A stretch of DNA of 34,219 nt, taken from Halococcus salsus (GTDB lineage Archaea > Halobacteriota > Halobacteria > Halobacteriales > Halococcaceae). Positions 1-34,219 of the stretch are shown in pieces. Each line of letters opens with the position of its first letter. Position 1 is the first letter of the stretch. The position numbers and the translations under genes were made by a program. The notes beneath the pieces were generated by a model. The model was not told the DNA's origin. It saw only the letters and a list, made by a program, of their open reading frames with translations, and ran no database searches. The stretch is from the NCBI RefSeq assembly GCF_009900715.1, contig NZ_JAAAJC010000013.1:5061-39279 (forward strand). The letters run 5' to 3'.

Positions 1-1083
1 TTTGGTCCACTCACAGAAGGTGTTGAACGTGAATCGATTCGGGAGGTCGCGCCCGCCTCGGCGCGGGCGGGCGACGACCGCCCATCGAAGCACTACCCAG
101 AGGTTCTTCAGCAGGAAGCTCACGACGACGTACAGCACCCGCACCGCAACATCCTGCGTTGTCGTGACGGCACGAGCTTGGCGGAATAGTCGGTAGCCGG
201 TTTCGATGGCTGAACGCTTTCGATAGAGTTGCTCGATCTGTTTCGGCCTGCGGTCGGTCAGACCGCAGGCCGCGTAGCCTCGCACGACCTCGCCGCTCTT
301 GCCGCGATCACCGTTCTGATAGGAGATACAGACCGCGAGCGGGAACGTCAGTTCCCGCTTGCGGCCTTTGTACATCGTGTAACTGTCCCACTTCGAGACG
401 GACGTCTCGAGTTTCTGCTTGAGCCGGTCGCCCTTCGGGACGACCGGCACGACAACTGGCGCTTGCTGTCGTGCGCTGCGAAGAACGCGCTCGATGTAGA
501 AGCCGCGATCAGCAAGGTAGACATCGGTCTCGAAGGGAAACGAGCCGACGTGGTCGAGGACGCGCTCGACCGCGTCGGCGGTGGGTTCGTCGCTGCGGAC
601 CTTCGTGAGAGCAAGCGTGAGTCGCTTGCCGGTCGTGAGCGTGAAGGCGGTGCAGTAGCGATGGCACGTCGTTGTTCCGTCAGTAGCTTTCATCCGACAG
701 AGTTCGCCTTCCTCGTCGTCGAAGGTGCCGTGATAGGGGTTGTCGACGAAATCCAAGAGGACGGTCCTCGACCGTGAAAGGTCGAGGACCTCCGTGGCCT
801 GATCAGCGAGGAGTTCGTTGGCGGCCGCTTCGATATCGTCTTGATCGACGGTATGGAGCCACTCTCGGACGGCATCGTCGCAGGGAGTCTCGTCCGTCTG
901 GGAACAGATTTCCCAGACGGACGTCTGGCCGACAGCAGCACGGGCGACGACAGGCCAGATATCGCCGGGATCGAGGGGCGAACCCTCGATCCCTGGGAGC
1001 GGAAGATCGCTAATCTGGTCGTGGGCTAGTTCTTTGGCGTCGGTGGCAGAAAGGCGATCGTCTGGCTGAGTCGGGTCGAACAC
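1..1083 (-). CDS. ISH3-type (IS4-like DDE) transposase, 3' end outside window
   Basis: One uninterrupted frame of 361 codons runs from a GTG at 1083-1081 off the left edge of the window. The frame is closed upstream by a TGA at 1092-1090, so GTG is the only sensible start seen. The protein cuts and pastes its own insertion sequence. A DDE catalytic set fits: Asp111 in LLDFVDNPYHG, Asp192 in YLADRGFY and Glu294 in YRKRSAIETGYRLFR. The last stretch matches the IS4-type Y-x2-R-x3-E-x6-K/R signature (Y287, R290, E294, R301). The DFVDNPYHG and SFLLKNLWVVLRWAVVARPR stretches are what I remember from haloarchaeal ISH3-family transposases. The gene is GC-rich compared with the following AT-rich block. 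Its start-side end abuts a beheaded ATPase gene. The terminal inverted repeats and target duplication cannot be defined because one end is outside the window. Confidence 0.88.
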   Translation of the reverse strand, partial: MFDPTQPDDRLSATDAKELAHDQISDLPLPGIEGSPLDPGDIWPVVARAAVGQTSVWEICSQTDETPCDDAVREWLHTVDQDDIEAAANELLADQATEVLDLSRSRTVLLDFVDNPYHGTFDDEEGELCRMKATDGTTTCHRYCTAFTLTTGKRLTLALTKVRSDEPTADAVERVLDHVGSFPFETDVYLADRGFYIERVLRSARQQAPVVVPVVPKGDRLKQKLETSVSKWDSYTMYKGRKRELTFPLAVCISYQNGDRGKSGEVVRGYAACGLTDRRPKQIEQLYRKRSAIETGYRLFRQARAVTTTQDVAVRVLYVVVSFLLKNLWVVLRWAVVARPRRGGRDLPNRFTFNTFCEWTK

Positions 1084-1153
1084 ACTCCCTCAACCAGACA
1101 TCTTCCTCAATCAGAGCAATGATTCAGCCTGCCGCAGATACGATTGGGAAGTA

Positions 1154-2119
1154 CCGATAGTTCCTCTAAACGAGAACACCGAGGAGAATGTACTCCGGTG
1201 TGCTCGCGGACTAGAGTCACGGTCAGAGCACCCCATCAGTGAGGCAATTGTCGACCGCGCTGAGCAAGCCGCCGTTCCCGAGCGTAAAGTAGATGAATTT
1301 GATAGTATTACGGGAAAAGGCGTCCAAGCGGATCTTGATGGGACGCTTCACTATGCTGGGAAGCCTGGCCTGTTCGAAGAGTTAGGTTTCGATCTAACCC
1401 ATGCCCACGCAACAACCGACGGCGGCGTCGTTACGAAGAAGAGCCGTCAGGTGTGTGAACAGAACAATTGTGTGGATCTACTTGAAGAAGTTGTTCCTAA
1501 GCTACAGTCACAGGGGAAAACAGTCGTACTCGTCGGTACTGAAAACGAAATTGAAGGTATTATCGCTGTAGCCGACGAGATCAGATCTGAAGCTAAACAG
1601 ACAATTCAGCAGCTTCATGATTCCGGTGTGGAACACATTATAATGTTGACTGGCGATAATGAACGAACTGCTAAAGCTATCGCCGACGAGGTTGGCGTCG
1701 ATGAGTTCCAAGCAGAACTTCTTCCCGACGAAAAAGTCGAAGCAATGCAGAAGCTGGATGAGTCGTATGATGGGGTTGCAATGGTTGGCGATGGCGTCAA
1801 CGATGCACCTGCCCTGGCGACGGCGACTGTAGGAATTGCCATGGGTGCTGCTGGTACGGATACGGCTCTCGAAACCGCTGACATTGCGCTCATGAGTGAT
1901 GATCTCTCAAAGCTACCCTATCTTTATGAACTCGCACACGGTGCTAACAGTGTTATCCGACAGAACATTTGGGCAAGCCTTGCAGCGAAAGCTATCCTTG
2001 CAGTAGCCGTTCCATTCGGCTACGTCCCAATATGGCTGGCAGTGCTCGCTGGTGATGCAGGAATGACGCTTGGAGTTACAGGGAATGCAATGCGTCTTTC
2101 CCGGCTCGACCCTCGGTAA
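1154..2119 (+). pseudogene. C-terminal half of a Zn/Cd-type P1B ATPase, 5' truncated
   Basis: The frame encodes only the distal P-domain, the N-domain and the last two membrane helices of a heavy-metal P-type ATPase. Similarity to the complete ATPase at 17878-20223 starts near position 1157, with VPLNENTEENVL matching residue ~452 of that protein, just after its DKTGTLT motif. It then continues to the stop. The HP motif of the N-domain (SEHP), MVGDGVNDAPA, the TM7 Lys region and the TM8 D-x-G region (GDAGMTLG) are all present. The HMA domain, TM1-6, the actuator domain, the CPC motif and the phosphorylated Asp are missing, so the product cannot pump metal. Several internal GTG/ATG codons exist, for example GTG 1451, but a protein from there would not be functional. 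The break lies next to the ISH3-type gene, so insertion or recombination at the element probably removed the 5' half. The gene is AT-richer and clearly diverged from the intact copy, so it is not a recent duplicate. Confidence 0.9.
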
Positions 2120-2223
2120 TCTCATTGAGGGGGCGCACAGTCCTCAGTTTCTAATGGGGGAAAAACAGCTACTCTCTCCAAGCAGGGAGCAAGGATACAG
2201 AGATAAGTATCAAATATCTAAAA

Positions 2224-2634
2224 ATGCACGATAGGATGCGAGGGGATGTTGACGCCTCGATAATAGGACACGCTGTGGAAATCAGCAGTTACTCATCTCC
2301 GATATGGGCTGGTATCGGGGTCTCCATTCTCATTAGAGGTTATTCGCCAATTTTCATCGTATTTCCCTTGGCGGGACTTGGAGGGCTTATACTCTCTATT
2401 GGGATAAGTCGCCACTCAAAAACGGGTTTCACGTTAGTTGCATGGCCAGTTCCCGAAAAGCGTGTTGAACAAGTCACGTCCGCCATTGCATACAATTCAA
2501 CGCTTCTACTAGGAGTAGTAGTCGCCGTGATTTCCTGGCTTGTAGCTAATTCATGGTATTGGGGAACACTGTTCGCTTTGATTACTCCAATATGGTTTCT
2601 TCGTCATCTCCAGTTCTTTGTCTATGAGATATGA
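2224..2634 (+). CDS. hypothetical membrane protein (about 4 TM)
   Basis: A 136-residue hydrophobic protein with likely membrane segments near residues 25-42, 44-62, 88-106 and 110-128. The linker between helices 2 and 3 is polar and short. I do not recognise the family. The ATG at 2224 lies directly behind an A/T-rich stretch (aagtatcaaatatctaaa) that could hold the TATA element of a nearly leaderless transcript. It stands alone: a beheaded ATPase precedes it and the next gene is convergent. Hydrophobicity and the good fit of an uninterrupted frame support it being real. The function is unknown. Confidence 0.6.
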   Translation: MHDRMRGDVDASIIGHAVEISSYSSPIWAGIGVSILIRGYSPIFIVFPLAGLGGLILSIGISRHSKTGFTLVAWPVPEKRVEQVTSAIAYNSTLLLGVVVAVISWLVANSWYWGTLFALITPIWFLRHLQFFVYEI

Positions 2635-2671
2635 TACGTAAGACTCCGATATTCATTTTAGAGGGAAGGTC

Positions 2672-2953
2672 TCATTCTTCTAGATGTAGAGAATATATTA
2701 TTATTGAGAACCCAACAACAGTCAAAACGCTATTAATGAGAACGCCTGCCTGGAATGAGACTCCAAGTGCTTGGTGGGCAATCCCTGCAGAGAGAGCTCC
2801 AGTAGTGACAACTCCGAATCCAAACGCAAGAGCGCGTAATGAGGAGGCTTTCGTCCGCAAATATGCTTTGTAAGCAATGTACGTAATGGCACCACCAAGA
2901 ACGACTATTATTGATTTGAGAGTGAATATAGCCAACGTTTCGACTTGACTCAT
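2672..2953 (-). CDS. small membrane protein, DUF7521-like
   Basis: A 93-residue protein made of three hydrophobic segments (about residues 12-31, 40-62 and 68-88). A conserved-looking Tyr-Lys-Ala-Tyr follows the first helix and a His sits in the second (AGIAHQALG). The pattern matches my memory of the haloarchaeal family DUF7521, which commonly sits next to a winged-helix regulator; the number is from memory. Its ATG overlaps the last four bases of the upstream regulator gene (ATGA), so the two are almost certainly translated from one mRNA. The molecular function is unknown. A sensor or accessory membrane role beside the regulator is only inferred from the pairing. Confidence 0.78.
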   Translation of the reverse strand: MSQVETLAIFTLKSIIVVLGGAITYIAYKAYLRTKASSLRALAFGFGVVTTGALSAGIAHQALGVSFQAGVLINSVLTVVGFSIIIYSLHLEE

Positions 2954-3327
2954 AGTTCCTCACCCATTGTCGACCACATATCTGCTAGTCGGTGGTTTGC
3001 AGGACGTTTTGGCCGGCTCATTTCCACATCTAATTTGCCATTCTCTAAGGTGAAAATGCGAATGTCTGTGAAATTTCGTTGGTAGCGTGTGATTCTACCG
3101 CGATCTTGATGAACGGTATGGATCTCTCTTAGAAGAGTAGCACTGCTTAAGAGGTCTAATTTGCGATACAGAGTTGAAATCGGGATGTCTTTGTTCTCTG
3201 CGATTTCTTTTGCGGTCATTGGTGACGTTGTTTCTTCAAGGATGGCTTGACTATCGGGATCGCCCAGCGCTTCAAGGATTTGTTCAATCGTTGGATTGTC
3301 CTCATCACTCTCTCGCTTAGTTCCCAT
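2950..3327 (-). CDS. ArsR-like winged-helix transcriptional regulator
   Basis: A 125-residue acidic protein. Residues ~14-75 form a winged-helix DNA-binding domain of the ArsR-like kind: ILEALGDPDSQAILEE opens the fold, and SPMTAKEIAENKDIPISTLYRKLDLL supplies helices 2 and 3. The wing is likely the basic DRGRITRYQRN segment. No metal-binding cysteines are present, so it is not a classical arsenic or metal sensor. The C-terminal ~40 residues (VEMSRPKRPANHRLADMWSTMG) resemble tails I associate with haloarchaeal regulators paired with DUF7521-like membrane proteins. It overlaps that gene by 4 bp and they form a two-gene operon, probably autoregulated. Confidence 0.82.
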   Translation of the reverse strand: MGTKRESDEDNPTIEQILEALGDPDSQAILEETTSPMTAKEIAENKDIPISTLYRKLDLLSSATLLREIHTVHQDRGRITRYQRNFTDIRIFTLENGKLDVEMSRPKRPANHRLADMWSTMGEEL

Positions 3328-3509
3328 TGTCTGGTTTCAGCATCCAGTTGACGGTGAGTAGTTGATTCTATCCACTTCTTTTATAGAATATGCCTTTGTA
3401 GAAACAGTATGTAGTTTTTGCCAAGTAGATATGCCAAAAATGCGGTTTTCCTCGTAACTCAAGTAGAAGGCGAATTTCCCTGGCCAATACCTATCAGCGA
3501 ATTCAGGAT

Positions 3510-3728
3510 TCAACTGAATTCACCAATGAGCCTTGCTCTCCCGCGTTCAGTAAGTCGGTAATGGCCTCGTTTGCAAGAATGGATATCTCCTGTTTTGTAC
3601 AACCGGGAGCAAATTCGGTCTACGGAGAGAGGATGTTTACCTAATTCCTCCGCAATTCTCCTCACATGTAATGGACCCTCTACACCAAGTATCTCGAGTA
3701 TCTGGAGTTCGTTCTGATTTTTATTCAT
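3510..3728 (-). CDS. small winged-helix DNA-binding protein
   Basis: A 72-residue protein consisting of little more than one winged-helix domain. LQILEILGVEGPLHVRRIAEELGKHPLSVDRICSRLYKTG can be read as helices 1 to 3, followed by a wing ending in RGHYRLTERGRARL. It is basic enough to bind DNA and has no effector domain. The GHYRLTERG ending is typical of MarR/PadR-like small haloarchaeal regulators. It stands alone between the previous two-gene operon and the TFB gene, all on the same strand. The target is unknown. Confidence 0.7.
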   Translation of the reverse strand: MNKNQNELQILEILGVEGPLHVRRIAEELGKHPLSVDRICSRLYKTGDIHSCKRGHYRLTERGRARLIGEFS

Positions 3729-3791
3729 AGGTAATCCACTGCCGCTTTATGAGAAATAGATAACTGAATCCCTTCTCGGTTTTGCTGAAAC

Positions 3792-4805
3792 TCAACTTTC
3801 GTTCCTCTCTAGGTATATCTTCAGTAACTCATGATAGCGGTCACGAATAGTTACATGGCTGACTTTCGATTCATTACTTATCGTTTCCTGAGTGAACTCT
3901 TCGCCAGAAAGCTGTGAGGCCGAATAGAGGGCCGCAGCTGCGAGGCCAGCTGGTTTTTTTCCGCTCAAGATATTTGCTCTTTTACCAGTCTTGAGTATTT
4001 CTCTCGCTAAGTTCTCCGTCTCTTCTGTTGCATCAAGGCCTGAAGCGAATTGTCTGATATACTGCATGGGGTCTGCTGGCTGAATTTGAAGACCAAGTTG
4101 ACGTGAGAGATATCGATAGGCTCGCTGAATTGGAAGTTGCGGGACGCGACTAACTGCCGCACACTCTGACAGCGTTCGAGGTGTGTTATGTTGGCGAGCT
4201 GCAGCATATAGGCTAGCTGTCGCCATTGCTTCGATAGAACGCCCTGGAAGAAGACCCTCACTAACAGCTCGCCGATAAATAACACCAGTGGTTTCTTTGA
4301 CAGGATCAATGAGTCCAAGTGCTGAGGACATCCGTCTAATTTCGTTGAAAGCTTGCTTTAGGTTTCTGTCTTGGGCATTTTTAGTCCGGAATCGGTTGTC
4401 CCACTTTCGGAGTCGATGCATCTGTGTTCGTTTTTCCGCAGAGAGCTGTTTCCCGTAGGCATCTTTGTTTTGCCACCCTATTGTAGTACTTAGTCCCCGG
4501 TCATGCAAAAGGGGGCTGAGAGGAGCTCCGACACGATTTCTTCGATCTTTTTCATCGGCATAAAAGGACCGCCATTCGGGTCCACGATCAATAGCTTCCT
4601 GTGTAAGAACAAGCCCACACTGTTGGCACCTCGTTTCTCCATGTTCTGAGTCGTGCATAGTCTTCCCTCCACACTCAGGGCACAGTGTTTCCTGAGATGG
4701 GTGAGAGAATTTCTCTTTGTTAGTACTGCCTTCTTCGGATTGACTAAGTTTGTTCCTGACCATGGTCATCCAACTGTATTTTGCCTTTGACTGGCTCGCG
4801 TCCAC
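3792..4805 (-). CDS. tfb: transcription initiation factor IIB (TFB paralogue)
   Basis: A 337-residue archaeal TFB, which bridges TBP at the TATA box to RNA polymerase. The N-terminal zinc ribbon has four cysteines (C42, C45, C60, C63). It is followed by the B-reader/linker region (DRGPEWRSFYADEKDRRNRVGAPLSPLLHDRGL split across residues 73-105). Two cyclin-fold repeats then occupy about 125-220 and 230-332, the second ending in the recognition-helix region VSHVTIRDRYHELL. Haloarchaea carry several TFBs that direct different promoter sets. This one sits in AT-rich accessory DNA, so it is probably an accessory factor and not the housekeeping copy. Met13 or Met15 are alternative starts, but they leave the ribbon intact. 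Confidence 0.93.
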   Translation of the reverse strand: MDASQSKAKYSWMTMVRNKLSQSEEGSTNKEKFSHPSQETLCPECGGKTMHDSEHGETRCQQCGLVLTQEAIDRGPEWRSFYADEKDRRNRVGAPLSPLLHDRGLSTTIGWQNKDAYGKQLSAEKRTQMHRLRKWDNRFRTKNAQDRNLKQAFNEIRRMSSALGLIDPVKETTGVIYRRAVSEGLLPGRSIEAMATASLYAAARQHNTPRTLSECAAVSRVPQLPIQRAYRYLSRQLGLQIQPADPMQYIRQFASGLDATEETENLAREILKTGKRANILSGKKPAGLAAAALYSASQLSGEEFTQETISNESKVSHVTIRDRYHELLKIYLERNES

Positions 4806-4951
4806 TCCAGTACCTACTTACCTCAAAAATGGTTCATCCCCAGGTTGAATGAGCGCTGACCTTATTCCCGTTTTGTGAGAATCGCCCTAAATGGGGCTCT
4901 GAGAAAATTGTCTTCAGAACATTCTCTTGCTCGCATATCTATGCTTCTGAG

Positions 4952-5392
4952 ATGCCAATGAGATCATCAGATGTGAGAAAGAATATCGGAATGACGTCGT
5001 ATCGGTACAATTACAGAGAGATAATTGGTTCAATATGCGTCGCTGTAATCGAAACTGAGCTTCTGCTGGTGCCAATTTGGTTAGGACACGCTGTTTTCTT
5101 CTCTTCGAATGCTCCCCAAATTTCTCTCCATATATGGTTCCTTGTTTGTTGGTGGTCTCTCGCATGTTGTATTGGATTAGTACGTGGGTTACGTTCTCTG
5201 AGATTGCATAACGCTCCGGTCTCCTCTTCTGGTGCAGCAAGCGCTCTTGCAACTGGACTCACGTGTAATATAGCGACAATTGCAGGAATAATAATCGCTG
5301 AAGGAATGTGGATGGTAGCTGGCAGTCCTCCTCTATCAGCGTTTTTTGGAGTTTTGGTTTCTAGCTCGGTTTATATATCTCTCAGATTATAA
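4952..5392 (+). CDS. hypothetical membrane protein (4 TM)
   Basis: A 146-residue protein with four likely membrane helices (about residues 27-48, 59-76, 93-113 and 121-142). A second in-frame ATG at 4991 would remove 13 mostly polar residues and give the start MTSYRYNYREIIG, which reads more like a haloarchaeal N-terminus. The family is not recognised. It is divergent from the TFB gene and 51 bp ahead of another small membrane protein on the same strand. The two may be co-transcribed. Confidence 0.6.
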   Translation: MPMRSSDVRKNIGMTSYRYNYREIIGSICVAVIETELLLVPIWLGHAVFFSSNAPQISLHIWFLVCWWSLACCIGLVRGLRSLRLHNAPVSSSGAASALATGLTCNIATIAGIIIAEGMWMVAGSPPLSAFFGVLVSSSVYISLRL

Positions 5393-5443
5393 AATGTTCA
5401 AAATCTGCACATCAACAGCACTCTCTGAATACAGCAGTATCCC

Positions 5444-5695
5444 ATGTCTTATTTCACTGGCTTCCCTACCACGAACATGTCGCTAAAGCACCAGCTCTTC
5501 GATATACTACTTGCAGGGATAATTGCCGGGCTTTCCACATTCATGATCAGCTTTGTAGCTTTTGAGGCTGCGCTTGCTATCGGACTTGCCCTCGGTAGCA
5601 TGTATTATTTTTCTCGATACCCATGGGGATCTCAAGATGGTGAAAAATACAACGAACTTATTGACGAATTCTACGCAAAATATTTCCCCTTTTGA
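5444..5695 (+). CDS. small hypothetical membrane protein (2 TM)
   Basis: An 83-residue protein with two adjacent hydrophobic segments at about residues 17-37 and 40-57, and a soluble acidic/aromatic tail (YNELIDEFYAKYFPF). Met12 (position 5477) is an alternative start. It follows the 4-TM protein by 51 bp on the same strand and may share its mRNA. I do not recognise it. Downstream, 5696-5887 shows no gene I can support. Confidence 0.5.
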   Translation: MSYFTGFPTTNMSLKHQLFDILLAGIIAGLSTFMISFVAFEAALAIGLALGSMYYFSRYPWGSQDGEKYNELIDEFYAKYFPF

Positions 5696-5887
5696 TATCG
5701 GGTAATAGAGATAATCTGGTTCTGTTTGTGAGTTAGACTCTTGGGAACAGGCATGGGACTACATCCATGGTCCCTGGTGTCATAGGGGTTAGTGATAAGT
5801 CGTAGTGGAAAATTGATTATTTTGCATGACTATTTGGTGGGTGATTTATTGCTATCGCTACAAGTAATGGGGATGTCTACTTATACG

Positions 5888-6169
5888 CTAATCCATATCA
5901 TAGTGCTGCGAGACATAATTTACAAGCAAAAGCATGACACCTAACCCAACTCCAAGTGTTCCCATCCCATACACTGCGAGTCCACTAGGCGTCGGCTGGA
6001 GAGTGAAAAGGAAAAACAGTGATACTGGCCGGAGAGACTTGATTCCAAGGGAGCCTAATAAGTACCCCCACCCGCCTGCTAGGATAACGACGGCCACATA
6101 GATGATAAGTACAACGAATCGGCCCCCATGATCGGTCAGAACCCGCTTTTCTATCGATTCTCCAGACAT
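5888..6169 (-). CDS. small membrane protein, DUF7520-like (paralogue A)
   Basis: A 93-residue protein with two membrane helices (about residues 17-40 and 62-86). The stretch LRPVSLFFLFTLQPTPSGL lies between them and the end is VNYVSQHYDMD. I chose the ATG at 6169 because upstream in-frame sequence to 6301 reads as non-protein-like basic sequence, and MSGES begins the conserved-looking part. The arrangement matches my recollection of haloarchaeal DUF7520, which is not verified. A second, more diverged member lies at 15522-15758, with the corresponding PQTPISMAVFG segment. The function is unknown. Confidence 0.7.
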   Translation of the reverse strand: MSGESIEKRVLTDHGGRFVVLIIYVAVVILAGGWGYLLGSLGIKSLRPVSLFFLFTLQPTPSGLAVYGMGTLGVGLGVMLLLVNYVSQHYDMD

Positions 6170-6230
6170 ATTCTCAATCTTCCTCCCCCGAAGGATTAGC
6201 CTTTTGTCTACACGCCTCCCCTTGGTCTCT

Positions 6231-6317
6231 ATGCAGAGTAAAGAATTACTCCTCGGAATTTTAACTAGCATCACACTTGTAATGGCAATATTAGCGTTCA
6301 TACTGGTTATTAGTTAA
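6231..6317 (+). CDS. possible 28-residue single-TM peptide
   Basis: ATG at 6231 opens a 28-codon frame ending at TAA 6315-6317. It encodes a charged start (MQSKE) followed by an almost continuous hydrophobic helix. It is divergent from the DUF7520-like gene, with 61 bp between the two starts, which is room for back-to-back promoters. Single-helix microproteins are common in haloarchaea, but a frame this short can arise by chance, so confidence is low. Confidence 0.3.
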   Translation: MQSKELLLGILTSITLVMAILAFILVIS

Positions 6318-6434
6318 ACTAAGTCAACCTATTGAATGATCTCCAAATGACCCTTTGATACTGAGACGACCGCCAATATTTTAGAGGAGACATCAGCACC
6401 GACCAATCTTACTAATTGATTAGTGGCTTCAAAA

Positions 6435-7373
6435 TCAGGTAGGACTAACCTGAAGACCAAGTGATTTTTGTATGACTAGACGGAAGACAAAAGAACAGAT
6501 TCCGTACCAGACAATCCACGTCTGTAAAGGTCCAGCAATTCCTTCGGTCCATTCAACTTGTCCCAGTAGGGGGAGAACTATGCTACTTTCTGCTACTGCA
6601 ATATGACTAGTACTTCCACCAACACCGAGCATCCAGTACATCCAAAGAAAAGCAGGTATAGTAATCAACATTATCCAAACCATTGGTCGGAACATCGATT
6701 TAAACATTCCTAGCTGATCGCTCATAGCATCCATCTGTTCCTCTTGGATACGCTCTAAAGCAGCATCATCATCACGCTCTCTGGCCTTTTCACGGCGCTT
6801 TTGGATACCTCTCATCTTCTCTTGCACTACCCCCATTTTTTCTGTATCCATAAGCCAAGATTGCAGGAAAGTCGAATAAAACCCGGTGAATACTGAGAGT
6901 ATAATTATCATAACATAAAACGGTAGAATTGAATCTATGGGCCCCATAATAATATCTACCGTACTAGCGATTAGGTTCTGGAGATTTTGGATTTGATAGG
7001 CAGGGATAAACGATATAGCAACAAATGCGGCAATTTTGTCATAAATCGACCAGCCTGAACTACTATCCTTATCGTTTCTTTGTATATCTGTGGGCCCATC
7101 GTCAAGTAGAGCCTGTATGTCGTTAGGGTTAGAAATTGCAAATCCGTTACCGATCCCGTCATGTAATATTCCAGTCTCAATTAGTCTACCCCATTGACCG
7201 CTTGTGAGTTTGTTGTTCACATCGTCCCACGCAACGGTACCTAGCTGGGTCTCCTTAGCTGATGAATTGCTGGTGGCATCTTGTTGAGCTTGTGCAAGTA
7301 CTACTGAGAGAGCATCTTCAAACTCGCTATTTTCAGCAATTAGCGAGAGTGCAGTCTCCTTAGACTTCGACAT
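6435..7373 (-). CDS. DUF106 / EMC3-TMCO1 family membrane protein (YidC/Oxa1-like insertase)
   Basis: A 312-residue protein of the DUF106 family, the archaeal relatives of Oxa1/YidC, EMC3 and TMCO1 that help insert membrane proteins. Residues 1-110 form a soluble acidic domain with SGQWGRLIETGIL, which I also associate with other haloarchaeal members. Membrane helices are likely at about 150-172, 230-250 and 284-303, with a weaker one near 114-135. The cytosolic segment between helices (about 176-228, EKMRGIQKRREKARERDDDAAL) is a charged helical hairpin, a hallmark of this superfamily next to the ribosome- or substrate-contacting groove. Every haloarchaeon needs one such protein, so this copy in accessory DNA may be an extra. 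It lies 209 bp downstream of an arylsulfotransferase-like gene on the same strand. Confidence 0.85.
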   Translation of the reverse strand: MSKSKETALSLIAENSEFEDALSVVLAQAQQDATSNSSAKETQLGTVAWDDVNNKLTSGQWGRLIETGILHDGIGNGFAISNPNDIQALLDDGPTDIQRNDKDSSSGWSIYDKIAAFVAISFIPAYQIQNLQNLIASTVDIIMGPIDSILPFYVMIIILSVFTGFYSTFLQSWLMDTEKMGVVQEKMRGIQKRREKARERDDDAALERIQEEQMDAMSDQLGMFKSMFRPMVWIMLITIPAFLWMYWMLGVGGSTSHIAVAESSIVLPLLGQVEWTEGIAGPLQTWIVWYGICSFVFRLVIQKSLGLQVSPT

Positions 7374-7582
7374 TGCTCACTATTGGCAAGTAGTTAGCAG
7401 CAACAATTGCGTTTCGATCTAACATTCGTCAGTAAACGGTTCAGGCATCCGAGTATATATCCATCTAAGATCAAATAACCCTATAGCAGCCCACATCAAA
7501 TTTCGTAGCAATTAAAGTTTATACCAGAATTGCCCAATATAATCCGTTGAAAGATCGAATAGATACTGGGCAACTACAATAT

Positions 7583-8977
7583 TCATTTCTTTCTAACAGC
7601 ATCCGTAATATAATCCCAAATTTGATATCGTTGATAGGCGCCTTCTCCTATGATCCAAATGATTAGCAATAACAGCGCAATGAGGCAAGTAGTAAATGCC
7701 CAAATCGGCATCCAGACTGGTTTGAACCAAGGTGATACGCGTCTCCAACGCTCAGCAAGGTCAGTAACTTGAGACTGTAGCGGAGTATCTGCAGTGGCCG
7801 CAACAGTCAGAGCAGGAATAGCAGGTACCCCCTCCACCCCCACCTCATTAGCGCCACTAACCGTCACCGATCCGGTCGCTTCTTGGTCTTGAATAGTGGG
7901 GCCCCCAGCCTCATCTCCGTAGGAAAATCGTTCAGCATCGTATGTTGCCCAGGGTACGTATGCCTCCCAGACAACGTCTCCAGTTGGTGTAACCTCAATC
8001 ACACGGCTATTCATTGTATCTGTAACGAGCGTGTTTCCATTTGGAAGCCGGTCGGCATCACGAGGCCAATTTAAATCGCCGGTCAATGTCCATGTTCGAT
8101 TCCAATCTCCCGCTCCATCCGGTCCTCCAGTACGTTCGTACTCAACGATCCGGTCGTTTTCCGAGTCAGCAACGAGTATAGTTGGATTACCGTCTTTACT
8201 CTCCAGATATGTAGGGTTGTGTTGCTCATTGAGTATTGTATAGTTGTCATCACTACCGAGCTGCATCTCGATCTTCTTTGTTGAACGGTTGATACTAATG
8301 ACTTGGTCCATATTTCGCACAGATACCAGATACTCCTTGTTGGAAATCTTATCGACGTCATTAACGTGAGTCCAATCTTTTGTACTTACACCGTTATCCG
8401 CGTCATCTGGATAGTGGTTCTTAAATCTCCACTCCCAAGTGACATTGCTTGTCGATGTATTATATATGAATACGCTGTCATTGCTTACTGACGTAGTGTC
8501 GTAGTTGATGCCTGCAACAAGCAGCTCATCTCCGTTGATCAGATCTATATCATGAATGTCAGAGAGTTTGAATTGTTCAGTCCATACTCGTTGCTGCGTT
8601 TTTGGATTGAATTCGTAGACAACGGTTGTCCCACTTTTTGGATTTACAACTAACAGATTCCCGTTGGGCAATGGGTCGACATCATAGAACCAATTCTGAG
8701 TGGTTTCTGTTCCATTATATTTCCAATTTACTTCCCCATCAGGGCCAATAGAGACAAGTTGTGCGGGTCTACCTGGGAGCGAGATATTGCGGGCGTTCCA
8801 GCCTTGAGTGCTTACAATTGTAGCCGAATCTGAAGTGGTTTCTGCGCCGACTGATATCCGAGTAGGTGCATCGTATGCAAACGTCAGCACCCCGCTGAAT
8901 AAGAACAGAGACACAACAGATATACCGAGAATTCCTCTCACGAGCCATCGAAGAGTCGGCAATCCACTCATATTCAA
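7583..8977 (-). CDS. membrane-anchored arylsulfotransferase-like beta-propeller protein (1)
   Basis: A 464-residue protein with an N-terminal hydrophobic segment (about 13-35; signal peptide or anchor), a long exported domain and a C-terminal helix (about 423-445) followed by a basic tail. The middle consists of recurring propeller blades: DVDPLPNGNLLVVNPKSG, WTHVNDVDKIS, VADSENDRIVEYERTGG and WPRDADRLPNGNTLVTDT. This pattern is typical of proteins annotated in haloarchaea as arylsulfotransferase (ASST) family. The acceptor chemistry is not certain: the catalytic His of bacterial ASST cannot be assigned by eye, and some members may only bind. Many N-x-S/T sites in the exported part suggest N-glycosylation. 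It is a paralogue of the protein at 10880-12202. Met3 is an alternative start. Confidence 0.8.
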   Translation of the reverse strand: MNMSGLPTLRWLVRGILGISVVSLFLFSGVLTFAYDAPTRISVGAETTSDSATIVSTQGWNARNISLPGRPAQLVSIGPDGEVNWKYNGTETTQNWFYDVDPLPNGNLLVVNPKSGTTVVYEFNPKTQQRVWTEQFKLSDIHDIDLINGDELLVAGINYDTTSVSNDSVFIYNTSTSNVTWEWRFKNHYPDDADNGVSTKDWTHVNDVDKISNKEYLVSVRNMDQVISINRSTKKIEMQLGSDDNYTILNEQHNPTYLESKDGNPTILVADSENDRIVEYERTGGPDGAGDWNRTWTLTGDLNWPRDADRLPNGNTLVTDTMNSRVIEVTPTGDVVWEAYVPWATYDAERFSYGDEAGGPTIQDQEATGSVTVSGANEVGVEGVPAIPALTVAATADTPLQSQVTDLAERWRRVSPWFKPVWMPIWAFTTCLIALLLLIIWIIGEGAYQRYQIWDYITDAVRKK

Positions 8978-9818
8978 AATCGCTCAGCACTCAAGGTAGT
9001 CCTTTCGAAGACGCTCCTGACAACCTTCCTTGAAATGATACGTAGGTTATATCCGCTGAAACTCTACCCGATCCCACCACTAGGGCGAATGTCAATATTC
9101 TGGCTGCATGGGGAGTAGTGCCTGCTACGAACGAAAAGATATCCCCTGACAATGGATGTGGCGGGGGTTAACCCGCCCGTAAACGTGAGTGGAAACCCGA
9201 GAAGATGCGTAGCATCATGATTCGGCTTTGCAAGAACGAATTTAAAGAGTGCAATCACCAGGAGAGTATAGCTTGTGGCTTCGGCTATCTGGATTGGGTG
9301 GTGAGAGTTCAATCATGCTCCCGACGTCATTAGTATCTAGCATCGGCTAGTTTCTGGCAGTATATTATCTTTGGAAGTAAGCTGTTCCTTATTCGCTTGG
9401 TTGTTTGGAATAATATAAATTTTCTGAATGAAATCTTATCGTAAAATATGGTTTGGACGGCTCTTGGATGAGTCATTTTCGTATTTATAAGTTTCTAGCA
9501 CACATCCGGAAGAACACAAGTATATTAAATATTCGCCTTCCCGGAGTTGCTATTCGAATACACCGTTTTTGCTAGTCTTTGCCAAATCTATCTCGGGAGT
9601 ATGACAGGAGGATTGATATTCGTGAAGCAGGAAAGTGGACCGGATGAACGATTTGTGTGAAAGAGGATTCGAATGGGCTTTTGGGAGCATATATCACTTC
9701 AAGAATATCAAAACAATAATTGAGACAACGGCACTTGCGCCATCTCGTATCAACAACCAGCAGCAGTAGGCCAGTCACAGATGATATTGATAACAACTGG
9801 TTTGTTCAGCCTCTTCCC
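8978..9818. other. 840-bp gene-poor stretch
   Basis: No convincing gene is visible. On the minus strand 9064-9312 there is an 82-codon frame that starts with a hydrophobic piece (TLLVIALFKFVLA) and then loses coding character, so it may be a remnant. A GC-rich imperfect dyad around GTTAAC lies at about 9170-9190. From about 9360 to 9545 the DNA is very A/T-rich, and 9546-9818 shows only short frames. The next gene starts at 9819. Confidence 0.4.
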
Positions 9819-10112
9819 ATGACCGAATTAAGCTCCAGAGTCAGGTTCGCGGTCATACTTACTATAGGTGTTGCTGTGCCAGGAGCACTCGCTTATTTGT
9901 TTTCAATGAGTGGGTTCTCTCAGATAGCAACAATTGTCTGGGTTGTAGGATACGGTGGTGCAATTATTGCTATTTGGTATAACTGGATTCGACCTATTGA
10001 TTTTGAAGAAGGTAACCATGAAGCGAGCGTTGATAAAGAGGATTCATCAAACGACCATCAACCAGCAACAGATAACACCCAGGTAAACACTAACAGTAAT
10101 AGTGCAGAGTAA
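9819..10112 (+). CDS. small membrane protein with acidic tail
   Basis: A 97-residue protein. Two helices at about residues 8-28 and 32-52 are followed by a hydrophilic, Asp/Asn/Ser-rich tail of some 45 residues. The start is placed at ATG 9819 (MTELSSRVRF). The in-frame codons upstream to 9720 read as basic, Ser-rich non-coding sequence. The hydrophobic hairpin plus disordered acidic tail is a common haloarchaeal design; the family is not recognised. It lies between the two arylsulfotransferase-like genes but on the opposite strand. 10113-10327 contains no gene I can support. Confidence 0.6.
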   Translation: MTELSSRVRFAVILTIGVAVPGALAYLFSMSGFSQIATIVWVVGYGGAIIAIWYNWIRPIDFEEGNHEASVDKEDSSNDHQPATDNTQVNTNSNSAE

Positions 10113-10327
10113 CGCTTAATAAGAGATACTGCTTAGACTGGATCTCTCCCATCACTTAGATATCAATTGTTTAGTCAATCACGAACTACCTTGCGACATT
10201 TAAAGATCAGAAGAAAGAGTTTGAATATATAGCGCAACGAAACCTCATATGTCTTATATTGGACACGCTTCACACGCCAGTCTGTTTGACGAGATTACAA
10301 TAGATGTTCGCTGCGGACAAGAGTTTA

Positions 10328-10468
10328 TCATACCAAGGCAACCACTACAAATACCAAAAATAGAGCTCCTATTGCCACTACCTTCCAATTTTTGAAGTAG
10401 ATGGACAACAATTCCATAACTACTAATACAATAGCTACTGCTAGCAAAACAGCCGTCGTAGCCATCAT
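10328..10468 (-). CDS. 46-residue two-helix membrane protein
   Basis: ATG-ATG at 10468-10463 opens a frame ending at TGA 10330-10328. The protein has two hydrophobic helices (TTAVLLAVAIVLVVME and VVAIGALFLVFVVVALV) joined by LSIYFKNWK, with an aromatic/basic turn typical of real membrane hairpins. The in-frame sequence upstream of the ATG also reads sensibly back to a TAA (LLAVEDFTIGFIGRL) but has no ATG, GTG or TTG, so the start could be non-canonical or the 5' end mutated. The overlapping longer frame on the same strand (10254-10613) is rich in Cys, Ser and Arg and does not look like protein. Confidence 0.5.
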   Translation of the reverse strand: MMATTAVLLAVAIVLVVMELLSIYFKNWKVVAIGALFLVFVVVALV

Positions 10469-10879
10469 TAGTCGACCAATGAAGCCGATAGTAAAATCCT
10501 CTACGGCTAAGAGTTGGAGCGATAAAGGGGGTTACCAGCTCTTGTTCTCTACTATGATGTGAATCCGACCTACACCGGACTCTAACCCAAATTGCCCTGA
10601 TAATTGTCTTCAAGCCACTTTATCAGTTATCTAACGACCAAATCGCCACTTAGGTCCAAGGGCCCCCCAGTGCTACGAAGCACATCCGCGGACTGTCCAT
10701 TCCGACAAGTTCAGTTCATGACCAATCTTGGCGGGAGGCTCCTCAAAACGATCACCCTACCCACGTATTCTTTAAGTATTTAGTGGGACACCTCTTTTTC
10801 CCGTTTGGGAGTTGTTCTAGTTATGAGATTATTGCTGTGTGAGAATCAACCTGGGTGGCAGATTTTCACTATAGAGGCA
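10469..10879. other. 411-bp intergenic stretch
   Basis: No gene, RNA or clear repeat is seen. It lies between the start of the 46-residue membrane protein and the stop of the second arylsulfotransferase-like gene, both on the minus strand. Any terminator for the latter and promoter for the former must lie here. A GC-rich patch sits at about 10660-10745. Confidence 0.4.
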
Positions 10880-12202
10880 TTATCTTCGGTATCCACTCAC
10901 TATTAGCCCCCCTCCAGAGAGCAAAAGAACAGCAGCTATTACTAATAGACCAATATGCCATGGTTGGAACCAAGCTGGTAGTGGAACGATATACGATAGT
11001 CCAGCGCGTGCCTGATCAAGTAGCGGCAGTGTTGATTGGGCTGTAGCAGAAGGTGTACTCCCAGAGCTATTCATCCGATCAAGCTGATTACTGCTTAGTA
11101 GTTCACCATATGGGAGGCGCTCCGCATCATACGGCCAGATGCCTGTTTCTGCGGTCCAAACAGTTTCTCCGTTCGGTGTAACCTCCACTATACGATTATT
11201 GCGTGTGTCAGTGATTAGAGTATTACCGTTTGGGAGTCGATCAGCATCGCGAGGCCAATCGAATCCAATCCCGTTTGCAGAATCTGCTCCCCAAACGACC
11301 TCCCAACTTTCGTTCTCTCTATGTAATTCGACGACTCTATCATTCTCGCTATCGGCTACAAGAGTTGTATTCGGCCCAAGAGATTGTGGATTATGCTGGT
11401 GGTCCATTGTTTCTGGGTCACCACACAGTACATCGCCTCCACTATCATTGTTGTAATCTGCAAGCCCATTGTTGGCTTTACAATTAGCGTCGTCATTATC
11501 CTCAGTATCTTCGTTAATTACGTCAACAACTCCTTCTCCACGCTCAACAACTACAAGCTGGTTAGCGTTGCGGACTGAAACCATATATCGATCAGGGCTA
11601 ATTCTATCTACATCGTTGATATGGAGCCAATCCGTTTGAGTAGGGTCAGGTGGCGCATCGTATCGTTCACTTCCATTCCACTGCCAAGTCACGCTCCCAT
11701 TTGGTGCAACAGTGAAGATCCGTTCGTTGTCCATATCGGTCATGAGGATCTCGCCACTCGGCAGCAGATTCGCGTCGTGAACTTCACTATTCAACTTCGT
11801 TCGTACTGGGAAAGTCCATTCGCTGATAATGCGTGGCTCTGGATCTGGATCTATAATCCGAAAGCCTGTCCGAGAACATGGTGATTGATATTGTCCACAG
11901 GATTGCTGACCCTCAACAATAAAGCCTGTAAGAACTGTTCCATTTTCTAGCATGGTTACATCAAAGTAGTCCACGTTTCCCGCTCCTGTCGTCCAGACTG
12001 GGCTGCTATTTGCATTTAACATAGCTACTTGGCCTGCTGCCTGCATCCCTACCAGGGTTTGACCACGTTCAGCCGTACCATTTGAGTCCTCACTACTCAA
12101 ACTAGGTGCGGTCGCTGCACTCAGTCCAAATGAAACAACAATACCTACGATAGCTATGAGAACCAGTACTATTCCCGTACGCTGGCGAGATGGTAAGCGC
12201 AT
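10880..12202 (-). CDS. membrane-anchored arylsulfotransferase-like beta-propeller protein (2)
   Basis: A 440-residue paralogue of the protein at 7583-8977. A helix at about residues 10-30 exports or anchors the protein and a second at about 413-435 precedes GYRR. The propeller repeats match copy 1 closely: WLHINDVDRISPDRYMVSVRN, LVADSENDRVVELHRE, WPRDADRLPNGNTLITDT and NRIVEVTPNGETVW. It has four cysteines in two pairs (QQSCGQYQSPC; NCKANN with VLCGD) that copy 1 lacks. These could form disulfides outside the cell. Annotation as an arylsulfotransferase is by family resemblance; substrate and activity are unknown. The upstream region 12203-12370 holds back-to-back promoters with the CPBP protease gene. 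Confidence 0.8.
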   Translation of the reverse strand: MRLPSRQRTGIVLVLIAIVGIVVSFGLSAATAPSLSSEDSNGTAERGQTLVGMQAAGQVAMLNANSSPVWTTGAGNVDYFDVTMLENGTVLTGFIVEGQQSCGQYQSPCSRTGFRIIDPDPEPRIISEWTFPVRTKLNSEVHDANLLPSGEILMTDMDNERIFTVAPNGSVTWQWNGSERYDAPPDPTQTDWLHINDVDRISPDRYMVSVRNANQLVVVERGEGVVDVINEDTEDNDDANCKANNGLADYNNDSGGDVLCGDPETMDHQHNPQSLGPNTTLVADSENDRVVELHRENESWEVVWGADSANGIGFDWPRDADRLPNGNTLITDTRNNRIVEVTPNGETVWTAETGIWPYDAERLPYGELLSSNQLDRMNSSGSTPSATAQSTLPLLDQARAGLSYIVPLPAWFQPWHIGLLVIAAVLLLSGGGLIVSGYRR

Positions 12203-12370
12203 TGAATGATAGAACTGAGCATAGTGTTCGGTATAATTCTACTGATTCGATTCATTTCCTGTAGATAATGATGGTAAATACTCACCACAAATAACACTCA
12301 GTAGGTATATTATACTTATTTTTCCGATATCGAAGCTCGTTTGTGGTTGCATCCCCATTTCTGAAACGAA

Positions 12371-13093
12371 ATGAACAAGTTCTCTTTTGAATTTCGATCG
12401 ATAATCACTGCCATAGTTTTAGCTTTTGGTTCGTATGTAGTGGGGAACGGAATTGTTCTATTGACGATTTCAGGACTCTCTGTGGCAGGAGTTAGTGTCT
12501 CAACACGCCCAGCGCTCCGATTACTACTGAGTACAGTGTTGCTACAAGGGATTACTTTTGGTTTGCTTGGCTACCTATATCTCAAAGTCCGCAATTTAGA
12601 GTTCTCATTCTTCTCTTTTTCCCTACCTAACTTGCGTGACCTTGGTGTTACCCTTGTAGGTATTATTGGATTGCTCGTCCTGATGACGGGATTCTCACTG
12701 ATCACTGAATATTTTGGATACGATATAGCTCAGAATCAGATCATCGCTGTAGGTGAACAAAACCCATTAGTCCTTCTCTTACTAATACCTCTTTCATTTT
12801 TAGTAGTTGGGCCTGGTGAAGAATTACTATTTAGAGGGATTGTTCAAGGAGCGTTGCGAGAAGCGTTCGATCCTATCCAAACAGTAGTCCTTGCTAGTGC
12901 ACTGTTTGCCTCTATCCATTTCTTCTCTCTCTCCGGTGAGGGAAAATTTCTATATATTGGATTAGTATTCGTTCTTGCTCTCATCCTTGGAGGGACATAT
13001 GAATTAACTCAAAATTTGACTGTCCCAGCACTCATTCACGGTGCGTATAACGCAATACAGTTCGCTAGCCTCTACCTCGTCACAACAAGTTGA
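12371..13093 (+). CDS. CPBP family intramembrane metalloprotease (CAAX/Abi)
   Basis: A 240-residue polytopic protein with the CPBP (Rce1-like) glutamic protease signature. Motif 1 is GPGEELLFRG with the Glu pair at 150-151 and Arg155. Motif 2 is His183 in FASIHF. Motif 3 is His223 and Asn227 in ALIHGAYN. About seven membrane helices are predictable. Archaeal and bacterial members process or shield membrane or secreted peptides, and many sit near bacteriocin or stress genes; the substrate here cannot be told. It precedes the divergent P-type ATPase gene by 124 bp on the same strand. The low GC matches the surrounding block. Confidence 0.88.
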   Translation: MNKFSFEFRSIITAIVLAFGSYVVGNGIVLLTISGLSVAGVSVSTRPALRLLLSTVLLQGITFGLLGYLYLKVRNLEFSFFSFSLPNLRDLGVTLVGIIGLLVLMTGFSLITEYFGYDIAQNQIIAVGEQNPLVLLLLIPLSFLVVGPGEELLFRGIVQGALREAFDPIQTVVLASALFASIHFFSLSGEGKFLYIGLVFVLALILGGTYELTQNLTVPALIHGAYNAIQFASLYLVTTS

Positions 13094-13217
13094 TTATCGT
13101 GGAAAACAAACAATTCAGCAACCTCTTGACACACTCATCTGAGCGACTCGTCTGTTAGTATGATTTGCACAGCCATCCTATCTGGACCGAAGACCATCAA
13201 ACAAAACACTATCCTTT

Positions 13218-15437
13218 ATGACTAACACTGTTCCCGCTCAGACGAATGCGACCTTAACCACTTCAGATAGCAATACCATCACTGAGTACTTCTCAATAAG
13301 CGGAATGCATACTCGCGCTTGTGAATCGTATCTTGAGCGGCTTGCTACTGATACTGAAGGTGTACAAGATGCTTCAGCTAGCTATACAACAGAGGTGATG
13401 CGCGTTGAGTATGCTTTAGACGAGACCGACCGAGAGACAATTGAGGATAATCTCTCGCAGTGGGGCTATCGTGCATCAGAGCCTACCCCAGGAGAAACAG
13501 CGGGGGAACGGAGCGATTTTGATTTTCAACATTTCCGGATGATATTTTCGTTTATTGTCATCTCTTTGGTCTACCTCTTCTACATTGCATTCTTTTACCC
13601 AGTCTACCTCGGTATTTTCCCTCGGAATTTCTTGGAAAGCCACATCATCATTGTTGGTCTCTATGGCCCACTGGCTCTGTTCACGACGGTAATTATTTTT
13701 GGAGTGGGATTTCCGATCCTCCGCTCAGCATACATCAGTCTCCGAGAGAATCAGTTGACAGTCGATGTTCTCATTTCCCTTTCTGCACTCGTTACGTACA
13801 GTTATTCAATCGTCTCACTGGCGTTTTTTGGCCGCTTGTACGTTTTCTTCGACGTCGCGACCACAATTATCGTGGTTGCAACGGTTGGTAACTACATCCG
13901 TGCCAAGTACAAACGCCGCGCAGTGAAAGGTCTCGCTGAGCGTCTCAGTGCTACAGAAACACCTGTCCATCGCCTCTCCGAGGACGGAGAGATGGAGTCG
14001 GTAGCAGTTGATGACTGCGAGCCTGGGGACCGATTTTTTGTGCGGCCAGGCGAGCAAATACCCCTAGATGGGGTAATCCTGGACGGCCAGGGTACGGTCA
14101 ACGAAGCACTTGTTACTGGGGAGGCACGTCCACAGCGAAAGCTGCCGGGTGATGAAGTGATTGGAGGGTCAGCTGCCATTGATGGGGCATTTGAAGTGCA
14201 AGTCGGCGAGGGCGCAACCAGTACACTCGACCAACTCCGTGACTTGGTTTGGAATCTTCAAGCCGACCAGCTAACTACTGAACGCCTCACGAATCGTATC
14301 ATAGCAGTCTACACACTCTTCGTAGGCGGTCTCTCCATTGCAACCTTTGTCGCGTGGATTGTTCTAGGAGCAATAGTTGACACGGCTTTCCAGACGGCTC
14401 TCACAGTTATCATCGTCGCCTGTCCTATCGCACTGAGTTTAGTGGCACCGCTAGCCATCGGTCGAGGTGTGGCTGTTGCGGCCGATCGCGGAGTCCCGAT
14501 TCTTGACCAAACGACTCTTGAGCGGATCAGGGATGCTGACGTTATTGCGTTCGACAAGACAGGCACACTTACAACAGGTGAAATGCAGATTGTCGATATT
14601 GAAACAACAGAAAACACTGATAAGCTACTTCGTCGAGCAGCGGCAGTCGAATCCTATTCAGCGCATCCGATTGCAGCGGCTATACGAGCGCGTGTCGGAA
14701 GTCCTGTGGAGAGCTCTGACTTTGAGCGTTATCAGTACGGAGTCGTGGCAACCGTAGAAGGAATGGAAACAGCAGTCGGAAATCCCGCTCTCTTTAATGA
14801 ACTCGACTGGGAGTGCCCTCCATCGATTCGGACCACTATCTCGCAGATACGAGAACGCGGTGAGCTGCCAACTGTTGTTGGGTGGGAAGGAAAAGCGGTC
14901 GGTGTCATCGCGCTTGCGGATACCCCCCGTGATCGCTGGGAGGACGTAATTGAAGAACTCGATACAGACAATCGACAGATAGTTGTTATAACAGGCGACG
15001 ACCCGCTCGTCGCTAAACAGTTCGAGAATCATCCCGGAATAGATGAAGTGTACGCCGATGTCTCTCCGGAAGCAAAGGAGGAGATCATCGCGGATCTCAA
15101 AAGTGAGGGGACAGTCGCGATGGTAGGAGACGGGACAAACGATGCGCCGGCGCTGGCATCAGCTGATCTAGGCGTTGCAATGGTTTCTGGGAGTGATTTC
15201 ACAGTCACAGTTGCGGACGCCCTGATAACAGACGATACACTTGCACCGTTTGCTGAGCTGTTTACTATTGCCCAACAGACTCGACGACGATTGTTAGAAA
15301 GCCTTGGGCTGGCTCTCGTGACGCCGCTTATTGGGATTCCACTCGCAGTTGCTGGATTCGTGACGCCGGTTGTTGCTGCAGGGTTGATGGCTACAGGAGC
15401 AATCCTCGTTCTTGCAAATAGCTATCGCTCACTCTGA
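13218..15437 (+). CDS. divergent P1B-type metal ATPase with CPI motif
   Basis: A 739-residue P-type ATPase that should drive metal ions across the membrane. An N-terminal HMA-like domain (about 22-88) has GMHTRAC, so the first Cys of the usual C-x-x-C is replaced and one ligand is lost. The actuator motif is VTGEA (299-303). The membrane metal-site motif is CPI (402-404) where transporters for Cu(I) or Zn(II) have CPC. The catalytic DKTGTLT is intact (446-452), the N-domain HP pair is at 483-484 and the hinge GDGTND is at 637-642. The last two helices lack both the Asn/Tyr/Met/Ser pattern of copper pumps and the Lys/Asp pattern of zinc pumps. The energy-coupling machinery is therefore complete but the metal specificity cannot be assigned. 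It may form a separate haloarchaeal subgroup or have lost transport selectivity. Confidence is high for the family and low for the substrate. Confidence 0.92.
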   Translation: MTNTVPAQTNATLTTSDSNTITEYFSISGMHTRACESYLERLATDTEGVQDASASYTTEVMRVEYALDETDRETIEDNLSQWGYRASEPTPGETAGERSDFDFQHFRMIFSFIVISLVYLFYIAFFYPVYLGIFPRNFLESHIIIVGLYGPLALFTTVIIFGVGFPILRSAYISLRENQLTVDVLISLSALVTYSYSIVSLAFFGRLYVFFDVATTIIVVATVGNYIRAKYKRRAVKGLAERLSATETPVHRLSEDGEMESVAVDDCEPGDRFFVRPGEQIPLDGVILDGQGTVNEALVTGEARPQRKLPGDEVIGGSAAIDGAFEVQVGEGATSTLDQLRDLVWNLQADQLTTERLTNRIIAVYTLFVGGLSIATFVAWIVLGAIVDTAFQTALTVIIVACPIALSLVAPLAIGRGVAVAADRGVPILDQTTLERIRDADVIAFDKTGTLTTGEMQIVDIETTENTDKLLRRAAAVESYSAHPIAAAIRARVGSPVESSDFERYQYGVVATVEGMETAVGNPALFNELDWECPPSIRTTISQIRERGELPTVVGWEGKAVGVIALADTPRDRWEDVIEELDTDNRQIVVITGDDPLVAKQFENHPGIDEVYADVSPEAKEEIIADLKSEGTVAMVGDGTNDAPALASADLGVAMVSGSDFTVTVADALITDDTLAPFAELFTIAQQTRRRLLESLGLALVTPLIGIPLAVAGFVTPVVAAGLMATGAILVLANSYRSL

Positions 15438-15521
15438 TTTGACTCAACTTCCGTCTTCTCTGGTCTTGCTATATCCAGCGTCTACAAAACCTATCTCGCT
15501 CGATCTCGTTTCCAGATTCAT

Positions 15522-15758
15522 CTACGATAGTGTGTTAATGAGTGTGTAGATGATGAGAAAGCTGAGCAGGGCAAAAGCAACACCAAAAACTGCCATACTG
15601 ATTGGCGTTTGAGGAAAAGTGACTCCCAAGAAGGTCGTTGTTGGAGACGGATCTATAGACCCGAGAAAATAGCCGACCCCTGCAACTACAAAAACAGTGA
15701 AACCAGATATCACGCTGAGGATACTTCGTCCGGAGATACTGTCTGTCTTCGTCGTCAT
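15522..15758 (-). CDS. small membrane protein, DUF7520-like (paralogue B)
   Basis: A 78-residue protein with two helices (about 13-31 and 52-75) separated by a loop ending in PQTPISMAVFG. It is a diverged relative of the protein at 5888-6169: both have a short polar start, a Gly-rich first helix, a P-x-T/P-P-x motif and a second helix beginning M/G-x-A-V-x-G. I place the start at ATG 15758 (MTTKTDSISG). Sequence upstream in frame to 15812 is basic and unlike protein. It is convergent with the CPI-type ATPase gene. The function is unknown. Confidence 0.6.
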   Translation of the reverse strand: MTTKTDSISGRSILSVISGFTVFVVAGVGYFLGSIDPSPTTTFLGVTFPQTPISMAVFGVAFALLSFLIIYTLINTLS

Positions 15759-15962
15759 GCAAATCTTGTCGAACTGGACAGCAATATTCCTTCGTCTCTC
15801 TATTTTCGGCATATCTAGCCGGATAACTACACAGATATCTCTGTACTAGAAGTCGTAAAGACCACCAGAGAATTGTTCTGCGACTGAATACGAATACGAT
15901 CAGAATGAACGTTGTATTGCTTGTTCGACGGAATCATGTCCGTAGAGATCTGAGAGTCAAAT

Positions 15963-17198
15963 ATGAGTTTCCCGGGCGTTGAGAGCAACGGGTTATCCGC
16001 GGGTTGGCAGTCACGCCGAACTACCCAAGTCGTCGTGTGGCTCGGGACTGTTCTCGTTGCTCTCTGTGCGACCCCACTCGCCGCAGCCCACGGTACCAGT
16101 GGTACTCACGTCTACGCTGGCGGTGTTCACCTCGAGCAGTGGCATGCCCTATTCTTGATTGGACTCGGGCTCGGAATGGCCGCTGTTAGCGCGTATCTGC
16201 CGCGAGTACTCAAGCCGACCTACTCACACTACGCGCTCTGGAGCGTCTTCGCTGGGCTGGTGCTGGCTGCGGTCGGTGGTGTCCTGTTCACGCAGTTAGC
16301 TACCGCGACTGAGTACACAGCGAGTTCGATTCCGTTTCCACGGGCGTGGTACCAGCCCATTGCGCTACTACTCGGATTCGTGATGATGACCGGGAGCCTC
16401 CTTCTCGGCCGGCTCCAATGGCCAACACGGCCCGAGTATTCCATTCTGGGAATCGAACTAGGCCTCTGGATCGCCTATCCGGCACTTACTGGGATGGGCG
16501 AGTACACTAATCCACTCGGGTACGCGCTCGTCCTCAGCGTTCCGCTTACCGTCGGGTACATTCTCTGGCAGGACTGTGCTGGCGCGATCCGGTCGGTGCT
16601 TCGGGACCGGACGGCACGTCGGTTCGGTGGTGGCGTCGCGCTCACCGCCGGGCTCTTTTTCATGTTCGCGGCCGGCTTCTTCTCCTTCGTACCGGAGGAA
16701 GGTCTCAACGCACCGCAGACGGCCACCGTAACGACGCTGCCGACACTGTTCCCACTCGTGACCTGGCCCACGCTCGAATGGTTCTTCCCAACGATTCCTT
16801 TCGTGGGAATGCTCTCGGTCGGCGTTTTCATCATTGTCGGGATGCTCGGCGGGCTGATCGGCCTCAATGCTGCGATTATCGCTCGTCTCTGGACATCGGG
16901 AGAGAAGACGGAGGTAACCGAGAGCAGCGTCGGAACGGCGGCGTTCGTTGGAGCGAACGCGTGTAGTTGCTGTGGGCCGATCATCGGACAGTTCGTCATC
17001 CTGGTCGCGGGTTCTTCGGCTGCTGCACCCATCTACTGGTTGTTCGTCGACCTCGCTTCACCTGCTGGAACGCTCTTTCTCGCCACGAGCATCGCACTCC
17101 TCACCGGGAGTCTCCTGCACGCCGCCAAATCGCTAGTCAATTCGCCAGCGTGTGAAATTAACGAGCGTTCCTCGCCCCCGAGCGTACAGGCAGACTGA
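15963..17198 (+). CDS. polytopic membrane protein with Cys-Ser-Cys-Cys-Gly-Pro motif
   Basis: A 411-residue protein with a probable signal peptide or first helix ending in LAAAHG (about 22-43), then some nine more helices. Near the C-terminus, at the start of a membrane helix, lies ANACSCCGPIIGQF (C334, C336, C337). Vicinal Cys pairs before a Gly-Pro in a membrane helix recall MerT-type mercury carriers and the F-C-S-C-S motif of ArsP, so soft-metal or thiol chemistry is a reasonable inference. I know no characterised homologue. The exported part contains several His (HGTSGTHVYAGGVHLEQWHA) that could bind metal outside the cell. The gene marks the return to GC-rich sequence and is flanked by metal ATPase genes, which fits a metal-related job. 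Upstream 15759-15962 is A/T-rich and holds the promoter. Confidence 0.65.
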   Translation: MSFPGVESNGLSAGWQSRRTTQVVVWLGTVLVALCATPLAAAHGTSGTHVYAGGVHLEQWHALFLIGLGLGMAAVSAYLPRVLKPTYSHYALWSVFAGLVLAAVGGVLFTQLATATEYTASSIPFPRAWYQPIALLLGFVMMTGSLLLGRLQWPTRPEYSILGIELGLWIAYPALTGMGEYTNPLGYALVLSVPLTVGYILWQDCAGAIRSVLRDRTARRFGGGVALTAGLFFMFAAGFFSFVPEEGLNAPQTATVTTLPTLFPLVTWPTLEWFFPTIPFVGMLSVGVFIIVGMLGGLIGLNAAIIARLWTSGEKTEVTESSVGTAAFVGANACSCCGPIIGQFVILVAGSSAAAPIYWLFVDLASPAGTLFLATSIALLTGSLLHAAKSLVNSPACEINERSSPPSVQAD

Positions 17199-17227
17199 AG
17201 AAAACTAACCTTACGAAGTCGCCATAC

Positions 17228-17572
17228 AATCGTAGGTTCGAAGAGATTCGTGATCATGAGAAGGCGCACGTTGAGGCACTGACCACGACAATCACCGACC
17301 CCGGTGGTACCCCTGTTCAGGAAGCCGAGTACAAGGTCGGATACGAGACCGTCTCCGAGTTCGTCGCGACCGCGGCCCATTTCAAAGACATTGGCATGTC
17401 GGCATACGCTGGTGCCGCATCATTCATCTCCAGTTCGGAGGTACTCACGTCAGCACCCAATATCCACTCAGTCGAGGCCCGACACGCGAGTTACTTCGGC
17501 ACGTTAAGTCTCCGTCAAGCGGCACCCGATGCGTTCGATACGGCGCGCTCAATGAACCAGGTCCTTCCCTAG
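17228..17572 (+). pseudogene. C-terminal fragment of a ferritin-like domain protein
   Basis: This open frame has no start codon in a sensible place. It encodes FEEIRDHEKAHVEAL, then a Gly/Pro turn, VGYETVSEFVATAAHF, SAYAGAASFISSSEVL, SVEARHASYFGTL and the end DAFDTARSMNQVLP. The spaced Glu/His residues (E-x-x-DHE-x-AH, E-x-x-A-x-H) are the diiron-type ligands of the ferritin-like families often called desiccation-related or DUF4439/Ferritin_2 in haloarchaea. The first helix or more of the domain is missing and the frame reads directly out of the stop of the preceding gene. It is a 5'-deleted remnant. An original role in iron or oxidative stress is only suggested by family. Confidence 0.75.
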
Positions 17573-17689
17573 TAACAGTTCGTCGCCTCGGAGTAGCGCC
17601 CGCCCAGAGGCTTTTTCGTTGTAGATTTCGGTTTGGGTGCCCATCATCAGGATAGTACCGATTGGTCTGGGCTCACTGGTCTCGATTCG

Positions 17690-17877
17690 CTACCCGACGG
17701 TGATCCGAGTCGTAGCTGTCTGAAGGAATGCGGTCTCGTAGCCCTCGTGTCGGGCGGCTTGCGTGGGGTTTCGATAGAAAGTTCGAGGACATCGCCGGTC
17801 TGCACAGTATTGATCCCCGTCCCGTAGTGGTTGTTGAGCTCCGGATCGAGTGTCGGCGTGAGCGCGCCGCTCGCTAC
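17690..17877 (-). pseudogene. frameshifted C-terminal remnant, P19-like metal-binding family (tentative)
   Basis: Directly after the stop of the zinc-type ATPase, on the same strand, one frame reads LTPTLDPELNNHYG and then GDVLELSIETP. A second frame continues PTQAARHEGYETAFLQ, ending TRITVG. Joined, the two pieces read like the last third of an exported haloarchaeal protein that I associate with P19-type iron/copper-binding or iron-transporter proteins (conserved RHEGYETAFL). A one-base loss near 17765-17772 explains the frame change. No N-terminal part is present. The 117 bp beyond it (17573-17689) contain another short open stretch on the minus strand but nothing recognisable. Confidence 0.55.
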
Positions 17878-20223
17878 TCATTTCGAGGAGTCGCCTCCCC
17901 GTAGCGTGTCGGGAACCATCCGCGAGAGACGCATCGCATTGCCAGTGACACCGAGGCTCATACCCATATCGCCGACAACCACGGCCACCGCAACGCTGAC
18001 GTAGCCGAGCGGGACGCCGATCGCGAGCAGTGCCTTCGCGCCGAGACTCGTCCAGATGTTCTGTTGAATCACGTTTCCTGCTTTGTCCGACAGCTCGTAG
18101 AGGTACGGCAGTTTCGAGAGATCGTCACCCATAAGTGCGATATCAGCAGTTTCAAGCGCTGTATCCGTTCCGGCAGCCCCCATCGCAATCCCGACAGTCG
18201 CGGTCGCAAGCGCTGGCGCATCGTTCACGCCGTCGCCAACCATCGCAACGTCGCCGTATTCATCACTCAACTCATCGATTGCTTCGACCTTCTGGTCAGG
18301 GAGGAGTTCCGCGTGGTACTCGTCAACGCCGACCTGCTCGGCAATCGCCTGGGCCGTTCCCTCATTGTCGCCCGTGAGCATTACAACATGACCGATACCC
18401 AACTCATGCAGGCGCTCGACAGCGCGTTGTGAGATCGGACGTACCTCATCAGCAATTGCGATGCCACCCAGCAACTCTGTTTCCGTTCCAATGAGGACGA
18501 CCGTTCGTCCCTCCTCCTCAAGTCCGGCCAACACATGGTCAGCGTACTCCTTCTCCGCCTCTTCGGGACTAGAATTCTCAGTGACCTCCTCCGGTACGAC
18601 CCCACCGTCAGTTACGCTGCGAGCTTGGGGGAGGTCGAAGCCGAGTTCCCCGAATAGTGCTGGTTTGCCTGCATAGTACGTCTCACCGTCGATAGTAGCT
18701 TGAATGCCCTTTCCAGTCAGGCTCTCGAAATTCGAGACAGGAGGAAGATCGATTCCCTCAGAGTCCTCAGTATGGGTGAGAATCGCCTCAGCAATCGGAT
18801 GTTCACTCCGCTGTTCTAACCCGGCACCGTATCGGAGCACATCTGACTCACTGTAGTCTCCGAACGGAATCACGTCAGTGACCGTGAGTTCACCCTTCGT
18901 GAGCGTCCCGGTTTTGTCCATCGCGATAGCGTCGATTTCGCCCATTGCTTCGAGGTGATTTCCTCCTTTGATGAGCACGCCGTTCTTCGCGGCACTCGTA
19001 ATCCCGGAAACGACCGAAACGGGCGTCGAGATGACGAATGCGCACGGGCACGCGATCACAAGTAGGGTGAGACCACGGATGAACCACGTCTGCCACGGCC
19101 ATCCGAACGCGAGTGGCGGCACGGCAGCGGTGAGAATTGCCAGCACGACCACTATCGGCGTGTAGTAGCCCGAAAAGCGATCGACGAACTGCTCCTTTTC
19201 GGTTTTCTTCTCCTGTGCTCCCTGCACCATCTCGATGATTTTCGAGAGCGTCGAATCACCCGCCGTTGAGGTGACCTCTACTTCGAGATAGCCTTCCGCG
19301 TTGATACTTCCGGCAAACACTTCATCGCCGGAAGATTTGTCGATAGGTACGCTCTCTCCGGTGATTGAAGACTCATCGACCGCACTCTCGCCCTCGACAA
19401 CTGAGCCGTCGAGTGGGATCTTCTCGCCGGGACGGACGATGACGGTTTCGCCTACGTCCACGTCCTCGGCCGCTACAGTCACCTCATCGCCATTCCGGCG
19501 GACCGTGGCCTCATCCGGCGAGAGTTCCATCAGTTCACGCAGCGAGTTGCGTGCTCTATCCATCGCGTAATCTTCAAGCAACTCCGCGATGCTGAACAGG
19601 ACGGCTAGTGTCGCGGCTTCGACGAAGTAGCCGATGCCGGTGGCGGCGATGATCGCCGTCCCCATCAGGAAGTCGATGTCGAGACTCAGGTTCTTCGCGG
19701 AGTAGTAGCCTCCGCGAACGACGGGATAGCCGCTGACGGCGATTGCGACGAAAAATAGCCCGTCCGCGAGTGTGAGCGGATAGTCGAGGACGGTTGCAGC
19801 CTCGATGTTTTGCCCAGTGAGTACGAACTCGAAGAGGAGACCGAACACGAGAAACCCTGCTCCGATCCAGGTTTTGATGGCGCGCGAACTCGTCCAGATC
19901 TCCGAGGGAGGCGCGATTTCCACTCCTCCGGTCGATTCCTCACGAGAATCGCTTTCATCGCCGACGACGTCGTAGCCCGCACCCTCAATGGCTGCAACCA
20001 CGTCGGCCTCGGTCACACGGTCAGAATTATAGGTCACCGTAGCCGTGCCAGTGGTCGGCTGGAGGGTCGTGTCAGTGATCCCGTCGACGCGTTGGAGTGC
20101 CTTACCGACCTTCTGCGCGCACGAGGGACAGTCCATCTCCGGAACGGCAAGCCGGACGGACAGTTCTCGCGCCTGCTTACTGTCGCCCGTCTGTTCCACT
20201 GCATCCACGTTCTCGGTCATCAC
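17878..20223 (-). CDS. zntA: Zn/Cd/Pb-exporting P1B-2 ATPase
   Basis: A 781-residue heavy-metal ATPase exporting divalent soft metals at the cost of ATP. The domains in order are an HMA domain (about 22-88) with the metal site MDCPSC (C32, C35), two N-terminal helices, helices 3-4, the actuator domain with ITGES (287-291), TM6 with CPC (392-394), catalytic DKTGTLT (436-442), N-domain SEHP (473-476) and GDGVND (663-668). The last helices have Lys730 in TM7 and Asp752 in GDMGMSLG of TM8, the pair that defines Zn/Cd/Pb pumps (ZntA/CadA) and not Cu pumps. It is preceded on the same strand, 61 bp away, by an HTH-10 regulator, and a dyad lies between them. Met2 is an alternative start. The decayed ATPase at 1154-2119 is a diverged relative. 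Confidence 0.95.
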   Translation of the reverse strand: MMTENVDAVEQTGDSKQARELSVRLAVPEMDCPSCAQKVGKALQRVDGITDTTLQPTTGTATVTYNSDRVTEADVVAAIEGAGYDVVGDESDSREESTGGVEIAPPSEIWTSSRAIKTWIGAGFLVFGLLFEFVLTGQNIEAATVLDYPLTLADGLFFVAIAVSGYPVVRGGYYSAKNLSLDIDFLMGTAIIAATGIGYFVEAATLAVLFSIAELLEDYAMDRARNSLRELMELSPDEATVRRNGDEVTVAAEDVDVGETVIVRPGEKIPLDGSVVEGESAVDESSITGESVPIDKSSGDEVFAGSINAEGYLEVEVTSTAGDSTLSKIIEMVQGAQEKKTEKEQFVDRFSGYYTPIVVVLAILTAAVPPLAFGWPWQTWFIRGLTLLVIACPCAFVISTPVSVVSGITSAAKNGVLIKGGNHLEAMGEIDAIAMDKTGTLTKGELTVTDVIPFGDYSESDVLRYGAGLEQRSEHPIAEAILTHTEDSEGIDLPPVSNFESLTGKGIQATIDGETYYAGKPALFGELGFDLPQARSVTDGGVVPEEVTENSSPEEAEKEYADHVLAGLEEEGRTVVLIGTETELLGGIAIADEVRPISQRAVERLHELGIGHVVMLTGDNEGTAQAIAEQVGVDEYHAELLPDQKVEAIDELSDEYGDVAMVGDGVNDAPALATATVGIAMGAAGTDTALETADIALMGDDLSKLPYLYELSDKAGNVIQQNIWTSLGAKALLAIGVPLGYVSVAVAVVVGDMGMSLGVTGNAMRLSRMVPDTLRGGDSSK

Positions 20224-20240
20224 CGTGAGATAGGGGAGTC

Positions 20241-20271
20241 AACTCGATAAGCCTTAGTTGGAATTTTCCAA
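20241..20271 (-). promoter_or_regulatory. promoter with upstream palindrome for the zinc-type ATPase
   Basis: In the 61-bp gap between the regulator and the ATPase, TTGGAA-TT-TTCCAA (20258-20271) is a perfect dyad with 6-bp arms. Immediately downstream on the minus strand, CTTATCG (about 20245-20251) sits some 25-28 bp before the ATG at 20223, where a TATA box for a leaderless transcript is expected. A palindrome just upstream of BRE/TATA is the usual position for an activator site. The neighbouring HTH-10 protein is the obvious candidate. This reading is inferred from position only. Confidence 0.5.
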
Positions 20272-20284
20272 ACGGGAAGTCAGG

Positions 20285-21034
20285 TCAGGGTGATATCGAC
20301 GGCTCCGAAGGGAGATTTTCGTGAGCAACGTGCTCCTTCGCAAGGTGTTCTTCCGCCCGTCGAAGTCGGTAGGTGAGCGTCGACCGAGGCACGTTGAGGT
20401 GCTCTGCTAGTCCACCTACGTCGATCTCTCGGGGCGACTCGTAATAGCCGTGTTCGACGGCAGCCTGAAGAGCAGCCTCTTGTTCTGGCGAGAGCTGGGT
20501 TGTTCTGTCGTTCGTATTGTTTGTCGAGGTCGAGGTGGCGGCCGTTCGGAGTATTTCCGTTCGGGCACAGTCGCCGACGGCAGTTGCGAGCTCATCGAAG
20601 AACGCACTCACGTCGCCCTCGCCGGAATGGATGATGCGCCAGGTGTAGTGACGACTCTCGTGGCGCGTGTCGAACAGTAGACCATCGCCGAGGTGGTCGC
20701 GTGCGATGTGGGGGATGGACGAGCAAAGAGGGGTGCGCTCCCAGTACGAGTAGAGAACGAGCGTGTCATCAGTCTGGTCAAGGATCTGTGTAGTCTGGGT
20801 AGCATCACAGTCCTCGGTTGCGAGACAGTCTGCATAGTAGTCGCTGTTGAGAAAGGCGTCTTCGATATCAGCGAGAGCGTCGGGTGTCCCGGTGGCGTGA
20901 TCGACGCGCCAGAGACGGTTCTCGGTGGCGTGCAGCGAGAGCGATCGAATCCAAGCGTCTGGATGGTCAGCGAGAGTATCTGCCACCCTGTTGCACTTAG
21001 GTTCGTATTCGAGAGCGAAGACGAGCTCGCGCAT
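20285..21034 (-). CDS. HTH-10 (bacterio-opsin activator-type) metal-responsive regulator candidate
   Basis: A 249-residue protein with a C-terminal HTH-10 domain (about 181-234): LSPEQEAALQAAVEHGYYE, PREIDVGGLAEHLNVPRST, LTYRLRRAEEHLAK. This domain defines the Bat-like regulators of haloarchaea. The N-terminal ~160 residues form a sensor domain with five cysteines (C14, C70, C76, C104, C156), including DCLATEDCD, and several His. These are suitable for binding the soft metals pumped by the adjacent ATPase. The gene lies immediately upstream of that ATPase on the same strand, with a palindrome in the gap. Activation of the ATPase by metal is the natural hypothesis. Its own TATA-like element (GTATTATG on the minus strand, near 21062-21069) is about 30 bp before the ATG. 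Confidence 0.85.
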   Translation of the reverse strand: MRELVFALEYEPKCNRVADTLADHPDAWIRSLSLHATENRLWRVDHATGTPDALADIEDAFLNSDYYADCLATEDCDATQTTQILDQTDDTLVLYSYWERTPLCSSIPHIARDHLGDGLLFDTRHESRHYTWRIIHSGEGDVSAFFDELATAVGDCARTEILRTAATSTSTNNTNDRTTQLSPEQEAALQAAVEHGYYESPREIDVGGLAEHLNVPRSTLTYRLRRAEEHLAKEHVAHENLPSEPSISP

Positions 21035-21100
21035 ACACTACTATAGCTGGCTCGGAGGCATAATACATGGCTTTAGACCGCCCGGATTTGGTTACTGGGG

Positions 21101-21385
21101 TTAGATCACATCGTCGTGATCGTGAGTTTCCTGCATCCGCTGTGCTTCGGCAGCGTATTGCTCTTGAAGGTCGGTATCGTCGACGGAGCCGAGATTGCTC
21201 GGGTCAGCGTCGACAGCCGCCGTGGTGTCGCGAACATCGGTAAAGGAGGTTAGTGCTCGTTCTTTGCGGTAGTACTGCTCACCATCGGGAGTTGCGTAGG
21301 TGAGGATGATCAGGTTCTGCTCGTCGTCGGAGTAGGTTCGTTCGACCAACCACACACGGATACCATTATCCAGTTGCTCCGTCAT
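21101..21385 (-). CDS. small acidic haloarchaeal protein of unknown function (DUF7532-like)
   Basis: A 94-residue soluble protein beginning MTEQLDNGIRVWLVERTY. A compact beta-rich front half follows (NLIILTYATPDGEQYYRKERAL), then an acidic helical tail ending QRMQETHDHDDVI. It matches my memory of a widespread haloarchaeal family numbered DUF7532, which is not verified. The start is ATG 21385; the frame upstream to 21508 is basic and not conserved-looking. The His/Asp-rich end (THDHDD) could bind metal but is too short to argue from. It lies 66 bp ahead of the HTH-10 regulator on the same strand. Confidence 0.7.
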   Translation of the reverse strand: MTEQLDNGIRVWLVERTYSDDEQNLIILTYATPDGEQYYRKERALTSFTDVRDTTAAVDADPSNLGSVDDTDLQEQYAAEAQRMQETHDHDDVI

Positions 21386-21732
21386 ATTCGCCCGGTTGTT
21401 GCGCCTCGGGATTAAATGGTGGAGGTTGTAGATGGGTGTTTTCAGAGACACGGAACCCAAAGCCCATCCCGGCAGCACAAATTTCCGAAGAGATCTATGC
21501 ATGAACAATCTACCTAGCCGACTTCAGCTCAGGTATTGCCGGAGAACTCATCTGACCCGCTACGGGAGAATCCCCTGAACCAGAGATCGGGTGAACATAT
21601 TTGTTATTAAATGATGGTCTGTGGAATAGCCCTGATGATGTTGATTTCGAATCGAATCGTGTATGAGCAATCTACCTGCCTGGCTTCAGATCGAGATCGT
21701 CGTCTATCAACACTCAACGATTTATCGCCCAC
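21386..21732. other. intergenic stretch ahead of the arsenic genes, with two related 28-bp copies
   Basis: No gene is seen. Two related tracts begin at 21501 and 21663: both start ATGA(A/G)CAATCTACCT and share CTTCAG about 7 bases further on. A third, more diverged relative lies at about 27531 beside the recombinase fragment. The rest is A/T-rich promoter DNA. Confidence 0.5.
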
Positions 21733-21754
21733 CGCAATCTTCAAATAGATTGCG
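21733..21754 (+). promoter_or_regulatory. ArsR operator candidate overlapping the promoter of the first arsenic operon
   Basis: A perfect inverted repeat with 8-bp arms, CGCAATCT-N6-AGATTGCG. Its centre is 29 bp upstream of the ATG at 21773, where the TATA box of a leaderless haloarchaeal transcript should be (the spacer is TCAAAT). An ArsR dimer bound here would block TBP/TFB. The arsR gene of the same operon (21939) is the expected ligand-responsive repressor. Confidence 0.65.
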
Positions 21755-21772
21755 AAAATACGATTTGGTGCG

Positions 21773-21916
21773 ATGTCACAGAGTACTCTCGGTCGCATCT
21801 GGGATCGTCTCACAGCACGCTACGAACAGGACACAGAATCCGACTGTTGCGGGGCTACTGTTGAGGAAATCACACAGGATTCGCCCGAAACCGAATCGGA
21901 GAACTGCTGCGAATAG
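21773..21916 (+). CDS. 47-residue Cys-rich small protein leading the arsenic operon
   Basis: ATG 21773 to TAG 21914-21916 encodes a 47-residue acidic protein. It has a short amphipathic start (MSQSTLGRIWDRLTARYEQ) and two Cys-Cys pairs: ESDCCGATVEE in the middle and ENCCE at the very end. Paired vicinal cysteines are strong ligands for As(III). The gene is 22 bp ahead of arsR and directly behind a strong dyad, so it is the first gene of the arsR-arsP operon. I recall short CCG-containing proteins beside haloarchaeal ars genes but no characterised one. A metallochaperone or As(III)-sequestering role is inferred. Confidence 0.72.
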   Translation: MSQSTLGRIWDRLTARYEQDTESDCCGATVEEITQDSPETESENCCE

Positions 21917-21938
21917 ATACAAAACGCAAAGGTACGAT

Positions 21939-22322
21939 ATGTCCCAGACAGACTCACCACCTGACGAAGCCTACAGCGCGCTCGACCGATTATACGACGA
22001 CCCGGAGGCACGAATCGCCGCCCTGCGGGACTCTCGCCCTCCCGAACGAGATGTTGCCGGTCAAGAAGCCGTATTCAAGGCGCTCGCCAACGAAGACCGC
22101 CTCCGCGTTCTCGAAACACTCCGCGAGTCCGAGTGCTGTGGCTGTGAATTACAGATCGTGCTCGATGCACCGCAATCGACGGTCGCCACGCACCTCCGGA
22201 AGTTGAAGAAAGCGGGACTGGTCAAATCACGGAAGAAGGGCAAGTGGAGCTACTACCGCATCGCCGATACCGCGGTCTTCGAACTGCTTGATCTCGCCCG
22301 CGCTGTTCAGGGGGACGCCTGA
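21939..22322 (+). CDS. arsR: ArsR-family metalloregulator (1)
   Basis: A 127-residue ArsR/SmtB repressor. The winged helix spans about 41-115: [16 protein letters not shown], then [27 protein letters not shown] as the recognition part and [11 protein letters not shown] as the wing. The inducer site is ESECCGCEL (C66, C67, C69), the classic alpha3N cysteine cluster that binds As(III) and Sb(III). I start at ATG 21939 because [19 protein letters not shown] begins a normal N-terminus; the longer in-frame upstream reading covers the promoter and the 47-residue gene in another frame. The stop is one base before the arsP ATG, so the genes are translationally coupled. It presumably represses this operon via the dyad at 21733-21754. 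Confidence 0.92.
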
Positions 22323-22323
22323 G

Positions 22324-23283
22324 ATGCTTCCGGCAGGACTCGAAAGCGGCCTCATCGACTCGTGGAACTACTTCGTTCATCTCGTGGTCCTCCTCGTCCC
22401 GCTGTTCATCGGGGCGTCGTTCCTCGTGGGCCTCGCACAGGAGTATCTCCCACCGGAGAAGGTCGAGCGAAAGCTTCGCGGGCACGATGAGGGTGCGGGG
22501 AACGTCGCTGCCGCCGGACTGGGCGCGGTGACGCCATTCTGTTCGTGTTCGACTGTGCCTGTACTGGCTGGATTATTGCAGGCAGGCGCGCCGCTCGGGC
22601 TCGCGTTTTCGTTTCTGCTGGCCTCGCCGCTCGTCAACGAGATCGCCGTGTTGTTGCTCGTCGGCCTGTTCGGCATCGAGGTGACGGTCTGGTACATCGT
22701 CATGACGTTCGTCGCGGCAGTCGTCGGTGGACTCGTGATCGGGCGGCTGGGATTGGCCGAACAAGTCAAGGAAGTCAGCATTACTAACGAGACCGATCAA
22801 GCCGTCGCAACAGACGGCGGGACGGTCGATTGCTGTGCTGGAGGACCGACGCCAACCGAACAGACCCACAGACAGCACGTCGAGAGCGCCGCGCGTGATG
22901 CATGGTCGTTCTTCGTCGATACCCTTCCATATCTGATTCTCGGAATGGTGATCGGGGCGCTGATTCATGGCGTCGTTCCAGTCGACGTGCTCCAGACCGT
23001 CCTCGGACCTGAGAACCCGCTCGCCGTGCCACTGGCTGCGCTCGCCGGTGCGCCGGTCTACGTCAGCCTCAGCGGAATGTTGCCAATCGCTGCTTCCCTC
23101 AGCGAACAGGGGATCGCTATTGGGACCGTTCTCGCGTTCGTCGTTGGCGGAGCTGGTGTCAGCATCCCGAACGTGATTCTCCTGAACAAACTCTTCAAGC
23201 GCCGGCTGTTGGTCGTTTACGCTACCACCGTCGTCGCAATCGGTGTCATCGTTGGTGTTGTGTTCAATATCTTCATCGTCTAA
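22324..23283 (+). CDS. arsP: ArsP-type permease (trivalent organoarsenical efflux)
   Basis: A 319-residue polytopic permease of the ArsP_1/DUF318 family. Characterised members export methylarsenite and aromatic As(III) compounds. The family hallmark [14 protein letters not shown] (C73, C75) lies at the start of a membrane helix, and a pseudo-symmetrical second half begins around residue 195 ([16 protein letters not shown]). The cytosolic loop between the halves carries an extra pair DCCAGG (C170-C171) that may hand over substrate. The ATG is one base after the arsR stop. With the 47-residue Cys protein and ArsR it makes an operon for organic or methylated arsenic. Some relatives transport other metals or thiols, so substrate confidence is moderate. 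Confidence 0.88.
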
Positions 23284-23407
23284 GTTGCCCTGCTGGCCAG
23301 TCACCCATCTTCACTTCCAACAATACCGTGACCGTGGCAACACCGATTTCGCCGTCCCGATGGTCTCGATCACGAGCGCCCGGAACCGGCTTCGTATCCG
23401 TTCGGTG

Positions 23408-23827
23408 CTATTCGAGGGCGGCGACTGCGTCGACGGTGACTGCGGCACCACCGAGTAGTTCGCAGGCTCCGACGGTCGTGCGTGCCGGATACGTGTCCTC
23501 GAAATATCTCTCGTAGGTCTCGTTGACCGATTCGTAGGCGGCCATATCGGTGAGATACAGCGTTAACTGAAACACGTCATCCATCCCCTGTCCGCGCTGA
23601 TTCAGCTTGGCTTCGAGGTTCTGTAAGGCGAGTTCGAGCTGCTGTGCAGGTGGTTCGTCGCTTTCGACTTGTCCATTGTGCTCGGGAAGTTGCCCCTCGA
23701 TGAAACGGAGGTCCGAGTCGCCAGTCTTCATTCCGTAGCCACCGATGAACTCCGTCCCAGCGCGCTGCCTTCGGCTTGCTTCGCTCGCTCGATCCGGAAT
23801 CGATCTGTTGGCTTGCTCTGATTGCAC
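23408..23827 (-). CDS. RidA/YjgF/UK114 family protein
   Basis: A RidA-fold protein, usually an enamine/imine deaminase that clears reactive intermediates of amino acid metabolism. Recognisable parts are LRFIEGQLPEHNGQV, the long helix with LQNLEAKLNQRGQGMDDV, YLTDMAAYESVNETYERYF, and the active-site region PARTTVGACELLGGAAVTVDAVAALE (read in two pieces) with the conserved Arg and final Glu. The start is uncertain. GTG 23827 gives 139 residues with a TTTTACTT element about 29 bp upstream. ATG 23731 would delete the GTEFIGGYG segment that aligns with family members. The first ~25 residues are unusual, so the N-terminus may be replaced. It lies between the two arsenic operons on the opposite strand. 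Confidence 0.75.
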   Translation of the reverse strand: MQSEQANRSIPDRASEASRRQRAGTEFIGGYGMKTGDSDLRFIEGQLPEHNGQVESDEPPAQQLELALQNLEAKLNQRGQGMDDVFQLTLYLTDMAAYESVNETYERYFEDTYPARTTVGACELLGGAAVTVDAVAALE

Positions 23828-23941
23828 GCTTCGGTTTAATATTCTCTCAAGTAAAACCCTTTCGTCCGCACTCGTACGAACGACCCATGGGCAGAGATAG
23901 TACACGAATAGGGTATCACCCGCGTCGTCATCGAAACGATT

Positions 23942-23961
23942 AATTGAGTCTGTATTCAATT
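23942..23961 (+). promoter_or_regulatory. ArsR operator candidate in front of arsR2-acr3
   Basis: An inverted repeat AATTGA-N8-TCAATT ends 8 bp before the ATG at 23970. It spans the interval between the expected TATA box (TTAATT, about 23940-23945) and the transcription start. This placement suits repression by the ArsR encoded just downstream. The arms are shorter and the sequence differs from the dyad at 21733, so the two ArsR proteins probably recognise different sites. Confidence 0.55.
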
Positions 23962-23969
23962 CACTCTCC

Positions 23970-24368
23970 ATGGCGCAAGCGACCGAACGACTCCAGCGAT
24001 ACCTCGAAGACGAGCTCGGGGAGTGTCGAGACGAGGACGTCAAGCGTCGACTCGACGAACTCGGCACGCTCGAAGCGGCACTCGGCCCAGCACAGGTCAA
24101 CGCCGAACTCGACGTGCTCGCCGCGCTCGCCAACGAGACGCGCTACACGCTCGTTCGCGTGCTCGTAGCAGCCGGGGAGGAACTCTGTGTCTGTGAGCTT
24201 CAGGCCGTCGTCGACGTGAGTGAGAGCGGGCTGAGTCACGCGCTCTCGGCGCTCGTCGACGCGGGACTCGTGACCGGGCGCAAGGACGGACGTTGGAAGA
24301 AGTACCAAGCTACCAACCGTGCCATCACCCTTGTGACTGTCCTCGACGGGAGCGTGAGTAATGAGTAA
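23970..24368 (+). CDS. arsR: ArsR-family metalloregulator (2)
   Basis: A 132-residue ArsR-type repressor. Residues 1-45 form an acidic helical lead (LQRYLEDELGECRDEDVKRRL), followed by the winged helix: LAALANETRYTLVRVLVAAG, CELQAVVDVSESGLSHALSALVDAGLV, RKDGRWKKYQ. The As(III) site is ELCVCEL (C73, C75), the standard C-V-C motif. A further Cys19 lies in the N-terminal helix and could complete a three-thiol site. The last eight bases overlap the start of acr3 (GTGAGTAATGAGTAA), so repressor and pump are co-translated. It presumably controls its own operon through the dyad at 23942-23961. Confidence 0.92.
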   Translation: MAQATERLQRYLEDELGECRDEDVKRRLDELGTLEAALGPAQVNAELDVLAALANETRYTLVRVLVAAGEELCVCELQAVVDVSESGLSHALSALVDAGLVTGRKDGRWKKYQATNRAITLVTVLDGSVSNE

Positions 24369-25521
24369 CGTCGACCACGAGCACGGCCCGGACTGCTCGT
24401 GTCCGCAGTGTGGTGACCCACGGTCGATGGACTTCCTCGACAAGTACCTCACCGTCTGGATCTTCGGCGCGATGGCCGTCGGCGTGGGATTGGGCTATAT
24501 CGCCCCATCGGTGACCCAACCGATTCAGAACCTCCATCTCGTGGAGATCGGCCTCATACTGATGATGTACCCGCCGCTGGCGAAGGCGGACTACTCGCAG
24601 CTCCGGACGGTATTCAGCAACTGGCGCGTACTCGGGCTGAGCCTCATCCAGAACTGGCTCATCGGCCCAACGCTGATGTTCGGGCTGGCGGTCGTGTTCT
24701 TCAGCGGCCTCGTTCCGGGCCTGCCCGCGCGCCCCGAGTTCTTCCTCGGACTTATCTTCATTGGGATGGCCCGGTGTATCGCAATGGTGCTTGTCTGGAA
24801 CGAACTCGCCGAAGGGTCTCCCGAATACGTCACTGGGTTAGTGGCGTTCAACAGCCTCTTCCAGATCGTCACCTACGGCGTCTACGTCTGGTTCTTCGGG
24901 TTGTTCCTGCCGCCGCTGCTGGGAATGGACTCGCTCGTTGCCGGGATTACCACCTTCGACATTACACCGATGCAGGTATTCCAAGCCATCGTGGTCTTTC
25001 TCGGTATTCCCTTTGTCGGCGGCTTTTTGACCCGCTACGCCGGCACGCGCACCAAGGGCGAAGAGTGGTATGACGAGGATTTCATCCCGAAGATCGACCC
25101 GCTGACGCTGGTCGCATTGCTGTTCACGGTAATCGTGATGTTCGCCACGCAGGGCGAGAACATCGTTGCTGCACCCGCAGATGTTCTGTTGATCGCGGTG
25201 CCGCTGACGATCTACTTCGTGGTGATGTTCTTCGTGAGCTTCGGCATGGGGAAAGGAATCGGCGCGGACTACTCGACGACGACCGCGATCGGGTTCACGG
25301 CGGCCTCGAACAATTTCGAGCTCGCCATCGCGGTCGCGGTCGCCGTGTTCGGTGTTGGCTCCGGCGTCGCCTTCACGACCGTCGTCGGCCCGCTCATCGA
25401 GGTGCCCGTCTTGCTCGCGCTGGTCAACGTTGCACTCTATTTCCAGCGCAAACTCGACTGGAGTGGAACCGAGACTGGCAGTCTCGACACATCACCGTCC
25501 GAGGCGACGACTGACGACTAA
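24361..25521 (+). CDS. acr3: ACR3-type arsenite efflux carrier
   Basis: A 386-residue member of the ACR3 family (BART superfamily, ten helices), which extrudes arsenite as a uniporter or H+ antiporter. The family's essential Cys is in TM4, GMARCIAMV (C139), and the conserved Glu is in TM9, AASNNFELAIAVA (E320). Unusually, the cytosolic N-terminus carries DCSCPQCGD (C12, C14, C17) plus two His, a small metal-binding tail ahead of TM1 that could receive As(III) or zinc. It overlaps arsR2 by eight bases and is followed 21 bp later by arsC, forming arsR-acr3-arsC. Confidence 0.94.
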   Translation: MSNVDHEHGPDCSCPQCGDPRSMDFLDKYLTVWIFGAMAVGVGLGYIAPSVTQPIQNLHLVEIGLILMMYPPLAKADYSQLRTVFSNWRVLGLSLIQNWLIGPTLMFGLAVVFFSGLVPGLPARPEFFLGLIFIGMARCIAMVLVWNELAEGSPEYVTGLVAFNSLFQIVTYGVYVWFFGLFLPPLLGMDSLVAGITTFDITPMQVFQAIVVFLGIPFVGGFLTRYAGTRTKGEEWYDEDFIPKIDPLTLVALLFTVIVMFATQGENIVAAPADVLLIAVPLTIYFVVMFFVSFGMGKGIGADYSTTTAIGFTAASNNFELAIAVAVAVFGVGSGVAFTTVVGPLIEVPVLLALVNVALYFQRKLDWSGTETGSLDTSPSEATTDD

Positions 25522-25542
25522 CCACCACACGAACCAAAACCA

Positions 25543-26010
25543 ATGTCCACCACTACTGATACAGCGAACCTGATTCGACTCGCGTTCATGTGCGTCCAAA
25601 ATGCTGGACGCTCGCAGATGGCGACCGCATTCGCCGAGCGCGAACGCGAGCGCCGAGGCCTCGACGACGCCGTCGAGATCCTTACCGGAGGTACCCGTCC
25701 AGCGGACCACGTTCACGAGGAAGTCATCGAAGTCATGCGCGAGGAAGAGTTCGATCTCTCGGAGCGGATGCCCCGCGAAATCACAAGCGAGGAACTCCGT
25801 TCGTGTGAGTACGTGGCGACGATGGGTTGTTCGACGCTTGACGTCGACGAGGATGAGTCAACGGTTGACATCCGCGACTGGGATCTTCCCGATCCTCATG
25901 GAGAGGATATCGACACGGTACGTTCGATTCGAGACGACATTCACCAGCGTGTGGTGGATCTGTTCGATGAACTCAGCGACGACTCACAACTGAGCGCCCC
26001 CACGAACTGA
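25543..26010 (+). CDS. arsC: arsenate reductase, LMW protein-tyrosine-phosphatase fold
   Basis: A 155-residue protein reducing As(V) to As(III), the form exported by ACR3. The P-loop is CVQNAGRSQ (C17, R23) and the general acid is the Asp in WDLPDP (D117). Two further cysteines, C88 and C96, are 71 and 79 residues after the first. This is close to the three-cysteine relay of thioredoxin-coupled ArsC (spacing 72 and 79 in the S. aureus enzyme). The enzyme is therefore likely a true reductase recycled by thioredoxin, not a phosphatase. The N-terminal 12 residues are polar and dispensable-looking. It is the last gene of the arsR-acr3-arsC operon. Confidence 0.92.
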   Translation: MSTTTDTANLIRLAFMCVQNAGRSQMATAFAERERERRGLDDAVEILTGGTRPADHVHEEVIEVMREEEFDLSERMPREITSEELRSCEYVATMGCSTLDVDEDESTVDIRDWDLPDPHGEDIDTVRSIRDDIHQRVVDLFDELSDDSQLSAPTN

Positions 26011-26039
26011 GAGGGTTGACGACCCGGAAGAAACGAGTG

Positions 26040-26246
26040 CTACTCGGGCGACCACTCGCAGGCGTCGCCATAGGTCAGTTCGTTCTCGGTGATATACGCC
26101 GACAGGCACGCGTAGTTGCAGAAGTAGAGAGGTGAGCCACAATCGACGGTGCAGTCGCGTACACAGATGGGGTCGTGGTTGAAGATACGCGAACCACAGT
26201 ATGCACACGCCTCGTCTGTATCGGGAATCTCGACTGTCGTAGCCAT
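26040..26246 (-). CDS. 68-residue zinc-ribbon-like Cys-rich protein (DUF7576-like)
   Basis: A small protein with eight cysteines: CAYC (14, 17), C28, C32, C36, C43, C47 and C63. It also has the aromatic stretch YFCNYACLSAYI, which resembles MYM/TRASH-type zinc fingers. Such modules bind Zn or sense heavy metals. The number DUF7576 is from memory. The start is ATG 26246 (MATTVEIPDTDEAC). It is convergent with arsC (29 bp apart) and divergent from the BASS-type carrier. Its position inside the arsenic region suggests a metal-linked role. Confidence 0.78.
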   Translation of the reverse strand: MATTVEIPDTDEACAYCGSRIFNHDPICVRDCTVDCGSPLYFCNYACLSAYITENELTYGDACEWSPE

Positions 26247-26428
26247 GTTCTGTGGTTCTTCACGACCAAGCGAAAGCATTCCGACCGTCTACTGATAGAG
26301 CTTCCAGTGATACGCTCCCCCTATGCGTACCGTTCGTCGAAGTTTGTGAACTGCTCTGTGACACCCCAACCATGGGAGGCTGCTGAAATCAGTCTTCGTA
26401 AGGTGCTCCGGCGTCACAAGATTCTACA

Positions 26429-27433
26429 ATGGTACAGTTTACGAAAGACTGGATTCAGCACAATCAAATACTCATCTACGCAACTGGCGTCCTTCTCGCA
26501 GTTATCGTGAGCTTTGCTCAGCCGGGGCTAAGTTCTCCTCTGGAACAGTTCATCAACCCCGTCTTGGCAGTGCTTCTGTACGTGACGTTCCTTGAAATCC
26601 CGTTCGTCAAACTTCGCCGGGCGTTCACGAACGGCCGATTCATGCTGGCTGCGCTCGGGATGAACTTCCTCGTGGTTCCGGTCGTCGTCTTCGCTCTCAC
26701 CCGATTTCTCCCGCAGGACCCGGCCGTTCTTGTCGGGGTATTCATGGTATTGCTCACGCCGTGTATCGACTACGTAATTTCGTTCACGGAGCTTGCGAAC
26801 GGCGATGCAGAACAGATCACTGCGGCGACGCCAGTGTTGTTGCTCATTCAGTTGCTGCTCCTTCCGGGGTATCTCTGGGTGTTCATGGGAGAGCGAGTTA
26901 CAGAGTTCATTCAGGCAGGACCCTTCATTGAGGCGTTCGTTCTCATCATCGCAGTTCCGCTGACGCTCGCATGGCTTACCGAAGTGGGTGCAGAACGTTC
27001 TGAGGCTGGAAAGCGATGGAAAGACGCGATGGAGTGGTTACCAGCCCCGATGATGAGTGTGACGCTGTTTGTGGTTATCGCGTCCCAACTCCCACGTGTT
27101 CAAAACTCAATCGGACAGATCACTGCTGTCATCCCGGTATATGTCGCGTTCCTCGTTATAATGCCACTACTCGGACGGTTCGGGGGCGGACTCTTTGGAA
27201 TGGATGTGGGCGAGAGCCGTGCTCTCGTGTTTACGTCGGTGACGCGGAACTCATTGGTCATTCTGCCGCTGGCACTCGCGCTACCGTCGGGATACGCACT
27301 CGCTCCGGCGGTCGTCATCACACAGACACTCGTCGAATTGATTGGAATGGTCGTCCTTACCCGAGTCGTACCAACGTGGCTTGTTCCCGAGACCGGTCGG
27401 GGAATTAGCCCGGAGACGACCCCAGACGACTGA
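26429..27433 (+). CDS. BASS/ACR3-related membrane carrier (arsenic resistance protein-like)
   Basis: A 334-residue protein with about nine to ten helices in the BART-superfamily arrangement: LLAVIVSFAQPGL, INPVLAVLLYVTFLEIPF, VLLTPCIDYVISFTELANG, then a second set ending FTSVTRNSLVILPLALALP. The last motif, an N/S-rich break in TM9, corresponds to the ACR3 E-x-A region but lacks its Glu. The Cys of TM4 (LLTPCIDYV) is retained. Haloarchaeal relatives are annotated arsenic resistance protein or bile acid:Na+ symporter family. It could be a second As(III)/Sb(III) exporter with altered specificity. Upstream 26247-26428 contains the promoter and no other gene. Confidence 0.8.
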   Translation: MVQFTKDWIQHNQILIYATGVLLAVIVSFAQPGLSSPLEQFINPVLAVLLYVTFLEIPFVKLRRAFTNGRFMLAALGMNFLVVPVVVFALTRFLPQDPAVLVGVFMVLLTPCIDYVISFTELANGDAEQITAATPVLLLIQLLLLPGYLWVFMGERVTEFIQAGPFIEAFVLIIAVPLTLAWLTEVGAERSEAGKRWKDAMEWLPAPMMSVTLFVVIASQLPRVQNSIGQITAVIPVYVAFLVIMPLLGRFGGGLFGMDVGESRALVFTSVTRNSLVILPLALALPSGYALAPAVVITQTLVELIGMVVLTRVVPTWLVPETGRGISPETTPDD

Positions 27434-27550
27434 AATACACATATCCAAGGGTAGCTAGGCCGGCTCATCACATATAGAAGGTTGAGTATTTCAGACTGAT
27501 AGTTGATTTCGTCATTCGCTGTGCATTAGAAATCCATTTGCCTGACTTCA

Positions 27551-27946
27551 GATGAGGTCGGGCTGCACATTCTTGATATGGGCATCGACCTCTCGCCCGA
27601 CGAACGCGACCCCTACACCCGCGCGTTCCTCACTGTCGCAGCGACCTTCGCCGAGCTCGAAGCTGAGATCAAACGCGACAACACCCGCGAAGGAATCGCA
27701 GCGAGTCGTGCCCAGGGCAAATGGCATGGCCGCCCACCATTCGGATACGACGTCGGTCCAGAGGGTTTCTTAGTACCTAATGACGACTATGAGACTGCTA
27801 TCGTTATCCTCGATGAACTCGATAAAGGTGCGAGCAAACGTGAGCTTGCCCGTCGGACCAGTGTCGCCCGCTCGACAATCCAGCACATTGCCAACAACCA
27901 CGAGCGGTATGTTGGTGAGTCGTCACAATTCGTTGGCTCCGTATAG
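27551..27946 (+). pseudogene. serine recombinase (resolvase/invertase), 5' truncated
   Basis: The frame encodes the catalytic-domain end and the DNA-binding part of a serine resolvase: VGLHILDMGIDLSPDERDPYT, FAELEAEIKRDNTREGI (the long helix E), RAQGKWHGRPPFGYDV, then a helix-turn-helix KRELARRTSVARSTIQHI. The N-terminal third, including the catalytic Ser and the Arg residues, is absent. Recognisable similarity starts near 27551. ATG 27578 exists but cannot give an active enzyme. The break coincides with a sequence related to the 28-bp tracts at 21501 and 21663, so it may mark the right edge of the arsenic segment. Confidence 0.82.
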
Positions 27947-27984
27947 CGATATACAATGCACGCCTACTACACGATCGAAGGGTG

Positions 27985-28611
27985 ATGGATGTGGAGTGGC
28001 CGCCAGCACCACCCGAGGGCTATCGACCACACGACCCCGACTACCAGCAACCGTGGTACGTCACGGTAGCGCTGCTCGGCTGGATTCTCGGGGTGTTTAT
28101 CGGTCCGCCACTGTTGGTAGTGGCCCTGAAAGGAGAGGAGACAGCGGTTCGCCTCGCCTATACTGTCTTTCAGCATGAAACTCCCAATGAGTGGGCCAAA
28201 TATCTCGTCTGGGTGCTCGGAATGCTTGGTCTCTTAGCTCTCCTTCATGAAGCGCTCCATGCTCTCTGTGGGCGCTGGTTCGGCTACCGCTCGAAATTCA
28301 GCATCAGATACGACGGTTTCCTTAATATCTCTCCAACGACGCTCACGTACGGTGAGTATCAATCGCGCGGTGAATCAATAGCTATCGCGCTCGCACCGCT
28401 GGTTGTTCTGACGCCGGCAAGTATCCTTGTACTGGTCGTGAGTCAGGATTTCTGGGTATTGGGGTCAGCAGCGCTTATCTGTCTCGGGAATTCAGTGGGG
28501 GCGGTTGCCGACCTCGGTTCAGCCTGCCGAATTGTACAGCTTCCAGCAGGCGAGCTCATCACTCAGGATAAGAAAGGCAGGCAGCAATATTATCACCGTG
28601 TGAATGAGTAG
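27985..28611 (+). CDS. DUF3267-like putative zincin membrane protein
   Basis: A 208-residue protein with a proline-rich, aromatic N-terminus, a helix at about 26-48, a second at about 74-94 that contains HEALH (88-92), and two more C-terminal helices. HExxH within a membrane helix followed by an aromatic/Gly stretch is the signature of the DUF3267 putative zincin peptidases, distant relatives of site-2 proteases. A conserved Asp/Asn third ligand may lie in GNSVGAVADLGSA. I chose ATG 27985; GTG 27982 is one codon earlier. It directly follows the recombinase remnant. The substrate is unknown. Confidence 0.75.
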   Translation: MDVEWPPAPPEGYRPHDPDYQQPWYVTVALLGWILGVFIGPPLLVVALKGEETAVRLAYTVFQHETPNEWAKYLVWVLGMLGLLALLHEALHALCGRWFGYRSKFSIRYDGFLNISPTTLTYGEYQSRGESIAIALAPLVVLTPASILVLVVSQDFWVLGSAALICLGNSVGAVADLGSACRIVQLPAGELITQDKKGRQQYYHRVNE

Positions 28612-28891
28612 TCCCCATCGAGAATGCAGAGTAGGGTCATCCCGGAGGTCGGAGTTTGGCCGATCCAGAGGGATAGGGTTCTTCAGCAGCCGCAGTGGCG
28701 ACGGCGTTACACGCTGAAGCTAGCAGGTCAGAACCGAACGGAGTGAGCTCGCGCGATGGCGCGGTGAGTACGGTGGTGCGGTTCCGCACTTCCCGAACCG
28801 AGTGCTGGAGCTGTTGCGGAATATCTGTAGATGCTGAAAGCCGGAAGAGATAACACTCGTGCTTAGGGAGTTGCCGAGAGAGGTTGATCGC

Positions 28892-29254
28892 ATGAGTGTC
28901 GAATCCGAGCAGCCGTCGTCACCTGCCGGGCCACCGCTCGGTATCAAGGTCGTCTGCTGGTCCAGAATCCTACTCATGTTCGCCGAGTTCGTTTTAGCGC
29001 TCGTGCTGTTCGCGAACTTTGAAGGTCTATATGGCGTGCTATTGCTGGTAGCGATAGTAGGCGAGATCGTGATAGCGTACGGACTCTGGACGCTCACCCT
29101 ATGGGGCTGGATACTGGCAGTCATCTGGTACTCGGTTGGCGGATTCCAGTCTGCGTCATCGTTGCTGTCGGGGAGCCTGAGTGGTCTCATCGGGATTATC
29201 CTGAGTTTCGTTACTGTTGGCCTGGTGCTCACGAACTATCGGTCGTTTCGATAA
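28892..29254 (+). CDS. small hypothetical membrane protein (4 TM)
   Basis: A 120-residue protein with a Pro/Ser-rich start (MSVESEQPSSPAGPP) and four closely packed helices (about 15-36, 40-62, 66-86 and 90-112). The pattern resembles DUF2127-like haloarchaeal membrane proteins but I do not recognise it firmly. ATG 28892 is preferred over GTG/ATG codons 33 bases earlier because the extra residues (LRELPREVDR) are unlike an N-terminus. The flanks 28612-28891 and 29255-29517 hold no gene. The latter may include the outer end of the ISH8-type element near 29490. Confidence 0.6.
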   Translation: MSVESEQPSSPAGPPLGIKVVCWSRILLMFAEFVLALVLFANFEGLYGVLLLVAIVGEIVIAYGLWTLTLWGWILAVIWYSVGGFQSASSLLSGSLSGLIGIILSFVTVGLVLTNYRSFR

Positions 29255-29517
29255 CCCTCTCGGTCACTGGACGCTCCTGAGATATAGCTTATCGTCTCAC
29301 ATCAGGAAAGCACGCTCTTCAGTAGCACAGCGGAACCACGAGATGACGAGCGATCCACAGCCTGAATAGCCCGTATTCGTCACATAGCGGCTGTATCTCG
29401 CCATGGCGCGCTCATCATTAGCATGCTATTCCGCTAGTCTACCCAAGAACGGATCGGTCGCTCATCTGTAGGAGATTGTTGATGGAGTTCATGAACGTTT
29501 AGGGCATCCGTCTTTAG

Positions 29518-30434
29518 TTAGCACTCACACCTCGGTTGTGTAGCGGTAGCGAGCGTCTCTTGGAGGATCGATCGTTCTTGGTGAATTTTCTGTGCATCTT
29601 CGATCAGTCGTTCTAACAGCGGCGGTGGCGAATAGCCGAGGTGTTCGCCGAGTTCGTGGAGGATGAGCTGGGCGTGCGACCGGAAGGTCGCCGCCCAGCA
29701 CTCGGGCGGGAACACGATCTCATTGTCAGCCTCCTCGGTGATCAGATCCAGCAGATCACGGCTTACCAGCAGTGACAGCAACGCTGCGTACAGCAGAATC
29801 TCAACAACCGCCGGGTTGCTTGTGCTGAACTCGTCAAGTTCGTACTGCGTCTTCAGCTCCCGGAACAGCAACTCCACTTCCCACCGACACCGGTACAGCG
29901 TTGCAAGATCAGCCGGCAGGAACTCCTCTCTGGGCAGATTCGTGATGTACAGATAGTAGTCGTCGGCGTCCTCGTTGCGGACACCGACGACGCGGAACCG
30001 CTTCGTATCCAGCGACCGAGTTCCATCGTACGGCCCTCGCTTGAATTCCGCTTCAACCTTGACGTCGATGTACTCACGATGGAGATCGTCCACGACGTCG
30101 TGGATCTGCTTGCTTCCAGGGGGATGGCGCGGCCGCGCCATCCCCGTAATTCCGCCGTTATCACCGGTTTTGCGCTCTTCTTCAACCGACTCACGAAGTA
30201 GCCGTCGTTCTCATCGATCAACGCGAAGCAGCGGTACTTGAAGTACGCGAGATCGAGGAGAACGAGCCGTCCCTGCAGCCACGAGCCTGTGTTGAACAGC
30301 GTGCTGTCGTGCGTTTTTTCGTCGCTAACGTCGAGCCGTTCGATCGTCTGGTCGGTGGCATTGTGGAGCAGGTGGAGCGTCGCTCCAGCCCGCTCCTCTT
30401 TCCGGGCCTGATACTCTTCGGAGAGAAATTCGTG
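29518..30434 (-). pseudogene. ISH8-type (IS4 family) transposase, 5' truncated and frameshifted
   Basis: Two frames together encode the last three quarters of an IS4-family transposase of the haloarchaeal ISH8 group. The first reads HEFLSEEYQARKEERAGA, LHLLHNATDQTIERLDVSD, LVLLDLAYFKYRCFALIDEN. Near 30112-30116 a one-base loss moves the reading to the second frame, with KQIHDVVDDLHREYIDV and RVVGVRNEDADDYYLYITN. The YREK signature YRCRWEVELLFRELK is intact. The end is LQETLATATQPRCEC, very like known members. The N-terminal ~100 residues with the first catalytic Asp are missing. Similarity stops at 30434, inside a 46-bp repeat found again at 33885-33930. It is an inactive remnant. Confidence 0.88.
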
Positions 30435-30470
30435 CGGCCCTGTAGATAGACACTGGACTACCGACAGGGG
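30425..30470 (-). repeat. 46-bp inverted repeat, left copy
   Basis: This tract is the reverse complement of 33885-33930 with three mismatches over 46 bp. It contains an internal hairpin: CCCTGTCGGTAG pairs with CTATCTACAGGG across an 8-base loop, with mismatches. Ten of its outer bases (CACGAATTTC on the minus strand) also form the broken start of the ISH8-type gene, so the junction was probably made at short shared sequence. Confidence 0.85.
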
Positions 30471-30514
30471 AACCTCATATTAGCCGACAGTCCTCAGCTA
30501 GAGCGAGTGATAGA

Positions 30515-30994
30515 ATGGTGGAGATACGAAAAGCAACCTCTGCAGATTCGGAGGACATGGACCGAATACAACGTGATTCACTCCAGTCACAGGCAGTGGA
30601 CGAATACTCTTCAGAACAGTTAGAGTATATGACGGCAGTCGATGACGACCGTTTGCTGATTCCTCCAGAGAAAATAGAAGCAGATAGCCATGTATACATC
30701 ATTGCTGAGCAGGATGGACTACCTGTGGGATATGGAGGTATAGATATTGATGAAGGATTATTGGCAGCGACATTCGTTGACCCCTCCGTTCTTCAACAAG
30801 GGGTTGGACAAGCGATAGCTGAGAGGCTGCAACAAATCGCTCAAGACCACGATATTGGAGTACTAAGAACATACGCATCACTCAACGTAACCGGATTTTA
30901 TGAGCAGATAGGATTTCAAAAGCGAGAGTGTGTCACTGTTGGCGGAGGGGCTGGACCAGAGATTCCGAGCGTAGTGATGGAAAAGCGGGTTTGA
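30515..30994 (+). CDS. GNAT family N-acetyltransferase
   Basis: A 159-residue acetyl-CoA-dependent N-acetyltransferase. Recognisable are the start MVEIRKATSADSEDMDRIQ, the central strands VYIIAEQDGLPVGYGGIDI and LAATFVDPSVLQQGVGQAI with the pyrophosphate-binding Q-x-G-V-G-x-A loop, and the C-terminal YASLNVTGFYEQIGFQKRE, the typical A-x-x-F-Y-x-x-x-G-F motif. The acceptor cannot be told. It is the first gene inside the segment bounded by the 46-bp inverted repeats. It is AT-richer than the flanking transposase remnant, and its promoter lies in 30471-30514. Confidence 0.88.
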   Translation: MVEIRKATSADSEDMDRIQRDSLQSQAVDEYSSEQLEYMTAVDDDRLLIPPEKIEADSHVYIIAEQDGLPVGYGGIDIDEGLLAATFVDPSVLQQGVGQAIAERLQQIAQDHDIGVLRTYASLNVTGFYEQIGFQKRECVTVGGGAGPEIPSVVMEKRV

Positions 30995-31071
30995 GCTACA
31001 CTCGTGTGATATACAAAGGCGTTTCAAGCACAACTGCACGGGGTTGCATGCGGCGACACTGCTAATCCTCA

Positions 31072-31106
31072 TTTTGCACATCAGACGCCGTTATCGATGT
31101 GCAAAA
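31072..31106. repeat. inverted repeat TTTTGCACAT / ATGTGCAAAA
   Basis: Perfect 10-bp arms at 31072-31081 and 31097-31106 flank a 15-bp spacer. The left arm with its outer flank (AATCCTCATTTTGCACAT, from 31064) is exactly the reverse complement of 32908-32925, on the other side of the FAD monooxygenase and DUF7692-like genes. Confidence 0.8.
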
Positions 31107-31256
31107 CCGACAGTTGGTCTCTCTATGGCTCGAGTGAACACACCTTAGCGTTCGGGACACATCTGCCAGAAGTACGACGATCTGGCGTTCTATAACCCGA
31201 GCAGATAGACTCGAACTGCCGATGTGCAATACGGAGACTTATCCTTATCCTGCCAG

Positions 31257-31284
31257 CCCTCCGGCCCCGCAGGGGCCGTGAGGG
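31257..31284 (-). terminator. GC-rich hairpin downstream of the FAD monooxygenase
   Basis: CCCTC-CGGCCCC, loop GCA, GGGGCCG-T-GAGGG: a 12-bp stem with one bulged base, some 40 bp past the stop of the minus-strand monooxygenase gene. No T-run follows on either strand, so the terminator role is uncertain. It could equally be a repeat-element hairpin. Confidence 0.35.
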
Positions 31285-31325
31285 TGGTCGCTGACTATTG
31301 TGTATGCGAATCTCTACTGAATGAC

Positions 31326-32468
31326 TCAGAAATCGGCTGTGACCATCGATTCTGTTTGTTTCTGCAATAGTAAGGAAGGCACGTGTCTGAATGCGGCGTT
31401 CCGAATCTTCGCCAACATCGGATACTCCACCTGCGCCAGCCGGCCCTGAATCCGTGACTGGCGCAGTATGGCTTCTGCTCGGTCTTTGCGACGAGTTTCG
31501 TAGGCAGAAAAGGCACGATGGGTGGCTCCGTGGGTAGCTATTGATTCGGCGAGGACGACGGAATCTTCCATCGCCTGTGCGCTTCCCTGTGCGAGATTCG
31601 GGGTCATGGCATGAGCAGCATCACCGAGAAGAGTAGCACGACCGTTGGTCCAGTGGTTGAGTGGCGGTACGTCCGTGAGCGGAGTTTGGATGATAGTTTC
31701 ATCATCGGTAGCAGCGATGAGGTCGGGGACAGGATCAGTGAAATCGCGGTACTGTTTGGCGAGTTCAGCGGAGGTTGCCTCCGGTGCAGCGTCTGGAGAT
31801 TCTGCCACAACTGTGGCAAACCAGTACACCTGTTCGCCATCGACAGGAAAGTACCCAAGGCGTACTCCATGGCCCCAAAATTCTGCGCCTACCTGCTCAA
31901 TATCATTCGAAGTCGTTGTATCGGCGAGGCCCCGATAGGCGACTTCACCAGCGTATCGTGGTCGGTTATTTGGGGAGATATTCCTCCGAACGGTGGAGTT
32001 GACGCCATCAGCACCCACAACGAGGTCTGGTGTCTTCTCGGTTCCATCAGCGAACTGAATCGCGGGCTGCTTCGCGTCGATACCCACACACTCCATACCG
32101 AGTTGTAATCTATCGGTGGAGAGGTGGTTTCTGAGTACGGATTGAAGGTCAGCCCGATGGACAGCCACCATGATATGATTGAGATCGAGTTGATTTACAG
32201 GGGTGCGAAAATCCATCGGCATGAGCAGCTGTCCTTCTTTGGTTCGCAATTCGATTCGATCCACAGCAACGCCACGCTCTACAACGGGATCGGCGACATC
32301 GAGGTGATCAAGCGCTTGCATTCCATTGGGGGCGATTCCGATCCCGAATCCTACGGGCCGAAGTTCATCTGTAGCTTCGTACACTACCGGGTCGAATCCG
32401 CGAGTTTGAAGGCCAATAGCTGTACACAACCCGCCGATACCGCCCCCAATAATTGCAATGTCGGGCAT
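31326..32468 (-). CDS. FAD-dependent monooxygenase (salicylate/PHBH-type)
   Basis: A 380-residue flavoprotein hydroxylase. The N-terminal Rossmann fold has IIGGGIGGLCTAIGL and the acidic end of beta-2 (VYEA, Glu31). The middle DG motif is VVGADGVNSTVRR (about 150-162). The second FAD motif is LLGDAAHAMTPNLAQGSAQAMEDS (about 280-302, read in two parts), which contacts the ribityl chain. This is group A flavin monooxygenase architecture: NAD(P)H and O2 hydroxylate an aromatic or related ring. The substrate cannot be told and no ring-cleavage or transport genes are nearby. It may be a cargo gene of the repeat-bounded segment. Confidence 0.88.
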   Translation of the reverse strand: MPDIAIIGGGIGGLCTAIGLQTRGFDPVVYEATDELRPVGFGIGIAPNGMQALDHLDVADPVVERGVAVDRIELRTKEGQLLMPMDFRTPVNQLDLNHIMVAVHRADLQSVLRNHLSTDRLQLGMECVGIDAKQPAIQFADGTEKTPDLVVGADGVNSTVRRNISPNNRPRYAGEVAYRGLADTTTSNDIEQVGAEFWGHGVRLGYFPVDGEQVYWFATVVAESPDAAPEATSAELAKQYRDFTDPVPDLIAATDDETIIQTPLTDVPPLNHWTNGRATLLGDAAHAMTPNLAQGSAQAMEDSVVLAESIATHGATHRAFSAYETRRKDRAEAILRQSRIQGRLAQVEYPMLAKIRNAAFRHVPSLLLQKQTESMVTADF

Positions 32469-32504
32469 CTATGTGAATGAGTATATGCTCTGGGTATTTG
32501 ATGC

Positions 32505-32750
32505 TCAGTCGATTGTGAGGTCGGTGACGAGGCGATGCTCGACGGTGACGTTCGTGGTCGAGAGGAGTTCGGCGAGGTCTTCGGTCATATCGGGATGTTC
32601 GGCGGCGTGTTCGAGGTTGCGAAGCATCTGGTTCGAGAACTGGCAGGCAGCATCAATTCCGCCGCTTTTGGTGCCAACGCCGAAGCGTTCGGCAGTGCGC
32701 TCGTAGAGGTCGGTTCGGTAGTCTTTCTCGCCGTTCGTATTGATTCTCAT
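32505..32750 (-). CDS. DUF7692-like small haloarchaeal protein
   Basis: An 81-residue protein starting MRINTNGEKDYRTDLYERTAERF. It is predicted all-helical, with ERFGVGTKSGGIDAACQFSNQM resembling a ribbon-helix-helix or helix-turn-helix pairing, and the acidic tail ends TVEHRLVTDLTID. I recall this as DUF7692, common on haloarchaeal plasmids and islands. The start is ATG 32750; the frame upstream to 32945 lies over the repeat-rich promoter and is not protein-like. A TTTTGCACAT motif lies 7 bp upstream of the ATG, which suggests autoregulation. It follows the DNA of the monooxygenase promoter with a 36-bp gap. Confidence 0.68.
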   Translation of the reverse strand: MRINTNGEKDYRTDLYERTAERFGVGTKSGGIDAACQFSNQMLRNLEHAAEHPDMTEDLAELLSTTNVTVEHRLVTDLTID

Positions 32751-32756
32751 AGGTGA

Positions 32757-32945
32757 TTTTGCACATGGGGGTCGATTTGGCGTGCTATTCGGCTTACTCA
32801 CGGATGGTTTGCCTATAAAGAACGGCGATTTCGTCGTGATGGATGGCGCTCGTGGAGCGTCTCGGCCCGGACGCGGCGCGAAACTTGCACATGGTTTTGG
32901 CCGAGCCATGTGCAAAATGAGGATTGCTGTTTTCGGTCTGTGCAA
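32757..32945. repeat. cluster of TTTTGCACAT-type motifs
   Basis: There are four copies in 190 bp. TTTTGCACAT is at 32757-32766. TTGCACATGG (32885-32894) and CCATGTGCAA (32906-32915) form a perfect 10-bp inverted repeat with an 11-base loop. CTGTGCAA is at 32938-32945. The DNA between them (32767-32884) has no supportable gene. It separates the divergently oriented upstream ends of the DUF7692-like gene and the end of the phosphoesterase gene. Confidence 0.75.
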
Positions 32946-32975
32946 CCGGGTGGTTAGGTACGAGATATTGATTTG

Positions 32976-33713
32976 CTATGGGGCGGGCCAGCCCTGCGCC
33001 CACCAATCCGCATGTGGCATATCGCTTTTCCCGGCAGCCTCACGAACCATTTCGACATCAACGTGCGTTTGACACAACTCCACGTCCAGAGACCCATTTT
33101 CGTCGGTCAGAAGTGCATATTCTGTCCTAGATGGATCGACCATCGTATTCGTTGCTTGATCCAGGTCGCGGGCGAGTCCGATGCTGCCTGCGTTGAGTAT
33201 GATGGCGTTCCTGTGGCGGCGGAACAGTTGAACATGCGTGTGTCCACCGACCAGTACTTGCGCATCCGTTTCGGTGAACCATTCATCAAGTTCATCTTGA
33301 GGAGTTTCCGCGCCAATTGCTTCAGAATGCGAGCGGGGGGTTCCATGATAACACAACAGCTGTCGCTCATCGCTTAGTTGAATCTCAACCGTTGGCTCGA
33401 AGCTACAAATGCTCTCTATTTGATCGTCTGATAATTGCTCTGCTGCCCATCGAAGAAGATCCTTGATTCGTTGGGGGTTTTGGTCTCTGTTATCGATTTG
33501 TTCTGGATTGAGAAGAACCTCATCTGTGTTACCCATAACCACCGGAATATCTAATTCCCTAACTATCTCAAGCGATTCGGAAGGCTGTGGACCGTTTGCA
33601 ACGACATCGCCGAGACAAACGATCTGATCTGGGTTCTCGTCCTCGATTGCAGAGAGCGCTGCTTGGAGCGCCACGGCGTTGCCATGCATATCAGCAATGA
33701 TTGCGACTCTCAT
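32976..33713 (-). CDS. calcineurin-like metallophosphoesterase (YfcE/MJ0936-type)
   Basis: A 245-residue dinuclear metal phosphoesterase. The metal-ligand motifs are all present: D8-x-H10 in IIADMHGN, D36 and N40 in CLGDVVANGP, GNTD (61-64), His123 in CYHGTPRS and GHTH (157-160). This set matches the YfcE/MJ0936 group of cyclic-nucleotide or phosphodiester hydrolases, not the large nucleases. The C-terminal ~40 residues are an extension with tryptophans (HADWWAQGWPAP). The physiological substrate is unknown. It ends just upstream of the TTTTGCACAT cluster, and its promoter is in the A/T-rich stretch 33714-33790. Confidence 0.9.
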   Translation of the reverse strand: MRVAIIADMHGNAVALQAALSAIEDENPDQIVCLGDVVANGPQPSESLEIVRELDIPVVMGNTDEVLLNPEQIDNRDQNPQRIKDLLRWAAEQLSDDQIESICSFEPTVEIQLSDERQLLCYHGTPRSHSEAIGAETPQDELDEWFTETDAQVLVGGHTHVQLFRRHRNAIILNAGSIGLARDLDQATNTMVDPSRTEYALLTDENGSLDVELCQTHVDVEMVREAAGKSDMPHADWWAQGWPAP

Positions 33714-33884
33714 AGATTTTTGCGTCCGTTCGAGATCTCGGTGTCCTCAGCCGGGGACTGATTAATAACCATATTCGTTTTTTAGATCTATTGTGTTTCA
33801 TGTCAATATTCGCCATCCACACTGGAAGTGAAAATATCAGTGTTGCACCGGAATCTCCCTGTCCACGATTTCTCTCATCTCAAG

Positions 33885-33930
33885 CCCCTGTCGGTAGTCA
33901 AGTGTCTACCTACAGGGTCGCACGAATTTC
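33885..33930 (+). repeat. 46-bp inverted repeat, right copy
   Basis: This is the partner of 30425-30470 in opposite orientation (43 of 46 bases agree). The hairpin is better preserved here: CCCTGTCGGTAG and CTACCTACAGGG flank the loop TCAAGTGT with one mismatched pair. The sequence continues past the shared part into GATATCTACAGAAAT, unlike the left copy where the ISH8-type gene begins. This copy is therefore probably the more complete one. Confidence 0.85.
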
Positions 33931-33950
33931 GATATCTACAGAAATCGCGG

Positions 33951-34219
33951 TCACTCCGCTCTATCCGCGAACGCACTCCCGGGCGAGAATTCGGTCAGGT
34001 CGTCGATTTCGGCTTCGAGCCGCTCGATCTCTTGGCGGAGGACCTCCGCCTCGGGATCGTCGCTCACGGCTAGGCGGTCTTTGAGCCCCTGAAGACGGGT
34101 CTCTTTGCGCTCCTCGTCGACTTCGGCTTTCCTGACGTACTCGCTCTCGGAGACGTCATAGACGGCAGACTCGGGGACCGAAACCACGTCGAGTGCTTCG
34201 TCGACCTTCTCGCGGTCGA
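33951..34219 (-). CDS. hypothetical coiled-coil protein, N-terminus outside window
   Basis: A very acidic frame ending FSPGSAFADRAE that stays open to the right edge. The sequence before the first possible GTG start (34187) also reads as protein (DREKVDEALDV), so the true start lies beyond 34219. Residues around EEERKETRLQGLKDRL and EAEVLRQEIERLEAEIDDL form a heptad-like coiled coil. GC content is high, typical of core haloarchaeal DNA, so the window may be leaving the island here. The family is not recognised. Confidence 0.7.
   Translation of the reverse strand, partial: DREKVDEALDVVSVPESAVYDVSESEYVRKAEVDEERKETRLQGLKDRLAVSDDPEAEVLRQEIERLEAEIDDLTEFSPGSAFADRAE

Follow-up and report, generated by a model that had tools for sequence, protein, structure and literature searches.

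Palindromic sites around a 3.5-kb gene segment of Halococcus salsus as putative serine-recombinase crossover sites

Introduction

A 34,219-nt stretch of a Halococcus salsus contig (NZ_JAAAJC010000013.1; the window) contains two nearly identical repeats that face each other across a 3.5-kb segment with several protein-coding genes. In the initial annotation, made from the sequence alone, this segment was described as resembling a non-autonomous transposable unit or an unknown mobile element carrying cargo. What kind of element do such repeats bound, and which enzyme could act on them? Haloarchaeal gene exchange is usually ascribed to homologous recombination, viruses or IS elements, and to our knowledge little biology has been assigned to archaeal serine recombinases other than those of IS607.

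Results

Structure of the repeat-bounded segment

The repeat search and direct comparison bear out the inverted pair of the initial annotation. The copies, at 30425-30470 and 33885-33930, are 46 nt long, 93% complementary in the repeat search, and identical at 43/46 positions, and the similarity ends abruptly on either side, with identity by direct comparison falling to 6/20 outside the two copies and to 6/30 inside. The window and its own reverse complement have 26 15-mers in common, compared with 0-8 in shuffles. The copies had also been described as hairpin-forming, and the hairpins are real though modest (dG -8.8, z -4.0 for the right copy; dG -5.8, z -1.3 for the left one). The features of the region are as follows.

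29518-30435, minus strand: relic of an ISH8-type (IS4 family) transposase gene, 5' part missing, frame disrupted near 30141
30425-30435, no strand assigned: 11-bp junction, ISH8 coding sequence coinciding with the repeat tail (GCACGAATTTC on the minus strand)
30436-30470, minus strand: left palindromic site (PWM 44.4 bits, model R2 45.3 bits)
30515-30994, plus strand: GNAT acetyltransferase, 159 aa, cargo (Pfam GNAT)
31326-32468, minus strand: FAD-dependent monooxygenase, 380 aa, cargo (Pfam FAD_binding_3)
32505-32750, minus strand: DUF7692 protein, 81 aa, cargo (Pfam DUF7692)
32976-33713, minus strand: calcineurin-like (YfcE-type) phosphoesterase, 245 aa, cargo (Pfam Metallophos_2)
33885-33918, plus strand: right palindromic site (PWM 49.8 bits, model R2 51.1 bits)
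33919-33948, plus strand: tail of the right site, GCACGAATTTC-n3-ATCTACAG-AAATC, by homology to other copies
33951-34219, minus strand: 3' end of an ORF that leaves the window, no Pfam match, stop codon just past the right tail

While the pair itself stands, its extent had to be corrected: the left repeat proper covers only 30436-30470, and the right copy reaches about 33948, beyond 33930. The left site has a 34-bp core at 30437-30470 centred on 30453/30454, with arms CTGTCGGTAGTCC and CTGTAGATAGACA and the central dinucleotide AG on the minus strand. The right site, centred on 33901/33902, has AG on the plus strand, and hence the pair is in inverted orientation. The right tail contains one further half-site, CTGTAGAT on the minus strand. 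This tail is common to the copies on contig 18 of genome G000 and in genome G007, which carry GCACGAATTTC-n3-ATCTACAGAAATC with differences, and occurs in a weaker form in several other copies. The tail is present on both outer arms of the window pair, which a simple split target would not show. The near-identity of the two sites, far above that of most pairs in the family, suggests a common recent origin.

Pfam agrees with the initial assignment of the four enclosed genes, and, as had been stated, no transposase lies between the copies. A second inverted repeat is present within the segment (31064-31104 / 32885-32925). As a repeated unit, the 3.5-kb segment was not found in 99 relatives, and it occurs once; its cargo genes are found there separately. 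A homologue of the monooxygenase lies about 100 bp from a site on contig 26 of G002, while the homologues in G001 and G009 have no site nearby; G017 has a homologue of the phosphoesterase, and the DUF7692 region has matches in other relatives. With one genome per species, no rejoined empty site for the segment was found, and no target duplication is visible at either of its edges.

The left copy had been placed exactly at the cut in the ISH8-type gene. The site does stand where the ISH8 homology ends, but this end is at 30435 rather than 30425, as alignments with intact relatives extend that far. At the joint, intact relatives read GAAACTCGTGC followed by AACCGC, whereas the window reads GAAATTCGTGC followed by GGCCCTG; ISH8 relatives have either GAAACTCGTGC or GGAACTCGTGC and then the remainder of the gene. 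Therefore, the left copy owes 11 of its 46 bases (GAAATTCGTGC, 30425-30435) to ISH8 coding sequence. The joint probably arose through microhomology, with a tailed site joined to a fragment of ISH8: the left end would have been damaged later by such a fragment, or joined to it, via the 11 bp of shared sequence.

A dispersed palindrome family

The consensus of the palindrome is 34 bp long, ACCCTGTCAGTAACCA-AG-TGTCTACTGACAGGGT. Model R1, built from the first four copies, had matches in 9/392 haloarchaeal genomes, and model R2, built from 17 cores, in 21/392 (order-wide, E <= 0.001, strict filters); a targeted search with a lax threshold found the palindrome in 16/21 genomes. The family is concentrated in Halococcus (8/10 genomes in the order-wide R2 search), and the complete genome G004 has no palindrome at the order-wide threshold (E <= 0.001, strict filters). 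The copies are mostly intergenic and comprise dispersed singles and close pairs. A search of the 46-mer across haloarchaeal genomes had been proposed in the initial annotation, with the occurrence of only isolated single copies named as the refuting outcome, and mostly single dispersed copies are what we found, which tells against a transposable unit with terminal inverted repeats.

In 154 kb of control haloarchaeal DNA, the PWM had no matches above 15 bits, compared with 44 and 50 bits for the window copies, both of which belonged to its training set. Of 82 sites scoring at least 20, the central dinucleotide is AG in 57 and TG in 12. Small ORFs with two predicted transmembrane segments were found within 350 bp of 25/82 sites compared with 202/3600 control positions, where sites in shared cassettes are not independent. 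Exact patterns had almost no matches in GTDB contigs and IMG/VR, because the arms vary, and distant BLAST of the right site against plasmids and phages yielded nothing relevant. An RNA element was rejected, as there is no Rfam match in the window and pair covariation does not exceed that in shuffles, and hence we treat the palindrome as a DNA site, for which absence of covariation is neutral or expected.

Identity switches at the palindrome centre

A unit of ∼490 bp, which encodes a membrane protein of 69 aa, occurs with 98.6-99.3% identity on contig 8 of G002, contig 190 of G009, and contig 20 of G054, and its flanks are unrelated among the three genomes. The latter span two families, G054 being in a different one, f14; the unit is also related (84%) to one in G030 from the same family f14. 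In comparisons of these units, at both ends the inner arms match at 14-16/16 positions and the outer arms at 9-14/16, with background beyond, so that the change in identity falls, within a few bases, on the centre of the palindrome at each end. The pairs L092/L099 (G005), L237/L243, and L242/L256 show the centre switch at one end, and the pair L244/L248 does not separate the inner from the outer arm (13/16 each); one cassette is common to several of the breakpoint pairs, and these are not independent. A switch at the centre fits reciprocal exchange in a short core, and not the terminal repeats of a transposon. Hairpin ends of the IS200/IS605 type were ruled out, as the units end in the palindrome centre.

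Units of ∼150 bp in G002 and G009 are similar to the left end of the recombinase unit and look like internal-deletion derivatives; their sites are arranged in inverted orientation, as in the window pair. It had been asked whether such repeats flank other cargo, and they do: small cassettes bounded by palindromes are present in other genomes.

A serine recombinase linked to the palindrome

In G002 and G003, comparison of site and domain positions placed a site 66-71 bp ahead of a PF00239 domain. The match of the recombinase to PF00239 has E 1.2e-26; the G003 serine-recombinase gene is a relic broken by stops. Relatives of the G002 protein form a subfamily present in 66/392 genomes. In most members sharing 44% identity or more, the start codon is preceded at a distance of 71-87 bp by a palindrome with a 2-bp centre; this palindrome is followed at once by a direct half-site, then by a TATA-like box and often by another half-site; at a minority of subfamily loci, the palindromes are weak or absent. 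Many of the recombinase-upstream palindromes score only slightly above shuffles, and the argument linking palindrome and recombinase thus rests on position and the shared motif.

The half-site sequence varies by subgroup (CTGTCAGTA, CTGTAAGCG, CTGTACACG, CTGCAATGA). For 19 loci with both half-sites readable, agreement is 3.7/5 variable positions within a locus compared with 2.5/5 between loci (permutation 5e-5, relatedness being ignored by the permutation). By this statistic, the half-site sequence is locus-specific.

In the protein, R9, S11, Q15, R78, and R81 are invariant in 24/24 aligned members. The predicted model (pLDDT 83, pTM 0.53) places the catalytic domain at the N terminus, followed by a long helix and then by helices at the C terminus. 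Among solved structures, it is most similar to serine integrases and Sin, with low whole-chain TM-scores. By domain match, invariant residues, and predicted model, the protein has the composition of resolvases and invertases, with an N-terminal catalytic domain, the catalytic serine and arginines, and predicted C-terminal DNA-binding helices. Inverted half-sites around a 2-bp core lie next to the recombinase gene in many genomes. IS607 was rejected because of the domain order, the catalytic domain being N-terminal here and C-terminal, after an N-terminal DNA-binding domain, in IS607.

Compared with the site ahead of the G003 relic, the window sites agree at 27/31 positions, and the other recombinase-linked sites compared give 14-22/31; the G003-type specificity is CTGTCGGTAGTCA / CTGTAGATAGACA. 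In the window's own assembly (95% complete), no intact recombinase of the subfamily was found, which requires the assumption that the enzyme acts in trans or has been lost. The CTGTAAGCG-type palindrome occurs once in each of three other genomes, at the location of the recombinase gene, which means that dispersal is not general to the recombinase subfamily. A related autonomous element had been suggested as a target for the search; what came up was not a DDE transposase but a serine-recombinase gene preceded by this kind of palindrome.

Discussion

We regard the window repeats as probable crossover sites for a serine recombinase. The 3.5-kb segment between them would be a gene module of patchwork origin that is bounded by these sites and could be inverted or exchanged; this, and not an ordinary transposon, is the most likely reading of the segment. 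The enzyme would come from a recombinase family marked by the (Y)IRASTDxQ motif. Each site would consist of two half-sites of ∼16 bp inverted around a 2-bp centre, with an accessory half-site at one of the window sites. The recombinase would cut two sites at the centre and rejoin the halves, and site pairs would therefore bound DNA modules. Inverted sites, as in the window, would lead to inversion, and direct sites to excision or joining; swaps between replicons would also be possible. We infer that the recombinase acts on the two window sites and that the segment is or was such a module, for which inversion or exchange would be expected and not excision. In the initial annotation, the wording "unknown mobile element carrying cargo" comes close to this. 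Against a module stand the single occurrence of the segment, the separate occurrence of its genes elsewhere, the tail on both outer arms, the lack of an empty site, and the failure to find an intact cognate recombinase in the assembly.

The other candidate in the initial annotation, a non-autonomous transposable unit, would have the 46-bp repeats as terminal inverted repeats on which a transposase acts in trans, and would transpose the whole 3.5 kb. The inverted layout, the 43/46 identity, and cargo without a transposase agree with it, but the copies are mostly single, related modules end in the middle of the palindrome, neither edge has a target duplication, and 11 ISH8-derived bp lie inside the left repeat. 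Moreover, no transposase with such ends was found, while serine recombinases have the palindrome upstream. We therefore consider this unit very unlikely, and a transposon with terminal inverted repeats or a MITE was rejected on the single copy, the missing target duplication, and the centre breakpoints in related units. Nearly as improbable is that the palindromes are protein-binding or regulatory repeats, such as recombinase operators or terminators, and have no role in recombination. The sites upstream of recombinases do overlap promoters, with a TATA-like box beside the half-sites, and the hairpin z-scores are modest; still, this would leave unexplained both the identity switch at the centre between unrelated flanks and the cassette-bounding sites far from recombinase genes.

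A tyrosine recombinase like the Xer enzymes of dif modules could also use the sites, since an 11-6-11 or 13-8-13 geometry fits the lengths of arms and spacer and such enzymes are present in 10/11 genomes searched. However, none is linked to a site, G006 has sites and no PF00589 match (in an assembly that is 72% complete), and the site adjoins serine recombinases with locus-specific motifs, which makes this option, too, very improbable. A much stronger contender, with slightly less than even chances, is that the sites are real but belong to different neighbouring modules, so that the 3.5 kb would at no time have moved as a whole and would have been pieced together in several events. This agrees with the separate occurrence of the cargo genes in relatives, the tails pointing outward on both sides, the internal inverted repeat at 31064-31104 / 32885-32925, and the damaged ISH8 on the left; on the other hand, the two sites are alike at 43/46 positions, far above most family pairs.

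Returning to the crossover sites of a serine recombinase, we judge the palindrome system to be closest in its working to the dif modules of Acinetobacter plasmids and to recombination at subsite I of Tn3 res, and we assign it to neither, nor to integrons. In Acinetobacter, XerC/XerD tyrosine recombinases act on 28-bp pdif sites, and cargo flanked by recombination sites, as here, shuffles between replicons and inverts or is deleted between sites with like spacers (PMC13141974); unlike in dif modules, the enzyme linked to the sites here belongs to the serine recombinases, and each site is a 34-bp palindrome around two central bases. Tn3-family mosaics arise via exchange at a dinucleotide in res subsite I, and there, too, a serine resolvase gene lies beside its own site with extra half-sites (PMC7157771). 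By contrast, the sites described here are scattered and bound small cassettes, and no Tn3 transposase was seen.

The likeness to integrons is looser and consists in small gene cassettes with terminal recombination sites and changing locations; archaeal integrons have been reported, with haloarchaea not mentioned (PMC9668308). Unlike in integrons, no IntI is linked to the sites, and the exchange would occur in the palindrome centre and not at an attC arm. As with DNA invertases of the Hin/Gin family, a serine recombinase is involved, and the segment could be flipped between inverted sites that have a 2-bp core; unlike there, no recombinase gene or enhancer lies beside the segment, and dispersed sites are many. 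A search of the freely accessible literature found no published description of these sites.

More generally, the chances seem about even that haloarchaea possess a system of gene cassettes operated by a serine recombinase, in which dispersed palindromic sites with a 2-bp core bound small modules, often with one gene for a small membrane protein. Such modules would pass from one genus or family to another by exchange at the palindrome centre, and the window segment would be a larger module of this kind. If so, archaea would have a functional equivalent of integrons and dif modules. A recombinase family with a recognisable cognate site would be a directly testable system, with module boundaries predictable to a few bases, and recombinases of many differing specificities could serve as genetic tools for halophiles.

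Repeats and Neighboring Genes in the Window

Besides the palindromic sites that bound the cargo segment, the following features were noted in the window:

13218-28000, ORFs read as P-type ATPases, ArsR-like regulators, an ArsC-like protein, a permease and transporters of the Acr3 type
27578-27946, 5'-truncated serine recombinase of the ALYCRVST type, of a subfamily other than the site-linked one
28691-28840, stretch similar to G000 contig 28 beside the tail of that contig's site
28859-29254, small membrane-protein ORF adjoining the preceding stretch
31064-31104 and 32885-32925, second inverted repeat in the segment, beginning AATCCTCATTTTGCACAT

The second inverted repeat encloses the monooxygenase and DUF7692 genes. 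Its sequence CATTTTGCACAT is also present at loci of two other haloarchaeal genomes, G007 and G009, and the repeat may represent a further family linked to DUF7692.

Upstream of the segment, the predicted genes include ones for metal and arsenic functions. The truncated recombinase has 80% DNA identity to a gene on contig 86 of G002. The stretch similar to G000 terminates in ATCTGTAGAT and lacks the palindrome; it is probably the leftover of a module end adjoining the membrane-protein ORF.

Contig 3 of genome G030 carries two identical stretches (L253 and L254, at 163.5 and 182.3 kb) spaced by 18.8 kb; three sites and a cassette for a small membrane protein recur in both.

Loci L131-L135, L140-L142, L147, and L148 represent a separate Halococcus serine-recombinase subfamily (AAYVRVSTDDQNE). 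Palindrome-like GAAAAC repeats of its own are found upstream of this subfamily, and therefore the site-before-gene layout may be general.
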